Below, piece after piece: positions 1-64,000 of a stretch of 64,000 nucleotides of DNA. Below the pieces are notes generated by a model. The model had not been told where the DNA came from. It ran no database searches and was given only the letters and a program-made list of their open reading frames with translations. Each line of letters opens with the position of its first letter. Position 1 is the first letter of the stretch. Source of the DNA: Flavivirga amylovorans. Its GTDB lineage: Bacteria > Bacteroidota > Bacteroidia > Flavobacteriales > Flavobacteriaceae. Made by a program: the position numbers and the translations under genes. The DNA lies in NCBI RefSeq assembly GCF_030540875.1, contig NZ_JAUOEM010000005.1, positions 62,001 to 126,000 on the forward strand, read 5' to 3'.

Positions 1-1457
1 TCTATACGACTAAAATCATAACGAAGCCCAAAATTTAAATTGGTTTTGTCACTTAATCTAAAATCTGAAATAGCAAACGCCCCAGCATCATATTTATCGT
101 AATCAGGAATCAAGCGCCTAACGCCGGTCTCAGGATTTGCAAAATTGTTTTGATACCCTACATTCAGTCCAAATTTATAAGTTCTATCGCTTTTAGAATC
201 AACTTTTAAATTTGTTCTAATGGTGTGTGTTTTTAAAGTTAAGTCAATTGCAGGTTTATCTCTATCATCCCCAACTCGAATATCATACTCAAAACGTTGA
301 TTATTTTGAAAATCATATTGTACTTGTAAACGTCCAAACTTTTTAAACCGTTTATAAAAATCGGCTTTAATAATTTGATGTGTAACATCTTGTCGTGGTG
401 CTTCGATAGTATAGCTAAAATCTTCAACCACTAATGGTTGTTGACTATTAATTGCATTTACCAAATCTTCAATGCTCCCAATATGTGATGATTTTAATAT
501 TGCTATATCATTATTCAAATAACTGTAATAGACATTGAAACCTCGTTCAAAGGTTTTATAACCCGATTTAACCGAAAACCCTTTTGAGTTTAATCCAGTA
601 TTAGTAAGGTTGTAATCTGGTGCTTCAAAATCACCAAAACGTTTCATAGTTGCCTGCGCACCGATATACCACCCTTTTTTGTAGGTTTTTGTTAATGAGG
701 AATTCAAGCTAAAACCTCTACCATTAGTATGACCACTAATGATTGTTTTTCCGTAAAGCGAATCTTTTAAACTAATATTTGAAGGGTTCAAAATAATAAC
801 ACCACCAATAGCATCTCCACCGTAAGCCAGAGCATCGGCTCCTTTAATGACATTAACACTTCCTGCAGTGTTTAGATCAATATTTGGAGCGTGTTCAATA
901 CCCCACTCTTGATCTTGCAAACGAACACCATTCGTCATCACTATTATTCTACTGCTGTGCAAACCATTAATAACAGGTTTTACAATTGAATTGCCTGTAT
1001 TTATAGAAGATACACCACTAATTTGTCTTAATGCATCGCCTAAGCTAAAAGCACTAAAACGTTCAATAGCATCCGTTTTTAACAGTGTTTCTTGCGATGT
1101 TTTAGTTAATTTAATTGTTTTCCCCTCAACTTTAACTTCGTTGAGTTCTTCTATATGATGTTCTAAATTTATAACATAAAAAGAATCACCACTAATTTGA
1201 ATGTCTAATCGTTTTGTTTCACAACCCAAATGCGATACTGAGACGATTAATTTTCCATCACAGAGGTTTGCGATAGAAAATTTCCCATCGATATCTGTAG
1301 TCGTATATTTGTCTAGTGTTTCAATGTAAATGGTAGCTGCTATAATAGGCGAACCATCATGAAAATCATGAACTTCTCCATAAAATCTGGAGTCACAGTT
1401 TTGACTATGAACTATGTTGATGAAACAACAAGCCACAATCAATATATAATATTTCAT
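1..1457 (-). CDS. TonB-dependent outer-membrane receptor, 5' part only
   Basis: The gene enters from the left edge; its ATG is at 1455-1457, so about 485 N-terminal residues are visible and the end of the barrel is missing. Translating the complement gives a signal peptide ending near IVHSQ. A carboxypeptidase-like regulatory beta-sandwich follows (about residues 25-105, with TTTDIDGKFSIANL). Then comes a plug domain with LGDALRQISGV, NGVRLQDQEWG and VIKGADALAYGGDAIGG. These are typical of Bacteroidota TonB-dependent receptors, which import a ligand across the outer membrane using TonB-ExbBD energy. It follows a His-rich small protein by 36 bases and a DUF6787-like protein further upstream, probably as one operon. 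The His-rich partner hints at a metal or metal-chelate ligand, but that is inference. Family confident; substrate unknown. Confidence 0.93.
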   Translation of the reverse strand, partial: MKYYILIVACCFINIVHSQNCDSRFYGEVHDFHDGSPIIAATIYIETLDKYTTTDIDGKFSIANLCDGKLIVSVSHLGCETKRLDIQISGDSFYVINLEHHIEELNEVKVEGKTIKLTKTSQETLLKTDAIERFSAFSLGDALRQISGVSSINTGNSIVKPVINGLHSSRIIVMTNGVRLQDQEWGIEHAPNIDLNTAGSVNVIKGADALAYGGDAIGGVIILNPSNISLKDSLYGKTIISGHTNGRGFSLNSSLTKTYKKGWYIGAQATMKRFGDFEAPDYNLTNTGLNSKGFSVKSGYKTFERGFNVYYSYLNNDIAILKSSHIGSIEDLVNAINSQQPLVVEDFSYTIEAPRQDVTHQIIKADFYKRFKKFGRLQVQYDFQNNQRFEYDIRVGDDRDKPAIDLTLKTHTIRTNLKVDSKSDRTYKFGLNVGYQNNFANPETGVRRLIPDYDKYDAGAFAISDFRLSDKTNLNFGLRYDFSRI

Positions 1458-1493
1458 TATTATAAATATATTTAGTTTAAAGAAATGTACACT

Positions 1494-1826
1494 TTAAACT
1501 AAAACAGGTGGCCCTCGAAGAGAAAAAGATAATTGCCGATGATTATTAAGAAATTTGTATATTAATATTGGAATTTTAAAATAAGATGAAATATTTATAA
1601 TATCATCATATTCAAATAAATGTAAATATTGGTTACTTAGTTTAAATTTATAAAACTCACAATCTAAATCTATTTCGTGTAAGTGTGTCTTTGCTTCCCC
1701 TAAACAAACTTCATGTTCATGGTGGGAGAAAACATGCGCAAATTTAACAACAGTAGGCACTAGAAGGGTAACAACCAACAGAAAGGTTATTATTTTAAAT
1801 ACCGTATGTTGTTTTATTTGATACAC
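1494..1826 (-). CDS. Small His-rich membrane-anchored or exported protein
   Basis: A 110-residue protein of unknown function. It opens with one hydrophobic segment (about residues 10-28), then a short His/Glu/Cys-rich stretch, FSHHEHEVCLGEAKTHLHE, with a further Cys (about residues 33-56). It ends in the short hydrophilic tail RGPP. The start is GTG at 1826-1824, overlapping the TAG of the upstream gene by one base (TAGTG), which suggests translational coupling. The TonB receptor gene begins 36 bases downstream. A His/Cys cluster on the periplasmic side beside an outer-membrane receptor would fit metal handling, but no known metallochaperone motif is present and this stays a guess. I recognise no characterised family. 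Confidence 0.75.
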   Translation of the reverse strand: MYQIKQHTVFKIITFLLVVTLLVPTVVKFAHVFSHHEHEVCLGEAKTHLHEIDLDCEFYKFKLSNQYLHLFEYDDIINISSYFKIPILIYKFLNNHRQLSFSLRGPPVLV

Positions 1827-2128
1827 TAATCTAAAAAACGTTTTAAACCTATTCTACGAAGCATTTTCTTTTCGAAGTTCCAAAAAAACTTGTATTGTCC
1901 AAAAAGCCATCCAAAGAATACCAACATAAATTGGTACATGATGAATAATAAAAGAATTCGGATGGTCCAATATCCAAAACTTCCAAATACTTCAGTTGTA
2001 ATGTTTAAGAAGCTTAAAATAGGCTTGCCTATATAGGAAGCTGTAGATCCAGTAACCGCAAATACAACCAAAATAATGATGATTTGCCAATTATGTTCAA
2101 TGCCCCAACGTTCTTTTAATTTTTTCAC
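1826..2128 (-). CDS. DUF6787-like small membrane protein
   Basis: A 100-residue protein with two long hydrophobic segments (about residues 16-37 and 52-76) and a basic, aromatic C-terminus (FGQYKFFWNFEKKMLRRIG). The pattern WGIxxNWQ at the start and the FWxFEKKMxxRI tail match, from memory, the small Flavobacteriaceae family DUF6787, sometimes mislabelled as a diacylglyceryl transferase; it is far too short for that enzyme. Function unknown; likely in the inner membrane. It is the first gene of a probable three-gene transcript with the His-rich protein and the TonB receptor, and has its own -7 element 16 bases upstream. Confidence 0.8.
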   Translation of the reverse strand: MKKLKERWGIEHNWQIIIILVVFAVTGSTASYIGKPILSFLNITTEVFGSFGYWTIRILLLFIMYQFMLVFFGWLFGQYKFFWNFEKKMLRRIGLKRFLD

Positions 2129-2144
2129 AGCTAGAATTTAAGTG

Positions 2145-2152
2145 CAAAAGTA
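2145..2152 (-). promoter_or_regulatory. Bacteroidota -7 element for the TonB-receptor operon
   Basis: On the minus strand this reads TACTTTTG, matching TAnnTTTG, 16 bases before the ATG at 2128. No well-spaced -33 TTTG is obvious. The leader would be only a few bases long. It lies just beyond the 3' end of the lipoprotein gene at 2165, so the receptor operon has its own start. Confidence 0.5.
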
Positions 2153-2164
2153 AATAAAAAGACT

Positions 2165-2623
2165 TTAAATTCTAGGAACAAATCCAGCTAATCGTTGGTT
2201 ATATGTTAACTGAAAATAAATAAAGTAGTTATAGAGCTTATAATTAACTTCATATCCATAATCTATACCAGATTGATAATCGATCTGTAGTTCATATAGA
2301 TTGGGATCAAAGCGCTGTGGTTGTAATACTCTTTGATTCCATTCTGTGACATAAATAAAATTTCTGTTTTGAAGATACTGTTGCGAATAAAAACCTTCAG
2401 GTCTAGCTGTTGTTAGTAACCAAGTATTAAAACCAGGTTCTATTATGATGATTTCGTATTCTAATTCGTCGTTAGCAATGGTTACAGTATCACTAACAGC
2501 CTCAGCAAGTTCTTTTTCGGATTTGTTTTTTTCAGATGCTATTGGTTTTACTGTATTACAGTTAAAAACAAATACAGATACTAATAATACTAATATGTAA
2601 ATAACTTTTTTCATAGCTTTCAA
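2165..2623 (-). CDS. Small lipoprotein, DUF6146-like
   Basis: A 152-residue probable lipoprotein: MKK start, hydrophobic core and lipobox VFVFNC (Cys about residue 22). A short Lys/Glu/Ser-rich linker follows, then a compact domain of about 100 residues with EYEIIIIEPGFNTWL, YLQNRNFIYVTEWNQR and YGYEVNYKLYNYFIYFQLTYNQR. The RNxxYVxEWN pattern and the Tyr-rich end resemble the Bacteroidota family DUF6146 as I recall it. Function unknown; expected on the periplasmic face of a membrane. An upstream in-frame Met at residue 4 could be the true start. Probably monocistronic or read together with the genes of the serine block. Confidence 0.75.
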   Translation of the reverse strand: MKAMKKVIYILVLLVSVFVFNCNTVKPIASEKNKSEKELAEAVSDTVTIANDELEYEIIIIEPGFNTWLLTTARPEGFYSQQYLQNRNFIYVTEWNQRVLQPQRFDPNLYELQIDYQSGIDYGYEVNYKLYNYFIYFQLTYNQRLAGFVPRI

Positions 2624-2788
2624 TGGATTTCTATTTATTAGTCAAAAGTGCTATATATTTTTATGCTACAAAAACCAGAATGAGTAAACTGATAGTCTCA
2701 TTGAGGAACTAGTTCTTTTTAAATGCTTTTTCTCAACTAAATCTACAAAAAAACATGCTTTAAACGGTTGTTTTTGAGTTGTTTTAAC

Positions 2789-2822
2789 AAAAAAAACGCC
2801 AAACTGTAATATTTAGCGTTTT
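2789..2822 (-). terminator. Rho-independent terminator after the DUF937 gene
   Basis: Arms AAAACGC and GCGTTTT, extended by AAA/TTT past one unpaired base, are followed on the minus strand by eight T residues. It lies 24 bases past the stop of the DUF937 gene. Confidence 0.65.
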
Positions 2823-2845
2823 GTGTTTTATTATGACTTTGTTAT

Positions 2846-3484
2846 TTATTTCCCTCCAAAAAGCCCTCCTAGTAAGCCACCAAGACCACTTTTCTTTTTG
2901 TCTCCACCTAATACCATACCTGCCACATCATCTATAACACTTCCATCGCCATCGGCATCAAGTATAGATTCTAAGAAACTTTGTTCTTGTTTTTGAGAAT
3001 TACCGCCAAGTAATCCTCCTAATAGGCTTTCAATACCACTGGAGTTGCTTACGTTTTGTTGTCTACTTTGTTTCCCTAAAACGCCCATTAATATTGGTGC
3101 AGCTACTTTTAATATTTGCGCTACAGATCCGGCATCCATACCTGATTTCTGACTTAGAGCATTTTCAACATTTTGTTGTTTGCCTCCTAATACGTGACCT
3201 AGTATTTTCCCGCCATCATCTAATACATTAGAATCTACGCCACCTCCAAATAAGCCGCCTAGGTTATCTAAAATACTTCCATCGTGTTTATTATTAAGTG
3301 CACTAAGCAGGCCTTCAGCTCCTTGAGGTGTAGCAGAATTACGTTTCATTGCCTGCATTAAAACAGGTAAAGCCATCGTTAAGACACTTCCTGTTTTGCT
3401 TTCGTCTTGTCCAGTTTGACCAGCCACACCACTAATAATTGTTTTTCCAAGGTCACTGTTTAATAAGTCTAAAATTCCTGCCAT
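2846..3484 (-). CDS. DUF937 domain protein
   Basis: A 212-residue protein of the DUF937 family. The N-terminal helical domain (about residues 1-140) has the family pattern ILDLLNSDLGKTIISGVAGQTG and repeated VLxMALPVLMQAM-type helices; the second half repeats the pattern (VAQILKVAAPILMGVLGKQ). It is linked by Gly-rich stretches (GGLFGGG, GGLLGGN) and ends in a Lys/Gly-rich tail. An acidic loop DADGDGSVIDD resembles a calcium-binding loop. No signal peptide; probably cytoplasmic. The family's function is unknown. It lies 122 bases downstream of serA with a terminator between them, so it is probably transcribed separately. Confidence 0.88.
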   Translation of the reverse strand: MAGILDLLNSDLGKTIISGVAGQTGQDESKTGSVLTMALPVLMQAMKRNSATPQGAEGLLSALNNKHDGSILDNLGGLFGGGVDSNVLDDGGKILGHVLGGKQQNVENALSQKSGMDAGSVAQILKVAAPILMGVLGKQSRQQNVSNSSGIESLLGGLLGGNSQKQEQSFLESILDADGDGSVIDDVAGMVLGGDKKKSGLGGLLGGLFGGK

Positions 3485-3542
3485 AATGTTTATTGTATTT
3501 ATTTAATTAAGATTAGTTAGTCTAATTGATTGTTCAATGTAC

Positions 3543-3570
3543 AAAAAAAGTCCTAACTATATGTTAGGAC
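3543..3570 (-). terminator. Rho-independent terminator after serA
   Basis: Perfect 8-base arms GTCCTAAC (3550-3557) and GTTAGGAC (3563-3570) with a 5-base loop, followed on the minus strand by seven T residues. Located 37 bases past the serA stop. Confidence 0.85.
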
Positions 3571-3606
3571 TCAATTATATTGTTTAGGTCACAAAATGTT
3601 ACTAAA

Positions 3607-4557
3607 TTATTTTAATATACCGATAATTTGTTCTGCTAATTCTGTACCAATTCTATCTTGTGCTTCGTTTGTTGCAGCACCGGTATGCGGTGTTAACGAT
3701 AAAGCAGGATTCATTAGTAATTGCATTTCTGGTTTTGGTTCTTTTTCAAAAACATCTAAAGCAGCTCTTGCAATTTTTCCGCTAGTAATAGCTTCAACTA
3801 GGGCCACTTCATCAACCACACCACCACGGGCTGCGTTAACCAGAATAGCGCCATCTTTCATGATTTCTAATTCGGGTTTGCCAATAACGTAATCGTCTTG
3901 TGCCGGAACGTGTAATGTTAAGAAATCTGCTTGCTTTAAAACGTCTTCTTTAGAAATAGTTTTAATGTTGAAATTTAGTTTTTGACCATCAAAAAAGTCT
4001 AACTCTAAATTAGCTTCGTCCATAAAAGGGTCGAAAGCAATAACTTTCATACCAGCTCCAATAGCAACCTTTGCTGTCGCTTGACCAATACGTCCAAATC
4101 CTAAAACACCTAAAGTTTTTCCTTTTAACTCAGTTCCTTTTGCATAAGCTTTCTTTAGACCTTTAAAGTTAGAATCACCTTCTAAAGGCATGTCTCTATT
4201 TGAATTATGTAAAAAACGAGCCAGTCCAAACAAGTGACCAAATACTAATTCTGCAACCGAATGAGAAGATGCGGCAGGCGTATTAATAACACTACGACCT
4301 TGTTCTCTGGCATATTCCACATCAATATTATCCATACCAACACCACCACGACCAATAACTTTTAAGTTTGGACAGGCATCAATTAAGTCTTTACGTACAG
4401 TAGTTGCACTACGCACTAATAAAACAGTGATGTCTTTTTCGTTAATATAATTAATTAATTGTTCTTGTGCTACGGTTGTCGTGATGACTTCAAAACCACC
4501 TTTTTCCAATGCATCAATTCCGCTTTGAGAAATACCGTCGTTTGCTAATACTTTCAT
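3607..4557 (-). CDS. serA: D-3-phosphoglycerate dehydrogenase (D-2-hydroxyacid dehydrogenase)
   Basis: Catalyses the first committed step of serine synthesis, oxidising 3-phosphoglycerate to 3-phosphohydroxypyruvate with NAD, in the cytoplasm. The 316-residue protein has the split substrate-binding domain, the NAD-binding GVLGFGRIGQAT, the catalytic-Arg segment NAARGG, and the catalytic His in LTPHTGAAT (His291). There is no C-terminal ACT or ASB regulatory domain, so this is the short form, common in Bacteroidota, and is not expected to be serine-inhibited by the ACT route. It lies downstream of serC on the same strand, separated by 98 bases that hold two palindromic repeats. A hydrophobic-substrate 2-hydroxyacid dehydrogenase is possible, but the serC neighbour makes the assignment firm. 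Confidence 0.93.
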   Translation of the reverse strand: MKVLANDGISQSGIDALEKGGFEVITTTVAQEQLINYINEKDITVLLVRSATTVRKDLIDACPNLKVIGRGGVGMDNIDVEYAREQGRSVINTPAASSHSVAELVFGHLFGLARFLHNSNRDMPLEGDSNFKGLKKAYAKGTELKGKTLGVLGFGRIGQATAKVAIGAGMKVIAFDPFMDEANLELDFFDGQKLNFNIKTISKEDVLKQADFLTLHVPAQDDYVIGKPELEIMKDGAILVNAARGGVVDEVALVEAITSGKIARAALDVFEKEPKPEMQLLMNPALSLTPHTGAATNEAQDRIGTELAEQIIGILK

Positions 4558-4574
4558 TTAATATAACTTTTTTC

Positions 4575-4643
4575 ATTTCCGTGAAAACGGAAATCTTTTA
4601 ATAATTAAGTTTCAATTTATAAGATTCCCACCTTCGTGGGAAT
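4575..4643. repeat. Two GATTCC-type palindromic elements between serC and serA
   Basis: Two 20-base palindromes, each with 8-base arms: ATTTCCGT/ACGGAAAT around GAAA (4575-4594) and ATTCCCAC/GTGGGAAT around CTTC (4624-4643). The second is followed by GACA, as in dispersed REP-like elements. Related copies lie at 15141, 24380 and 54606. Within the serC-serA transcript they would form RNA hairpins. Confidence 0.7.
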
Positions 4644-4655
4644 GACAAACTATTT

Positions 4656-5720
4656 TTAAGCTTTACTTTCTAGTTCACTCATAACTTCAACCAATGCTTT
4701 TACGCTATCCAAAGGTAAGGCATTGTACATAGAAGCTCTATAACCACCAACACTTCTATGGCCATTTAAACCATTAATTCCAGCGTCTTTGAGCATGGTC
4801 TCAAAAGTTTCTTTTAAGTTTTCGTTTTCTAAAGTAAACGTAGCATTCATATCAGAACGATCTTCTTTAGCTGCAAATCCTTTAAATAATGGATTTAAAT
4901 CAATTTCAGAATACATTAATCGTGCTTTCTTTTCGTTTTCTTTTTCAATGGCTGAAATACCTCCAAGGTTTTTTAACCACTCCAAAGTTAACATAGAAGT
5001 ATATACTGCAAATACAGGAGGTGTATTAAACATACTACCTTTACTTATATGGGTTTTATAATCCATCATTGATGGAATTTTTCGAGATACTTTTCCAAGG
5101 ATATCTTCTTTAATAACGACAAGAGTTGTTCCTGCTGGTCCCATATTTTTCTGTGCACCTGCATAGATTAAATCAAACTGAGAAAAATCTAATGAGCGAG
5201 AAAAAATATCACTACTCATATCGCAAACTAAAGGAATATCACATTTTGGAAATGTTTTCATTTGAGTTCCGAAAATAGTATTGTTTGATGTACAATGAAA
5301 ATAATCGTAATCTGTAGGGATTTCGTAACCTTTAGGAATGTAGTTATAGTTAGCATCTTTTGAAGATCCTACTTCGTATATATCATCATAAATTTTTGCT
5401 TCTTTAAGGGCTTTATCTGACCAAGTACCAGAGTTTAAATATCCAGCTCTTTTTTCTAAAAGATTTAAAGCAACCATTAAAAATTGCGTGCTGGCACCAC
5501 CTTGTAAAAACAATGCTTTGTAACCTTTGCCTTCTAACCCAAGTAATTCCAAAGCTAGTGCTCTGGCTTTTTCCATAATATCTACAAAAGCCTTACTTCT
5601 GTGTGAGATTTCAATTAAAGATAAACCGCTGTTATCTAAATCAACGACTGCCTCTGAAGCTTTGAGTAATACTTCTTGAGGTAAAATACATGGGCCTGCA
5701 CTAAAGTTATGTTTTTTCAT
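4656..5720 (-). CDS. serC: Phosphoserine aminotransferase
   Basis: Transfers the amino group of glutamate to 3-phosphohydroxypyruvate, giving phosphoserine; the same enzyme class also acts on 3-hydroxy-4-phosphobutanoate in PLP synthesis. The 354-residue class-V aminotransferase begins MKKHNFSAGPCILP, the usual family start, so the ATG at 5718-5720 is preferred over an in-frame upstream ATG at 5744. The PLP lysine is Lys191 in YAGAQKNMGPAG; phosphate-binding LQGGAST and the C-terminal HRSVGGYRASMYNA are present. It precedes serA and follows the acyl-CoA reductase gene, all on the minus strand. No -7 element is visible in the 176-base gap upstream, so it may be read from the reductase promoter. 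Confidence 0.95.
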   Translation of the reverse strand: MKKHNFSAGPCILPQEVLLKASEAVVDLDNSGLSLIEISHRSKAFVDIMEKARALALELLGLEGKGYKALFLQGGASTQFLMVALNLLEKRAGYLNSGTWSDKALKEAKIYDDIYEVGSSKDANYNYIPKGYEIPTDYDYFHCTSNNTIFGTQMKTFPKCDIPLVCDMSSDIFSRSLDFSQFDLIYAGAQKNMGPAGTTLVVIKEDILGKVSRKIPSMMDYKTHISKGSMFNTPPVFAVYTSMLTLEWLKNLGGISAIEKENEKKARLMYSEIDLNPLFKGFAAKEDRSDMNATFTLENENLKETFETMLKDAGINGLNGHRSVGGYRASMYNALPLDSVKALVEVMSELESKA

Positions 5721-5723
5721 TTT

Positions 5724-5830
5724 CCTATCCCTAACCCTTTCCAAAGGAAAGGGAATTTTATGGGCGAATTTTTAGTTAATATTTATTTTTAACTCCAACC
5801 TTCCTTCCCTTTGGGAAGGATTGAGGATGG
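5724..5830. repeat. Inverted pair of palindromic repeat units
   Basis: The left unit (5724-5755) contains CCCTTTCC-AAA-GGAAAGGG; the right unit (5799-5830) contains CCTTCCC-TTT-GGGAAGG. Read on opposite strands, both continue into a similar G-rich tail (GGGTTAGGGATAGG against GGATTGAGGATGG). They are therefore inverted copies of one small element about 43 bases apart, lying just upstream of serC. Confidence 0.6.
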
Positions 5831-5896
5831 AATGAAATTTAAGATGCAAAGTTGCTAATTAATTGGGTATTTCCCGTTAAAAATTCAATAATTTTT

Positions 5897-6958
5897 TTAT
5901 CGAATTGCTAATAAAAATTCAATAGAATCAACACTATCCGCATAATCCCAAAGTTGAGGTTTTTGAGTGGCTCCAAAAGAGATTTCGTTTTCTGTAAATC
6001 CATTAGAGACAATGCATTGAATTTGCTGTGTTTCTATATCTAATTTTTCTTTTAATTGTTTAGTTGAATCATAATATTCATAAAAAACGGTAGCGATTGG
6101 AGATGCATAACTTTTGTCTTCTTTTATCATTAAAAAACCATTTTCTAACATATCAAATTCGCTCATTAAATATACTGCTTTATTATAATCATAATTATTA
6201 GCATATTTTGCTTTATTAATAATAGGATGCCAATGGTACATAGCTTCGAAAAAGGCATCAAAATTGTAATTTTTTGGAACAAATAGCTTAGATACATTCC
6301 TACAACCTAAACCATAATATCTAAAAATGTCTTCAGAGAGTGCTTCCAGTTCTTCTTTAGATTCTTTTCCGTTTAGAACAGCTACCGAATTTCGGTTGTT
6401 TCTTATAATGGATGGCTTGCCTTTAAAATAATACTCAAAATAACGTGCTGTGTTGTTGCTTCCTGTTGCTATTACGGCATCAAAGCCTTCTATTTTATCC
6501 TCGGTAAACGTTATAGTTCCTTTAAATCCAGGCTCAACAAATTCTAAATACTTTGCTAAATAGGGTAATAAATGTTTATCGTTTGATGATTGTTTTACTA
6601 AAACATGATGTCCGGAAATTAGCACCGATAAAAAATCATGAAAGCCAACCAATGGTATATTACCAGCCATAATAATGGCGACTTGTTTAGCATTGGTATT
6701 GCTAATCTGATACGATTCTAACCATTTGTTTAGATTGTCTGTGGTTAAAGACTCTGTCCAACCTTCAATTGAAAAACAAATGTTTTCTTGAGTAAACCAA
6801 CCATTGTTTTCTTCGGCTAATTTTAATTGATGCTTAAAACCATCAAAGAATAAATCGTTGTGTTCAACATTATCCTTTTTTAGAATCACTTCATTAGAAA
6901 ATTGACTTAAAAAATCTCCTAATTTTACAAAAGCGTTAATTCTTTGTTGTAAATTCAT
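5897..6958 (-). CDS. LuxC-type acyl-CoA reductase (aldehyde dehydrogenase fold)
   Basis: A 353-residue member of the LuxC-like acyl-CoA reductase family, which reduces acyl-CoA or acyl-protein thioesters to aldehydes with NADPH. Seen here: [17 protein letters not shown] at the start, [21 protein letters not shown] (nucleotide-binding side), [28 protein letters not shown] and the probable catalytic Cys219 in [15 protein letters not shown]. The ATG at 6956-6958 is chosen because a longer in-frame start at 7021 would overlap the opposite promoter. There is no luciferase in view, so the aldehyde's use is unknown. It is divergent from a ferredoxin gene and upstream of serC. I recall this ferredoxin/reductase/serC/serA order from other Flavobacteriaceae, but have not checked it. 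Confidence 0.88.
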
Positions 6959-6964
6959 TCTGTA

Positions 6965-6996
6965 TTTGGTTATGAATGGTTTTGGCGTTATTTTTG
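6965..6996 (+). promoter_or_regulatory. Promoter of the ferredoxin gene
   Basis: TTTG at 6965-6968, a 20-base spacer, and TATTTTTG at 6989-6996: a near-ideal Bacteroidota -33/-7 promoter. The leader to the ATG at 7035 would be about 30 bases. It also shows that the longer ORF reading through this stretch does not start upstream. Confidence 0.7.
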
Positions 6997-7002
6997 CAAC
7001 TG

Positions 7003-7010
7003 CAAATTTA
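7003..7010 (-). promoter_or_regulatory. -7 element for the acyl-CoA reductase gene
   Basis: On the minus strand it reads TAAATTTG, 45 bases before the ATG at 6958. It is inverted relative to the ferredoxin -7 box and separated from it by only six bases. No clear -33 match is seen. Confidence 0.5.
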
Positions 7011-7034
7011 AGCAAACTCAAGAGAAAAAATGCT

Positions 7035-7388
7035 ATGGCTATTATAATAACAGATGAATGTATAAATTGTGGTGCTTGCGAACCTGAGTGCCCAAATACA
7101 GCAATATATGAAGGCGCTGATGATTGGCGTTATAAAGATGGTACCAGTTTAGAAGGTACTGTTGTATTAACTAATGGAAATGAAGTAGATGCTGACGAGG
7201 CTCAAGAACCAGTAAGTGATGAGATTTATTACATCGTTCCAGATAAATGTACAGAATGTAAAGGATTTCATGATGAACCCCAATGTGCTGCGGTTTGTCC
7301 TGTAGACTGTTGTGTGCCTGATGAAGATGTAGTAGAAACAGAAGAGGAGTTGTTAGCTAAACAACGCTTTATGCACCCGGAAGGATAA
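7035..7388 (+). CDS. 4Fe-4S dicluster ferredoxin
   Basis: A 117-residue soluble electron carrier with two [4Fe-4S] sites. The first motif is [12 protein letters not shown] (residues about 9-20); the second is [18 protein letters not shown], with an enlarged loop typical of Chromatium/Azotobacter-type ferredoxins. An insert of about 35 acidic residues lies between them. The start [12 protein letters not shown] fits the family and the promoter 30-70 bases upstream; the longer in-frame ORF from 6966 is not supported. Divergent from the LuxC-type reductase and likely co-regulated with it. Partner enzymes are not evident in the window. A terminator follows. Confidence 0.93.
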
Positions 7389-7413
7389 TATAATCTATTT
7401 TAAATTATAAAAT

Positions 7414-7443
7414 AAATCCTGAGCTGAAGCTTGGGATTTTTTT
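7414..7443 (+). terminator. Rho-independent terminator after ferredoxin
   Basis: An 11-pair stem (AAATCCTGAGC against GCTTGGGATTT, with two G-U pairs) and a 4-base loop, followed by a run of T. Starts 26 bases after the stop. Confidence 0.75.
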
Positions 7444-7496
7444 GTTGAGATTATATAAAGGATTATTTTTAACTTTAAAATAAAATAAGGATTACC

Positions 7497-8285
7497 TTGA
7501 AAGAAGCAGCGTTTATTGTTGATCATGATTTAGCTCCTTTTGTGAATTGTATTTATACAGATGAAAATTTTGATGTCAATGGACATACCAATATTCCCTT
7601 GTATGCTGATGGTTATCCAGGAATTATGTTTCAGCAAACAGAAAATGGCTTCTTTCTGCTTCCAAAAAATAAAAAATTATCAGAACTCTTCCTTTTTGGT
7701 CAAACGCTGGAACCAGTTTCTTTGGACATAAAAGGACCTTATAAATTTGTGATTATTCAGTTGTATCCTTTTGCTTCCAAATATTTATTAGATATAGATC
7801 CTAAGGTTTTGAATGATGATTGTTACGATTTGTTACAAATAGATTATATAGATGTTGAAAAATATAGGCAATTATTGATGCAAACGAATAGTCTGGATGA
7901 GCAAGTGAAGATTATTTCAAATTTAATGCGCGAGTTGATTAGAACTCATAAAGTTTCAGAAAACGATACCATTGAAAAAGCTATTTCTATAATTATTAAT
8001 AATAGCGGTCAGATAAAAATAAAAGAACTATTAGATAAAATTTACATGACCGAACGCACATTCGAACGTAATTTTTTAGCCTATATAGGCTTAACACCTA
8101 AACAGTTTTCTAAAATAATTCAGTTTCAAAGCTCCATAAATAAATTAACACAATCCACTTATAATTCTTTGCTGGATGTTGGTTATGATAGTGGTTTTTC
8201 CGATCAGTCACATTTTATAAGAACCTTTAAGAGCTACACTGGGCAAACACCATCGTATTACCTTAATCATTTATCTAATAGGTGA
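7497..8285 (+). CDS. AraC-family transcriptional regulator
   Basis: A 262-residue regulator. Residues about 1-150 form a divergent sensing domain resembling the DUF6597-type N-terminus of AraC proteins. Residues about 160-258 are a two-helix-turn-helix AraC domain, with IKELLDKIYMTERTFERNF and the signature LDVGYDSGFSDQSHFIRTFKSYTGQTPSYY. The start is TTG at 7497, preceded by AAGGA eight bases earlier; no in-frame ATG fits. The effector is unknown. The next gene, 73 bases downstream, encodes an NAD(P)-binding protein and is a likely target or partner. Confidence 0.9.
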   Translation: MKEAAFIVDHDLAPFVNCIYTDENFDVNGHTNIPLYADGYPGIMFQQTENGFFLLPKNKKLSELFLFGQTLEPVSLDIKGPYKFVIIQLYPFASKYLLDIDPKVLNDDCYDLLQIDYIDVEKYRQLLMQTNSLDEQVKIISNLMRELIRTHKVSENDTIEKAISIIINNSGQIKIKELLDKIYMTERTFERNFLAYIGLTPKQFSKIIQFQSSINKLTQSTYNSLLDVGYDSGFSDQSHFIRTFKSYTGQTPSYYLNHLSNR

Positions 8286-8358
8286 TTTTGTCGGTTTTAT
8301 TCAATTTTTCGACGTCTCTATCAAATAATTTTGCTTCGTAATATTAAATAAAAACATT

Positions 8359-8991
8359 ATGAAAGTAGTAATATTTGGTTCTACAGGAACTATAGGTAAA
8401 CACCTTATTGAGCAATCTTTAGAAAAAGGACATCAGGTATTGGCTTTTTGTAGACATGCAGAAAAGCTAAACATATTCTCAAATCCAAATTTAAAAATAA
8501 AGGAAGGGGATGTGTTCAATATGGATGATGTAGCTTCGGCAGTAAAAAATCAAGATGCTGTTATAATAGCACTTGGTTCAGGGAAAAGCAGGAAAAGTAT
8601 TGTGAGATCTCAAGGCACAAAAAATATAATTGCGGCTATGGAGAATCATGGTGTGAATCGATTAATCTGCCAAAGTACGTTAGGGACTTATGAAAGTAAC
8701 GAGAACCTCAATTTCTTTTGGAAGTATATTATGTTTGGATGGTATTTAAAGCAGATTTTTTTAGATCACGAATTACAGGAACGTTATGTAAAGGATAGTG
8801 ATTTAGATTGGACTATTGTAAGGCCTGGTGCTTTTATTGATGGCGAAAAAACAGAACTTTACCGACATGGTTTTGGGGCTAAAGCAAAATCATTAAAGCT
8901 TAAAATTTCCAGAGCAGATGTTGCTGATTTTGTTTTAAAGCAAATAGGAGACCCTCGTTATTTGCATAAAACACCAGGGGTATCTTACTAA
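8359..8991 (+). CDS. Atypical SDR-type NAD(P)-binding oxidoreductase
   Basis: A 210-residue protein of the NmrA/atypical short-chain dehydrogenase group. It has the dinucleotide-binding glycine motif GSTGTIGKHL at the N-terminus, a DVFNMDDVASAV acidic turn, AVIIALGSG, and the family's WTIVRPGAF segment near residue 155. The classical SDR YxxxK pair is not evident, so it may be a redox sensor or a flavin/quinone reductase rather than an alcohol dehydrogenase. Cytoplasmic. It follows the AraC regulator on the same strand and ends at a strong terminator, so the two probably form a small regulon. Confidence 0.85.
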   Translation: MKVVIFGSTGTIGKHLIEQSLEKGHQVLAFCRHAEKLNIFSNPNLKIKEGDVFNMDDVASAVKNQDAVIIALGSGKSRKSIVRSQGTKNIIAAMENHGVNRLICQSTLGTYESNENLNFFWKYIMFGWYLKQIFLDHELQERYVKDSDLDWTIVRPGAFIDGEKTELYRHGFGAKAKSLKLKISRADVADFVLKQIGDPRYLHKTPGVSY

Positions 8992-9014
8992 CAATAAAAT
9001 AGTGTATAGCAAAA

Positions 9015-9046
9015 AAATCCTAAGTTTTTTACTTAGGATTTTTTTT
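9015..9046 (+). terminator. Rho-independent terminator after the SDR gene
   Basis: Perfect 11-base arms AAATCCTAAGT and ACTTAGGATTT around TTTTT, then more T. Because of the A run on its left it could also work on the other strand. Confidence 0.85.
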
Positions 9047-9190
9047 AAATATGGCATATTAACGCAACTATTGATTAAAAATGGCATCTATATATTTAGT
9101 ATGTATAGTTTATGGAAATAAATATATTCTTGTTTAGAGATGTTACTAAACAAAAATAATAGAAACTATGTATCACATAAAAAAATATAG

Positions 9191-10114
9191 ATGAAAAAAA
9201 ACATAAAGAAGATCGTTTTTCAAAAATTTGTTGTTATGATTTCATTAGGGCTGTTGGTGTCCTCATGCTCAAGCGATGATAATAGAGTTTCCATTGTTCC
9301 TGTAGATGACATATTTTACCTTCCAGTGGTCGTTCATGTTATAAATAAAGGAGAACCTGTTGGGGAAAACACAAATCTTTCTACAGAACGTATTAAAAGA
9401 CAAATTGAAATACTAAATGAGGATTTTCGTAGAAAAGAAGGCACTAGGGGCTATAATGATCATCCTGATGGAGGGGATTCTAAGATAGAGTTTGTTTTAG
9501 CAAAACGAGATCCCGACGGAAAACCTTTTGATGGTATAAACAGGATAGATACAACAAAAGTAAGCGTGCCTATTTTGGGGTATAATCCAAATCACTATGC
9601 ACAATATGCTTATTGGAACCCTAAAGATTATATTAACATTTGGACAACACCCTTACCAGAATCTACAGAATGTCTCGCATTGGGTTTTGCCACAGGGCCA
9701 GAAACAGATTTACCAGGAACAGAGCTTTTTTCATTGCCAGAACCTGAAGATGCAGAAGGGATCTTAGTTAATTGGTTGCATTTTGGGGAATCGGAGAGCT
9801 CATGTTATGCGCGATTTGGTAGAACCTTGACTCATGAAATGGGGCATTATTTAGGTGTATTGCATACATGGGGCGTTGGGGATTGTGAGAATAACGACTA
9901 TTGCGATGATACCCCGGCTGTAGACAAACCGGTTTATAATACTGCTTTTATTGGGTGTGAAGGAGTCCCTGCCATGATTAACAATTATATGACTTGGTCT
10001 CATGATGAGACTATGAATATGTTTACCAACGATCAGATTGCCCGAATGCATTATGTTTTAGAGCATCACAAGGGACGAAAAGCTTTATTGTCTAGTCATG
10101 CACTTAAGCCTTAA
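9191..10114 (+). CDS. M43 (pappalysin/cytophagalysin) zinc metalloprotease lipoprotein
   Basis: A secreted metalloprotease of 307 residues. A hydrophobic leader ends in the lipobox VSSCSSDD (Cys about residue 26), so it is predicted to be membrane-anchored. The metzincin zinc motif is HEMGHYLGVLH, His215-His225, with catalytic Glu216. It is followed by the Cys-rich DC-YCDDTP segment and a Met-turn region NYMTWSHDETMNMFT that M43B proteases share. The N-terminal part has LPVVVHVINKGEPVGE, as in cytophagalysin-like enzymes. No T9SS tail is present. It stands alone, following a terminator, with about 245 gene-free bases after it. The natural substrate is unknown. Confidence 0.92.
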   Translation: MKKNIKKIVFQKFVVMISLGLLVSSCSSDDNRVSIVPVDDIFYLPVVVHVINKGEPVGENTNLSTERIKRQIEILNEDFRRKEGTRGYNDHPDGGDSKIEFVLAKRDPDGKPFDGINRIDTTKVSVPILGYNPNHYAQYAYWNPKDYINIWTTPLPESTECLALGFATGPETDLPGTELFSLPEPEDAEGILVNWLHFGESESSCYARFGRTLTHEMGHYLGVLHTWGVGDCENNDYCDDTPAVDKPVYNTAFIGCEGVPAMINNYMTWSHDETMNMFTNDQIARMHYVLEHHKGRKALLSSHALKP

Positions 10115-10361
10115 ATATATGAGTAAAGCGTTTAAAAATAATAGTATTCGTGGGCGTATAAACTCATGGGTTTTTAAAATGCTTTCCAGGTATATGAATA
10201 TACTTTTCGAGAATTCAAAACGAACACTTTTTAAAAACCATTAGCTAAATTTTGATTTGTGCATAATAAATTTTTAATTTCGCTAGTAGGCGAATTAGAA
10301 TCATTGAAATAGATTCTTATCCAAATCGTTGTACAATAAAATATTAACCTTTAGACTAAAA

Positions 10362-11360
10362 ATGAAAATAATAGCTCCAATTTTATTAATGTTTTTATAC
10401 ATTAACCATAATCTTCCTTCTGATCCTATAAAAATCACTAATCCAAACCACAAAGATTTTTTAAATCTGAATGGTCATGTGAAATCAATTAAAACCAACA
10501 TGTATGATATTGAAGAAGGTAAAGAGGAGCTGTATGAAAAAGAAATAATAACATTTAATATAAAAGGGTTTAAAATAGATGAATCTTCATATAATGCGGA
10601 TGGCAGCATAGATTATACTATAAAATATGCATACGATGACCATAATAATTTAATTGAAAAGCGTCAATATAGTCCTGAGGATAATGATATTGAAACGGAA
10701 AAATATCTATACGATAAAAGTAATAATCTTATCGAAGAGAAAAATTACGAAAATGAGAAGCTTGACTCTAAAATAGTATATGAATACGATACTCATGGTA
10801 ATAGAGTAAAGAAGACAAATTTTGATTCAAAAAACAGAAAAAGGAGTTATGAGTTATATCTGTATGATGCTAATGGGAATAGAGTAGGAGAGCAGCACTA
10901 CAATTCTGGTAAGTTGAAGACTAAGGCAGTATATAAATTCGACAAGAATAATGATAAAGTTCAACAATTAAGATATAATTCTAAAAATGAACTAGAATTC
11001 AAGACATTCTATGCATATGATGATGCACATAAATTAATAGAAGTTAAAAGCTATTATGGAGTTCGTAATAATAATAAATTTGCGAAAAAAAATACATTTG
11101 TCTACAATAGTCAAGGAAAAAAATCGGAAGTTTTGAAATATAATGCTGATGATGTCGCTATAGAGCGAACTGATTTTAAATACAACGAAAACCAAGATAT
11201 TACTTTTATTAACCGTTTTGGTAGTAATGGTTCACTACTAAAAAGTAATGAATCTAGTTATACATTAGACGAAAAAAATAATTGGACCAAATTAACAGAT
11301 TATTTAAATAGAGAAAAGTACCGTGTTTGGGTTCGTGACATTGAGTACTTTGATGAATAG
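10362..11360 (+). CDS. Secreted YD-repeat-like protein
   Basis: A 332-residue exported protein made mostly of about nine imperfect repeats of roughly 23-27 residues, with patterns such as YLYDKSNNLIEEKNY, YEYDTHGNRVKKTNF and YLYDANGNRVGEQHY. These are YD/RHS-type strands. In Bacteroidota such short proteins are often free-standing and not polymorphic toxins, and no C-terminal toxin domain is seen here. The ATG at 10362 gives the signal-like segment MKIIAPILLMFLYINH; an upstream TTG at 10329 is less likely. No partner gene is obvious; a 4-TM protein follows after 122 bases. Function unknown. Confidence 0.75.
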   Translation: MKIIAPILLMFLYINHNLPSDPIKITNPNHKDFLNLNGHVKSIKTNMYDIEEGKEELYEKEIITFNIKGFKIDESSYNADGSIDYTIKYAYDDHNNLIEKRQYSPEDNDIETEKYLYDKSNNLIEEKNYENEKLDSKIVYEYDTHGNRVKKTNFDSKNRKRSYELYLYDANGNRVGEQHYNSGKLKTKAVYKFDKNNDKVQQLRYNSKNELEFKTFYAYDDAHKLIEVKSYYGVRNNNKFAKKNTFVYNSQGKKSEVLKYNADDVAIERTDFKYNENQDITFINRFGSNGSLLKSNESSYTLDEKNNWTKLTDYLNREKYRVWVRDIEYFDE

Positions 11361-11482
11361 AAATTGAAGTCATTACAGGTATTCTTTATATTTTAAAGTT
11401 AAATACTTAGGCAACTGTTTGCTAAGAAAATGCGTCTTAATTAATAAATAGCAGTATCTATTTATTAACCGAGGTATAAATC

Positions 11483-11935
11483 ATGGATTTAAAACAAAGC
11501 ATTTCCCAAAAGCAAGCCAATACATCGACTACTATTACAAGACCTCCTAAATGGCGATTACACCTCATGCGAGTGTTGTTTCTTTTAAATGTGATCGGTT
11601 TGGCATTTGATAATTGGTCTGCAATTCTTTTCCCTAAAGAACAAATGGACACGCTAACAGGAGTTGCTATAAGCTTTTGGGCAGCCTTCTCTTTACTAAA
11701 CATATTAGGAGTCAGGTTTCCTCTAAAATTAATCCCGATATTATTACTCCAATTATTATACAAAACCACTTGGATTATTGGAACCTATCTACCAGCCAAA
11801 AAGAATGAATTATTGAACGATGATCTGGAAGCGTTTTTATGGGTTTGTATAGCTGGCATTGTTTTAAATTTATTAATCATTCCATGGGGATATGTATATA
11901 GGTTCTACTTAAAAGGTTTTTTTGAATTGAAATAA
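11483..11935 (+). CDS. Four-TM membrane protein of unknown function
   Basis: A 150-residue inner-membrane protein with four hydrophobic segments (about residues 28-48, 58-78, 80-100 and 118-140). A Thr/Ser-rich polar N-terminus lacks a signal peptide. Loops carry WSAILFPKEQMDTLTG and YLPAKKNELLNDDLEAF. I recognise no family. It sits between the YD-repeat-like gene and the alpha/beta hydrolase gene on the same strand, with gaps of 122 and about 67 bases, so co-transcription with the hydrolase is possible. The complementary-strand ORF in the same place is a shadow. Confidence 0.65.
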   Translation: MDLKQSISQKQANTSTTITRPPKWRLHLMRVLFLLNVIGLAFDNWSAILFPKEQMDTLTGVAISFWAAFSLLNILGVRFPLKLIPILLLQLLYKTTWIIGTYLPAKKNELLNDDLEAFLWVCIAGIVLNLLIIPWGYVYRFYLKGFFELK

Positions 11936-12002
11936 TATATTTTCGCTTATCATTAGATATAAAACATTGAAACGATTTCATATCAAGTCGTTGCCAAACA
12001 TA

Positions 12003-13118
12003 ATGCAATCACTTAAAAATATTATGATAATAAAATATATTTTAATAGTTCCTTTATTTATAACGTCTATTATATTCGGACAAGAAAAAAGACCTCAATT
12101 ACCCAAGAAACCTTATCCATATCTTTCTGAAGAAATAACTTTCAAAAATTTTGAAGCAAATATATCTTTATCAGGAACCTTAACAATACCTAACTCAAAT
12201 GAAAACAATAATTTTCCTACCGTTATTTTGATTTCAGGTAGTGGTCCTGACGAAAGAGATGCTGAATTATTTGGACATAAGCCTTTTCTTGTATTATCAG
12301 ATTATCTTACTCGAAATGGAATTGCTGTCTTAAGATTTGATGAACGTGGAACTGGGGAATCAGAAGGGAATTTTAAAACAGCTACTTCTTTTGATTTTAA
12401 AACAGATGTTGAAAGCGCCATAAGCTATTTAAAGACAAGAAATGATATAAATGAAATAGGTTTAATTGGACATAGTGAAGGAGGTTTAATTGCTCCAATG
12501 GCTGCTTCTAATAAAGAAATTAAATTTATCATATTGTTGGCTGGTCCAGTATTACCTGCAAAAGAAATCTCTTTATTACAACATGAACTCATGTCTAGAG
12601 CTAATAAATTTACTGAAGAAGATATTGTGAAATCTTTAAATAGTCGTGCCGAAATTCTCGATTTAATTATTAACTATAATAATGAACTAGAGCCTTTAGC
12701 TCAATTAAAAAATAAAATAAAAAAATTATTAAATTCAGACACTACATTAGAAATACCAAATGGAATGGATAAACAAAAATTCATTAGGATTTTAACGAAT
12801 CAATCTGTTAGTCCCTGGATGAGGTATATGCTTAAACATGATCCATATGAAACTTTAAAACAAGTTACTTGTCCTGTTTTAGTTTTAAATGGAAGTAAAG
12901 ATTTACAGGTTCCATCTACACGAAATTTGGATACAGCTGAAAAGGCTTTAAGAGAAGGGTCTAATATTAACTTTACAATTCAAGAATTACCAAATTTGAA
13001 TCACTTATTTCAAGAATGTACAACAGGATCACCAAATGAATATGCGGAAATTGAACAAACCTTATCCCCTGTCCTACTATCAATAATTAATAGTTGGATT
13101 AAAGGACTTAAACTATAG
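12003..13118 (+). CDS. Secreted alpha/beta hydrolase (esterase-like)
   Basis: A serine hydrolase of 371 residues from the ATG at 12003; 12024 is an alternative ATG, and a TTG at 11967 seems too early. A signal peptide ends near IIFGQ. The alpha/beta core starts with FPTVILISGSGPDERD (oxyanion-hole side), then RFDERGTGES, the nucleophile elbow GLIGHSEGG (Ser158), an acid in VLNGSKDLQVP, and the catalytic His in LPNLNHLFQ. This matches the family of periplasmic acyl-ester hydrolases often found in Bacteroidota (YbbA/Aes-like). The substrate is unknown. About 240 bases without genes follow. Confidence 0.86.
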   Translation: MQSLKNIMIIKYILIVPLFITSIIFGQEKRPQLPKKPYPYLSEEITFKNFEANISLSGTLTIPNSNENNNFPTVILISGSGPDERDAELFGHKPFLVLSDYLTRNGIAVLRFDERGTGESEGNFKTATSFDFKTDVESAISYLKTRNDINEIGLIGHSEGGLIAPMAASNKEIKFIILLAGPVLPAKEISLLQHELMSRANKFTEEDIVKSLNSRAEILDLIINYNNELEPLAQLKNKIKKLLNSDTTLEIPNGMDKQKFIRILTNQSVSPWMRYMLKHDPYETLKQVTCPVLVLNGSKDLQVPSTRNLDTAEKALREGSNINFTIQELPNLNHLFQECTTGSPNEYAEIEQTLSPVLLSIINSWIKGLKL

Positions 13119-13355
13119 TTAATTTATTTTAAATTCTTAAAAGTTACGTTAGGCAACACTGCATAAAAAAATGCGGGTTTTGTTACTTAATTCAAAGGTT
13201 CTTGTTCCTTTATTATGTCCGCTTAAACTTATTTATTACTTTTAATTTGATAAGAAACAAAACTATAAATAAGTATAAGCTAAGTGCATGATTCGAAAAT
13301 CCCTGATTTCCTAATCCCACACTTTTCTTATGCAAACCCTATAAGCGTAACCAAA

Positions 13356-14831
13356 TCATTCCCCACTTCCAAACCGTTTCATTTCTTGCAAAGGCTCTAA
13401 GGTTTGTTCATTTTTCCAAGTCGTAGTATTAAACGCTTTAAGCAGGGTATATGGCACCACTTTTTCTTGTTTTATTGAAGCAAAGCCATCTACAGTAATG
13501 TTTCTAGTATCGGTGAAAAGTAATTCCTCTTTATTACGGTTATTACCTTCAATATTAAATTCAAGCCCCACTTTATTTTTAGTTCGGCTATTTTCAATTA
13601 GTTTTAAGCCTCGGCTCACATAAAAATAGGCCCCTTTTATTCTTTTAATATACTTGGGCTGATATTTGTTTTCGCTGTTCTTCTCATAGATATAAGTACC
13701 TTCACTCACATTTTCTATAAACTTGACGCCTAGAACGAGTTTTAAGTTTACTTTTCTACCATGACGAGAGCCATAATATTTATAATCTACTTTGGTAACC
13801 GCATAACTTTCTCCCGAAATAAATAGTTTTCCTGTAAATTTTGCTTTTCCTTTTCGTGGTTTGTAGCTAATAATATAAGTAAGATCTCCATTGTTGTAGC
13901 CCACATCTTCGAATGTATGGTCATACAATTTAGGGTTTATAACACCTTTTAAAAATGAGCTATTAGTAAACATGGCATTGTGCAATAAATAGCCCGTCTT
14001 ACTTTTAAGATCGTACACATTGTATTCATTTTTCATCTTCTCTTTAAAGTCTTTATTTCTTAATGATAATGAATCATCTACTTTAAATAACCCCGATTTA
14101 ACCTTATAGGTTTTCATGGTGTCTATATATTTTAAAGCCATGGTTTGTGCTTTTTCTTGCACGGATTCAATGGCAAAATCATTCTTATGATCAAAAAGCT
14201 TAGTGGCTTTATTAACAACTAGTTTGCAGCTATCTTGATCTAAACTTGATAATTCACCTTTAAAATCTGAAAAATGAATGATGTTACTCGATCTGATATG
14301 CCTGGAGAGCGAGTCCAAACTCTTATTCGCCTTTTTTATATTTTTAGATTTTACATGAGATGCTTTTTCAATATCAAAGTCTAAACTTTTAAATTTTGCA
14401 TAATCTGTTGTTCTATAAAATACGTTGTATGTTTTCAGGTTAATGTCATAATTCTCATTTAGTTTTGCATTAACTTTAGCGATGATAGAATCTACATTAG
14501 GGCGTTTGTTGCTAATATAAACCTCATTGAGTTGATTAATAGCAGGTTCTAAAGGAATAATAAAGTTAAGAGCTTCCATGGCTGCAATACTAAGTACTTT
14601 ATTTTCATATCCTAAACAAGAAATGGTAACAGTCTTATTTTTAACATCTTCAGGACTCAAACTAAAATAACCTTCTTCGTTAGAGATAACCCCACTAAAT
14701 TCACTTGTTCTAATGTTAGCATAAGGTATAGGAATGTTATTTTTTTTGTCTATTAGTTTGGCTGTGATGTTTTGAGAATTCATACAAAAGCCAACAGATA
14801 AAAAAACAATAAGTAAGACTAATTTTTTCAT
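13356..14831 (-). CDS. Outer-membrane protein with carboxypeptidase-like regulatory domain
   Basis: A 491-residue exported protein: signal peptide ending near CMNSQ, then a CarboxypepD_reg-like beta-sandwich (about residues 20-100, with ISNEEGYFSLSP and VTISCLGYENK). A large region of unknown fold follows (residues 110-491) with beta-rich segments such as GKLFISGESYAVTKVDYKYYGSRHGRK. The same two-part design is found in the paralogue at 24402-25691. The ATG at 14829-14831 (MKKLVLL) is preferred to the in-frame ATG at 14846. It converges with the hydrolase gene to its left and diverges from ychF. Possibly surface or cell-envelope; function unknown. Confidence 0.8.
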   Translation of the reverse strand: MKKLVLLIVFLSVGFCMNSQNITAKLIDKKNNIPIPYANIRTSEFSGVISNEEGYFSLSPEDVKNKTVTISCLGYENKVLSIAAMEALNFIIPLEPAINQLNEVYISNKRPNVDSIIAKVNAKLNENYDINLKTYNVFYRTTDYAKFKSLDFDIEKASHVKSKNIKKANKSLDSLSRHIRSSNIIHFSDFKGELSSLDQDSCKLVVNKATKLFDHKNDFAIESVQEKAQTMALKYIDTMKTYKVKSGLFKVDDSLSLRNKDFKEKMKNEYNVYDLKSKTGYLLHNAMFTNSSFLKGVINPKLYDHTFEDVGYNNGDLTYIISYKPRKGKAKFTGKLFISGESYAVTKVDYKYYGSRHGRKVNLKLVLGVKFIENVSEGTYIYEKNSENKYQPKYIKRIKGAYFYVSRGLKLIENSRTKNKVGLEFNIEGNNRNKEELLFTDTRNITVDGFASIKQEKVVPYTLLKAFNTTTWKNEQTLEPLQEMKRFGSGE

Positions 14832-15115
14832 AAGCAATGGTTTCATAAAATCAACGAATATATTAGGGTAATGTTACATTTTGAGTTGTATTATTATTCA
14901 TAAATCGTTTATAAAAATAAGTATAAAAAATTAGGTTATTATATATTTAACAAATAGAACATTTCTATAAAAAGACAAGAACTACGCAAATTTTATAAGA
15001 ATCTATAAAGGTATTAAGTGAAGCAAGAATATGAATCACTAAGTTTACACAGGTTTGAAATTTGCCGATAGACAGATATAGTTATAATTTTTATAAAATA
15101 CTGTTAATTATAATA

Positions 15116-15123
15116 TATCTTTG
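15116..15123 (+). promoter_or_regulatory. -7 element of ychF
   Basis: TATCTTTG matches TAnnTTTG, 52 bases before the ATG. No clear -33 TTTG. Transcription would start near 15130, so the palindrome at 15141-15158 would be in the leader. Confidence 0.55.
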
Positions 15124-15140
15124 CACTCGCAAAAAATAGA

Positions 15141-15158
15141 TTCCCGTCTTTGCGGGAA
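15141..15158. repeat. GATTCC-type palindrome in the ychF leader
   Basis: TTCCCG and CGGGAA arms around TCTTTG, preceded by AGA as in the related elements at 4624, 24380 and 54606. It ends 17 bases before the ychF ATG and would fold in the mRNA next to the ribosome-binding region. Confidence 0.6.
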
Positions 15159-15175
15159 AGAAAAATAAATTTTCA

Positions 15176-16270
15176 ATGAAAGCAGGAATTGTAGGATTGC
15201 CAAACGTAGGAAAGTCAACGTTATTTAATTGTTTATCGAATGCTAAAGCGCAAAGTGCAAACTTTCCTTTTTGTACCATAGAACCTAACATTGGTGTGGT
15301 TAATGTACCAGATCCAAGATTAGAAAAATTGGAAGCGTTGGTAGTCCCTGAACGTGTGCAACCAGCAACTGTTGAGATTGTAGATATTGCCGGATTGGTA
15401 AAAGGAGCTAGTAAGGGAGAAGGTTTAGGAAATCAGTTCTTAGCAAATATTAGAGAAACAGATGCTATTCTACATGTATTACGCTGTTTTGATAATGATA
15501 ATATTGTACATGTTGATGGTCATGTAGATCCCATAAGAGATAAAGAAACTATCGATATGGAACTACAACTTAAAGATTTAGAGACTGCCGATAAAAAGCT
15601 TGATAAAGTAAAGCGTGCTGCTAAAACAGGAAATAAAGAGGCTCAAAAAGAAGAGGCTGTATTATTAACTATAAAGGCAGGTTTAGAGGCTGGGACATCT
15701 GTTCGTGCTTTAGAATTTAGTGAAGATGATTATGCTGATTTTGTAGTACCATCTCAATTCATTACAGATAAACCTGTGATGTATGTTTGTAATGTAGACG
15801 AAGGAGCTGCAGTTTCTGGTAATGCCTATGTTGAAAAGGTAAGAGAAGCCGTAAAGGATGAAAAAGCTGAGGTATTAGTTTTAGCTGTAGGAACAGAAGC
15901 CGATATTAATGAGTTGGATGATTATGAAGAGCGTCAAATGTTTTTACAAGATATAGGATTAGAAGAGCCTGGATCGGCTAAATTAATTCGTTCTGCATAC
16001 AAGTTGCTAAATCAACAAACTTACTTTACAGCTGGAGTAAAAGAAGTACGTGCTTGGACTATAGATATTGGAGCCAGTGCACCACAAGCTGCGGGTGTTA
16101 TACATACCGATTTTGAAAAAGGCTTTATTCGTGCCGAAGTTATTGGTTATGATGATTATGTGTCTTTTGGAAGTGAGGCCAAAGTAAAGGAAGCTGGAAA
16201 AATGCGTGTGGAAGGTAAAAATTATATTGTTAAAGATGGCGATGTGATGCATTTCTTGTTTAATGTTTAG
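15176..16270 (+). CDS. ychF: Ribosome-binding ATPase YchF (Obg family)
   Basis: A 364-residue TRAFAC P-loop protein that binds ribosomes and hydrolyses ATP, with a conserved role in stress and redox response. Seen: P-loop GLPNVGKST at the N-terminus, switch [31 protein letters not shown] (G3), a coiled-coil arm (about 130-190), the NVDE G4-like motif that replaces NKxD and gives ATP preference, and the C-terminal TGS domain (about 280-364). The length is the family's usual one. It is preceded by its own -7 box and a palindromic repeat in the leader, and followed by a degenerate tandem-repeat tract. Confidence 0.97.
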
Positions 16271-16309
16271 GGTTTGTTTGGTTTAGAGGGTATAGACTAT
16301 ATACTTATA

Positions 16310-16905
16310 GTTATAACTATTATTTACTTGTTGTTAAATATTTTATGTAGCTAAGGATTGTTGCTGTTTTTTGAATAGTGTGTATATCTTTTTCCCGCAA
16401 AGGCGCAAAGGAAATGTGGATTGCTGTTTACCGAATACTGCAACTGTTTACTGAACACTGAGACTGCCAACTGAACATTGAACACTACTAACTTTATATT
16501 AATGATCATCCTTTTTCTCGCAAAGGCGCAAAGACACAAAGAAGATACGGATTGCTGTTTACTGAACATTGAGACTGCCAACTGAACATTGAACACTACT
16601 AATTTTATATTAATGATCATCCTTTTTCTCGCAAAGGCGCAAAGACACAAAGAAGATACGGCTTACTGCTAACTGAACACTGAGACTGTCAACTATGACT
16701 GCTAACTAGTAATAATCATTATTTACTTATTGTTAAATACCGTGTGTGGCTGTTTCCTGAATACAGTGAACGTTACTAACTTTATATTAATATATATCCT
16801 TTACTCGCAAAGGCACTAAGACGCAAAGAAAATAGCCTTACTGCTTACCGAACACTGCTTACTGAATACTGCAACTGTTTACTGAACTCTTAATATCACT
16901 TCTGA
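16310..16905. repeat. Degenerate tandem-repeat tract
   Basis: Units of about 111-123 bases begin at 16387, 16510, 16621 and 16798, each with a core like CTCGCAAAGGCGCAAAGACA followed by runs of ACTGAACACTG and AACTGAACATTG. The 16510 and 16621 units are nearly identical for about 110 bases. A longer-range duplication places ATTATTTACTTGTTGTTAAATA (16318) and a close copy (16718) about 400 bases apart. An ORF reads through part of it on the minus strand, but it only translates the repeat and is not a gene. Confidence 0.85.
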
Positions 16906-16965
16906 ACATCGTAATTTTTCAGTATCTAAAATAAATACTAAAAAGCAGGCGACTACCTTCGTTCC

Positions 16966-17874
16966 ATGCAAACAACAAGAAATTTTGTTTATGGTGTTTT
17001 TTTAGGAATTCTGGGTATTGTATTATTTTCCTCGAAAGCAGTTATGGTCAAACTAGCGTATCAATACAACGTAGATACGATTAGCCTTTTGCTACTTAGA
17101 ATGCTGTTTTCCTTTCCTTTTTACATCATTATCGCCTTCTTATACCGAAATCAGAAAAAAGAGGTTGTAATAAAGAATAAGGATTATGTCTGGGTGGTCT
17201 TTTTTGGGTTTGTTGGGTATTATTTAGCCAGTTATTTTGATTTTGTAGGCCTTACCTATATAAAAGCAAGTTTAGAACGTATCATTTTGTTTTTGTATCC
17301 TACCATCGTACTTCTTTTGAACAGATTCATTTTAAAGCAACCAATCACCAAAATTCAAGCAGGTGCTATAGCCTTAACCTATTTAGGCATTGTTATAGCG
17401 TTTTGGGACGAGGTTGCCATTTCTGGAAATGACACCTATATAGGCGGTTTTTTTATTTTACTTAGTGCCATAACCTATGCGTGGTATTTAGTAGGGAGTG
17501 GCTGGCTAATTCCTAAATTTGGTGTTGTTAAGTTTACTGCATATGCCATGATCGTTTCATGTGCTTGTGTATTTATTCATTATAGCATTGTAAGCCAAGT
17601 AGACCTGTTTAGTTTTTCATGGGAAGTTTATTTTCTGGGGTTTTTAATTGCCATTTTTGCGACCGTGATTCCGTCATTTTTAGTATCAGCTTCTATTAAA
17701 ATAATCAGTTCATCGAACTTTGCAATTGTAGCTGGTATTGGACCAATTTCTACCATTGTTTTGGCTTCAATTTTCTTAAATGAAGTCCTAACGTTATTGC
17801 AACTTTTTGGGGCTCTGACCGTTATAATAGGTATTTTGTTAGTGTCTTTAAAGAAACCAAAAATTAAAGAATAA
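16966..17874 (+). CDS. EamA/DMT-superfamily transporter
   Basis: A 302-residue inner-membrane permease of the drug/metabolite transporter superfamily. It has ten hydrophobic segments arranged as two EamA repeats (about residues 8-145 and 160-295), with the family's GSGWLIPKFG loop between halves and a short Lys-rich C-terminus (LKKPKIKE). Such proteins export amino acids, nucleosides or drugs, or import metabolites; the substrate cannot be read from sequence. No signal peptide beyond TM1. The gene sits alone between the repeat tract and parE; no promoter match was found close to the ATG. Confidence 0.92.
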   Translation: MQTTRNFVYGVFLGILGIVLFSSKAVMVKLAYQYNVDTISLLLLRMLFSFPFYIIIAFLYRNQKKEVVIKNKDYVWVVFFGFVGYYLASYFDFVGLTYIKASLERIILFLYPTIVLLLNRFILKQPITKIQAGAIALTYLGIVIAFWDEVAISGNDTYIGGFFILLSAITYAWYLVGSGWLIPKFGVVKFTAYAMIVSCACVFIHYSIVSQVDLFSFSWEVYFLGFLIAIFATVIPSFLVSASIKIISSSNFAIVAGIGPISTIVLASIFLNEVLTLLQLFGALTVIIGILLVSLKKPKIKE

Positions 17875-17985
17875 GGTTCTCAACAAAAACAGTTTTATAT
17901 TGTTAATTACTTTGTGTGACGGAGGTTTTATTTTTTACACCGTTGTCTTATATTAGCATTCTATCATTAAATTTAGCGCAGTTCT

Positions 17986-19845
17986 ATGGCCGAACAATCC
18001 AATTATACCGAAGATAATATACGTTCACTCGACTGGAAAGAACATATCCGTATGCGTCCTGGGATGTATATTGGTAAACTTGGAGATGGGTCGTCTCCAG
18101 ACGATGGTATTTATATCTTGCTAAAAGAGGTTTTGGATAACTCTATTGATGAGTATGTCATGGGTGCTGGAAAAACCATTGAAATATCTATTCAAGGGAC
18201 AAAAGTTACGGTTCGTGATTATGGACGTGGGATTCCTTTAGGGAAAGTTGTTGATGTGGTTTCTAAAATGAATACAGGTGGTAAGTATGATTCTAAAGCT
18301 TTCAAAAAATCTGTAGGATTAAATGGGGTTGGTACTAAAGCAGTAAATGCATTATCATCATTTTTTAGAGTAGAATCTACACGTGATAATAAGTCAGCCT
18401 CGGCAGAATTTGAAAAAGGAAATCTGACTAATAAAGAGTTATTAGATACAACGACGCGAAGAAAAGGAACCAAAGTGTCCTTTATTCCGGATGATCTCAT
18501 TTTCAAAAACTATAAGTATAGAAATGAGTACATTGTTAAGATGCTTAAAAACTATGTCTACCTAAACCCAGGATTGACCATCGTTTTTAATGGCGAAAAA
18601 TATTATAGCGAAAACGGATTAAAAGATTTGTTAAGCGAAAATATTAACGACTCAGATAGAGCATATCCTATTATTCACTTACGAGGAGATGATATTGAAA
18701 TAGCGTTAACGCATAGTAAAACACAGTATAGTGAAGAATACCATTCATTTGTAAACGGACAGAATACCACACAAGGAGGAACACACTTAACAGCATTTAG
18801 GGAAGCATTGGTAAAAACCATACGTGAATTTTATGGTAAAAATTATGATGCCTCCGATGTTAGAAAATCAGTAGTAAGTGCCATAGCTATTAAAGTTATG
18901 GAGCCTGTTTTTGAAAGTCAGACTAAAACAAAATTAGGTTCTACAGATATGGGAGGTGATTTACCTACGGTCAGAACGTATATAAATGATTTTGTAAAAA
19001 CGAAACTAGATAATTTTTTACATAAAAATCAAGATACGGCAGAAGCCATTCAACGTAAAATATTACAAGCAGAAAGAGAACGTAAGGAGCTTTCTGGTAT
19101 CCGAAAACTAGCAAAAGATCGTGCTAAAAAAGCAAGTCTTCATAATAAAAAATTAAGGGATTGTAGAGTTCACTTTGGAGATGCTAAAAATGCACGTAAT
19201 TTAGAAACCACCCTTTTTATTACAGAGGGAGATTCAGCATCCGGAAGTATTACAAAATCTCGTGATGTTAATACCCAAGCCGTTTTTAGTTTAAAGGGAA
19301 AACCCTTAAACTGTTATGGATTAAGCAAGAAAATTGTTTATGAAAATGAGGAATTTAATCTGCTACAAGCTGCTTTAAATATAGAAGAATCCTTAGAAGA
19401 TCTTCGTTATAATAATGTCGTTATTGCTACTGATGCCGATGTCGATGGGATGCATATACGGTTACTGTTAATCACATTTTTTCTTCAATTCTTTCCCGAA
19501 GTAATCAAAGAAGGACATTTGTATATATTACAAACTCCTTTATTTCGTGTGAGAAATAAAAAAGAAACCATTTATTGTTATTCAGAAGAAGAACGTATAA
19601 ATGCTATTGAAAAATTAAAACCAAAACCAGAAATAACCCGATTTAAGGGATTAGGTGAAATTTCACCAGATGAATTTAAACATTTTATTGGTGATGATAT
19701 TCGATTAGATCCCATCATGTTAGACGAAAATATGTCTGTTGAAGAATTGTTGTCTTTCTATATGGGTAAGAACACCCCAACACGGCAAGAATTTATTATT
19801 GATAATCTAAAAGTTGAGTTGGATTTAATTGAAGAAACAAAATAA
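17986..19845 (+). CDS. parE: DNA topoisomerase IV subunit B
   Basis: The ATPase subunit of a type IIA topoisomerase that decatenates chromosomes, working as a heterotetramer with ParC. The 619-residue protein has the GHKL ATPase motifs [18 protein letters not shown] and [14 protein letters not shown] near the N-terminus. A transducer domain (about 230-390) follows, then the TOPRIM domain with [12 protein letters not shown] and [12 protein letters not shown], and the C-terminal [13 protein letters not shown]. The length and the paired ParC gene 65 bases downstream favour topoisomerase IV over gyrase B. Confidence 0.94.
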
Positions 19846-19910
19846 CTATGAATAAACTCGTATTTATTTAATAATATGTGAATTTCTCCTACTAAGAACC
19901 AATATAAAGC

Positions 19911-22562
19911 ATGACCGAAGACGAAGACCCTAACGACGATTTAATTAACGAAAAAGAAGAGCCTCAAGAAACCATCACCCGAATTACGGGTATGTATAAA
20001 GATTGGTTCCTAGATTATGCATCTTATGTTATTTTAGAACGCGCTGTACCAGCTATAGAAGATGGTTTTAAACCAGTACAACGTCGTATCATGCATTCTA
20101 TGAAAGATTTAGACGATGGACGTTACAACAAAGTAGCTAACATTGTTGGTCACACGATGCAATACCATCCGCATGGAGATGCGAGTATTGCAGACGCTAT
20201 GGTGCAAATTGGTCAAAAAGATTTATTAATAGATACACAAGGAAACTGGGGGAATATTTTAACAGGAGACCGTGCTGCTGCATCACGTTATATTGAAGCC
20301 CGTATTTCTAAATTCGGACTAGATGTTGTATTTAATCCTAAAATAACCGAATGGCAAGCTAGTTATGATGGTAGGCGTAAAGAGCCAGTTAACTTACCAG
20401 TTATGTTTCCTTTACTATTGGCACAAGGCGGTGAAGGTATTGCGGTAGGATTGTCAACAAAAATATTACCACATAACTTTATTGAACTTATTGATGCCTC
20501 TATAAAGCATTTACAAGGGAAACGATTTACCATATTACCCGATTTTCCAACAGCAGGAATTGCAGATTTTTCTAATTACAATGATGGATTACGAGGGGGT
20601 AAGGCTAGAGTACGAGCAAAAATTTCACAGCTAGATAAAAATACGCTGGTTATCTCAGAAATTCCATATGGAACAACCACATCATCACTTATAGATTCTA
20701 TTTTAAAAGCGAATGATAAAGGGAAGATAAGAGTTAAAAAAATAGAAGATAATACAGCGGCGGAAGTTGAAATCTTAGTGCATTTGCCTTCGGGATTATC
20801 ACCAGATAAAACGATTGATGCACTCTATGCGTTTACTAGTTGTGAATCGTCTATTTCGCCATTAGGCTGTGTTATTGAAGACAATAAACCTTTATTTATT
20901 GGTGTTTCTGAAATGCTACGTCGCTCAACAGACAATACCGTTCAGCTTCTTAAAAGTGAGCTTGAAATTAAATTAGGAGAGTTTGAAGAACAATGGCATT
21001 TTGCAAGTTTAGAACGTATTTTTATTGAAAATAGAATTTATCGTGATATTGAAGAAGAAGAAACTTGGGAAGGTGTTATAAGTGCTATAGATAAGGGGTT
21101 ACAACCGCATATAAAACATTTAAAGCGTGCTGTTACAGAAGAAGATATTGCCAGATTAACAGAGATTCGAATTAAACGTATCTCAAAATTTGATATTGAT
21201 AAAGCACAACAAAAAATTGATGCTTTAGAGGATCAAATTGCTGAAGTAAAACATCATTTAGAACATCTTATTGATTACTCTATTGCATATTTTACAAGGC
21301 TTAAGAAAGAGTATGGAGAAGGTAGAGAGCGTAAAACAGAGATTCGTGCTTTTGATGATGTAGATGCTACTAAAGTCGTTATAAGAAACACAAAACTTTA
21401 TGTAAATAGAGCAGAAGGTTTTATAGGGACTTCACTTAGACGTGATGAATATGTGGGTGATTGTAGTGATATAGATGATATTATAGTATTTACCAAAGAG
21501 GGTAAAATGATGATTACCAAGGTTGGAACAAAAACCTTTATTGGTAAAGATATTATACATGTTGCCGTCTTTAAAAAGAAGGACAAACGTACTATTTATA
21601 ATATGATTTATCGTGATGGTAAAAACGGGCCGTCATACATTAAAAGGTTTGCTGTTACTGGTGTAACAAGAGATAAGGATTATGATTTAACCAATGCAAA
21701 TAAAGGCTCTACAGTCCTTTACTTTTCAGCAAATCCAAATGGAGAGGCTGAGGTTATTACCATATTGTTAAGACAAGCAGGTAGCATTAAGAAATTAAAA
21801 TGGGATATAGACTTTGCCGATATACTTATAAAAGGTAGAGTTTCCAAAGGTAATGTTGTTACTAAATATTCTATTAAACGTATTGAATTAAAAGAAAAAG
21901 GCGTTTCTACATTAAAGCCACGTAAAATATGGTTCGATGACACAGTACGACGTTTAAATGTTGATGGCAGAGGCGAGCTAATAGGGGAGTTTAGAGGTGA
22001 GGATAAATTACTTATTATCAATCAATCTGGAATAGTTAAAACGGTGACACCAGAAGTTACGATGCATTTTGATGATAATATGATTGTTATGGAAAAATGG
22101 ATTCCTAAAAAACCTATATCTGCAATTTATTTTAATGGGGAAAAAGAAATCTATTATGTAAAACGTTTTCTAATTGAAAATGAGGGACGTGAGGAATCAT
22201 TTATTTCAGAGCATCCTAATTCGCAATTAGAAATTGTATCTACAGATTGGAAACCTATAGCAGAAATTGTATTTGCTAAAGAGCGTGGAAAAGACAGAAA
22301 GGATAACTTAGAAGTAAATCTAGAAGAGTTTATTTCAATTAAAGGTATTAGCGCTTTAGGAAATCAGTTAACAAAAGATAAAGTAAATCAAGTTAATTTA
22401 TTAGACCCATTGCCATATGAGGCTCCGGAAGAAGTTCATGCGGACGACTTGGAGGTTATTGGAGAAACGGAAATTACAGCAGAAAGTTCTGAAAGTGATA
22501 CAGATATAAAATTATCTAAGGGTAATGATTCTGATGATGAAGGACAAAAAACGTTGTTTTAA
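19911..22562 (+). CDS. parC: DNA topoisomerase IV subunit A
   Basis: The DNA-cutting subunit partnered with ParE. The 883-residue protein has an acidic N-terminus and then the winged-helix core with PVQRRIMHSM. The catalytic Tyr is Tyr127 in AAASRYIEARIS. A long coiled-coil arm lies at about 420-480, and the C-terminal beta-pinwheel domain covers about 500-800 (repeats such as VTKEGKMMITKVG and INQSGIVKTVTPEV). The last 60 residues are acidic and Ser/Asp-rich. The extended C-terminus is usual for Bacteroidota ParC. It lies 65 bases after parE on the same strand, so co-transcription is likely. Confidence 0.94.
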   Translation: MTEDEDPNDDLINEKEEPQETITRITGMYKDWFLDYASYVILERAVPAIEDGFKPVQRRIMHSMKDLDDGRYNKVANIVGHTMQYHPHGDASIADAMVQIGQKDLLIDTQGNWGNILTGDRAAASRYIEARISKFGLDVVFNPKITEWQASYDGRRKEPVNLPVMFPLLLAQGGEGIAVGLSTKILPHNFIELIDASIKHLQGKRFTILPDFPTAGIADFSNYNDGLRGGKARVRAKISQLDKNTLVISEIPYGTTTSSLIDSILKANDKGKIRVKKIEDNTAAEVEILVHLPSGLSPDKTIDALYAFTSCESSISPLGCVIEDNKPLFIGVSEMLRRSTDNTVQLLKSELEIKLGEFEEQWHFASLERIFIENRIYRDIEEEETWEGVISAIDKGLQPHIKHLKRAVTEEDIARLTEIRIKRISKFDIDKAQQKIDALEDQIAEVKHHLEHLIDYSIAYFTRLKKEYGEGRERKTEIRAFDDVDATKVVIRNTKLYVNRAEGFIGTSLRRDEYVGDCSDIDDIIVFTKEGKMMITKVGTKTFIGKDIIHVAVFKKKDKRTIYNMIYRDGKNGPSYIKRFAVTGVTRDKDYDLTNANKGSTVLYFSANPNGEAEVITILLRQAGSIKKLKWDIDFADILIKGRVSKGNVVTKYSIKRIELKEKGVSTLKPRKIWFDDTVRRLNVDGRGELIGEFRGEDKLLIINQSGIVKTVTPEVTMHFDDNMIVMEKWIPKKPISAIYFNGEKEIYYVKRFLIENEGREESFISEHPNSQLEIVSTDWKPIAEIVFAKERGKDRKDNLEVNLEEFISIKGISALGNQLTKDKVNQVNLLDPLPYEAPEEVHADDLEVIGETEITAESSESDTDIKLSKGNDSDDEGQKTLF

Positions 22563-22581
22563 CTATTTGGTCATTAGTTTG

Positions 22582-22825
22582 TTATCATCCAGAGCAAAGC
22601 GAAGGATCTCATTGTTATACTAGACGAAATGTTGATTTGACCTGCATAACATTGCATATATAAACTACTATTAATAAGACGAAAAGGAAATCAACTCCGC
22701 TCGCATGTTATGTTTTTCTGAATAAATTGTATTAAGTCATGTCGACGTTAGGAGACATCACATCACACTTTTTGGTGCGAATTATTGGCGTGCTTTATGC
22801 GATTTCTCACTAAGTTCGAAATGAC
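22582..22825. repeat. Dispersed TGTCAT-ended element, copy A (degenerate)
   Basis: The left part reads ATCATCCAGAGCAAAGCGAA then GGATCT (22584 on); the right part reads GATTTCTCACTAAGTTCGAA then ATGAC (22801-22825). The same blocks appear in order at 56654-56787 and, shortened, at 54651-54712. The ends are imperfect inverted copies. No coding capacity. It fills much of the convergent gap between parC and the beta-helix gene. Confidence 0.6.
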
Positions 22826-22849
22826 CCAGAATGAGAAATTAGGCTTATA

Positions 22850-22930
22850 GAGTCATCGAGATAATATGTTTTTCTCAATGACTTTGCTTACCTGCCCATC
22901 TGGCTGGAGAATTTTCAGCAATTGAAAATT
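22850..22930. repeat. Two short hairpins in the parC 3' gap
   Basis: GTCATCGAGA and TCTCAATGAC pair with one mismatch (about 22851-22882). AATTTTCA and TGAAAATT form a perfect 8-base stem (22910-22930). Either could end or stabilise the parC transcript; neither is followed by a good T run. No gene is seen from 22563 to 23146. Confidence 0.45.
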
Positions 22931-23043
22931 AAGAAAACTTCCGTTCCATTGGTTTTGTCGTTTTTATAATTTTGTTTTGATTATGGGTTTTGTGATATAA
23001 TTGTAATTTTCGTTGCTTTAAAAACATTAAAGGAATTTAAAAG

Positions 23044-23124
23044 AAAGACCTGTCGGGTTTTCAAAATCTGACAGGTCTTTTAGGGATTGACCAAAGCCAC
23101 CACTTTTAATGGAGGGTATTTACT
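23044..23124. repeat. GACCTGTC hairpin element, copy 1
   Basis: A long near-perfect hairpin, AAGACCTGTCGGGTTTT against AAAATCTGACAGGTCTT, is followed by CCAAAGCCACCACTTTTAAT (23091 on). The same pair of blocks recurs at 44211-44313. It begins 23 bases past the stop of the minus-strand beta-helix gene and could act as its terminator. Confidence 0.7.
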
Positions 23125-23146
23125 TTTGTTCTAAGTTCTAAACATA

Positions 23147-24265
23147 CTATTCTATAGTAGAATTCGTTACCGCAATAGGCGTATCAGCATGCATAGAAAT
23201 ACTTGGGAAAGCAGGATACCAAGACCCTCCAATGTTATTTTGTATTACTGAATTGTCTATAATGATATTTCCAGAATGATCATTGCTGACAAAGAAAATA
23301 GAGGAGCCAAAAGAGTTGACTTCGTTTTCTTCAATTCGTGTACCAAATACTCTTAAAGTCATGGTATTTCCATCATTGTAAATAGCGCCACCGCTACCAC
23401 CTCCTGGGGTTCCGGATTCAGCAGGATTTCCACCATTACCAATAGCTTTATTATGAGAAAAAAGGCTGTTTATAACTGTCCAAGACACACCAATACTACT
23501 TATGCCTCCACCATTGGATCCCACATTTCCATAGCCATCTGCACCACCAAAAGTAGTATTTACAATATATACAGGTTGATCATTGTATTGACTAAAAACC
23601 CGAATAGCACCGCCACCAACATCTGGTCCTTCACTTGCACATACATTATTAAAAAAACGTGAATTTACTACTTTAAATCGTCCGCCACGAACCCATATAG
23701 CACCACCGCCAGTATATTCGGTTTCAGATGTAGAATTCCCGTCTGCAAAGGTTATGTTCTGTATGGTAAGTCTTGGGTGATCTTGATTTTGGCAATGATC
23801 TGTTGTCCATACTTGCTCCGAGTCACAAGTATTCATATATAAAATACGAGTATTTCCATTGCCGCTTAAAGTAATTAATCCACCTCCATCAATAACAACA
23901 TCAGGATTGGCATTGTTGAATACCTTAGCTGGTTTATCCATAACAATCGTGTGTGGGTTTGGTCCACAATCAAAAATGATTTTGCCTCCTTGAGCCACTG
24001 CATTTACAACCGCTTCGCAAGTACAACTTTCTGGGGTGCCATCACCAACAACAACGTCGGGATTAGAAACATCTTCTAAACCAGCTTCTACAGGAATTGA
24101 TGAATTGCCATCAGGGTTCCCAGCTGCAGGACCGTTTTCTGGGTTTTCAAGAGGATTGTGGATAGCGTTTGAAGAATCATTATTCTCCTTAGAACAATTG
24201 GTGAAAGTGAAAACAAGAGTTATAATAAATATACTCTTGATGATTAGGTAGGTTAAGTGTTTCAT
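23147..24265 (-). CDS. Right-handed beta-helix lipoprotein
   Basis: A 372-residue exported protein: lipobox FTNCSKEN (Cys about residue 25), a Asn/Pro/Gly/Ser-rich linker (30-75), then a parallel beta-helix (about 80-372). The helix has rungs such as TIVMDKPAKVF, PDVVIDGGGLITLSGN, LTIQNITFADG, FKVVNSRFFNNV, WTVINSLFSHNKA and IIIDNSVIQNN. The pattern matches the polymorphic-membrane-protein and pectate-lyase-like repeat folds. No catalytic residues can be assigned, so it may be a binding or structural surface protein. The helix seems to end abruptly without a T9SS tail. Followed at its 3' side by the GACCTGTC hairpin element. Confidence 0.8.
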   Translation of the reverse strand: MKHLTYLIIKSIFIITLVFTFTNCSKENNDSSNAIHNPLENPENGPAAGNPDGNSSIPVEAGLEDVSNPDVVVGDGTPESCTCEAVVNAVAQGGKIIFDCGPNPHTIVMDKPAKVFNNANPDVVIDGGGLITLSGNGNTRILYMNTCDSEQVWTTDHCQNQDHPRLTIQNITFADGNSTSETEYTGGGAIWVRGGRFKVVNSRFFNNVCASEGPDVGGGAIRVFSQYNDQPVYIVNTTFGGADGYGNVGSNGGGISSIGVSWTVINSLFSHNKAIGNGGNPAESGTPGGGSGGAIYNDGNTMTLRVFGTRIEENEVNSFGSSIFFVSNDHSGNIIIDNSVIQNNIGGSWYPAFPSISMHADTPIAVTNSTIE

Positions 24266-24332
24266 CTGCTATATATATTAAAAACATATATACGTTAGTA
24301 AAGGTGTCTTTAGATGCCATTTCTACACATAA

Positions 24333-24397
24333 AAAGGCAGGAATCTATTTTAGTAACTTACTTGTTTCAATTAAAAAGATTCCTGCCTTTGCAGGAA
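24333..24397. repeat. Nested inverted repeat of the GATTCC family
   Basis: AAAGGCAGGAATCT (24333-24346) is the exact complement of AGATTCCTGCCTTT (24377-24390), 30 bases apart; the right arm also forms the short palindrome TTCCTGC/GCAGGAA (24380-24397). It lies between the 3' end of one minus-strand gene... that is, upstream of the stop-side of 24402 and upstream of the start of 23147-24265, so it sits in the spacer of two co-directional genes and could terminate the first. Confidence 0.7.
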
Positions 24398-24401
24398 TGA
24401 A

Positions 24402-25691
24402 TTATGCTTTTTTAGCTTTAGCTCGGTTTGCTTTAGCTTTTTTTAATTGCTTTTGTATTTTCTTTATTGCGGACTCTATTGATTTTTCAGGTTCTATAAT
24501 ATTATATAGTCCCCAGAATTTAGGATCAGAAAAACCAGAGGTTGCATCGGCTAAAATAGTTGTTGGACGCATCATTTTATTTCTTGGCTTTTCTATAACA
24601 GCATCCTTAATTCTCCAGTCTGTAATGGCCATTTCACTATTTAGCGTGTAAACATTGTTAAATAATTTTCTTTTCCAATTAACTTTAAACGTTAGTGAGA
24701 TATTGCTATAGGCATAATGCCATTTACCGTTGTTAGTTCTGTAATTAACTCTATAGGTTGCTTGAGTTGGGTAAACAACAGCAGCTCCAGGTTTTTTGCG
24801 TACATACATTTCACTGGTTAATTTTCTATTTTCAACATTTAAGCTATAAACAGCATTTGTAAGTGCTAATGTTTTGGCCTCAATATAAAGCTTGCCATAG
24901 AATAAAGGAGCTGTAACCGTTGGCTTTTGTTTGAAATTAATAACGTAAACTAAATTTTCGTTTATTCGAGTAGATGAATCAAAGCTAAAATCATAAAGTG
25001 GGATATTTTCATTTGTAAAAATATACTCTGGATATTTTATAATATCAGTATACAAATTACTAAAAGGCCCTCCTTGTAATTTTACGGCTAAGGTGTCGAG
25101 CCTTGTATAATCTGTTTTCTTTCTTGATTTTATAAGCTCAATAGCATCTCTTTTATGGCTGTCGTATGGACGTTTATGTATTTGTACAACAGCTTCAGAG
25201 AGTGACGCATTTCTTTTTCTCTTCTTTATCGTTTCTCTATAAAAAGCTGTCATTAACGTATTGCTATTGTTGTATAGCAAACTTTTATTTTTGAGAGCAG
25301 CTTTTAAAAGTGATTCAGCATCTTTATATGTGTCAATTTCAACAGCTGTTAACTCAGTAAGAGCTGGGGTTAATGCTATTTCTAATTTATTATCTAAAGT
25401 CGAAATTTTAAATTCTTTTTTCTCATAGCCCAAATGAGAAACAACTAAGGTACCATCTAGAAAGTCTTGAGGTACTTTTAAAAGGAATTCACCATCTGTA
25501 TTAGTCACAGTACTAATATTAGAATTAGCAATGATTATGTCTGAAAAAACCAAAACATCTTTAGTTTTTTGATCAATAACTTCTCCTTTAATCTCCTTTG
25601 CGAATTGCTTGTCTTGAGCATTTGTAGTAGAAAAGCAAAAGATAAAAAGAACAGTTAAAGCTTTTATTGTTAGGGGGATAGCTCTTTTCAT
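24402..25691 (-). CDS. Envelope protein with carboxypeptidase-like regulatory domain
   Basis: A 429-residue exported protein with a signal peptide ending near STTNAQ and a CarboxypepD_reg-like beta-sandwich (about 33-110, VTNTDGEFLLKVP, VVSHLGYEKKEF). A beta-rich region follows (about 120-380) with MTAFYRETIKKRKR, YINFK-like strands and FYGKLYIEAKTLALTNAVYSL. The last 25 residues are strongly basic (KKIQKQLKKAKANRAKAKKA). It shares its architecture with the gene at 13356-14831, so the two are probable paralogues. A short basic tail rather than a sorting domain is odd for a secreted protein. Function unknown. Confidence 0.8.
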   Translation of the reverse strand: MKRAIPLTIKALTVLFIFCFSTTNAQDKQFAKEIKGEVIDQKTKDVLVFSDIIIANSNISTVTNTDGEFLLKVPQDFLDGTLVVSHLGYEKKEFKISTLDNKLEIALTPALTELTAVEIDTYKDAESLLKAALKNKSLLYNNSNTLMTAFYRETIKKRKRNASLSEAVVQIHKRPYDSHKRDAIELIKSRKKTDYTRLDTLAVKLQGGPFSNLYTDIIKYPEYIFTNENIPLYDFSFDSSTRINENLVYVINFKQKPTVTAPLFYGKLYIEAKTLALTNAVYSLNVENRKLTSEMYVRKKPGAAVVYPTQATYRVNYRTNNGKWHYAYSNISLTFKVNWKRKLFNNVYTLNSEMAITDWRIKDAVIEKPRNKMMRPTTILADATSGFSDPKFWGLYNIIEPEKSIESAIKKIQKQLKKAKANRAKAKKA

Positions 25692-25870
25692 AATTATGTT
25701 AGATTTAAAATAAAATATACAAAAAAAAATGTAGATTTAGGTTAATTAGTAGTTTTTTAACATTCTAAATATACATTTTATCGGTAATATCTTAAATTAC
25801 TTAATGATTTTCTTACTTGATATACTCAAATTTGTTTAAAAAATACTTGAACCCATAACACCAAAAATAT

Positions 25871-27682
25871 TTAATTTATTTCAGGTGAATTATCGGTTAA
25901 TGTTTTCATAAAATCAATCAACGCTTGCTGCTCATCTTTCGTTAAGTTTAAAGGACCTGTTGGTAACGTTTGTAATTCTGCATGGACTCCTATGCCTGCG
26001 CCGCCACCTCTATTATAAAAATCGACGATTTCTTCTAATGTGTTATAAACACCATTATGCATATAAGGTTCTGTTTTTTCAATATTTCTTATGGTAGGTG
26101 TTTTAAAGAAATGTTTTCTTTCTGGTGTTTTGTAAGTATGGTATCTACCTAAATCTTTACTGATTGTAGCATTAATGGTATCATTTTTTTGAGGGACACC
26201 AATTAATTCCATTTCCGTTTCTTTATATTCAGGAGGAATGGTGCCATTAAAAATTGGCGCAAAATGACACGTTGCGCATTGTGCTTTTCCTGTAAATAAA
26301 TTAAAACCTTTTATTTCATTAACAGTTAGTGTACTTTCTAAGTTATTAATATTTCTATCAAATTTAGAATTAAAGGTATTTAAAGTTCTTACATAAGATG
26401 CAATAGCGTGTCTAATATTAAAATCGTCTCTGTTATTGTTGTATAATGAATCTAGTAAAAATTTATACTTAGGTTTATTTCTTACTCTAACAATAATAGA
26501 GTCCATAGTCATATTAAATTCATTATGATTATTAACAACACCTACTATTTGACCTTCTAGACTTCCTGTACGAGCATCATGAAAATAAGACTGTTGATAT
26601 GCTGCATACGTTAAAGTTGGAGAGTTTCTTGTTTGTCTGGCATCAAAAGTCTTTCTACCATCGGTAAATGCCTTTGCTTTTATATGGCAAGTTGCACAAG
26701 CCATATCGGAGTTTTTAGAAAGGCTTTTATCGTTGAATAATTTTTTGCCTAAAGTTATTTTTTTAGATAGGTTCGTTGTGTCACTTTTATAATCGGAGAA
26801 ATAATCCATATTTAAAGTCTCGGTAGTAAAAAGAGACGTTACATTATTTGATAAGGCTAATCGAAAAGGAAATACAACTTTCCAATCCTCTTGCATACTA
26901 ACTAAAAGTTTTAACTGTGAATGTGTATGTTCTTTGATAAAAGCATACCTGTCAAAACTATCAAAATCATAATATAAAGCTTGTTTTGCTTTTAAAATTG
27001 AGTTTAAAATGTCTTGGTATAATACTTTAGATTGGAACTTGGTTTCAGTTAGTTTAACAATATTTTCTAAGGTGTTATAGGCATGTTGACTTTCTAATAG
27101 CGATTGACTTAATACTGGAGAATCATACCCTGTTATACCTGTAGTGGCTATACGCACGATTTCATTTCGTAATAACCAAATAATGTGGTGGTCTTTAAAA
27201 TCAATATAAGCATTCTTCTTTATTAATTTTAATCGGCTGTTAGTAATAGAAATGATTTCTTTTATTTTTAAAGTATCTATTACAGGTTCATGAATTAGTT
27301 CTTCAATAACCTGAAATCCAAATGGGTTTCTAATTTTTATATCTGTTGGATCTTCCTCATGAATTTGCAGAATATTTGGTGCATTTAAGGATTTATAGTT
27401 GTTCTGATCTACAAATGATAAAATAGGCTCCATAGATTTAAAATGTAATCTAGCCTCTTTATAAAGCTTAATGTTGTCGTCTGTGTTTCTTAGTAATGCT
27501 AAAGTATCAAGCGCATTAATGCAGTGACTTAACTCTGTGAGATATAGATTTTTAATTTGCTCACTTAAAGTTATAGATTTAATGTCTGTAACTTCTTTTT
27601 TACAAGCAACCGTAGTTAAAAGCAAAAGACATATACCAGAAGTATATGCCTTAGCTTTTATCTTAAATAAAATGTTATTCAT
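25871..27682 (-). CDS. MauG-type dihaem cytochrome c peroxidase lipoprotein with N-terminal helical extension
   Basis: A 603-residue exported dihaem protein. The lipobox is TTVACKK (Cys about residue 27). Residues about 30-290 are a helical region with no haem motif, resembling the imelysin-like N-terminal part seen on some Bacteroidota peroxidases. Residues about 300-600 are the CCP/MauG domain with two CxxCH sites, CATCH at 329-333 and CATCH at 469-473, plus ARQTRNSPTL, YFHDARTGSLEGQ and PYMHNGVYNTLEEIVDFYNRGGG. It reduces peroxides or oxidises a partner using electrons from cytochromes in the periplasm. It starts 8 bases after the stop of the PhoX-like gene, so the two are almost certainly one operon. 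Confidence 0.9.
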   Translation of the reverse strand: MNNILFKIKAKAYTSGICLLLLTTVACKKEVTDIKSITLSEQIKNLYLTELSHCINALDTLALLRNTDDNIKLYKEARLHFKSMEPILSFVDQNNYKSLNAPNILQIHEEDPTDIKIRNPFGFQVIEELIHEPVIDTLKIKEIISITNSRLKLIKKNAYIDFKDHHIIWLLRNEIVRIATTGITGYDSPVLSQSLLESQHAYNTLENIVKLTETKFQSKVLYQDILNSILKAKQALYYDFDSFDRYAFIKEHTHSQLKLLVSMQEDWKVVFPFRLALSNNVTSLFTTETLNMDYFSDYKSDTTNLSKKITLGKKLFNDKSLSKNSDMACATCHIKAKAFTDGRKTFDARQTRNSPTLTYAAYQQSYFHDARTGSLEGQIVGVVNNHNEFNMTMDSIIVRVRNKPKYKFLLDSLYNNNRDDFNIRHAIASYVRTLNTFNSKFDRNINNLESTLTVNEIKGFNLFTGKAQCATCHFAPIFNGTIPPEYKETEMELIGVPQKNDTINATISKDLGRYHTYKTPERKHFFKTPTIRNIEKTEPYMHNGVYNTLEEIVDFYNRGGGAGIGVHAELQTLPTGPLNLTKDEQQALIDFMKTLTDNSPEIN

Positions 27683-27690
27683 AAAGTATA

Positions 27691-29220
27691 TTATCTGTCT
27701 AAACCTGTAATGACGTGTAAAACAGAACCTTCTTTTCTAGAGTTGTGAGCAGAGTTTGCTTTAACATCTGTAAAAGCAGAACCATCAGCAGGTTCCCAAC
27801 CATGATTTTGAGTAATTAATAAGAATGTATTCTTGCCGTTGTTTACAGTTTCGGTAACATCAATCATACCTGTAAGTTCCCATCTTTTTTCTGTTGTACC
27901 ATATCCTTGAGTTGCAGCTGCATCTTGGTCACATTCTAAAACCGTTTTTAAATCTCCAGTAGATAAATTATATTGATATAATTTTGCATACCCAGTAATA
28001 TCCGAATTTAAAGAAGCGTATCCATTAGGGTCTTCTTGAATGTAGGCATAGTTTTCAGTTACTAAAATATTATCGGGAGAATGGAATCCATCAGCTTTTC
28101 CATTTTCTTTGTCACCATCTAACACACAAGTTATTTTTGCAGCTCCTGTAGGATCTGTTTCATTTAATACTACTTTGTAAATTCTACCCAATAAAGAGCC
28201 TTTGCCAACTAAACCTGCTTTATTACGACCCGTTACAGCAAAATATATTTCTCTTTGGTTACTAGCAGAACCTCTTCTCCAGTCTATATCCTCTAATCTA
28301 GAGAACCCCATAACGTTTTTACTTTTACACTCAGCATCTAGTAAGCTAATTTCTGTTTCATTTAATTCAACAAAATCAGCATCATATTCTGTCCCCTCAA
28401 CCATATCAACTTCAAAATTAATTCCGGCAGAAGTCACTCTTAATCCGTATAATTTTCCACTGCTAAAATTTCCTCGACTACCTACGTACATACCTAATTG
28501 ACCAGATGGTACAGAGTCATCCGAATGGTCGTCTCCAATAAAAGCAACTGTTTTATCTGCATAAGCATCTTTACCGATTACAACAGCATTTTCAGTAGAC
28601 CATTGGCCTAATTTAGGTAGCATAATAGCATTGCTAGCATTATCTGTAGATTTATAAGGGTTCGTAGCAAAAACGCCTTTTGAAGCACCTCCCCATTCTC
28701 CACCAGATAGGTACAATGGACCAAACCCATGCTCTTCTGGAGTTACTAAAGAACCAGAACATTGTGCCGTAAATGCAGTAGCAAAAGCGTTTAGAATATA
28801 CTCTCCATGAGTTGGTTGTAAGTCTTTGTTTAATTTAATTCTAGCGATAGAATAATCTGCTTCTATATTATTAATTAAAGTAAAAGAACCGTCATTTTCA
28901 GCTAATAAACCAGCACCATCCGCCATAGAACCATATACGAAATCAGGAGTTCCTTCTATTTTATCTTCTGAAGATAAAATAGGGGTTACAGTAATTGAAG
29001 AAAAAGCGCCATCTACTTTTAATAAATTAGGCGTTTTGGAAGTTTCTAAAGGAGGAAATTCAGTTACAGTTAAGTCTTCCCCATCTTCACCATCTTTTCC
29101 GTCCACACCATCTATACCGTCTTTTCCATCTTTTCCGTCTTCAATATCACAGCTAGTTACTGTTAAACCAGTAGTCGTTATAACTACTGATAGTAAAAAA
29201 AGGTTTAATAATTTTTTCAT
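27691..29220 (-). CDS. PhoX-like (DUF839) lipoprotein with collagen-like N-terminal repeat
   Basis: A 509-residue exported lipoprotein: lipobox VTSCDIED (Cys about residue 24), then a short collagen-like run of Gly-X-Asp triplets (GKDGKDGIDGVDGKDGEDGE, about 28-48). A large domain follows with EDIDWRRG, IYFAVTGRNKAG, GRIYKVVL, GFHSPDNILVTENYAYIQED and TFLLITQNHGWEP. The SPDNI/IQED pattern resembles PhoX/DUF839 beta-propellers, which hold iron and calcium and hydrolyse phosphate esters. Phosphatase activity is not proven: I cannot confirm every metal ligand. It is first in a two-gene operon with the dihaem peroxidase. Confidence 0.78.
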   Translation of the reverse strand: MKKLLNLFLLSVVITTTGLTVTSCDIEDGKDGKDGIDGVDGKDGEDGEDLTVTEFPPLETSKTPNLLKVDGAFSSITVTPILSSEDKIEGTPDFVYGSMADGAGLLAENDGSFTLINNIEADYSIARIKLNKDLQPTHGEYILNAFATAFTAQCSGSLVTPEEHGFGPLYLSGGEWGGASKGVFATNPYKSTDNASNAIMLPKLGQWSTENAVVIGKDAYADKTVAFIGDDHSDDSVPSGQLGMYVGSRGNFSSGKLYGLRVTSAGINFEVDMVEGTEYDADFVELNETEISLLDAECKSKNVMGFSRLEDIDWRRGSASNQREIYFAVTGRNKAGLVGKGSLLGRIYKVVLNETDPTGAAKITCVLDGDKENGKADGFHSPDNILVTENYAYIQEDPNGYASLNSDITGYAKLYQYNLSTGDLKTVLECDQDAAATQGYGTTEKRWELTGMIDVTETVNNGKNTFLLITQNHGWEPADGSAFTDVKANSAHNSRKEGSVLHVITGLDR

Positions 29221-29255
29221 TTTAATTAGAATATTTTTTGGTTATAATTTATTTT

Positions 29256-29263
29256 CAAAATTA
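29256..29263 (-). promoter_or_regulatory. Probable -7 element of the PhoX-like/peroxidase operon
   Basis: On the minus strand it reads TAATTTTG, 36 bases before the ATG at 29220. No good -33 match was found at the usual spacing. Confidence 0.45.
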
Positions 29264-29709
29264 TCATTAGACCATTTAAAGTCTGTTAAGCCATTAATGT
29301 TGTTACATTAATTTTGGGTTATTCTAAGGTTAATAAAGTTACCTACTTATTAAGGATGCTAATACAGTGTTAATAATACCTGTAGTCTAGTACTTACTAA
29401 AGTCAAAGTTTGATAAATTCAATGCTTTACGGTGGACAAAAGAGGGACATCATCGGATTTTTTTTTTTAATAAGCCTGATACTTATACATTCGTTATAAT
29501 CAACTAAATATTAATATGATAACCAACCTCTTTACCTCTCTTGTAGTCTTTTTCTCGTTTATACTAAATCATCGTGCTCAAACTTTAAGAAGGTTTAGAA
29601 CAGTTCTTTTGAGTTCTAATACAGCAAAATCCCCCTATTTGTATTAGGTTTTACTGAAATCTAAATAGAAAACATATTCGCTATTATTTAAATCACGTTA
29701 TTTTTTTAT
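29264..29709. other. Gap between divergent PhoX-like operon and surface-protein locus
   Basis: AT-rich with no convincing gene. It carries one copy of the GGACA direct-repeat motif (29434-29449) and a run of nine or more T residues at 29458-29468. The distance from the motif to the next start codon (29710) is about 260 bases. Confidence 0.55.
29434..29449 (+). promoter_or_regulatory. GGACA direct-repeat motif, copy 1
   Basis: GGACAAAAGAGGGACA, preceded by T, is a variant of the exact 16-mer at 30369-30384 and 44150-44165. The half-site (T)GGACA repeats with an 11-base period, about one helical turn. Confidence 0.45.
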
Positions 29710-30354
29710 ATGAAGAAACAATTACTAATTTCTCTCATTTTTTTAATCAGTTTATCCTGTTATAGTCAGCAACTATATATGGAGTATGGTTCTACGGTAT
29801 CTTCTTTTGATTATGAAAACTCTCAAGGACAGCCATTAGATAATTTACTATCAAAATCTAAATCATATTTTGGTATGGGTTACAGACATCCTATTAATAA
29901 TGCAAAAACTTTGTTCTTAACAGCCGGTGCTACCTATAGTAGTTATGGAGCAGTAGGGAGTGAGCCTAGTGTAGATAATTATTTTGCCTGGGATGTTAGT
30001 TACCTAGGTATAAAAGCAGGCGTTGATGCTAAATTATTTCAATTAAGAGACCTTACTTTTTTCTTAAATGGCTCGGTAGCTTCCGAGTTTTTAATACGGG
30101 GAAATCAAACCATAAATAATGATGTGTTTAATTTAGTAGGAGAAGACGAATTTAATAATAACATTCTTTTTTTTAGAGCAGGAGTTAGTATGCAATATCC
30201 CATTTCCAGTAGTACAGCAATTTTTGCAGGGTATACCTATGGAAAATCAATATTAATTAGTAGTGGTGAAAGTGAGGAAAAATTAAAATTGAACGCTCAC
30301 CAGTTTGGAATCGGGTTTATTATTAACCTACCAACATGTTATTGCGATTTTTAG
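29710..30354 (+). CDS. Outer-membrane beta-barrel protein
   Basis: A 214-residue exported protein. The signal peptide ends near SCYSQ; the rest alternates amphipathic strands of an eight-stranded-type barrel (YMEYGSTVSSF, YFGMGYRHPI, LFLTAGATYSSYG, YLGIKAGVDAKLF, LTFFLNGSVASEF, ILFFRAGVSMQYP, AIFAGYTYGKS). It ends with a terminal strand HQFGIGFIINL and then a short PTCYCDF tail, so the very last residue is aromatic, as BAM substrates often are. It opens a run of five plus-strand exported-protein genes, with the next start 92 bases downstream. Function unknown; it could be a porin or an anchor for neighbours. Confidence 0.82.
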   Translation: MKKQLLISLIFLISLSCYSQQLYMEYGSTVSSFDYENSQGQPLDNLLSKSKSYFGMGYRHPINNAKTLFLTAGATYSSYGAVGSEPSVDNYFAWDVSYLGIKAGVDAKLFQLRDLTFFLNGSVASEFLIRGNQTINNDVFNLVGEDEFNNNILFFRAGVSMQYPISSSTAIFAGYTYGKSILISSGESEEKLKLNAHQFGIGFIINLPTCYCDF

Positions 30355-30368
30355 ATAGTTTGTAATAT

Positions 30369-30384
30369 GGACAAATGGTGGACA
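30369..30384 (+). promoter_or_regulatory. GGACA direct-repeat motif, copy 2
   Basis: GGACAAATGGTGGACA, with half-sites 11 bases apart, 62 bases before the ATG at 30447. Identical 16-mer at 44150-44165. The position suggests an activator site just upstream of a promoter. Confidence 0.5.
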
Positions 30385-30446
30385 TCCTATTTTAGTATTA
30401 GTATTTATTATAGTTTAGATAAAAAAGAAATCTGGAGAATTAAAAT

Positions 30447-30983
30447 ATGAATATAAAACTAACCCAAAAGCATGTCTTTTTTCTATTAGCAATTTGTTTT
30501 GTGCATTCAATTAAAGCACAGCAAAAAGCAGATAGCAATTCGTACAAAATTATAAGATCCAATTTAGGAGCAGGAGGCACATCAAAAACAATGTTTACTT
30601 CAAAAGGATCATATGTTGTCAGCCAAAGTATAGGTCAATCTAGCGTTATTGGAACGTATTCCAATAATGGCTATTACTTAAGACAAGGCTATCAACAACC
30701 ATCAAGCAGCATAAAAGTTGTAAAAAAATCAAGTACTAATAATTTATCAGCAGTAGTTCATCCAAATCCTTTTGGGCAATCGGTTTTGATATCCTTTACC
30801 GAAAGTATGACCAAAACCATTTCTGTTTTAGTATATGATATAAGTGGAAAACTTATTTATTCCAGAGCATTCCCCCCATCAAAAGATCTCGATTTAGATC
30901 TAAGTCATATTTCTAACGGATCCTATCTTTTAAAAGCTATTTCCAACGGGAAATTGTTTAATGCAAAACTCATTAAAATATAA
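30447..30983 (+). CDS. Small exported protein with T9SS type A sorting domain
   Basis: A 178-residue secreted protein. The signal peptide ends near SIKAQ. The middle has SYVVSQSIGQSSVIGTYS and YYLRQGYQQP, a short conserved block seen upstream of fibre-like genes in Flavobacteriaceae. The C-terminal 75 residues form a T9SS type A sorting domain: VVHPNPFGQSVLISF, ISVLVYDISGKLIYSR and FNAKLIKI. It is expected to be exported by SecYEG and then carried across the outer membrane by T9SS. The next gene begins 40 bases later, so it is probably first in a four-gene transcript. Function unknown. Confidence 0.88.
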   Translation: MNIKLTQKHVFFLLAICFVHSIKAQQKADSNSYKIIRSNLGAGGTSKTMFTSKGSYVVSQSIGQSSVIGTYSNNGYYLRQGYQQPSSSIKVVKKSSTNNLSAVVHPNPFGQSVLISFTESMTKTISVLVYDISGKLIYSRAFPPSKDLDLDLSHISNGSYLLKAISNGKLFNAKLIKI

Positions 30984-31023
30984 TTATAAATAAAAATATT
31001 TCGCATCAAAACCAACCAGAACT

Positions 31024-33288
31024 ATGAAACGTATTTTTACTCAATTATTATTTCTCCTTTTTATTTTAAACGTATCAGCGCAAACCGATGGTATTAGCTA
31101 CCAAGCCGTTATTATTGGGCCAGATGTATTAGAATTGCCAGGAGTAGACTCTGAAGGGAATTATCTGCCAAGCACTACTGTAGCTATTCGTTTTGTGATT
31201 TTTGATTCTGGAAACGAGGTTGAGTTTGAGGAAGTTCAAGTAACGACTACAGATGAATTTGGAAGAATCAACCTAATAATAGGAGCTGTTGAACATGACA
31301 ACTTCGAGAAAATCAATTGGGATGGTACTGCTAAAGATTTAGCAGTTGAAATAGATTTTGAAGGCGGCAATAATTTTGTGGATATGAGTAGAGAGGTACT
31401 TACGTTTGTACCTTATGCTTACCATAGGAATATTACAGCAACAGGAACACTAGATGTTGATGATGACACCTTTTTAAATAGAGAACTAACTGTTGATGGC
31501 CCAACAACCTTAAACAGTACATTATCTGTAAATGGAGGTAACGCTACAACATTAACGGGAGATTTAACGGTAGATGGTACAACAAACCTTAACGGTACAT
31601 TAGATGTCAATAACCAAAATACAACTAATTTATCAGGCGCATTAAATGTGGGGGTAGCAACTGGTGGATTTGATGCTTTGGCACCTACATTACTTAACGG
31701 TACATTAGATGTTATTGGTAAAACTACAGTTGCCGATTTTGAAGCGACAGGTGAGGCTTCATTTGCTAATTTAGAGGCCAATACATTAAAAGTTAATGAT
31801 ACCACCAGACTATTTGGAATGCTGGAAGTTGATGCCATAAGACAAATAAAATTAAGATCGAGTGTTTCAACTGGAGATATTACTTATAATAATGCTACAC
31901 CATCTAAAGTCACTGGGGATGACCCAGGTCTTAGTATTGACAATTACCCAGTATTAGTAGAAGGAAGTAATCAAGGTATTGCTATTAAAGTGATAGGTAA
32001 TAGAAGAAATGGAAATAATTTCGTGTCTTTTTGGGATGATGGTACGGACATGATGTGGGGACGTATTGAAGGTGAAATAAAAAGTGAATATGAAAATAAT
32101 GCAGACTATCTATTTGATCAAAGCTCATTAGAGTATGATATATACGAAGCTGAAATTGATCGTAATTTTGCTATAGCTGACGCCGCAATTGGCGCTTTAC
32201 AAGTTATTAAAGCGGCTACAGATTTTAGAGGCTGCTTAGGTATAGGAGGTTGTTTAGCGTCTCCTGGACCAGCCGATATAGCATTTGCAGCTGCTGAAGT
32301 TATTTCTGACGGTATTCAGGTTGGTTATGCACAAGATGCTCTTAATCGTGCCAGAGGCTATAAAGTTACTTACGATCAAAACAAAGATGAATTTGTAGGC
32401 GTATCATATGCATCTGGAGCCGGGGATTATGCAGAGTATTTATTAAGAGAACATATAAATGAAGAAATGACTTATGGTGACATTGTTGGTGTTACAGGAG
32501 GCAAAATATCTAAAAATACGATCAATGCTGAACGTTTTATGGTTGTTTCTTATAAACCAATAGTTTTAGGTAATATGCCACAACCAAGTGAAGAAGCTAA
32601 TTATGAGAAAGTTGCTTTTATGGGCCAAGTACCAGTTAAGGTGTTCGGAAAGGTAAATGTAGGAGATTATATTATTCCTAGTGGAAATAATGATGGCATA
32701 GGTAAAGCGGTTGCACCGTCTAAAATAGCAGCGAATCAAATTAAAGACATTGTTGGAACTGCTTGGACAAACAGCAATAATAGCTTAGGGTTTAATTTAG
32801 TAAATGTGGCCGTTGGATTAAACAGAAACGATAATAATATAATCGTTGAAAGGTTGGCGCAAAAAGTGGAGGCACAGGCAGTAGAAATTCAGGATTTAAA
32901 AAAACAAATAACAGCTATTCATGAGATGCTTTCAAACCCTGGAAACGCTAATGCTTTAGTTTCAAAAACATCACATGAACATCAATCACACACAGAGCAT
33001 GAAACAAGTACGGATGATGACCATTATGATGATAGAAAGTACGAGATTATAGATACAGATGAAGGAGAGATTGTTTATTGGGAAGTGACTCGCGAAGATT
33101 TTGAGAAAGGTTTGAAAATGGCAGAAGAACAAATGCGTATAGATGGTGTTGATATTGAAAACAATTTTTTATGGAAAAAATTAAAGAACGACTCAGCCTA
33201 TAAAGAACGATTGTTGACGCAATTGAAATCAAAATTAGATAACCAATTTCATTATCATAAGGGAGTTGATAAAAAAGGAGGTCACTAA
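31024..33288 (+). CDS. Fibre-like exported protein with peptidase G2-like domain
   Basis: A 754-residue exported protein; the signal peptide ends near NVSAQ. Residues about 20-130 form a beta-domain with ISYQAVI, common at the start of Bacteroidota tail-fibre-like proteins. Residues about 140-260 are short beta repeats (TTLTGDLTVDGTTNLNGTLDV). A helical stretch is at about 350-440. Residues about 455-600 (GDYAEYLLREH, GDIVGVTGGKIS, MGQVPVKVFGKVNVGDYIIPSG) resemble the intramolecular-chaperone peptidase G2 domain of phage fibres. A coiled coil (about 620-645) and a His/Asp-rich, charged C-terminus follow. No T9SS tail is evident. Probably a trimeric fibre; the G2 assignment needs a profile search. 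Confidence 0.75.
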   Translation: MKRIFTQLLFLLFILNVSAQTDGISYQAVIIGPDVLELPGVDSEGNYLPSTTVAIRFVIFDSGNEVEFEEVQVTTTDEFGRINLIIGAVEHDNFEKINWDGTAKDLAVEIDFEGGNNFVDMSREVLTFVPYAYHRNITATGTLDVDDDTFLNRELTVDGPTTLNSTLSVNGGNATTLTGDLTVDGTTNLNGTLDVNNQNTTNLSGALNVGVATGGFDALAPTLLNGTLDVIGKTTVADFEATGEASFANLEANTLKVNDTTRLFGMLEVDAIRQIKLRSSVSTGDITYNNATPSKVTGDDPGLSIDNYPVLVEGSNQGIAIKVIGNRRNGNNFVSFWDDGTDMMWGRIEGEIKSEYENNADYLFDQSSLEYDIYEAEIDRNFAIADAAIGALQVIKAATDFRGCLGIGGCLASPGPADIAFAAAEVISDGIQVGYAQDALNRARGYKVTYDQNKDEFVGVSYASGAGDYAEYLLREHINEEMTYGDIVGVTGGKISKNTINAERFMVVSYKPIVLGNMPQPSEEANYEKVAFMGQVPVKVFGKVNVGDYIIPSGNNDGIGKAVAPSKIAANQIKDIVGTAWTNSNNSLGFNLVNVAVGLNRNDNNIIVERLAQKVEAQAVEIQDLKKQITAIHEMLSNPGNANALVSKTSHEHQSHTEHETSTDDDHYDDRKYEIIDTDEGEIVYWEVTREDFEKGLKMAEEQMRIDGVDIENNFLWKKLKNDSAYKERLLTQLKSKLDNQFHYHKGVDKKGGH

Positions 33289-33349
33289 GACTGAAAGAAG
33301 TTAACTATGAATACCAGTGTTTTAATCAATTAACTTTAATCTGTACTAC

Positions 33350-36300
33350 ATGTCATTTCACATAAACATCTTCCTTGATAATTTAATAGTAAAGAAACAA
33401 TTTGTGTTTTCTTTTGTGATATTACTGTTTGGAATATCATTTTCGGTAGCACAAACCACAGCAATACCAAATGATAACTTTGAAGACTACCTCGAAACTC
33501 ATGATGAAAATGGGGCGGTAGTAAATGTTGGAGATGCTACCAGTATGGGAGATGGGATTGCAGGCAATAATGCTGTTACTACTACAAGTATCTCAAATGT
33601 TTTATCTCTTAATGTTAGCAATTTAAATATATCTGACTTAACGGGAATTCAAGGTTTTGCAAGTTTAGAGACACTTATATGTAGTGGTAATAATTTGACG
33701 AGTATTGATGTTTCAAGTAATACGAATCTAAAATCTTTACTCTGTGGATCTAATCTCTTAACTGTATTGCAATTAGAGAACAATCCTGATTTAGAAACGC
33801 TTAATTGTTCTAATAATCAAATACAAAATTTAAACTTAGTAGATCCAGGGACTCAAACACCTTACAATCCATTATTGAAAAGCTTAACATGTTCAAGTAA
33901 TCAGTTGACAAGTATAGATGTTAGTAAGCATAATGATCTTAACTTATTAAATGTTTCAAAGAATAGATTAACAGGCGAGTTAATTGTAAGTAATAATTTG
34001 GATCTAGAGAATTTGTTTTGCGCTTCAAACCAAGTTACAATCTTGAATCTTTCAGCAAACACTGTGTTAAAGAATCTTGATGTATCAAATAATTTAATTT
34101 CTAACTTAGATTTAAGCACTATAAATACTCGTGCTTGTCCAGACCCACAAACCAATCCGTTAACGATTTGTCAAGGCACAAGTAATATTAATGTTTCTAA
34201 TAACCCATTAACTAATTTAAATATAGCAAATGGTTTTAACGATTTAATCTCAATATTTAATTCCGAGGATAACCCCGATTTATTCTGTATTCAAATAGAT
34301 AGTGGTTTTTCTGTGCCAACAGGTTGGACAAAAGATGATTGGACGTACTTTGGAGACACTATTTGTACAGATGAGCTTACTTATGTTCCTGATGATAATT
34401 TTGAGACTTATTTAGAAACTCATGATGAAAATGGCGTTGTTGTTCCTCTAGGTGATGCAAATAGTATGGGAGATGGTGTCGCTGATAACAATTTTGTAAC
34501 GACCACAAAAATTGAAAATGTTTTAGCACTTAATGTTCAGAGTAACAATATAGACGTGTTAACTGGTATTGAAGATTTTATAGCCTTACGAACTTTAGAT
34601 TGTAGTAACAATCAATTACAGCATTTGGATGTTAGTAATAATGGTGATTTAACGGGACTTAATTGTTCTAATAATACACTACCAACATTAGACATTAGCA
34701 GTAATATTGGATTAATAACTTTAAATTGTTCAGGCAATACGCTTGCTAACTTAGAATTAAATACGAATACAGCTTTAGTAACTTTAAACTGTTCGAGTAA
34801 CGTTTTGAGCAATTTAGATCTGAGTGCAAATACGTTATTAGACAATGTAGATTGCTCTTTCAATCAAATTGAAAATTTAAATGTAACCACTAACACGGCT
34901 TTAGTTTCTTTTTTATGTAATGATAATACCTTGTTAGCACTGAATGTTAAAAACGGAACGAATGTTAGTCGTCTCAATACTTTTAATGCAACAAATAATG
35001 TTGATCTAGTATGTATTGAAGTTGATAATGTGACATTTTCAGATAATAATTTAGGGTGGCAGAAAGATAATGGTACCGCAACTTATAATCTTAATTGCGG
35101 GACTTATGTACCAGATGATAATTTCGAAGATTATTTAGAAACTCATGATGCTAATGGAGCAATTGTTGCTCTTGGTGATGTAGCAAGCATGGGCGATGGT
35201 ATCGCTAACAATAATTTTGTAACGACGAATAAAATAAGGACAGTGCTTGGTCTTGATGTTCAAAGACTGGGTATTTCTGACTTAACTGGAATTCAGGATT
35301 TTATCGATTTACAAGATTTAAACTGTTCTAATAATGCACTAACCACTTTAAATTTAAATACAAATACAGCATTACAAACATTAGATTGTTCTACCAATCA
35401 AATTGAAAACTTAAATGTTGTGCCTAATATAGCGTTGGAAACAGTTATATGTAATGGCAATAGGTTATTGACGTTAAACGTGAAAAATGGTACTAATAAT
35501 GGTTTGCTTACCACCTTTAATGCGACCAATAACCCTAGTCTGTTTTGTATTAATGTTGATGATACAACCTATTCAGAAAATGAAGCAGGTTGGCAAAAAG
35601 ATGATACTATAGCTACTTATAGCACGGATTGTGAATTAAATCGTTTTACAGCCATACCAGATGATTTTTTTGAACAGGCCTTAATTGATTTAGGTTTAGA
35701 TTCTGGACCATTAGATAACCAGGTTTTAACAGCCAATATAGAACATGTATTAGTCTTAAATGTTAATAATAAACAAATTGAAGATTTAGAAGGTATAAAA
35801 GGGTTTTCATTATTACGAGAATTGGATTGTAGTAATAATTATTTAAATGATCTGGACGTCAGTGACATGGTGAATTTGGAAGCACTTTACTGTAGTTCAA
35901 ATTATTTTTTAACTAATAATACAGCAAATACGAATGGACTTCTTAATACGACAGGAACCAGTAATCTAAGAAAATTATTCTGTGCAAGTAATAATTTAGG
36001 AGATTTAGATACCTCACTCAATGTAAATCTAGAAGCGTTAGATTGTGCAGATAATAATTTAGATGTTTTAAATGTTACAGGAAATTCATTATTAAAGGAA
36101 CTTAATTGTTCAAATAATAATTTAACAGGTTTAGATATTAGTACTAACGTAACGTTAGAAGATGTTAATTGTGATAGTAATAAAATTTCCAATTTAAACA
36201 CTGCAACTCTAAACAATACAACCCTTGTCAAAATAAGTTGTGCGAGTAACGATTTATCGACATTGTTGATTGGTAATTATGTTGCATTAGTAGATTTAAA

Positions 36301-39166
36301 CTGTAGATCGAATTCTTTAACGCAACTTATTACAGGTGCTAATGTTGCTCTTGAGTTTTTGGATTTTACTGATAATCAAATATCAGATATCATACTAACC
36401 ACGAATACTAATTTGGTACAACTTTTGGCTGCACAAAATGAATTAACACAACTAAATATAGGAACAAATACGCTTTTAGAGAGTTTAGACTGTAGTTATA
36501 ACCAAATTAATCAACTTCTTGTTAATTCAGCACTTTCTTTGAGGTATTTATCATCTGCAAATAATCAACTTACCGATTTAGATTTAAGTAATAATTTAGA
36601 TTTAATAGATGTAAATGTTAGTTCTAATAGTTTATCTGGTTTACAATTATCAAATAATCTAAACCAATTAAAATCTTTCAACTGTAGCAGTAATATGCTA
36701 GATGATGGCATCGATTTAAGTACTATGGGCACTGGCACGTGTCCTACAGCGACTCCTAATATACAGGCTATTTGTCCAACCAATATAACTATCAATGTAT
36801 CAAACAACCAATTAGAGTTTTTGAATATTCAAAATGGGGTTAACAATCGTATTTTAAATTTTAATGCGACATTAAACGCCAACTTAAGTTGCATACAAGT
36901 AGATGATGTCAATGCAATTGGAGCAAGTTGGAAAAAAGATGCAACATCTGAATATAGCATGGATTGTCGTTTTGGTGAAACCTATGTGCCTGATGATAAT
37001 TTTGAACAAGCTCTAATTACTTTAGGTTACGATGTAGGCCCTTTAAATGATTACGTACCAACAGCAAACATTGAAATACTTACAGTTTTAGATGTTAGCG
37101 GAAATAATATTTTGGATTTAACTGGAATTGAGGATTTTGAAGCACTTCTGAATTTAAATGTTTCAAATAATGCGCTTACAACTTTAGATTTAAGTAAACA
37201 TGTAGATTTAACAACGCTTGATGTTTCAAATAATAGCTTATCAGATTTAGACTTGAGTGATAATACGGCTCTAATTACGATAAATTGTTCCGATAATTTG
37301 TTAACAACCTTAGATTTAACAGCAAATATTAATGTTACTAATTTAAATATAGCGAATAATAATTTTTCTGAATTTGTGCCAAGTAATATCCCTTCACTAC
37401 AAATTTTTAATTGTGATTCTAACCAGATAATCGATCTGGATTTTACAATGAACACTGGTTTAACCAGTTTAAGTTGTGCATTAAATGAATTGGAAAGTTT
37501 GAATATTAAAAATGGTCAGAATCCAAGTCTTACAAATTTAAATGCTCAAAATAATGTGGATTTAACATGTATCCAAACGGATACTGGAGCAGTTCCAGGC
37601 GGTGTTACCTGGATAAAAGATGCTACAACTCAATATGCGATTAACTGTCGTTTTGGAGAAACCTATGTTCCTGATGATGCTTTTGAAACCGCTTTAATAA
37701 ACTTTGGATATGATACAGGAGCTCTAGATGATTATGTACCAACGCGTACTATTAGTAATATCTCGTTTTTAGATATCAGTGAAAAAGGTATTTCAGATTT
37801 AACAGGAATTGAAGATTTTACAAGTCTTACAATATTAAATGTTGAAGAAAATGATATTGCAACTGTAGATTTAAATGCTAACGTGCTTTTGGTAAGCTTA
37901 AATGCGTCCAATAATGTACTTACTACAATCGATTTAATGGCGCTCACTGATTTGAGAGTATTAAATATTTCAAATAACGATTTGTCGCAAATTAACATAA
38001 ATTCAAATCTAAGTTTAAGAGAATTGAACGTTTCCAGCAATGCGTTAACTGCCCTAGATGTAAACGTGTTAGTTGATTTAGAAAAGTTAAATTGTTCGTC
38101 TAATTTACTCGATGCGTTAAACGTTACTTCTAATACTAAACTTATAGAACTATTTTGTCAATCTAATTTATTTATTCAAGATAGGTTGAATCTTCAAAAT
38201 GGGGCTAATGCTACTTTAAAACGATTCAGTGCTACAAATAACCCTGATCTCAGGTGTATTTTAGTTGATAATCCTTTCGAGGTCATTTCTAATGCAGGCG
38301 GCACTTATGATAATTGGTTTAAAGATATCTCAGCAAGTTATCAATCTATTTGCTCTGATGCGGATAATGATGGTATTGCAAATGTAGATGATCTTTGCCC
38401 CAATACACCATTTGGAGAACCTGTAGATTTATTTGGATGTCCATTTTTAAGTTTGCCAAATGATAACTTTACAGTTTTAATTACAGGAGAAACATGTTTA
38501 AATAATAACGACGGTAAAGTAAATATCACTACCAAAGAATTATATAATTACAAGGCTAATTTAACAAAAGATGGCTTTGATAGAGATTATAATTTCACGA
38601 ATGAAATAGATATTAAAAATTTACTAGCAGGAATGTATAGGCTCTGTATAACCGTTGAAGAGTGGCCTAATTATTTAAGGTGTTATGATGTTATAATCAA
38701 TCATCCAGAAAACTTAGAAGTAATAACAGGAAAAAGGAGTACCGGTAAAGAAGTCTCTTTTGAGATGTCAGGGAATTCGAGCTATAATGTAGATTTTAAT
38801 GGGTTTAAGTATACCACTAACGATTCTAAAATTACGTTGCAATTAGAGGAAGGATCAAATAGTATCAAAATTTCAACAGACTTAAAATGCCAAGGGATCC
38901 ATGAAGAAACTATTTTTATATCAGATAGCATGTTTGTATATCCAAATCCGTTTCAAAACGATGTTAATATTTATTTAGGAGATGCTGAGGAAAATATTGA
39001 AGTTAATATGTATTCATATCTGGGGCAGTTGGTATACTCTAAAAAAGTTGAAAATAGAAAAAGTAGACGTTTAAATATTGATACCAATAGATTCGCTTCA
39101 GGACTTTATACCGTATTTATTCAATCAAAAAAATCAGTATCCACTTTTAAAATTGTAAAAAAATGA
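33350..39166 (+). CDS. Giant leucine-rich-repeat surface protein with T9SS sorting domain
   Basis: A 1938-residue secreted protein; the signal peptide ends near SFSVAQ. It has six LRR modules, each starting with a cap like YVPDDNFEDYLETHD (starting near residues 37, 343, 583, 766, 1209 and 1437). Each continues with repeats of about 21 residues (LDCSNNQLQHLDVSNN) and ends at a Cys/Trp block such as CIEVDNVTF...WQKDN. The first three caps carry a SMGDGIANN insert; the last three carry GYDxGPLxDYVPT. A thrombospondin type 3-like calcium loop follows (DADNDGIANVDDLCPNTPFG, about 1668), then a beta domain and a T9SS type A domain (YPNPFQNDVNIYLG, about 1863). Probably an adhesin. It overlaps the next gene by four bases. 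Confidence 0.92.
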   Translation: MSFHINIFLDNLIVKKQFVFSFVILLFGISFSVAQTTAIPNDNFEDYLETHDENGAVVNVGDATSMGDGIAGNNAVTTTSISNVLSLNVSNLNISDLTGIQGFASLETLICSGNNLTSIDVSSNTNLKSLLCGSNLLTVLQLENNPDLETLNCSNNQIQNLNLVDPGTQTPYNPLLKSLTCSSNQLTSIDVSKHNDLNLLNVSKNRLTGELIVSNNLDLENLFCASNQVTILNLSANTVLKNLDVSNNLISNLDLSTINTRACPDPQTNPLTICQGTSNINVSNNPLTNLNIANGFNDLISIFNSEDNPDLFCIQIDSGFSVPTGWTKDDWTYFGDTICTDELTYVPDDNFETYLETHDENGVVVPLGDANSMGDGVADNNFVTTTKIENVLALNVQSNNIDVLTGIEDFIALRTLDCSNNQLQHLDVSNNGDLTGLNCSNNTLPTLDISSNIGLITLNCSGNTLANLELNTNTALVTLNCSSNVLSNLDLSANTLLDNVDCSFNQIENLNVTTNTALVSFLCNDNTLLALNVKNGTNVSRLNTFNATNNVDLVCIEVDNVTFSDNNLGWQKDNGTATYNLNCGTYVPDDNFEDYLETHDANGAIVALGDVASMGDGIANNNFVTTNKIRTVLGLDVQRLGISDLTGIQDFIDLQDLNCSNNALTTLNLNTNTALQTLDCSTNQIENLNVVPNIALETVICNGNRLLTLNVKNGTNNGLLTTFNATNNPSLFCINVDDTTYSENEAGWQKDDTIATYSTDCELNRFTAIPDDFFEQALIDLGLDSGPLDNQVLTANIEHVLVLNVNNKQIEDLEGIKGFSLLRELDCSNNYLNDLDVSDMVNLEALYCSSNYFLTNNTANTNGLLNTTGTSNLRKLFCASNNLGDLDTSLNVNLEALDCADNNLDVLNVTGNSLLKELNCSNNNLTGLDISTNVTLEDVNCDSNKISNLNTATLNNTTLVKISCASNDLSTLLIGNYVALVDLNCRSNSLTQLITGANVALEFLDFTDNQISDIILTTNTNLVQLLAAQNELTQLNIGTNTLLESLDCSYNQINQLLVNSALSLRYLSSANNQLTDLDLSNNLDLIDVNVSSNSLSGLQLSNNLNQLKSFNCSSNMLDDGIDLSTMGTGTCPTATPNIQAICPTNITINVSNNQLEFLNIQNGVNNRILNFNATLNANLSCIQVDDVNAIGASWKKDATSEYSMDCRFGETYVPDDNFEQALITLGYDVGPLNDYVPTANIEILTVLDVSGNNILDLTGIEDFEALLNLNVSNNALTTLDLSKHVDLTTLDVSNNSLSDLDLSDNTALITINCSDNLLTTLDLTANINVTNLNIANNNFSEFVPSNIPSLQIFNCDSNQIIDLDFTMNTGLTSLSCALNELESLNIKNGQNPSLTNLNAQNNVDLTCIQTDTGAVPGGVTWIKDATTQYAINCRFGETYVPDDAFETALINFGYDTGALDDYVPTRTISNISFLDISEKGISDLTGIEDFTSLTILNVEENDIATVDLNANVLLVSLNASNNVLTTIDLMALTDLRVLNISNNDLSQININSNLSLRELNVSSNALTALDVNVLVDLEKLNCSSNLLDALNVTSNTKLIELFCQSNLFIQDRLNLQNGANATLKRFSATNNPDLRCILVDNPFEVISNAGGTYDNWFKDISASYQSICSDADNDGIANVDDLCPNTPFGEPVDLFGCPFLSLPNDNFTVLITGETCLNNNDGKVNITTKELYNYKANLTKDGFDRDYNFTNEIDIKNLLAGMYRLCITVEEWPNYLRCYDVIINHPENLEVITGKRSTGKEVSFEMSGNSSYNVDFNGFKYTTNDSKITLQLEEGSNSIKISTDLKCQGIHEETIFISDSMFVYPNPFQNDVNIYLGDAEENIEVNMYSYLGQLVYSKKVENRKSRRLNIDTNRFASGLYTVFIQSKKSVSTFKIVKK

Positions 39167-39879
39167 GACCACTAGTTTATATACTCTGTTTAGCTTTTTT
39201 AACTTTAGGATGTAGTAAATCTTCTGATGATGGTGTCGATGAAGGACAAAACCCTGAAAACCCAGATGGTAATCCAAATCAAGGTGCTGAGTTAGCAGTT
39301 AATTTAGTATTCCCGCATAAAGATGGTCTGTGTAATTTAGGTACAGATATAACACCGACACAAAGCACTGTACTTTTTGAGTGGCAGGCAAGTGATATCG
39401 CTGAAAATTATACCATTGTTATTGAGGACTTAACAACAGGAACCATTATCCAAGCAGAAACCACTGAAGATAAAGTTCCAGTGACTATAAACCGAGCCAC
39501 ACCACATGCATGGTATGTAGAATCGAGTTCAGGGTCAAAATCAGAGAAAAGTGATACTTGGAAATTCTTTAACGCTGGGCCTGGTGTGCAAACCTATGCA
39601 CCTTTTCCAGCAGTTCTTGATGCCCCGGCAATGGCATTATCTATAAGTACAGCAAGTGTTACGTTGCAATGGACGGGGAGTGATGTTGATGACGATATTG
39701 TAGGGTATGATGTGTATTTAGGAACAAGTAATAATCCAAGCATACACGCTAGTGATTTGACTGCTAATGAATTAAATGTATCGGTAACTTCTGGAACTGT
39801 TTACTATTGGAAAATTGTTACAAAAGATGAAGTCGGTAATGCTTCGGATTCTGATATATTTCAATTTAGAGTCTTGTAG
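39163..39879 (+). CDS. Fibronectin-III-like lipoprotein
   Basis: A 238-residue lipoprotein: lipobox LTLGCSKS (Cys about residue 18), a Asp/Asn/Pro-rich linker, then two beta-sandwich domains (about 45-140 and 145-238). Each has fibronectin type III-like strands: TVLFEWQASDIAENYTIVIED and VTLQWTGSDVDDDIVGYDVYLG, ending in YYWKIVTKDEVGNASDS. The ATG overlaps the TGA of the LRR gene (ATGA), showing translational coupling, so it is very likely made together with that protein. It may anchor or display it. No T9SS tail; expected on the cell surface or in the periplasm. Confidence 0.85.
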   Translation: MRPLVYILCLAFLTLGCSKSSDDGVDEGQNPENPDGNPNQGAELAVNLVFPHKDGLCNLGTDITPTQSTVLFEWQASDIAENYTIVIEDLTTGTIIQAETTEDKVPVTINRATPHAWYVESSSGSKSEKSDTWKFFNAGPGVQTYAPFPAVLDAPAMALSISTASVTLQWTGSDVDDDIVGYDVYLGTSNNPSIHASDLTANELNVSVTSGTVYYWKIVTKDEVGNASDSDIFQFRVL

Positions 39880-39984
39880 TTGAAGTTTATTGCGACAATT
39901 TTAAATGAGGTGAAGGTATTAACTTAATTTTTAGATTTAGAAAAATGGAATAACTGTATATTTACATGATTATTTAATTTAACT

Positions 39985-41583
39985 ATGCAGCAAGGCTATT
40001 TACCGTTTCGAAATACGGGATATTTTTCTTCTTTAATCTGTGATTATTTGGATGAAAATCCTAACTTAAAACAGTTTTACAATCACTTCCCGACTTTAGG
40101 GAATTTTAAAACACAAATTGATGATAGGGCAGCTTCTAACCTTAGTTCTGAGTCGCAACGTAGTACATTAGTTTCAGTATTAAAAAAACAATATAAAAAT
40201 ATTGAAACCTCGGAATGGTCACTTCAAAATATCGAAAGTTTACAATCTAAGGATACATTTACTATAACAACGGGGCACCAACTTAATTTATTTACAGGAC
40301 CCTTATACTTTTTATATAAAATAGTTTCAGTCATAAATCTTTCAAAAGAATTAAAAGAAACATATCCAGAATATAATTTTGTACCCATTTATTGGATGGC
40401 TACAGAGGATCATGATTTTGATGAAATTAATTATTTCAATTTTAAAGGCAAGAAAGTACAGTGGAATAGAGAATCGCAAGGTGCCGTTGGAGAATTATCA
40501 TTAGAAGGGTTAGAAGACGTATTTAATTTATATTCAAAAGAATTAGGGACTAGTAAAAATGCTGATTATTTAAGAAAACTATTTAGTAACGCCTATCTAA
40601 ATCATACTAATTTAGCCGATGCCACACGATACTTAGCTAATGAGCTCTTTAAAGATCATGGTTTGGTTATTATAGATGCTAATGATACCGATTTAAAAAA
40701 GCAATTCATGCCTTTTATGGAAGATGAATTGTTGAATCAAACAGCTTTTAAATCTGTTTCAGAAACAAACAAGAACCTTTCTAAAGACTATAGTATTCAG
40801 GTTAATCCACGTGAAATTAATTTGTTTTATTTAAAAGAAAATTTACGAGAACGCATCGTTTTTGAAGATGATGTGTATAAAGTATTGAACACAGAAATTA
40901 ATTGGAGCAAGAACGATATACAAAAAGAACTCTCTGAACACCCTGAACGATTCTCCCCTAATGTCATTATGCGTCCTTTGTATCAGGAAGTTATATTGCC
41001 TAACCTATGTTATACAGGTGGAGGTGGAGAATTGGCTTATTGGTTTCAATTAAAACAGTTTTTTAATACGGTTAATGTCCCGTTTCCAATATTGTTGTTG
41101 CGTAACTCTGTTTTAATTAAAACAGAGCAGCAAGCTGATAAATTAAAAAAACTAAATATTTCTAATGAAGATATCTTTTTAAAACGAGATACTTTTATTA
41201 ATAAAAAAGTAAGAGAAATATCGAATATAAATATTGACTTTTCACCCCAAAAGATACATTTAGAAGCACAATTTAAGGAGTTATTCAAATTAGCTGAACA
41301 AACGGACAAATCTTTTGTAGGAGCCGTAAAAGCACAAGAAGTAAAACAACTAAAAGGCTTAGAAAATCTTGAAAAACGATTACTAAAGTCCCAAAAGAAA
41401 ACGTTAGCAGATCAAGTTTTCAGAATCACCGAGTTACAAGAACAATTATTTCCTAATAAAAGTTTACAAGAACGAAATGCTAATTTCTCTGAGTTTTATT
41501 TAGAATATGGTGAACGACTCATTCCTAATCTTATCAAAAATCTTGAACCTTTAAAAGGTGAGTTTTTAATACTAAATCTTTAA
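39985..41583 (+). CDS. bshC: Bacillithiol synthase, cysteine-adding enzyme
   Basis: A 532-residue member of the BshC family, which adds cysteine to glucosamine-malate to finish bacillithiol, a low-molecular-weight thiol used by Firmicutes and, by genome content, by many Bacteroidota. Seen: YFSSLICDYLDENPNLKQFY at the start, TGHQLNLFTGPLYFLYKI (Rossmann-type motif), YWMATEDHDFDEI, and a long coiled-coil C-terminal part (about 390-480, with EAQFKELFKLAEQ). The length is the usual one. BshA and BshB are not in the window, so the pathway must be completed elsewhere. The next gene starts only three bases after its stop; the two form an operon. Confidence 0.93.
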   Translation: MQQGYLPFRNTGYFSSLICDYLDENPNLKQFYNHFPTLGNFKTQIDDRAASNLSSESQRSTLVSVLKKQYKNIETSEWSLQNIESLQSKDTFTITTGHQLNLFTGPLYFLYKIVSVINLSKELKETYPEYNFVPIYWMATEDHDFDEINYFNFKGKKVQWNRESQGAVGELSLEGLEDVFNLYSKELGTSKNADYLRKLFSNAYLNHTNLADATRYLANELFKDHGLVIIDANDTDLKKQFMPFMEDELLNQTAFKSVSETNKNLSKDYSIQVNPREINLFYLKENLRERIVFEDDVYKVLNTEINWSKNDIQKELSEHPERFSPNVIMRPLYQEVILPNLCYTGGGGELAYWFQLKQFFNTVNVPFPILLLRNSVLIKTEQQADKLKKLNISNEDIFLKRDTFINKKVREISNINIDFSPQKIHLEAQFKELFKLAEQTDKSFVGAVKAQEVKQLKGLENLEKRLLKSQKKTLADQVFRITELQEQLFPNKSLQERNANFSEFYLEYGERLIPNLIKNLEPLKGEFLILNL

Positions 41584-41586
41584 TAC

Positions 41587-42957
41587 ATGCACAAAATTGA
41601 TATTGAATTGGTTGAAATGACAATGGATGTCATGAAGTATGCCATTGATAGACTTTCTGCGACACAAAGTAAAATAGGGAAGCCAAAAAGCGAAGCCAAA
41701 CTTAGAGAGCTAGTAGGTGAAACTATTACTGAGAAAGGCATCGGAGGTGAATACGCTTTTAATTTGTGGAAAAAACATTTAATGAAAGCAGTCGTGCCAA
41801 TAGACCACCCAAGACATTTAGCGTTTGTGCCTGCATCACCAACTAGAGCGTCCATCATGTTCGATTTGGTAACCTCTGCTTCTAGTATTCATGGGGCTTA
41901 TTGGATGGAAGGTGCTGGTGGTATTTTCTGTGAAAATGAAGCCATGAAATGGATTGTATCTCTAACAGGTTTGCCAGAAGGCGCATTTGGTGTCTTTACA
42001 AGTGGTGGTACGGCAGCAAATCTTTCGGCTATGGTTACTGCTCGGGAATATTGGAGGAAAAATGATGCTTTTAAAGGAGAAAAAGGACTTATTATTACTT
42101 CTATAGGAGCGCATTCTTCCATTAAAGCGATGGCGAAGGTTATAGATGTGGATGTGTTGTTGGTAGATTCGGAAGATAGATTGCATGGAGAAGAATTACA
42201 GCATACTATTAAAGGCTTAACCAAACAACAACGTAAACGGTTATTTTCTGTGGTAGCAACAGGAGGAACAACCAATGCTGGTATTATTGATGATTTAGAA
42301 GGTATTGCCAATATTTGCGAAAAAGAGAATTTATGGTTTCATGTGGATGCGGCCTATGGAGGAGGAGCCTTAGCGGCTGACTCTGTTAGGCATTTGTTCA
42401 ACGGTATCGAAAAAGCTGATAGTATTACCATAGATCCGCATAAATGGATGTTTTCTCCTTATGATTGCGGTGCTGTTATTTATAAAAACCCAGAATTAGC
42501 TAAGGAAGCACATTCGCAAGAAGGATCGTATCTCGATATTTTTAAAGATGAAGGCGCCAATGGTTTTAATCCAACCGATTACCAAATACAATTAACACGT
42601 CGTGTAAGAGGGTTGCCTTTATGGTTTTCATTAGCGACTCACGGAACAGACCGATATAAAGAAGCCGTAGAGCGAGGTATAGAACTGGCTCAAATAGCAG
42701 GTAGGATGATTACTGAAAATCCTCATGTAGAACTCGTTCGAGAGCCAAGCTTATCGTGTGTATTATATAGAAGAATAGGATGGAAGCCAGAAGATTACAC
42801 GAATTGGACGTATGAAAATCATCGAAAAGGTTTTGCATTAGTAACGCCAACAAAATGGAAAAATGGAAATCGTTACGAGACTGTTTCAAGATTCTGTTTT
42901 ATTAATCCAGATACCACAGGAAAAGACATTGAGATGATTTTGGATACTATGGCTTAA
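41587..42957 (+). CDS. Group II PLP-dependent amino-acid decarboxylase
   Basis: A 456-residue pyridoxal-phosphate enzyme of the glutamate/aromatic/diaminobutyrate decarboxylase group. Motifs: FTSGGTAANLSAMVTAR, HVDAAYGGGALAAD, and the PLP lysine Lys286 in TIDPHKWMFSPYDCG. The C-terminus includes RVRGLPLWFSLATHGTDRYKEAVERG. The substrate cannot be assigned safely: 2,4-diaminobutyrate, aspartate or an aromatic amino acid are all possible. It follows bshC by three bases, an arrangement that suggests co-expression, but a direct link to bacillithiol chemistry is unproven. Terminated by a long perfect hairpin. Confidence 0.9.
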   Translation: MHKIDIELVEMTMDVMKYAIDRLSATQSKIGKPKSEAKLRELVGETITEKGIGGEYAFNLWKKHLMKAVVPIDHPRHLAFVPASPTRASIMFDLVTSASSIHGAYWMEGAGGIFCENEAMKWIVSLTGLPEGAFGVFTSGGTAANLSAMVTAREYWRKNDAFKGEKGLIITSIGAHSSIKAMAKVIDVDVLLVDSEDRLHGEELQHTIKGLTKQQRKRLFSVVATGGTTNAGIIDDLEGIANICEKENLWFHVDAAYGGGALAADSVRHLFNGIEKADSITIDPHKWMFSPYDCGAVIYKNPELAKEAHSQEGSYLDIFKDEGANGFNPTDYQIQLTRRVRGLPLWFSLATHGTDRYKEAVERGIELAQIAGRMITENPHVELVREPSLSCVLYRRIGWKPEDYTNWTYENHRKGFALVTPTKWKNGNRYETVSRFCFINPDTTGKDIEMILDTMA

Positions 42958-42983
42958 AAATTAGTAAAAGAAATGGCATTTTT

Positions 42984-43029
42984 ACTTATAAAAAGACAAA
43001 CCTTTCTTTTGATTTGTCTTTTTATAAGT
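42984..43029. terminator. Bidirectional Rho-independent terminator
   Basis: Perfect 17-base arms, ACTTATAAAAAGACAAA and its complement, around a 12-base loop, with A-rich and T-rich flanks in the stem. It separates the converging PLP decarboxylase (+) and lipoprotein (-) genes and can serve both. Confidence 0.9.
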
Positions 43030-43047
43030 GTCAGAATATAAAATGTT

Positions 43048-43788
43048 TTATGGAATCACTACAGAAACGGCATCTACTGTATTGGGGTTCACATTTGGAA
43101 ATATGGTTTCCATAGTGTCTAAATCTTCATAACTATTAGAATAGAAATTATCACCATAAACACGAAACCAAAGCGTGTCGCCAGATTCATATCCGAGTGA
43201 TCTAAAAAAAGCTATAGAAAATGTTAAGTTGGCTGGGTTTCCTGTAGTTCCAATTATAGGAGAAAATTCTGTGTAGTTTGTATTACTAACATCATTGGCT
43301 TTGCCATAAAAAAGACGCATACGTTTTACTAATAAGTCTTCAGTAGATGGTCTGTTAACAGTAAGTACTATAAAATTGCCATTTATTACTGCCGATATAT
43401 TAGTAATTTCACTGTTAGATACCTGACCTAATTTAATAATGTTTCCAATAATGCTTATGTCATTGTTATTGTCTTTAAGTGAAACATCATATAGTTTATA
43501 GTCACCAAACCCTTCTTTCTCAAAAAGGAGTGTGTAATCTCCAAACGGTACATCTTTTAATACGAAAGACCCATCAGTATCAGATAAAGTACTTATTAAG
43601 GGTTCATAATCTTCAACAGTGATTTTCATTCCAGAATTATCAATATTATTTTGGTCATCGTCATAAAGTTCTACAATACCTACTATACTTCCTGCTAAGC
43701 TTTCAGTGGAACCATCGTCTTTGCTGCAAGAGATTATTATTAGAGATGTAAATAATAGTAATGTTTTTAAATAGTTTTGTGATTTCAT
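43048..43788 (-). CDS. Lipoprotein with carboxypeptidase-regulatory-like domain
   Basis: A 246-residue lipoprotein: lipobox IIISCSKDD (Cys about residue 21). Residues about 32-115 form a carboxypeptidase-regulatory-like beta-sandwich (GSIVGIVELYDDD, STLSDTDGSFVLKDVPFGDYTLLFEKEGF). A second beta domain (about 120-246) may be Ig- or Fn3-like (ISAVINGNFIVLTVNRPS, LWFRVYGDNFYSN). Function unknown; expected in the envelope. It lies alone downstream of a 530-base repeat-rich gap and converges on bshC/decarboxylase. Confidence 0.75.
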   Translation of the reverse strand: MKSQNYLKTLLLFTSLIIISCSKDDGSTESLAGSIVGIVELYDDDQNNIDNSGMKITVEDYEPLISTLSDTDGSFVLKDVPFGDYTLLFEKEGFGDYKLYDVSLKDNNNDISIIGNIIKLGQVSNSEITNISAVINGNFIVLTVNRPSTEDLLVKRMRLFYGKANDVSNTNYTEFSPIIGTTGNPANLTFSIAFFRSLGYESGDTLWFRVYGDNFYSNSYEDLDTMETIFPNVNPNTVDAVSVVIP

Positions 43789-43828
43789 GTTTTAGTTTTT
43801 TTTTATGATTATATTATTTGGGGTGTCA

Positions 43829-43975
43829 TTAATAAGCTAGATTTAAGTTTTCACAAGCGGATAAATCAATATCTTTTTTATTCAGAGTTGAAGATGTAAT
43901 CATACAACGACTGTTGTTACAATAGGAAATAATTAATCTAACTAAAATAGTGGGAATGCCAGTAGGTAAATCCAT
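43829..43975 (-). CDS. Candidate small protein (48 aa), Cys-containing
   Basis: A short frame not overlapping any gene encodes 48 residues from an ATG at 43973-43975, with A-rich upstream bases (GTGAAAAAGAAAAC). It starts MDLPTGIPTILVRLIISYC, has three Cys residues and ends ENLNLAY. The frame stays open upstream to 44047 without a better start, so it may instead be the tail of a decayed gene (NTNDDLVVKRGEKEN precedes the ATG). No family recognised; I would not call a function. Confidence 0.3.
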   Translation of the reverse strand: MDLPTGIPTILVRLIISYCNNSRCMITSSTLNKKDIDLSACENLNLAY

Positions 43976-44040
43976 GTTTTCTTTTTCACCTCGCTTTACA
44001 ACAAGATCATCGTTAGTGTTTAGTTTTTGTGACGTTTGCG

Positions 44041-44067
44041 ACTGGTTTTATCTGCAGTAAAACCAGT
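44041..44067. repeat. Perfect hairpin in the 43.8-44.3 kb gap
   Basis: ACTGGTTTTA and TAAAACCAGT, 10-base perfect arms around TCTGCAG. It lies just upstream of the small candidate frame. No T run follows on either strand, so an operator or an RNA structure is as likely as a terminator. Confidence 0.5.
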
Positions 44068-44149
44068 ACAAGACATTACAAGATTTTATTATCAAATTAA
44101 TGGCCACGTAAATATAATGTATTGATATTGCTAATCTTAATTTTGTAGA

Positions 44150-44165
44150 GGACAAATGGTGGACA
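44150..44165 (+). promoter_or_regulatory. GGACA direct-repeat motif, copy 3
   Basis: GGACAAATGGTGGACA, identical over 16 bases to copy 2 at 30369. It lies between the TPR/LuxR regulator gene (3' end 44319) and the lipoprotein gene (start 43788), both on the minus strand, so it is reversed relative to its neighbours. Confidence 0.4.
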
Positions 44166-44210
44166 CCTTTTTTGAAGTCCTATTTTAAAGGTTAAGCACT
44201 AAATCTTGTA

Positions 44211-44313
44211 AAGACCTGTCAGGTTTTCAAAACCTGACAGGTCTAACAATCAAAAATTTAAAACCCTTTTAAGGGGTGGCCAAAGCCATTACTTTTAGTG
44301 GTAGATATTTGCT
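44211..44313. repeat. GACCTGTC hairpin element, copy 2
   Basis: AAGACCTGTCAGGTTTT pairs perfectly with the following AAAACCTGACAGGTCT (44211-44244). After a 33-base insert comes GGCCAAAGCCATTACTTTTA (44278 on), as in copy 1. It ends five bases before the stop of the minus-strand regulator gene, the same place relative to a gene end as copy 1. Confidence 0.7.
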
Positions 44314-44318
44314 GGGGA

Positions 44319-46190
44319 TTAAATTTTTAAAATCAAGTCCTGTAAAGAATCTTCAGTAGAAATGTTTAATTTTTTTCTAAGTCTATAGCGTGCTTTTTTT
44401 ATGCCTTCTTGGGAAATATTAAGAATGTTGGCAATTTCTTTAGAGGACAAATTCATTTTTAATAAAGACATTAAACGTAATTCGTTTGGTGTAAGCTCAG
44501 GGAATTTTTGCTTTACATTGCTATTGAAATCTTTATGTACTTCTTGAAAGTATCGACTAAAATTTTCCCAGTTGTTATCATCCTTCAAGTCGAAATTTAT
44601 GGTTCTAATTAATTGATTGTATCCTTTTAGTCCGCTTTCTGAAGTTTTAAACGATTTGGCTTGTTGTTTTAAGCCTTCTAAGACTTCATTCTTTTTGGCA
44701 AGGTGCAAGGCGTGTGTTGTTAGTTCTTTCTTTTTAAACTCTAATTCAAGGTCTAATTTTTCTTTCTCAATTTTGCTATGTTTCAGCTTTTGCCGTACCG
44801 CATAAAACCCAATTAGAGACAACAAAAAACCGATGCCAAATAAAATTTTGTAAAGGTTATTTATTTCACCTTTCTGTTTCAAAAGATCTATTTCATTCTT
44901 TTGAAGTGTAATTTGCTGCTCTTTTTTTTCGGTTTCATGAATAGTACGCAACTCTTCAATTTGTTTTGATTTGGTTATATTAAAAACAGAGTCATTTATA
45001 GTGGCGAAATATTCATGGTCGGATAGTGCCTTTTTAAGATCATTTACATGTTTATTGGCTTTATATCTTAAATAATAAGCTTCGCTTAAATTTTCTTTTG
45101 ATCCGGTTTTTGAAGAAATCATAATGGATTCATCTAGATTTTTAAAAGCTTCATTAAACCTTTTCGTTTCAATAGCAACTTGGGCAATATGGTTAAGGTC
45201 TTTGGCTATGGCATTTTTATAATCTAATGTTCTATGAATGTCTAAGCCTTGATTTAAAAAATCAATAGCCGTGCTATATTGTTTTAATCGGGCATACGTA
45301 TTTCCTAAGTTAACAAGCGAGCTTCCTTCAATTTCTTTGTTTTTTATGTCGGTAGCCAACTTAAGAGCCGTTTCATAATATTGTTTTGCTAAGTCCAATT
45401 TTTGAAGTTTGACATAGGTGTCTCCTATATCGTTGGCTGCATAACTCTGGTATTGTAAATCTTTATAATCTTTATAAATGGAATAAGAATTTGTAGTATA
45501 ATCTAGAGCTTTGTCATAATTTCCTAATAAATATTCAATATTGCCAAGTTGCAATAAAGCATCCCCTTTTCTTAACTTATCTTTTTTTTGTTCGAAGAAA
45601 TTTAATGCCTTTAAAGTTTCGGTTAACGCTATATGATAGTTTCCAAGTTCTTTATGTATACCTCCTATAAGTTCGTATTCCGAACCAATAAGATTAAAGA
45701 GATTATGATTTGTACCTTCTATGCTATCTCTTTTTTTATAAATATTAATATTTTCATAAGCATAGCTTAAAGCTTTATCAAAATTCCCTAAGTTTTGCTC
45801 AAACGATGCCATAGAATGGTTAACAAATAATATACCTTTCATTGAATTCATTTGTTTAAATCCATTTAATGATTTTGTATAATAATGTCTGGCAGAATCC
45901 AATGCCCCACGATCTTTGTAGTAATCTGCAAAATGTAAATAACCCGATGCGATGCCTTTTTGGTAATTTAATTTTTTAGACAATTCATAGCTTCTTTTTG
46001 CATACTCAAAAGAAAGTTTAGAGTCCTTAAACATAAGTTCCTCATAAATAGTTCCCAGTATGGCAGCTTTAGTCTCATTTTCTGGTAACGTTTTAGATAA
46101 TTTAATAAGACTATCAATTTTCTTATCATTTTGAGATATTAAAAAACAAGGAATAAGTACAAGGAACAAGCAAAGTGTGAGGCGCTTCAT
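44319..46190 (-). CDS. TPR-containing transmembrane regulator with LuxR-type HTH
   Basis: A 623-residue sensor-regulator. The signal peptide ends near FLISQ. About ten TPR-like repeats follow (residues 30-420, for example ALNFFEQKKDKLRKGDALLQLGNIEYLLGNYDKALDY by pattern), exported to the periplasm. One TM helix (about 445-465, ILFGIGFLLSLIGFYAV) is followed by a cytoplasmic coiled coil (470-530) and a C-terminal LuxR/GerE-type helix-turn-helix (about 565-623, LTPNELRLMSLLKMNLSSKEIA). No kinase or receiver domain. This TPR/LuxR layout is common in Bacteroidota; its ligands and targets are unknown. Copies of the GGACA motif beside its gene and at the surface locus make that locus a candidate target. 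Confidence 0.9.
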   Translation of the reverse strand: MKRLTLCLFLVLIPCFLISQNDKKIDSLIKLSKTLPENETKAAILGTIYEELMFKDSKLSFEYAKRSYELSKKLNYQKGIASGYLHFADYYKDRGALDSARHYYTKSLNGFKQMNSMKGILFVNHSMASFEQNLGNFDKALSYAYENINIYKKRDSIEGTNHNLFNLIGSEYELIGGIHKELGNYHIALTETLKALNFFEQKKDKLRKGDALLQLGNIEYLLGNYDKALDYTTNSYSIYKDYKDLQYQSYAANDIGDTYVKLQKLDLAKQYYETALKLATDIKNKEIEGSSLVNLGNTYARLKQYSTAIDFLNQGLDIHRTLDYKNAIAKDLNHIAQVAIETKRFNEAFKNLDESIMISSKTGSKENLSEAYYLRYKANKHVNDLKKALSDHEYFATINDSVFNITKSKQIEELRTIHETEKKEQQITLQKNEIDLLKQKGEINNLYKILFGIGFLLSLIGFYAVRQKLKHSKIEKEKLDLELEFKKKELTTHALHLAKKNEVLEGLKQQAKSFKTSESGLKGYNQLIRTINFDLKDDNNWENFSRYFQEVHKDFNSNVKQKFPELTPNELRLMSLLKMNLSSKEIANILNISQEGIKKARYRLRKKLNISTEDSLQDLILKI

Positions 46191-46404
46191 TTTTTAGGTT
46201 AGATTGTATTTTTGATAAAAATATATATTAAATAATTGAAAATCAAATAAATAGTTGTGATGGGGCTCTTTTGTTATCGAAAGAAGTGTTTTTATTACAA
46301 AACTGGGGAAGTGTAGAATCTTTAATGTAGTTATTCACAATAATTTGTTTAAAATTTAATTTAAAAAATTACCATTCCTAATTCGTCATTCTAAAATCAA
46401 TTAT

Positions 46405-46412
46405 TACTTTTG
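46405..46412 (+). promoter_or_regulatory. -7 element of guaA
   Basis: TACTTTTG fits TAnnTTTG; TTCG about 19 bases upstream may be a weak -33. The ATG at 46416 lies within four bases of the -7 box, so the transcript is nearly leaderless. Confidence 0.55.
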
Positions 46413-46415
46413 CGC

Positions 46416-47951
46416 ATGCAACATGACAAGGTACTAATTTTAGACTTCGGATCGCAATATACTCAACTTATTGCCCGTCGAGTTAGAGAACTCAACATAT
46501 ACTCCGAAATACACCCATTTAATAAAATTCCAACCAATTTAGAAAGCTATAAAGCTATTATACTTTCTGGTAGCCCATACTCTGTAAGAGGCGAGGAAGC
46601 ATTACACCCAGATTTATCTCAAATACGTGGTAAGAAACCACTTTTAGGAGTATGCTATGGCGCACAATATTTAGCACATTTTTCAGGTGGAAAAGTAGCA
46701 CCTTCAAGCACCAGAGAATATGGTCGGGCCAATTTATCATCCATAAAACCAGAAGAGATCTTTTTTGAAAATGTTAGTGGAGGAAGTCAGGTTTGGATGA
46801 GTCATAGTGATACCATTAAAGAATTACCAACAGGTGGTGTTTTAATAGCTAGTACTCATGATGTAGAAAATGCAGCATACAGAATTGAAGGAGAACAAAC
46901 GTATGCGATTCAATTTCACCCAGAAGTATATCACTCAACAGACGGAAAACAAATATTAGAAAACTTTTTAGTAAGTATAGCTGGTCTAAATCAAGATTGG
47001 ACACCAGATTCTTTCGTTGAAGAAACTGTGGAAGCTATTCAGGAAAAAGTAGGGGACGGTAAAGTTGTACTAGGGCTTTCTGGAGGTGTAGATTCTACCG
47101 TGGCAGCAGTTTTGCTTAACAAGGCTATTGGTAAAAACTTGTATTGCATTTTTGTAAACAATGGGTTACTTCGTAAAAATGAATTTCAAAATGTTTTAAA
47201 GCAATACGAAGGCATGGGACTTAACGTAAAAGGTGTTGATGCCTCACAACGTTTTCTGGATGCTTTAGCGGGGATAGAAGACCCTGAGAAAAAACGTAAA
47301 GCTATAGGGAATGCGTTTATTGAAGTGTTTGATGATGAAGCTCATAAACTCGAAGACGTCAAATGGTTGGCACAAGGCACCATTTATCCAGATGTTATTG
47401 AAAGTGTATCTGTTAATGGAGGTCCTTCGGCAACGATAAAAAGTCATCATAATGTAGGAGGTTTACCAGACTTTATGAAACTTAAAATAGTTGAGCCGCT
47501 AAAGGCTATTTTTAAAGATGAAGTTAGAAGGGTAGGAGCTACTCTAGGAATTGATCCAGAATTATTGGGGCGTCATCCATTTCCAGGACCAGGCTTAGGA
47601 ATTCGTATTTTAGGAGATATAACCGCAGAAAAAGTACGCATTTTACAAGAAGTAGATGCGATTTTTATAAATGGTTTAAAAGAATGGAATTTATACGACA
47701 GCGTATGGCAAGCAGGAGCTATGTTGCTTCCAGTTAATAGTGTTGGAGTGATGGGAGATGAGCGTACTTATGAAAAATGTGTCGCACTTAGAGCTGTAGA
47801 AAGTACAGATGGGATGACTGCCGATTGGGTAAATTTACCATATGAGTTTTTACAAAAAACATCAAATGATATAATAAATAAGGTAAAAGGCGTTAATAGA
47901 GTAGTTTATGATATTAGTTCGAAACCCCCAGCTACTATAGAGTGGGAATAG
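46416..47951 (+). CDS. guaA: GMP synthase (glutamine-hydrolysing)
   Basis: Converts XMP to GMP using ATP and glutamine, the last step of guanine-nucleotide synthesis. The 511-residue protein has an N-terminal class I glutamine amidotransferase domain ([17 protein letters not shown]; nucleophile Cys in [16 protein letters not shown]). It also has an ATP-pyrophosphatase domain with P-loop [13 protein letters not shown] and the C-terminal dimerisation domain, ending KPPATIEWE. The ATG at 46416 (MQHDKVLIL) is chosen over an in-frame TTG at 46410. The promoter's -7 box lies just upstream. The LysM gene follows after 272 bases. Confidence 0.97.
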
Positions 47952-48223
47952 GTTTTTATATCATATTGAGCGTAAGTAAAATGCGACAAAGCGGTGTTTT
48001 TAATTGGATATTATAGTGTTTGTAAACTATATTTGGCCTTTGAAATCATCTTAATTAATAGCAATAACCGTATATAGAATAAGTAGGAACAGGTGTATTA
48101 TTAGTCACTATATTGTAACTTTTATTTTTGGCATGTTATATGTATAATAAAAAAAGAAAAAGATAGTTTACTTTAAATAAAATCGCGAAACCGCCCCTTA
48201 TACGCAATTTAAAAACAGATTAC

Positions 48224-50242
48224 ATGAATAAAATCTTTCTCATTTTATGCTTAACACTATTATTTAGTTTTAGTACAGCTCAAGCTCAAAATTATAGTAC
48301 TCATAAAGTTAAGCAAGGAGAAACTATTGAAAGTATTGCAGAAAAATACTTAGTAAAGCCTTCCGATATTTATGGCTTAAATCCTGATGCCAAAAAAGAA
48401 TTAAGGATTAATTCGGTATTAATCATTCCAAAGCCAAAAGCTATAGAGGAACCTAAAGTAACCGTTGTAAAGGAATTAGAAGGTTTTAAAAAGCATAGAA
48501 CAAAGAAAAGGCAAACACTTTACAGCTTATCAAAACAGTATAATGTATCTGAGGAAGATATCAAAAAATATAATAAATTTTTATATGCGGAACCTTTGAG
48601 AAAAGGTGACAAACTTCAAATTCCGATTTTTAAAATCACAGAAGTTGAAGAAGTTAATGAACTAACTAAAACCTATACAGTACTTCCAAAAGAAGGAAAA
48701 TGGCGCATTGCATATAAATTTGGAATAACTGTTAAAGAGCTTGAAGAACTTAATCCAGAAATGGGAGATGTTTTACAAGAAGGACAGATATTAAAGGTTC
48801 CAAATATAGGAGGTGAAGAAGAAAAGGTTGTAGATGAAAAGTATAGTTATTATAAAGTATTACCTAAAGAAGGCTTTTATAGGCTAAAGCTTAAATTAGG
48901 TTTAGAACAAGAAGAATTAGAAACTTTGAATCCCGTTTTAAAAGAAGGCGGATTAAAAGTAGGCATGATATTAAAAGTACCATATTCTAATTTGCCTGAT
49001 GACATTACGCAACATGATGCCGTTAAGGTGAACTTAGTAGATAGTATTACCGACTTTAATGCTAAGCATATTGCAATCATGCTACCTTTTAGGTTAAACC
49101 ATGTAGATTTTGATTCTGAATCTGATATTAAGAGAAGTGTAGAAAAAGACCCTTATTTGGATGCTTCATTAGATTTTCATTCGGGTGTTTTAATGGCAAT
49201 GGATTCTTTAAAAACCTTGGGAGTATCTCTTAAAGTAGATGTATATGATACTAAATATCAGCTAAGTGAGGTAAAACGTATCATTGCTAAAAACAATTTT
49301 GAAAACATTGATGCAGTTATTGGTCCGTTAACTCCTGGTAATTTTGAAGAAGTAGCATCACAATTAAGAAAGTATAATACGCCAGTTGTATCTCCAATAG
49401 GAACTAACTTAAAATTGTATGATAATGTATTTCAATCTAGACCTTCTAATGATTTATTAAAAAAGAGAGTCGTAAACTTTGTGAAAGCTGATACTTTAGC
49501 TAGTAATATTATTGTTATTGCTGATACCCAAAATAAAGCTGTTTCTGATGATCTTAAACGAGAGTTTAATTTTGCAAAGCAAATACATTCTAGAAAAGAT
49601 AAAGAAGGGGTCGATAAATATTTTGTAAGCAAAGGGGATATTCAAGATGAGCTGAAACCAGGAAAGAATATCGTGTTTTTGGAAACTCAAGATGCTGGGT
49701 TTGTTTCTAGTGTTGTTAGTATTCTTACAGCTTTAATTCAAAAAGAAAATATAGAGGAAAATAAGGAAGCTATAGAAATAGTATTAGTAACTACTAATAT
49801 TAGCTCTGCTTTTAAAGGTGATGAGGTAGACAACACGCATTTGTCTAAATTACAATTTCATTTTGCTACGATGTCTAGAGCATATAATGAAAACGATAAC
49901 AATGCCTTTGTAAAAAAATACAATCAAATTTATAATGTTACGCCAAATAATAGAGCGGTTAAGGGTTTCGATTTAACGATGGACGTTGTTTTGCGTTTAG
50001 TGTCTTCAGAAGATTTGTATATGTCTGTTAATGAGGCACCTCTCACGGAGTATGTTGAAAACAAGTTTGCTTATAAAAAGAAACTTTTTGGAGGTTATTA
50101 TAACGATACAGTGTATCTGGTAAAGTATGACGATTTAGCAATTGTAGAGGTAAAACAGGAAGTCAAGCCAAAACCAGAGGTTATAGAGGAAGTGAAACAA
50201 GAGGTTAAATTAAATAAAGATAAAAAAGAAGTAAAACAATAA
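48224..50242 (+). CDS. LysM protein with periplasmic-binding-protein-like domain
   Basis: A 672-residue exported protein. The signal peptide ends near FSTAQAQ. Four LysM-type repeats follow (about 25-70, 95-135, 150-190, 205-250; for example HKVKQGETIESIAEKYLVKP), which bind peptidoglycan. Residues about 275-640 resemble a type I periplasmic-binding fold (HIAIMLPFRLNHVDF, FHSGVLMAMDSLKTLG, DAVIGPLTPGNFEEVASQL), as in LppC/branched-chain-amino-acid-binding-like proteins. The C-terminus is Lys/Glu/Val-rich (EVKQEVKPKPEVIEEVKQEV). This may be a wall-anchored sensor or an activator of cell-wall enzymes. The role is unproven. Confidence 0.85.
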   Translation: MNKIFLILCLTLLFSFSTAQAQNYSTHKVKQGETIESIAEKYLVKPSDIYGLNPDAKKELRINSVLIIPKPKAIEEPKVTVVKELEGFKKHRTKKRQTLYSLSKQYNVSEEDIKKYNKFLYAEPLRKGDKLQIPIFKITEVEEVNELTKTYTVLPKEGKWRIAYKFGITVKELEELNPEMGDVLQEGQILKVPNIGGEEEKVVDEKYSYYKVLPKEGFYRLKLKLGLEQEELETLNPVLKEGGLKVGMILKVPYSNLPDDITQHDAVKVNLVDSITDFNAKHIAIMLPFRLNHVDFDSESDIKRSVEKDPYLDASLDFHSGVLMAMDSLKTLGVSLKVDVYDTKYQLSEVKRIIAKNNFENIDAVIGPLTPGNFEEVASQLRKYNTPVVSPIGTNLKLYDNVFQSRPSNDLLKKRVVNFVKADTLASNIIVIADTQNKAVSDDLKREFNFAKQIHSRKDKEGVDKYFVSKGDIQDELKPGKNIVFLETQDAGFVSSVVSILTALIQKENIEENKEAIEIVLVTTNISSAFKGDEVDNTHLSKLQFHFATMSRAYNENDNNAFVKKYNQIYNVTPNNRAVKGFDLTMDVVLRLVSSEDLYMSVNEAPLTEYVENKFAYKKKLFGGYYNDTVYLVKYDDLAIVEVKQEVKPKPEVIEEVKQEVKLNKDKKEVKQ

Positions 50243-50390
50243 GCCAAATAGGCAAGGCGTTTTACATTAAAAGCTTCACCATTACGAAGTATTTACGACT
50301 TAATACAGTAGGTTAGGAGTAAGGATATTTTTAAAGATAGATATAATGAAACCTCGTTATGATGAATATAAATCTAACTAAACCCTGTCT

Positions 50391-50927
50391 GTGATTAGAA
50401 TATTCTTTATTTTATGTTGTTTTATTTGTGTACAAGATGAGCCTGTAATGTCTTGGAACGAATCTTATAAATTATCTTGGACAGATTTTAAAGATACCCC
50501 CGACAAAAATACAAGTGCAGTAGCCATAACAGCGTCAGGAATAACATTTGGCTTTTCGGTAAATATGACAGATAATCGAGTTGTGGGCTTCACTTCAGAT
50601 GTTCATGCCCATTTTTATCCAGAAAAATCATGGTATAAAAAAGAACAGGCAGATAATCATGTTTTAGGACATGAACAGCTACATTTCGATATTACCGAGT
50701 TGCATGCCCGTAAATTTAGATATCGAATAGATCAGGTTAAAGTATCAAATAGTGTTAGAAGTCAATTAAAAACGATTCATAACGCTATTAATAAAGAACT
50801 TTCCCAGATGCAAAACAGATATGATTCTGAAACCAATTATTCCAGAAATATGGAAGCTCAAACCAAATGGAAATTATATATTGTCGACGAATTAAAAAAG
50901 TTCTCTAAATATAAATCGGTAGATTAA
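50391..50927 (+). CDS. DUF922-type secreted putative zinc protease
   Basis: A 178-residue exported protein of the DUF922 family, proposed to be Zn-dependent proteases. A short hydrophobic leader (IRIFFILCCFICV) precedes a conserved WNESYKLSWTDFKDTPDKNT block and HAHFYPEKSWYKK. The putative zinc motif HEQLHFDI (His94-His98) is followed by a helical C-terminus with conserved SYRNMEAQTKWK-like pattern. The start is GTG at 50391; no nearer ATG preserves the leader. Activity is not proven. The DUF3820 gene begins four bases after the stop, so the two are co-transcribed. Confidence 0.82.
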   Translation: MIRIFFILCCFICVQDEPVMSWNESYKLSWTDFKDTPDKNTSAVAITASGITFGFSVNMTDNRVVGFTSDVHAHFYPEKSWYKKEQADNHVLGHEQLHFDITELHARKFRYRIDQVKVSNSVRSQLKTIHNAINKELSQMQNRYDSETNYSRNMEAQTKWKLYIVDELKKFSKYKSVD

Positions 50928-50931
50928 ATAT

Positions 50932-51159
50932 ATGCTCCCAGATAAACAATTCCTTATAGATTTAGCACACACTAAAATGCCCTTTGGTAAGTATAAAGAT
51001 CGTTATTTAATTGATTTACCAGAATATTACGTTGTTTGGTACCATAATAAAGGATTTCCAAAAGGAAAGCTAGGAGATATGCTTACTCAGGTTTATGATT
51101 TAAAAATGAATGGGTTAGAAGATTTGATTCGGAATATTCAGAGGCAGTTCCCTAAATAA
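50932..51159 (+). CDS. DUF3820 family small protein
   Basis: A 75-residue cytoplasmic protein with the family's MPFGKYKDRYLIDLPEYYVVWY core (MPFGKxKG-like strand-turn followed by the helix), here in a whole-length, single-domain form. The family's role is unknown; related modules are found fused to exonucleases and helicases in other bacteria, so a nucleic-acid link is possible but unproven. It starts four bases after the DUF922 gene. It ends about 50 bases before the convergent hydrolase gene. Confidence 0.87.
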   Translation: MLPDKQFLIDLAHTKMPFGKYKDRYLIDLPEYYVVWYHNKGFPKGKLGDMLTQVYDLKMNGLEDLIRNIQRQFPK

Positions 51160-51208
51160 ATAGAATTTTAAACATGTAAATGATGTAACTTCATATAAAA
51201 ATCTAAAC

Positions 51209-52075
51209 TCAATCTATCCATTCCCTAATTTTTAATTGTATGTCTCCAAACGTTTCTTGAGAAGGCATATGTTTTGAATTTTTTAAAAGATAGACCTCTT
51301 TTAAGTTGTTGAATAGTGATTTGCTTTTTTTAGCTATTTTTTTACCAGGAAAGTAAATATCATCCGATGCAGCAATGATGTAAACAGGCTTATTAAAATG
51401 TTCAACATGCTTTCTTTTAAGTAGGCTAGGTATTCTAGTATCAAGTTTTACACCATCCATCATTAGTTTTAGCATTTTATACATGAATTTGTCTTCCTCT
51501 GGGACAAAAGCATCCAAAAAAGTTTTAAGATGCTTCTCTTTTTTAGTGATTTTGTATCGTATCAAAGGAATTGTCAATTTGGTAATTGATTCCCATATAT
51601 CACCTTTTACAATACCACTAGGAACAACAAAAATACATTTATCAACTCTTTCAGGTTTATAAGTTATTAACTTTTGAAGGATGAATGCACCGTATGAAAT
51701 ACCGATTATACTGCATGTATTTATATTTAATTTTTCAAGAACTTCATCAGCCCAAAGTGCAAAAGAAGCATCCTTTATGTTCATTTTAGTTTCTGCACTT
51801 TTTGTTGCCTGGCCTATGGTATCTATGGCATAAAGACAATAACTATTTCTTAATTCTTTTATGGCTTCTAATGTTACTGGAGCACCTGCATTATATCCGT
51901 GGAACAAAACGATCTTTTTACCATCTGTATTCCCTGTTTTAATAACTCTTGTTCTGCCAAATTGAGTGTCTACATCGATTTTTATATATTCAATATTTAA
52001 ATGCTCTAATTTTTCTTCGTATAGTTTCATTAAAGCTTTTTTGACCTGTTTATTCTTGTATATAACTGACATCAC
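51209..52075 (-). CDS. Alpha/beta hydrolase, divergent partner of a TetR regulator
   Basis: A 288-residue cytoplasmic alpha/beta-fold enzyme. It has VLFHGYNAGAPVTLEAIKEL (oxyanion-hole turn), AIDTIGQATKSAE, the nucleophile elbow SIIGISYGAF (Ser about residue 123), the acid region ASDDIYFPG and His near LLKNSKHMPSQE. No signal peptide. The N-terminal ATG is at 52073-52075. It is divergent from a TetR gene, sharing a 68-base gap that holds a perfect operator palindrome, so it is very probably repressed by that regulator. The substrate is unknown; an ester or lactone that is also the inducer is a reasonable guess. Confidence 0.87.
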   Translation of the reverse strand: MMSVIYKNKQVKKALMKLYEEKLEHLNIEYIKIDVDTQFGRTRVIKTGNTDGKKIVLFHGYNAGAPVTLEAIKELRNSYCLYAIDTIGQATKSAETKMNIKDASFALWADEVLEKLNINTCSIIGISYGAFILQKLITYKPERVDKCIFVVPSGIVKGDIWESITKLTIPLIRYKITKKEKHLKTFLDAFVPEEDKFMYKMLKLMMDGVKLDTRIPSLLKRKHVEHFNKPVYIIAASDDIYFPGKKIAKKSKSLFNNLKEVYLLKNSKHMPSQETFGDIQLKIREWID

Positions 52076-52106
52076 TTAATTTATTTAATAAAATTGTTTT
52101 TCCTTT

Positions 52107-52136
52107 GTAAAATTAGTCCAAATGGACTAATTTTAC
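52107..52136. promoter_or_regulatory. TetR-type operator palindrome between divergent genes
   Basis: Perfect 13-base arms, GTAAAATTAGTCC (52107-52119) and its exact complement (52124-52136), around AAAT. The centre lies 22 bases from the TetR ATG (52144) and about 46 from the hydrolase ATG (52075). TAATTTTA on each side resembles the Bacteroidota -7 box, so a bound dimer would block both promoters. Confidence 0.8.
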
Positions 52137-52143
52137 AAATAAT

Positions 52144-52752
52144 ATGAAAACAAAAGGGAAAATAAAGAATAAAGCCAGAGAGTTATTTAATCAAAAAGGT
52201 TTTAAGAATGTTACTTTACGAGAGGTAGCAAAAAGTCTTGAAAAGAGCTATGGAAATATAACGTACCACTTTAAAACAAAAAATACCCTTGTTTTTGAAC
52301 TATATGAAGATATGGTTGCAGAAACTAATGAAATTATGTTGTCATTTGATTTTCAAAATTTATTTCTTGGAATTTTAATAGCTCCTAGAAAAACATTTGA
52401 GATTTCGATGAAATATGTATTCTTCTATGTAGATTATGTAGAGATTCGAAGAAGTTATAAGGATATTTATTTGAAAGCAGAAAATGACAATGCATATAGA
52501 AAAGAGGGCTACATGAAGCTGTTGAAACTGTTACAAGCCCAAAAGATATTAAGGGAGGAGTTAACTCAGGATGATTTAAATTATTTAATGGATTTAAGCG
52601 GTGCTATGAGAACGTTCTTTTTTCTTAACCTTCACCCAGAAAACTTTGATGATAAAGCTCTAAAAGAGACATATGTAAAGTATATCAATCATTTAATTTT
52701 TCCATATCTTACTAAAAAAGGGATTGAAGAATATAAACTTCATTTAGAGTAA
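52144..52752 (+). CDS. TetR/AcrR family transcriptional regulator
   Basis: A 202-residue one-component regulator. Residues about 8-55 are the TetR helix-turn-helix (ARELFNQKGFKNVTLREVAKSL, GNITYHFKTKNTLVFELYEDM). The remainder is a helical ligand-binding domain with no close match I can name (YVFFYVDYVEIRRSYKDIYL). The start lies eight bases after a perfect 13-base-arm palindrome that is its likely own operator. It is divergent from the alpha/beta hydrolase gene and probably represses it and itself. The inducer is unknown. Confidence 0.93.
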   Translation: MKTKGKIKNKARELFNQKGFKNVTLREVAKSLEKSYGNITYHFKTKNTLVFELYEDMVAETNEIMLSFDFQNLFLGILIAPRKTFEISMKYVFFYVDYVEIRRSYKDIYLKAENDNAYRKEGYMKLLKLLQAQKILREELTQDDLNYLMDLSGAMRTFFFLNLHPENFDDKALKETYVKYINHLIFPYLTKKGIEEYKLHLE

Positions 52753-52897
52753 TCAATCAATAGTTTTAAAAGGCTGTTAAATATGTGTTTTTTCTTTCAA
52801 ATAAAAAATTCAATAAAAAGACATCATCTTTTTCAGCCTAAATCATTGTTAAAAACTCCTTTTAAATAACCCTAAACTAATTCTGAAATAACTATTT

Positions 52898-54574
<1,677 letters not shown>

Positions 54575-54605
54575 AATTGGATAGCTATTTGATAATCTAT
54601 TTATC

Positions 54606-54625
54606 ATTCCCATGAAAATGGGAAT
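54606..54625. repeat. GATTCC-type palindrome after pyrG
   Basis: ATTCCCAT and ATGGGAAT around GAAA, 32 bases past the pyrG stop. Same family as the elements at 4575, 4624, 15141 and 24380. Confidence 0.65.
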
Positions 54626-54650
54626 CTTATTAAATTTAAACGCGTATAAT

Positions 54651-54712
54651 TGTCATACTAAATAAAGCGAAATATCTAACTAAGAGATTTTTATATTGCA
54701 TTTAGAATGACA
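54651..54712. repeat. Dispersed TGTCAT-ended element, copy B
   Basis: TGTCATACTAAAT (54651-54663) and ATTTAGAATGACA (54700-54712) are inverted copies with one mismatch. The interior AAGCGAAATATCT and AGAGATTTTT match copies A and C. Only 62 bases long, and it ends 11 bases before the yidC ATG. Confidence 0.7.
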
Positions 54713-54723
54713 CAAATTAAAAT

Positions 54724-56625
54724 ATGGAAGAAAAAAAATTAGATATTAATTCGATTATAGGGTTCTTACTTATTTTCGGGATATTGATGTACATGCTTTG
54801 GCAAAATCAGCCAACACCAGAAGAACTGGAAGCTCAAGAAAAAGCAAAACAAGAACAGGTTGAAGCAGAGAAAAAAGCTTCAGAACAAAATCAAACTAAA
54901 GTAACAACAGCAGAAGATTATACAGCTGGTGTGGTTTCAGATTCACTTCAATTAATCAATCTAAAAAATAAACTTGGGGCTTTAGCATATTCAGAAACTT
55001 TAGTTTCAGATAAAACCGAAACACTTGTTGAAACGGATTTATTAGCTTTAAAATTTAATAATAGAGGTGGGTATTTATCTGAAGTAAGATTAAAGAAGTT
55101 TGTAGATTTCAATCAGGAGCCTATTTATATTATAAAAGATAACAATGCTTCTTTCAATATTAATTTTGGGACAACCGAAAGTAGAATTGTAAATACTAAG
55201 GACAGATATTTTACACCCACTGTAACAAAAAATGGAGACAACACGATAGTTTCAATGAAGCTTAAGGTGTCTGAAACTAAGTTTTTAGAGTATCGTTACG
55301 AGTTAAAAGAAGGCGATTATATGATTGACTTCACTGTTCGCTCACAAGGATTAAGCGATATTATTAATAGCTCCCAAGCCGTTAGTTTAGATTGGAATCT
55401 TAAAACCTATCGCCATGCAAAAAGTATTTCTTATGAAAATAGATATACTGAAGTGGTTTTTGAGTATGAAGATGGTAAGGATGACTATTTAGGGCAACAA
55501 GAACAAACAGAAGATACAGCTGAAGCTGTTAGTTATGTAGCATTCAAACAACACTTTTTTACATCTATTTTATTAGCAGATGCACCTTTTAAAACGGGTG
55601 CTTTTGAATCTAGAAACTTAGTTCAGGATGAAGAAATAGATACCGTTTATACAAAAGCATTCGTTGCTAAATTACCTATAGAACTAGCAGGAGGAGAGAT
55701 TAATAAAACAATGGACTGGTATTATGGTCCAAGTGATTTTAAAATATTAAATGCATACGATAGAAACTTGGATGAAGTTGTTCCTCTTGGTTGGGGTATT
55801 TTCGGATGGATTAATAAGTTTCTTTTTATTCCTTTATTTGCTTTCTTAGGAGGATTTTTGCCTTATGGAATTGCTATTATTGTTATGACGATATTAATCA
55901 AGTTATTAATGTCTTTTGTACAGTACAAACAGTTTTTATCGCAAGCAAAAATGAAAATTCTAAAACCAGAATTGGATGCTGTTCGCGAGAAGTACAAGGA
56001 TAATAAAATGAAAGCGCAACAAGAAACAATGGCATTGCAAAGTAAAGCAGGAGCAAGTCCATTAAGTGGATGTTTACCAGCATTGGTGCAATTACCTGTA
56101 TTTTATGCGTTGTTCCAGTTTTTTCCTTCAGCGTTTGATTTAAGGCAAAAAAGTTTCTTATGGGTAGAAGATTTGTCATCATATGATACGGTTGCAAATC
56201 TTCCGTTCAATATTCCATTTTATGGAGATCACGTAAGTTTATTTCCGATATTAGCATCTATAGCTATATTCTTTTATATGCGCTTAACAACAGGGCAGCA
56301 AGTAAATACGCAACCTCAACAAGAAGGGATGCCAGACATGGGTAAAATGATGAAGTATATGATGTACTTCTCGCCAATAATGATGCTGTTTTTCTTTAAT
56401 AACTATGCATCTGGGTTAAGTTTGTATTACTTTATTTCTAACTTAATTAGTATTGGTATCATTTTAGTGATTAAAAATTATATCCTTGATGAGGACAAAA
56501 TTCATGCTCAGATTCAAGAGAATAAAAAGAAGCCTAAAAAGCAAAGTAAATTCCAAGCACGTATGCAGGATATGATGGAGCAGGCTGAAAAACAAAAACA
56601 AGCACAAAAAAAAGGTAAAAGATAA
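54724..56625 (+). CDS. yidC: Membrane protein insertase YidC
   Basis: Inserts and folds inner-membrane proteins, alone or with SecYEG. The 633-residue protein is the long Gram-negative form. TM1 is at about residues 9-25. A periplasmic beta-supersandwich domain (about 80-345) follows. The Oxa1/Alb3/YidC core (about 355-575) has WGIFGWINKFLFIPLFAFLGG, the conserved basic cytoplasmic loop after the second TM, and LPVFYALFQFF. The C-terminus is Lys/Gln-rich (KKPKKQSKFQARMQDMMEQA). A TGTCAT-ended repeat lies right before the ATG and may add structure to the leader. Confidence 0.97.
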   Translation: MEEKKLDINSIIGFLLIFGILMYMLWQNQPTPEELEAQEKAKQEQVEAEKKASEQNQTKVTTAEDYTAGVVSDSLQLINLKNKLGALAYSETLVSDKTETLVETDLLALKFNNRGGYLSEVRLKKFVDFNQEPIYIIKDNNASFNINFGTTESRIVNTKDRYFTPTVTKNGDNTIVSMKLKVSETKFLEYRYELKEGDYMIDFTVRSQGLSDIINSSQAVSLDWNLKTYRHAKSISYENRYTEVVFEYEDGKDDYLGQQEQTEDTAEAVSYVAFKQHFFTSILLADAPFKTGAFESRNLVQDEEIDTVYTKAFVAKLPIELAGGEINKTMDWYYGPSDFKILNAYDRNLDEVVPLGWGIFGWINKFLFIPLFAFLGGFLPYGIAIIVMTILIKLLMSFVQYKQFLSQAKMKILKPELDAVREKYKDNKMKAQQETMALQSKAGASPLSGCLPALVQLPVFYALFQFFPSAFDLRQKSFLWVEDLSSYDTVANLPFNIPFYGDHVSLFPILASIAIFFYMRLTTGQQVNTQPQQEGMPDMGKMMKYMMYFSPIMMLFFFNNYASGLSLYYFISNLISIGIILVIKNYILDEDKIHAQIQENKKKPKKQSKFQARMQDMMEQAEKQKQAQKKGKR

Positions 56626-56653
56626 ATGAGACTGACTAAAAAGTGGTTAATCT

Positions 56654-56787
56654 TGTCATCCAGAGTAACGCGAAGAATCTTATTTTGATTATAATCAGAG
56701 TTATATATTTTAAAGAGATTTTTCACAGTTTCGCTGATACCTTCGAAACAAAATATATTTTGTTTCTCGGTAATATTCAGAATGACA
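56654..56787. repeat. Dispersed TGTCAT-ended element, copy C
   Basis: Ends TGTCATCCAGAGT (56654 on) and ATTCAGAATGACA (56775-56787) are imperfect inverted copies (10 of 13). The interior has ACGCGAAGAATCTT and GATTTTTCACAGTTTCG, shared with copy A. An inner inverted pair around ACAAAATATATTTTGTTTC also folds. It fills most of the 312-base gap after yidC; nothing else is seen there. Confidence 0.7.
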
Positions 56788-56937
56788 CTTTTTAGATATA
56801 GCTTCGTCTTTGAATTTTTATTAAAAGTCTTAGATATTAAAATGAGCTGTCAATTTTTTGGCAGCTTTTTTGTTATACAATTTGAAAATAATATTTTCGT
56901 TTGAATAGTGTTGTTCTAGTAACATACAAATTAAAAA

Positions 56938-57678
56938 ATGATAGCCTTTAAAATGGAAAAAGTAATAGCAATTCTACTTGTTTTATTTGTTTATAGTTTT
57001 GGTTTCTCTCAAGATATCAATCAATTTGATGAAAATGGTAAACGCCATGGTGTTTGGAAAAAGACATTTAAAAACACAAATGTCCTTAGATATGAAGGTG
57101 AATTTTTGCATGGCAAAGAAATAGGGGTTTTTAAGTTTTATAAAAATATTAGAAAGAAAGCTGTTTTAACGGCAACAAGAACCTTCAATGAAAATGACAA
57201 CAAAACTTACGTTAAGTTTTTTGCTTCCAGAGGTAAAGTTATCAGTGAAGGAAAAATGGATGGAAAGCTATATATGGGAGAGTGGAAATATTATCAAAAA
57301 AATTCCGATAAACTATTAATCCTTGAGAACTATAATGACAAAGGAAATTTAGAAGGGGAACGCCATGTATACTATCCTAATGGGCAGGTAGCTGAAAAAC
57401 AAAATTATGTTGATGGAAAGCTAGAAGGTATCTCAACATGGTATGCTTCTAATGATGTCGTTTTAAAAACGTATGTTTATGTAAATGGTGAATTGCATGG
57501 CGAATCAAAGTTTTATAATTCAATGGGAGATTTGATAACAGAAGGAAGGTATAAGCATGGGAAAAAGCATGGAATTTGGAAGTATTATGAAAATGGTAAG
57601 TTAAAAGATGAAAAGAACTTTTCGCCAGAGGGGAAGTATAAAAAGAAAACGTTAACAAAAAAGGCTCCTAAAAAATAG
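56938..57678 (+). CDS. Exported MORN/YwqK-like repeat protein
   Basis: A 246-residue exported protein with a signal peptide ending near GFSQ (start at 56938, or the in-frame ATG at 56953, which gives MEKVIAILLVLFV). The rest is a row of MORN/YwqK-type repeats: FDENGKRHGVWKK, YEGEFLHGKEIG, GEWKYYQKN, NLEGERHVYYPNGQVAEKQ, HGESKFYNSMGDLITEGR and KHGIWKYYENGKLKDEKN. It is often labelled an antitoxin because of YwqK, but no toxin gene is adjacent, so I would not use that name here. Function unknown. The stop codon lies inside a terminator hairpin. Confidence 0.85.
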   Translation: MIAFKMEKVIAILLVLFVYSFGFSQDINQFDENGKRHGVWKKTFKNTNVLRYEGEFLHGKEIGVFKFYKNIRKKAVLTATRTFNENDNKTYVKFFASRGKVISEGKMDGKLYMGEWKYYQKNSDKLLILENYNDKGNLEGERHVYYPNGQVAEKQNYVDGKLEGISTWYASNDVVLKTYVYVNGELHGESKFYNSMGDLITEGRYKHGKKHGIWKYYENGKLKDEKNFSPEGKYKKKTLTKKAPKK

Positions 57679-57690
57679 GAGCCCCTTTTT
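57663..57690 (+). terminator. Rho-independent terminator overlapping the stop codon
   Basis: GGCTCCTA and TAGGAGCC, perfect 8-base arms around AAAAA, followed by CCTTTTT. The TAG stop of the YwqK-like gene (57676-57678) is part of the stem, so ribosomes finishing the gene must disrupt the hairpin. Confidence 0.85.
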
Positions 57691-57740
57691 CATAGACAAT
57701 CTTAATCCAAGACTAAAGATGTCTACAATCACAAACCAAA

Positions 57741-59123
57741 CTAATTTGTCAAATTTGGAATAGCCACTTTATTTATAACGTGTATTACGCCGTTTCCAGC
57801 TTGCACATCAACAACAACTATACCTATATCAGAAACTCCGGAACCATCGGTTAAGTCTGCTATATTATTACCAGTACCGGGTAAAGTTACAGTAAGATTA
57901 TCACCTTCTAAACTTGGTGCAGGAGTGTCTCCAGGATTGTTTAAATCTCCAGAAGTTACATTCATACCTCCAATAACATGATGTAATAGCACTTGCGTTA
58001 ATACTGATTCTTCAGGAACCGTTATAGCAGAAAAGGCATCGTTTGTTGGAGCAAATACAGTAAAAGGAGCAGGGTCTGTTCCATTTGGTGTAGAAAGTGT
58101 CGCAACAAAATCTGTAGCAGGTGTTAATGTTGTTAAAGCAGAAACCAAAGTAGCAAACGTTGGATCTGCAGTAGCAAACGTTACCACCGTAGGAATATCA
58201 ATTACAGCGTCAACCGCATGAATAACACCATTTGAAGCTATAATATCAGGTATTGCAACAGAAGAAACACCATTAAGAGTTACACCGTCATCAGTATTAA
58301 TATATAAACTTAAGTTATTTGTCGTTGCTCCAAAAGTAGCAGCAGTTTTTACATAGCTATTTGTTAAACCAGAAGATACAGCAGTAACACCAGCTACAAC
58401 ATGATTAGATAAAATATCATTCAGATCATTTGTATTTGGATTTGTAAATGCAGTAAAAGCATCATTGATTGGTGCAAAAACTGTATAATCACCTGGTATA
58501 GATAATAAATCAGTAAATGTTGTATTGCCTCCGGTTGTTAAAGCCCCTACTAAACTTGTTAGGTTTGGATTTGCAACAGCATGATCAACAATATTAGGTA
58601 ATCCAATTACAGCATCAACAATATGTATAATACCATTTGTAGCATCAATATTTGGCGTATCAACACTTGAAACACCATTTAATGTTACACCAGAAGAAGT
58701 ATCAACAAACATACTTAAGTTTAAATCTGTACCTGCTTTAGTAGCAGATGTACTTATATAGCCTGTAGCTAAAGCTGTAGAAGCAAATTCACCAGCTATG
58801 ACGTGATTTAGAAGTACTTGAGTTAATAAATCAACAGGGACATCTTCTAAAGATGCAAAATTATTTGCAGTCAAAAACGCTGTAAAAGCATTATTTGTTG
58901 GAGCAAATACAGTAAATTCCTCCGTTCCATTTAGTGTGTTAACTAAATTGGCACGTTTAAGAGCAGCAACTAAATTACTTAGACTTGGTGTTGCTTCTGC
59001 TAATTCTACAATAGTTTCCGGAATAAATTCAGGAGCATCATCATCATCATTACTACATGATACTGTTAATATCAAACTAATGAATAAAAATGATAACTTT
59101 TTTAGAGCTTTTAATCGTTTCAT
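57741..59123 (-). CDS. Triple-fasciclin (FAS1) lipoprotein
   Basis: A 460-residue surface or periplasmic lipoprotein. Lipobox TVSCSNDD (Cys about residue 23), then three FAS1 domains (about 38-165, 170-305, 310-455). Each has FTVFAPTNNAFTAF-type (H1) and GVIHIVDAVIGLP-type (H2) motifs. FAS1 domains mediate adhesion and carbohydrate or protein binding. No T9SS tail. The promoter region carries three TTTTGTTTAA boxes overlapping its -7 element, indicating specific control. It is divergent from mnmA and converges on the YwqK-like gene. Confidence 0.93.
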   Translation of the reverse strand: MKRLKALKKLSFLFISLILTVSCSNDDDDAPEFIPETIVELAEATPSLSNLVAALKRANLVNTLNGTEEFTVFAPTNNAFTAFLTANNFASLEDVPVDLLTQVLLNHVIAGEFASTALATGYISTSATKAGTDLNLSMFVDTSSGVTLNGVSSVDTPNIDATNGIIHIVDAVIGLPNIVDHAVANPNLTSLVGALTTGGNTTFTDLLSIPGDYTVFAPINDAFTAFTNPNTNDLNDILSNHVVAGVTAVSSGLTNSYVKTAATFGATTNNLSLYINTDDGVTLNGVSSVAIPDIIASNGVIHAVDAVIDIPTVVTFATADPTFATLVSALTTLTPATDFVATLSTPNGTDPAPFTVFAPTNDAFSAITVPEESVLTQVLLHHVIGGMNVTSGDLNNPGDTPAPSLEGDNLTVTLPGTGNNIADLTDGSGVSDIGIVVVDVQAGNGVIHVINKVAIPNLTN

Positions 59124-59140
59124 AATTTCTTATAGTTTTA

Positions 59141-59193
59141 TTTTGTTTAACAAAAATATGAAATAATTAAACAAAAATCCAAATTTTGTTTAA
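59141..59193 (-). promoter_or_regulatory. Fasciclin promoter with three TTTTGTTTAA boxes
   Basis: On the minus strand the -7 box reads TATTTTTG (59158-59151), with TTTG at 59183-59180 and a 21-base spacer. Three copies of TTTTGTTTAA lie here: 59141-59150 and 59184-59193 on the plus strand, and 59167-59176 inverted. The last two form a 10-base-arm perfect palindrome around the -33. Confidence 0.6.
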
Positions 59194-59277
59194 TATTTTT
59201 TTTAAAAAGATGAACAAAATAAATTTAAAGCTAGTTTATGAACGCATATTTTGGTTACCATTTTCTTTAAATATGCG

Positions 59278-59285
59278 TATATTTG
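59278..59285 (+). promoter_or_regulatory. -7 element of mnmA
   Basis: TATATTTG fits TAnnTTTG, 19 bases before the ATG at 59304. TTTG at 59250-59253 is a possible -33 with a slightly long spacer (24 bases). Confidence 0.55.
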
Positions 59286-59303
59286 CAGACTAATTTTAGT
59301 AAA

Positions 59304-60491
59304 ATGAAAAGAGTCATTATAGGACTTTCAGGAGGTGTGGATTCTAGTGTTGCTGCTTATTTGTTAAAGGAGCAAGGGTACGAGGTTATTGGCTTGTTTA
59401 TGAAGAACTGGCATGATGATTCTGTAACTATATCTAATGAATGCCCTTGGTTGGATGATAGTAATGATGCTATGTTGGTTGCCGAAAAATTAGGAATACC
59501 ATTTCAAACAGTCGATTTAAGTGAGCAATATAAAGAGCGTATAGTAGATTATATGTTCAATGAATATGAAAAAGGAAGAACCCCGAACCCAGATGTACTT
59601 TGTAATAGAGAGATTAAGTTTGATGTTTTTATGAAAATTGCTTTAGACCTTGGAGCAGATTATGTGGCTACAGGACATTATTGTAGAAAAGCGACCATTG
59701 AAAAAGAAGGCGAAGAAATTTATCAATTACTAGCTGGCATTGATGATAATAAAGATCAATCCTATTTTTTATGTCAGTTATCTCAAGATCAATTAGCTAA
59801 ATCCCTATTTCCAATAGGTGAGTTAACCAAGCCAGAAGTGCGTGAAATAGCTACTAAGTTAGATTTGGTAACTGCAGAAAAGAAAGACTCTCAGGGACTG
59901 TGTTTTATTGGTAAAGTAAAATTGCCAGATTTTCTTCAACAACAATTAAAACCAAAAGAAGGTATTATTGTTGAAATACCTAAAGAGCAAGATATTTTTA
60001 ACCATGTTAACACAGCATTTAATTCTGAAGAAGACAAATTAAAATACCTATCTCGTAAGATTGATTATAAGGTTGATTATGGTAAAGTAGTTGGGAAGCA
60101 TCAAGGAGCCCATTATTTCACTAAAGGTCAAAGAAAAGGATTAGCAGTAGGAGGTACTGTAGAGCCTTTATTTGTAATTGATACAGATGTTAATGAAAAT
60201 GTTATCTATACAGGTCAAGGAAAAAAACATCCTGGGTTATTTAAAAAAGCATTGTTTATAACAAATCAAGAACTACATTGGATTCGTAAAGATTTAGAAT
60301 TAGATTTAGGAGAAACAATGGACGTTATGGCTAGAATTCGCTATAGACAATCATTACAAAATGCCACATTGCATAAAGTGGAAAGTGGGTTATATGTTGA
60401 ATTTGAAGCGTTTCAATCTGCAATCACCGAAGGACAATTTGTGGCTTGGTATTTAAAAGATGAGTTAGTTGGTTCGGGTGTAATTTCTTAA
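59304..60491 (+). CDS. mnmA: tRNA-specific 2-thiouridylase
   Basis: Adds sulfur to uridine 34 of Glu, Gln and Lys tRNAs using ATP and a sulfur relay. The 395-residue protein has the P-loop [30 protein letters not shown] (first catalytic Cys), and [11 protein letters not shown] (second catalytic Cys). The C-terminal beta-barrel that recognises tRNA includes [10 protein letters not shown]. The ATG at 59304 gives [15 protein letters not shown] and fits the promoter; a longer frame from 59283 is not supported. The subtilase gene follows 26 bases after its stop. Confidence 0.97.
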
Positions 60492-60517
60492 ATTGCAATA
60501 GCTTAAACCATTTGGCT

Positions 60518-62158
60518 ATGAAAAAACACCTACTATTCCTAATGTTATTAAGTTATCAATTGAATACGTTTGCACAAGAAGATGCTTGGGTGTATTTAAA
60601 AGATAAACAAAATGTTGTAGCCTCCATTGCAAATCCTATTTCTATATTAACTCAAAAAGCGATTGATAGAAAAAATGCACATCATGTTTTAATTGATGAA
60701 AAAGATGTTCCTGTTAACGAGAATTATATATCTCAACTTAAAGGAGCAACAGGTATATCAGTTATGGCTAAATCTAAATGGTTTAACGCCGTACATGTTA
60801 GAGGAAGTAAAACCGATATAGATAATTTAATAACTATATTTTCTTTTATTGATTATATAGATTTTGCAGATAAAAACTTAAATACTCTTAAGGCTGTCCA
60901 GCAAAAAAATACATCTAAGTTAGAGAAGGCTTCTACTATATTTACTTATGGTAATGCAGCTAATCAAATAGAAATGTTCAATGGAGAGGAATTACATGTA
61001 ACTGGTTATACAGGTGCCGGAATGACGGTTGCGGTAATAGATGCGGGTTTTCCTAATGTAAATACGATGTCGTCATTCCTAAGATTAAGAAATGCTGGGA
61101 ATATTTTAGATGATTACGATTTTGTTAACAGAGATTCAGATGTGTATACTAACACTACCAGCAATCATGGTACTTTAGTATTAAGTACTATGGCAGGTTA
61201 TATTGAAAATGAATATGTAGGTACGGCACCAGATGCATCTTATTATTTATTTATAACAGAAGATGGGCTAAGTGAAAACCCTGTAGAAGAAAGCTATTGG
61301 GTAGAAGCAGCTGAGCGTGCAGATAGTTTGGGAGTAGATGTTATAAATACCTCGTTAGGTTATACCACTTATGATGACTCAGACTATAGTTACACAACTT
61401 TAAATATGGATGGTAATACCGCTTTTATTACTAAAGGTGCTAATGTTGCTTTTGAAAAAGGAATGTTATTGGTAAACTCTGCAGGAAATTCAGGAAGTAA
61501 TAGTTGGGGAATAGTTGGTGCACCTGCTGATGCACCTGGCGTTTTTAGTATTGGCGCTGTACAAGCAAATGGAACATACGCTTCGTTTAGTTCTAAAGGG
61601 AATGGAACACAGCCTACCCGAAAACCAGATGTTGTCGCTCAAGGACAGGCTAGCTATGTTATAACTGAAAATGATATTATTACAACCGCAAACGGAACCT
61701 CATTTAGCTCGCCCATAATGGCAGGAGGTATAGTCTGTTTGTGGCAGGCCTTACCAGATAATACCAATGCAGAAATTATGCAGTTAGTTCGAGAGTCTGC
61801 ATCACAATATCATTCACCTGATTACAATTTGGGTCATGGTATTCCTAATTTACAAAAGGCACTTAATTCAGCCTCGAGTATTATAAATAATAATGATGGC
61901 AAAAATGAAGATTTAAAATTGTTGCCCAATCCTACTAAAGGGCCTATTTATTTTACTTTACCCTTTAGTGAAAATGAATTATCTAATGAAAATGAATTAT
62001 CTGTTTCTATTTTTAATATTTTAGGAAAAAAAATACTTGAAACTGTAATTACCAAAGATACTAATCAAGTAGATATATCTTCATTTTCAAATGGCGTACA
62101 TATGGTTAGAATTCAATCAAAAAACATATCAAAAACGATAAAACTTATAAAGTATTAA
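60518..62158 (+). CDS. S8 (subtilisin-family) protease with T9SS sorting domain
   Basis: A 546-residue secreted serine protease from the ATG at 60518; an upstream TTG at 60512 is unlikely. The signal peptide ends near LNTFAQ. A prodomain-like region covers about 20-150. The catalytic triad is Asp175 (VAVIDAGFP), His217 (NHGTLVLST) and Ser395 (GTSFSSPIMAGG), with the oxyanion Asn in NSAGNSGS. The last 80 residues form a T9SS type A domain (LLPNPTKGPIYF, ISKTIKLIKY). Expected on the cell surface or released. The nitronate monooxygenase gene begins right after the stop codon, so it is co-transcribed. Confidence 0.94.
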   Translation: MKKHLLFLMLLSYQLNTFAQEDAWVYLKDKQNVVASIANPISILTQKAIDRKNAHHVLIDEKDVPVNENYISQLKGATGISVMAKSKWFNAVHVRGSKTDIDNLITIFSFIDYIDFADKNLNTLKAVQQKNTSKLEKASTIFTYGNAANQIEMFNGEELHVTGYTGAGMTVAVIDAGFPNVNTMSSFLRLRNAGNILDDYDFVNRDSDVYTNTTSNHGTLVLSTMAGYIENEYVGTAPDASYYLFITEDGLSENPVEESYWVEAAERADSLGVDVINTSLGYTTYDDSDYSYTTLNMDGNTAFITKGANVAFEKGMLLVNSAGNSGSNSWGIVGAPADAPGVFSIGAVQANGTYASFSSKGNGTQPTRKPDVVAQGQASYVITENDIITTANGTSFSSPIMAGGIVCLWQALPDNTNAEIMQLVRESASQYHSPDYNLGHGIPNLQKALNSASSIINNNDGKNEDLKLLPNPTKGPIYFTLPFSENELSNENELSVSIFNILGKKILETVITKDTNQVDISSFSNGVHMVRIQSKNISKTIKLIKY

Positions 62159-63100
62159 ATGACTAATAGAATTACTCAATTATTCAATATTAAATACCCT
62201 ATTATACAAGCAGGTATGATCTGGAATAGTGGTTGGAGATTAGCCTCTGCAGCTAGTAATTCAGGTGTTTTGGGGCTTATAGGTGCAGGTTCTATGTATC
62301 CGGATGTTTTAAGAGAACACATTCAAAAGTGTAAAAAAGCTACAGACAAACCTTTTGGAGTCAATGTCCCTATGTTGTATCCTAATATTGAGGAAATCAT
62401 GAACATTATTGTTGAAGAAGAAGTGAAGATTGTATTTACTTCTGCTGGAAATCCTAAAATATGGACATCTTGGTTGCAAGAACGAGGTATTAAAGTAGTA
62501 CATGTTGTAAGCAGTGTAAAGTTTGCATTAAAGGCGCAAGAAGCAGGAGTTGATGCTGTAGTTGCCGAAGGTTTTGAAGCAGGAGGACACAATGGAAGAG
62601 ATGAAACAACTACATTGACACTTATACCTATGGTTAAAGAGCAGATTCAGATTCCATTAATAGCAGCAGGAGGCATTGCAACGGGAAAAGCGATGTTGGC
62701 CACTATGATTTTAGGAGCAGATGGTGTACAAGTTGGGAGTCGATTTGTTGCTAGTGTAGAAAGTTCGGCTCATGATGCTTTTAAAAAAGTGGTTGTTGAT
62801 GCTAAAGAAGGTGATACACAATTAACATTAAAAGAGTTGGCACCAGTTCGCTTAATAAAAAATAAATTTTATGACGATATACAAGCTTTATACAGTACTG
62901 GACCAACCATTGAGGATCTAAAAACATTGTTAGGCAGAGCAAGAGCTAAAAAAGGTATGTTTGAGGGGGAATTGGAAGAAGGCGAATTAGAAATCGGACA
63001 AATTGCAGGTTTGATTCATGATATTAAGCCAGTATCAAATATTGTTCAAGCCATGGTACAAGAATTCGAAGACGCTAAAAAGAAAGTGTCAAGTTTGTAA
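62159..63100 (+). CDS. Nitronate monooxygenase (2-nitropropane dioxygenase family)
   Basis: An FMN enzyme of 313 residues that oxidises alkyl nitronates such as propionate-3-nitronate, probably for detoxification. The TIM-barrel has ITQLFNIKYPIIQAGMIWNSGW, VVAEGFEAGGHNGRDE, LIAAGGIATGKAMLATMILGADGVQVGSRF and SSAHDAFKK. These place it near class I/II NMOs and the FabK-like enoyl reductases, an alternative I cannot exclude. Its ATG follows the TAA of the subtilase with no gap (TAAATG), so it is translationally coupled to it. A downstream remnant and mobile-like repeat follow. Confidence 0.9.
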   Translation: MTNRITQLFNIKYPIIQAGMIWNSGWRLASAASNSGVLGLIGAGSMYPDVLREHIQKCKKATDKPFGVNVPMLYPNIEEIMNIIVEEEVKIVFTSAGNPKIWTSWLQERGIKVVHVVSSVKFALKAQEAGVDAVVAEGFEAGGHNGRDETTTLTLIPMVKEQIQIPLIAAGGIATGKAMLATMILGADGVQVGSRFVASVESSAHDAFKKVVVDAKEGDTQLTLKELAPVRLIKNKFYDDIQALYSTGPTIEDLKTLLGRARAKKGMFEGELEEGELEIGQIAGLIHDIKPVSNIVQAMVQEFEDAKKKVSSL

Positions 63101-63104
63101 ATAT

Positions 63105-63293
63105 TTATTTTGAAGGTAATTCGCTTACAGGGATTTTGTATAATCTGCTTAATCCGTTATCGTATTTATTAAACTCCTTTAGAAGCTCATTAATTGATAA
63201 TGACATTTCAAAATCTATTTGAGTATTATCTTGTTTGCTGGTAAAGTATAGTGTATCTGTTTTGCTATCAACAAAAGGACAATAATACCATTT
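63105..63293 (-). pseudogene. C-terminal fragment of a beta-propeller (PD40/WD40-like) lipoprotein gene
   Basis: A minus-strand frame encodes about 62 residues with no proper start: PFVDSKTDTLYFTSKQDNTQ, INELLKEFNKYDNGLSRLYK and IPVSELPSK, ending in TAA at 63105-63107. The phrase PFVDSKTDTLYFTS matches PD40 propeller blades (PxxSPDGxxLYFTS). The frame ends at a TAG (63294-63296) right where a MITE-like element begins (63281 on), so the 5' part was probably lost or displaced by that insertion. It lies in the gap after the nitronate monooxygenase gene. Confidence 0.55.
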
Positions 63294-63450
63294 CTACATC
63301 CAAATGACCTTAATAAAACGCTCTTTTCTCCTTTCTACTTCAACATAAAAAGAAACCGTAACTAAGGCTATGCTTTATCTTTCTATTTCGTATAAAGAAA
63401 AAAATCCTCATTTTCTTTTACAGTAATTTCAATGCAGAAATGGTATAATA
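63281..63450. mobile_element. MITE-like element with imperfect terminal inverted repeats
   Basis: The left end (63281-63313) and the inverted right end (63418-63450) match at about 25 of 33 positions, with shared core ATACCATTTCT-CAT. Total about 170 bases with no coding capacity. It abuts the broken propeller fragment. A similar phrase, GCCATTTCTACAC, occurs at 24316. No target duplication can be assigned by eye. Confidence 0.5.
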
Positions 63451-63497
63451 CATTTTTTAGTACTTTACAATTTTGTGTTTTCTATTTTTTCTAAAAA

Positions 63498-63536
63498 ATT
63501 AAAAAAATAAAAAGGAGGAATATATGATTCCTCCTT
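63498..63536 (-). terminator. Strong terminator with no gene in front of it
   Basis: AAGGAGGAAT and ATTCCTCCTT, perfect 10-base arms (63512-63521 and 63527-63536) around ATATG, followed on the minus strand by T-rich sequence. The 250 bases upstream on that strand hold no ORF, so this may end a small RNA or an unseen short transcript. Confidence 0.6.
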
Positions 63537-63753
63537 AAAATAAACGCTGAAACTTATAAGCTTATACTTTGTTCTCCCTTTAAAATAATAAGCTAAATGT
63601 TTCTTGAAGTGTTGTTTATTATTTAGTTTGCCTTTTTAAAGCGATGCGAATGTATGAAATTACAAACGTTTAATAGTTGAAAATTTATAAACATTTGTAA
63701 AGAGTTATTAACATTTGTTAATTTTAAATAAAAAAGAAAAGAAGATTGCAAAA

Positions 63754-63786
63754 TTGATAAAAATATACGGCTATAGATTACTTTTG
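63754..63786 (+). promoter_or_regulatory. Promoter of the MATE gene
   Basis: TTG at 63754-63756, a 22-base spacer and TACTTTTG at 63779-63786. The ATG is at 63791, four bases after the -7 box, so the transcript is almost leaderless, as for guaA. Confidence 0.6.
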
Positions 63787-63790
63787 TTCA

Positions 63791-64000
63791 ATGCAATTAA
63801 AAGACTATACCAAAGAGTTTAAGTATAACTGGAAGTTAGCTTCTCCGGTTATGCTTGGTATGTTAGGACATACATTTGTTAGTTTTGTAGATAATATCAT
63901 GGTTGGTCAATTAGGAACTGCAGAACTTGCAGCTGTATCCTTAGGTAATAGTTTTATGTTTATAGCGATGTCTTTAGGGATTGGTTTTTCTACAGCTATA
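63791..64000 (+). CDS. MATE-family efflux transporter, 5' part only
   Basis: The first 70 codons of a gene cut off by the right edge. The translation begins MQLKDYTKEFKYNWKLASPV and continues with MLGMLGHTFVSFVDNIMVGQ and LGTAELAAVSLGNSFMF, which is the N-terminal helix pair of NorM/MATE exporters (the MVGxLG and LAAVSLGNS motifs). Members export cationic drugs or metabolites in exchange for Na or H ions across the inner membrane. The start ATG at 63791-63793 follows a good promoter. The substrate cannot be judged from this fragment. Confidence 0.88.
   Translation, partial: MQLKDYTKEFKYNWKLASPVMLGMLGHTFVSFVDNIMVGQLGTAELAAVSLGNSFMFIAMSLGIGFSTAI

What the first reader, a model, noticed from the sequence alone, without database searches (positions are those of the whole stretch)
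29434..44165. A 16-base direct-repeat motif links the surface-protein locus with the TPR/LuxR regulator
GGACAAATGGTGGACA occurs identically at 30369-30384 and 44150-44165, with a close variant at 29434-29449. A 16-mer this specific should not recur by chance in 64 kb. Each contains two GGACA half-sites 11 bases apart, about one helical turn. Two copies lie upstream of exported-protein genes (29710, 30447), one beside a membrane-anchored TPR/LuxR regulator. Sequence recurrence is seen; that the regulator binds it is inference. The third copy is reversed relative to its neighbours, which weakens a simple promoter model.
Basis: partly seen in the sequence, partly recalled or inferred. Interest (0 to 1): 0.75.

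Follow-up and report, generated by a model that had tools for sequence, protein, structure and literature searches.

The report
Regulator binding site for surface genes
Two short repeated DNA words, eleven bases apart, appear to be the docking site through which a little-studied family of membrane-spanning regulators in Bacteroidota controls genes for cell-surface proteins, and one amino acid of the regulator appears to go with which word is used.

Summary
The three copies are real and belong to a family of direct repeats, TGGACA-N5-TGGACA. Best reading: this is the operator of the membrane-anchored TPR-LuxR regulator g33 (44319-46190, -) and its relatives. Copies 1 and 2 keep their places in four same-genus genomes. 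In 299 family genomes a strict form occurs 31 times, its reversal 3 times; all 25 intergenic hits lie within 2 kb of a g33-type HTH gene or within 1 kb of a g25/g26 homologue. Sites keep fixed distances (26, 36 or 33 bp) to the flavobacterial -7 box. Where the recognition helix reads ARQRLRKK instead of ARYRLRKK, the adjacent operator is GGTACA-N5-GGTACA (12 of 12 regulators read; 7 at new loci; a single clade). The 'reversed' copy 3 is explained: it lies ahead of lipoprotein gene g32 in an arrangement where reversal is the rule, followed by a covarying RNA hairpin without Rfam match; in this genome that promoter looks partly decayed. At least nine relatives of that target carry a thiol-cytolysin domain; g32 does not. 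Binding, activation and the sensed signal are inferred, not shown. The bare 16-mer is no rarer in public genomes than chance predicts; the case rests on position and covariation.

The parts
29433..29449 (+). Copy 1, TGGACAAAAGAGGGACA: site ahead of g25
   Evidence: conserved in G001, G002, G006, G011
29486..29493 (+). TACATTCG, candidate -7 box 36 bp after copy 1
29516..29647 (+). Small ORF, 43 aa with hydrophobic N-terminus, between the candidate promoter and g25; function unknown
   Evidence: an ATG at the aligned place in four relatives; reading of the relatives' frames by eye
29710..30354 (+). g25, 214 aa exported protein, no Pfam match
30368..30384 (+). Copy 2, TGGACAAATGGTGGACA: site in the g25-g26 gap
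   Evidence: conserved; 8 of 8 g25 homologues of at least 70% identity have a site in this gap
30411..30418 (+). TAGTTTAG, candidate -7 box 26 bp after copy 2
30447..30983 (+). g26, 178 aa, Por_Secre_tail (type IX secretion sorting domain)
31024..33288 (+). g27, 754 aa, no Pfam match; follows g25-g26 in relatives
33350..39166 (+). g28, 1938 aa leucine-rich repeats with Por_Secre_tail
43048..43788 (-). g32, 246 aa, lipoprotein-like N-terminus, weak CarboxypepD_reg match below the curated cut-off; presumed target of copy 3
   Evidence: position
43829..43975 (-). 48-aa ORF between the RNA leader and g32; not studied further
44023..44085 (-). RNA hairpin homologous to the leader of regulator-site-lipoprotein loci
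   Evidence: cmsearch with R1, which was built without the window: 28.0 bits, E 3.6e-4 over 64 kb. The stricter family search reported no match in this genome at E 0.001
44109..44116 (-). TATATTTA, degenerate -7 box 32 bp from copy 3
44149..44165 (+). Copy 3, AGGACAAATGGTGGACA; reads TGTCC toward g32
   Evidence: no such site in the 4.8-kb loci of g33 orthologues in G001, G002, G006, G011
44319..46190 (-). g33, 623 aa TPR-LuxR regulator: N-terminal hydrophobic stretch, TPR repeats, hydrophobic stretch near 443-467, C-terminal GerE HTH with KKARYRLRKK at 598 (Tyr602)

Best explanation
The repeat is the operator of g33 and its relatives. Shown by sequence: g33 has an N-terminal hydrophobic stretch, TPR repeats, a second hydrophobic stretch and a C-terminal LuxR-type HTH; sites are direct repeats of TGGACA with an 11-bp period, often in phased arrays, at fixed distances from a -7 box ahead of surface-protein genes. 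Inferred: the TPR part lies in the periplasm and senses something outside the cytoplasm; the HTH domains bind head to tail on one face of the DNA and activate the promoter. In the window g33 would serve the g25-g26(-g27-g28) locus through copies 1 and 2 and, perhaps only as a weakened remnant, g32 through copy 3, whose transcript starts with a conserved RNA hairpin.
For: Conserved placement in four same-genus genomes. Strict pattern 31 places in 28 of 299 family genomes against 3 in 3 of 299 for its reversal; 25 of the 31 are intergenic and 25 of 25 lie near a g33-type HTH gene within 2 kb (18) or a g25/g26 homologue within 1 kb (14). Site-blind test 1: 23 g25 homologues found by protein in 199 genomes; a site within 1 mismatch in 8 of 8 at 70% identity or more, in 3 of 3 at 54-58% (ahead of g26 and facing an HTH gene) and in 4 of 4 at 43-49% (variant TGGACAAAGTATGGACA between the HTH gene and g26). 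In the 46 flanks 15 hits against a mean of 0.14 for 179 permuted hexamers, apart from two that are the same word in shifted register (10 and 6 hits), and almost only at period 11. Site-blind test 2: 12 leaders outside the training set, found by RNA model; 11 have a hexamer direct repeat (5 or 6 of 6 identical) exactly 33 bp ahead of TAnnTTTG (63 of 1547 neighbouring windows reach that), and the twelfth has TGGACA repeats 33 bp ahead of TACATTCG, counted by eye. Regulator/operator covariation: 28 of 28 regulators beside TGGACA sites and 6 of 6 beside the GTAT variant have Tyr, 12 of 12 beside GGTACA sites have Gln. Six genomes hold both kinds. Extra half-sites: 49 of 57 within 1 bp of a multiple of 11.
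Against: No binding or expression data. The Tyr/Gln change is one clade, so the covariation may be one event; 3 of the 12 Gln cases suggested the rule. Exceptions: a Gln regulator beside TGGACA in Pedobacter (L060) and a Ser one beside GGGACA/TGGACA (L064); a Gln regulator in L253 and two Asn regulators without a listed site within 400 bp. Eight of 23 g25 homologues (41% identity or less) have no site in the flanks scanned (one of them, L292, gave no match and entered only). g33 lies 14 kb from copies 1 and 2. At L259 the neighbouring HTH gene is only 175 aa, without room for a TPR part. Copy 3's -7 box is degenerate and relatives lack the site. Activation rather than repression is inferred from spacing alone.
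Confidence: 0.82

Rival explanations
1. The repeat is bound by some other, general DNA-binding protein, and TPR-LuxR genes are merely common neighbours of surface genes.
For: In the window genus the sites at g25-g26 lie 14 kb from g33; several g25-g26 loci in the stretches held (for example L252, L261, L305, L306) have no g33-type gene nearby.
Against: Operator sequence changes with the recognition helix of the neighbouring regulator; six genomes carry both operator kinds beside the matching regulators; genome-wide sites in G000 are few and local.
Confidence: 0.1
2. The repeats are ends of mobile elements or integrase arm sites.
For: Some exact copies in Clostridia-type genomes lie beside ORFs that look like tyrosine integrases (L022, L119). 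A weak intergenic site in G000 is near an IS200-like ORF.
Against: In Bacteroidota the sites keep orthologous places and fixed spacing to a -7 box. I saw no transposase at the window copies among the ORFs scanned.
Confidence: 0.03
3. The sites bind g33 but repress, or act only as autoregulation or silencing elements.
For: Direction of regulation is untested; in divergent loci the site also lies 147-149 bp from the regulator gene; in regulator-site-lipoprotein loci the orientation is reversed relative to the target.
Against: Sites end 26, 33 or 36 bp upstream of the -7 box and do not overlap it, which is the usual place for activators (general knowledge; spacing).
Confidence: 0.15
4. Copy 3 is a dead remnant: a former lipoprotein promoter whose target was lost.
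For: Degenerate -7 box; the CCACAAAAC run ahead of the start codon is missing; 235 nt from hairpin to g32; site absent beside g33 orthologues in four relatives.
Against: The 16 bp are still perfect and the hairpin still pairs, with changed pairs.
Confidence: 0.45

Closest known systems
LuxR/NarL-family HTH regulators (Pfam GerE)
   Same: C-terminal four-helix HTH; GerE match in g33 above the curated cut-off; small half-sites
   Different: Direct, not inverted, repeats; no receiver or autoinducer domain in g33; hydrophobic stretch between sensor and HTH
MalT / LAL regulators (recalled)
   Same: TPR-rich sensor joined to a LuxR HTH; asymmetric sites used as direct repeats (recalled)
   Different: No ATPase domain match in g33 and a predicted membrane anchor; the TPR_MalT match is below its cut-off
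Membrane-bound one-component activators such as ToxR/CadC (recalled)
   Same: Sensor outside, DNA-binding domain inside, one polypeptide
   Different: HTH of the LuxR type at the C-terminus, TPR sensor
CDC-like (CDCL) proteins of Bacteroidota (PMC11169675, PMC7527733; passages seen)
   Same: Nine lipoprotein targets in related loci match Thiol_cytolysin
   Different: None in the window; searches of the two texts for LuxR and tetratricopeptide found nothing

Membership tests
LuxR/NarL-type HTH regulators | GerE HTH domain | tested here: met
   g33 566-611, 27.2 bits, cut-off 23.5; several relatives score below the cut-off
LuxR/NarL-type HTH regulators | Binding to DNA shown | not testable with these tools
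   Covariation only
MalT / LAL regulators | N-terminal nucleotide-binding domain | tested here: not met
   No such match in g33 at E 0.001
Acyl-homoserine-lactone LuxR receptors | Autoinducer-binding domain | tested here: not met
   No such match in g33
Response regulators | Receiver domain | tested here: not met
   g33 has none. Three related HTH genes beside the exact word do have one (L034, L043, L065)
Membrane one-component regulators | Membrane anchor between sensor and HTH | tested here: inconclusive
   Hydrophobic stretch near 443-467 followed by basic residues; no topology experiment; that part of the model has low confidence
Rfam cis-regulatory RNA | Match to a described family | tested here: not met
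   10 loci at gathering score gave only a tRNA; 3 loci at E 1 gave one sub-threshold miRNA match

The most novel reading that the evidence does not exclude
Bacteroidota hold many insulated outside-to-inside circuits of one design: a TPR sensor across the membrane, a LuxR HTH whose single recognition-helix residue (Tyr or Gln) goes with TGGACA or GGTACA repeats, phased by helical turns at a fixed distance from the -7 box, and a target that is the neighbouring surface or pore-forming-domain lipoprotein. Many of the lipoprotein messages begin with an undescribed RNA hairpin whose conserved GUUUUGUGG arm could instead pair with CCACAAAAC just ahead of the start codon, adding a second, RNA-level switch.
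Probability: 0.4. Interest if true: 0.88.

Novelty: new variant of a known kind. Interest (0 to 1): 0.75.

Why it matters
Genomes of this family carry several TPR-LuxR genes each (9 to 16 matches to g33 in each of 12 same-genus genomes, many only to its HTH part), and I found no described target or operator in the papers I could search. An operator that can be read from sequence, with a candidate specificity residue, would let targets be assigned to such regulators without experiments. It links surface display (type IX sorted proteins) and, in relatives, cytolysin-domain lipoproteins, whose Bacteroidota cousins kill bacteria (PMC11169675, passages), to a membrane sensor. The RNA leader is a further testable element.

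Tried and rejected
Chance: rejected by site-blind tests, although the bare 16-mer is at chance level in public genomes and 3-mismatch matches in this genome are below control. Mobile-element ends: my first guess on seeing GTGGACA clusters; dropped for Bacteroidota, kept as a side observation for integrase-like neighbours in Clostridia-type genomes. A general type IX secretion motif: dropped; no site with up to 1 mismatch in 10-kb stretches around six distant g26 homologues (L170-L175). Overall count of GGACA-N6-GGACA in 12 genus genomes is not above control (42 against 50 by my sum), so count alone would have misled. Structure search with the g33 model gave only TPR proteins in the 50 rows shown and adds little. 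Literature: eight searches found no paper on such an operator; five returned nothing for all terms together or for the 16-mer, one search listed three papers that I did not open, one and 241 with twelve listed, of which I looked for terms in one (PMC5395568). The library holds open-licence papers only.
Full report
What is there. The 16-mer is present as described. It is better written TGGACA-N5-TGGACA: copy 1 29433-29449, copy 2 30368-30384, copy 3 44149-44165. In the 4,856,457-base genome this form with at most one mismatch occurs 23 times (control 13), and 5 of the 23 are intergenic: the three copies, one beside a second TPR-LuxR gene, one weak site near an IS200-like ORF. Numbers alone say little: 3-mismatch matches are fewer than the reversed control (18 against 29), GGACA-N6-GGACA is not enriched in 12 genus genomes (42 against 50 by my sum), and the exact word occurs in 111 stretches of the public species genomes, near chance.

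Conservation. Copies 1 and 2 are found at the same places in G001, G002, G006 and G011, the genus members with close orthologues of g26 (76-88%) and of g33 (97, 93, 92 and 56%) (alignments; scan). Contig lengths show that G011 is the record of Flavivirga algicola (L129). Copy 3 is not found beside the g33 orthologues of those four.

Association with the regulator family. Of 113 exact matches in the 111 public stretches, 53 are intergenic by ORF prediction. A gene with a g33-type HTH lies within 1.5 kb of 16 of the 53 and of 3 of the 60 in ORFs. By my reading of that list, matches with E below 1e-20 number 15 intergenic plus one (L099) that a spurious ORF had put among the in-ORF hits. Pfam confirmed TPR repeats in seven of the ten neighbours scanned, one of which is instead a TPR histidine kinase (L077), and a receiver plus GerE in the other three; the word thus also goes with response regulators that share the HTH. 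In 299 family genomes TGGACANNNGGTGGACA has 31 places in 28 genomes, its reversal 3 in 3. Of the 31, 25 are intergenic; 18 of the 25 lie within 2 kb of a g33-type HTH gene and 14 within 1 kb of a g25 or g26 homologue, together 25 of 25. One of these HTH genes (L259) is only 175 aa. The six in ORFs show no such neighbours, except L223, which has an HTH gene 52 bp away and an overlapping predicted ORF.

Site-blind test 1. g25 homologues were sought by protein in 199 family genomes: 23 in 22 genomes. A site within one mismatch lies 17-32 bp after the g25 homologue in 8 of 8 with at least 70% identity. In the next three (54-58%) the order is g26-g25-g27 and the site is ahead of g26, facing a g33-type HTH gene. 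In the next four (43-49%) the site is TGGACAAAGTATGGACA and lies between the HTH gene and g26; one of the four has a second copy right ahead of g26. The other eight (41% or less) have none in the flanks scanned; seven were also examined in 13-kb stretches, where I saw no TPR-type regulator with a strong HTH match, and the eighth (G023) only for sites in 10 kb. In the 46 flanks the repeat is found 15 times; 179 permuted hexamers average 0.14, the only ones above 1 being the same word in shifted register; other spacings give 0-2.

Geometry. Over 90 intergenic sites in 54 loci (not independent), additional GGACA words lie within 1 bp of a multiple of 11 in 49 of 57 cases. Distances from the site to a TAnnTTTG-like box, the sigma-A -7 consensus of flavobacteria (PMC9723704, passages), are fixed: 26 or 36-37 bp ahead of g26; 36 bp in 5 of 11 g25 cases at one mismatch; 36 bp in 3 of 3 g26-first loci; 33 bp in 13 of 20 and 65 or 66 bp in 4 of 20 regulator-site-lipoprotein loci, the latter having two sites about 33 bp apart. 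The three others are the window, L062 and L040.

Copy 3 and the reversed orientation. In relatives the order is regulator, site (reading TGTCC toward the target), lipoprotein, often between homologues of g30 or g31 and g34 as in the window. Nine targets of twenty scanned, a set that was not drawn at random and includes the window's g28 and L331, match Thiol_cytolysin (L251, L256, L263, L264, L268, L329, L330, L040, L062). g32 does not. Between box and start codon lies a conserved hairpin: in 15 sequences without the window, 6 of 18 pairs have changes on both sides, 12 such cells against a shuffled mean of 4.7 (0 of 500), and at most 6 when slid (the structure was derived from this alignment, which favours it). 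There is no Rfam match. The model finds the window's version at 44023-44085 (-), 28 bits, E 3.6e-4, but the stricter family search did not list this genome. The window's -7 box is degenerate (TATATTTA, 32 bp), so copy 3 may be fading. The arm GUUUUGUGG is complementary to CCACAAAAC ahead of the start codon in most of the sequences; in L267 the minimum-energy fold uses that pairing. A switch is conjecture.

Site-blind test 2. The model found 18 leader places (some on both strands) in 14 of 149 family genomes; 6 were training loci. Of the 12 others, 11 have a hexamer direct repeat of period 11 exactly 33 bp ahead of TAnnTTTG (63 of 1547 neighbouring windows reach 5 of 6, partly because second sites are among them). 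The twelfth, L346, has TGGACA repeats 33 bp ahead of TACATTCG, counted by eye. Only 4 of the 12 carried TGGACA within one mismatch; a permuted word, GGTACA, scored 5. That surprise led to the next test.

Helix and operator change together. Three leaders with GGTACA sat beside regulators reading KKARQRLRKK, those with TGGACA beside KKARYRLRKK, and one Asn regulator beside GTGACA/GGGACA. A search for GGTACAANNNGGGTACA in 397 family genomes gave 24 places in 22 genomes (8 for the reversal by my count of the table). Sixteen are intergenic; in 11 a regulator was read within 700 bp, Gln in all 11. Together with L351, read, distinct regulators beside GGTACA number 12, all Gln; 28 beside TGGACA and 6 beside the GTAT variant are all Tyr. 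Seven of the 12 (L356, L357, L359, L366, L369, L371, L375) lie at loci not seen before. Against: the GGTACA group is one clade (support 97/93), so this may be one switch; Pedobacter L060 has Gln with TGGACA and L064 Ser; ten regulators in that set had no listed site within 400 bp, among them a Gln and two Asn. Six genomes contain both kinds.

Regulator. g33 has TPR repeats and GerE, hydrophobic stretches at 1-19 and about 443-467, and an AlphaFold2 model with mean pLDDT 80.5, low confidence around the second stretch, and an HTH whose helix 594-607 contains Tyr602. Periplasmic TPR and cytoplasmic HTH are inferred from this.

Verdict. The association, the geometry and the covariation are shown by sequence. 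Binding by g33, activation, the signal and the RNA switch are inferred.

Noticed in passing
44023-44085 (-) and relatives L251, L253, L255, L256, L258, L260, L263, L264, L267, L268, L270, L027, L117, L257, L265: A covarying RNA hairpin in the leader of regulator-linked lipoprotein genes, without Rfam match; one arm could pair instead with a conserved CCACAAAAC ahead of the start codon.
   Followed up: partly
29516-29647 (+): A 43-aa ORF with a hydrophobic N-terminus between the candidate promoter of copy 1 and g25; an ATG stands at the aligned place in four relatives.
   Followed up: no
L022, L119 (also L023, L036, L113, L123 in the same similarity cluster): In Clostridia-type genomes the word GTGGACAAATGGTGGACA lies near ORFs of one similarity cluster; the two I read (L022, L119) look like tyrosine integrases, perhaps attachment-site repeats (the name is recalled).
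   Followed up: no
L034, L043, L065: The exact word lies 19 bp after genes for receiver-GerE response regulators with the helix KKNRYRLRKK; in L034 and L043 the next gene predicted on the far side is convergent, so no target promoter is evident.
   Followed up: no
L329 3405-7227 (G000:C7:669500-681500): A second circuit in the same genome: TPR-LuxR gene divergent from a Thiol_cytolysin-domain lipoprotein, with TGGACAAAGTATGGACA between them; the G004 counterpart (L330) is alike.
   Followed up: partly
44214-44244: Palindrome GACCTGTCAGGTTTTCAAAACCTGACAGGTC just beyond the 3' end of g33, present in part in relatives; it looks like a terminator or a repeated palindrome.
   Followed up: no
L166 12137-16951: G001 has two neighbouring g27-like genes where the window has one.
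   Followed up: no
L050: Candidatus Odyssella carries three exact, intergenic copies of the word within 4.6 kb.
   Followed up: no
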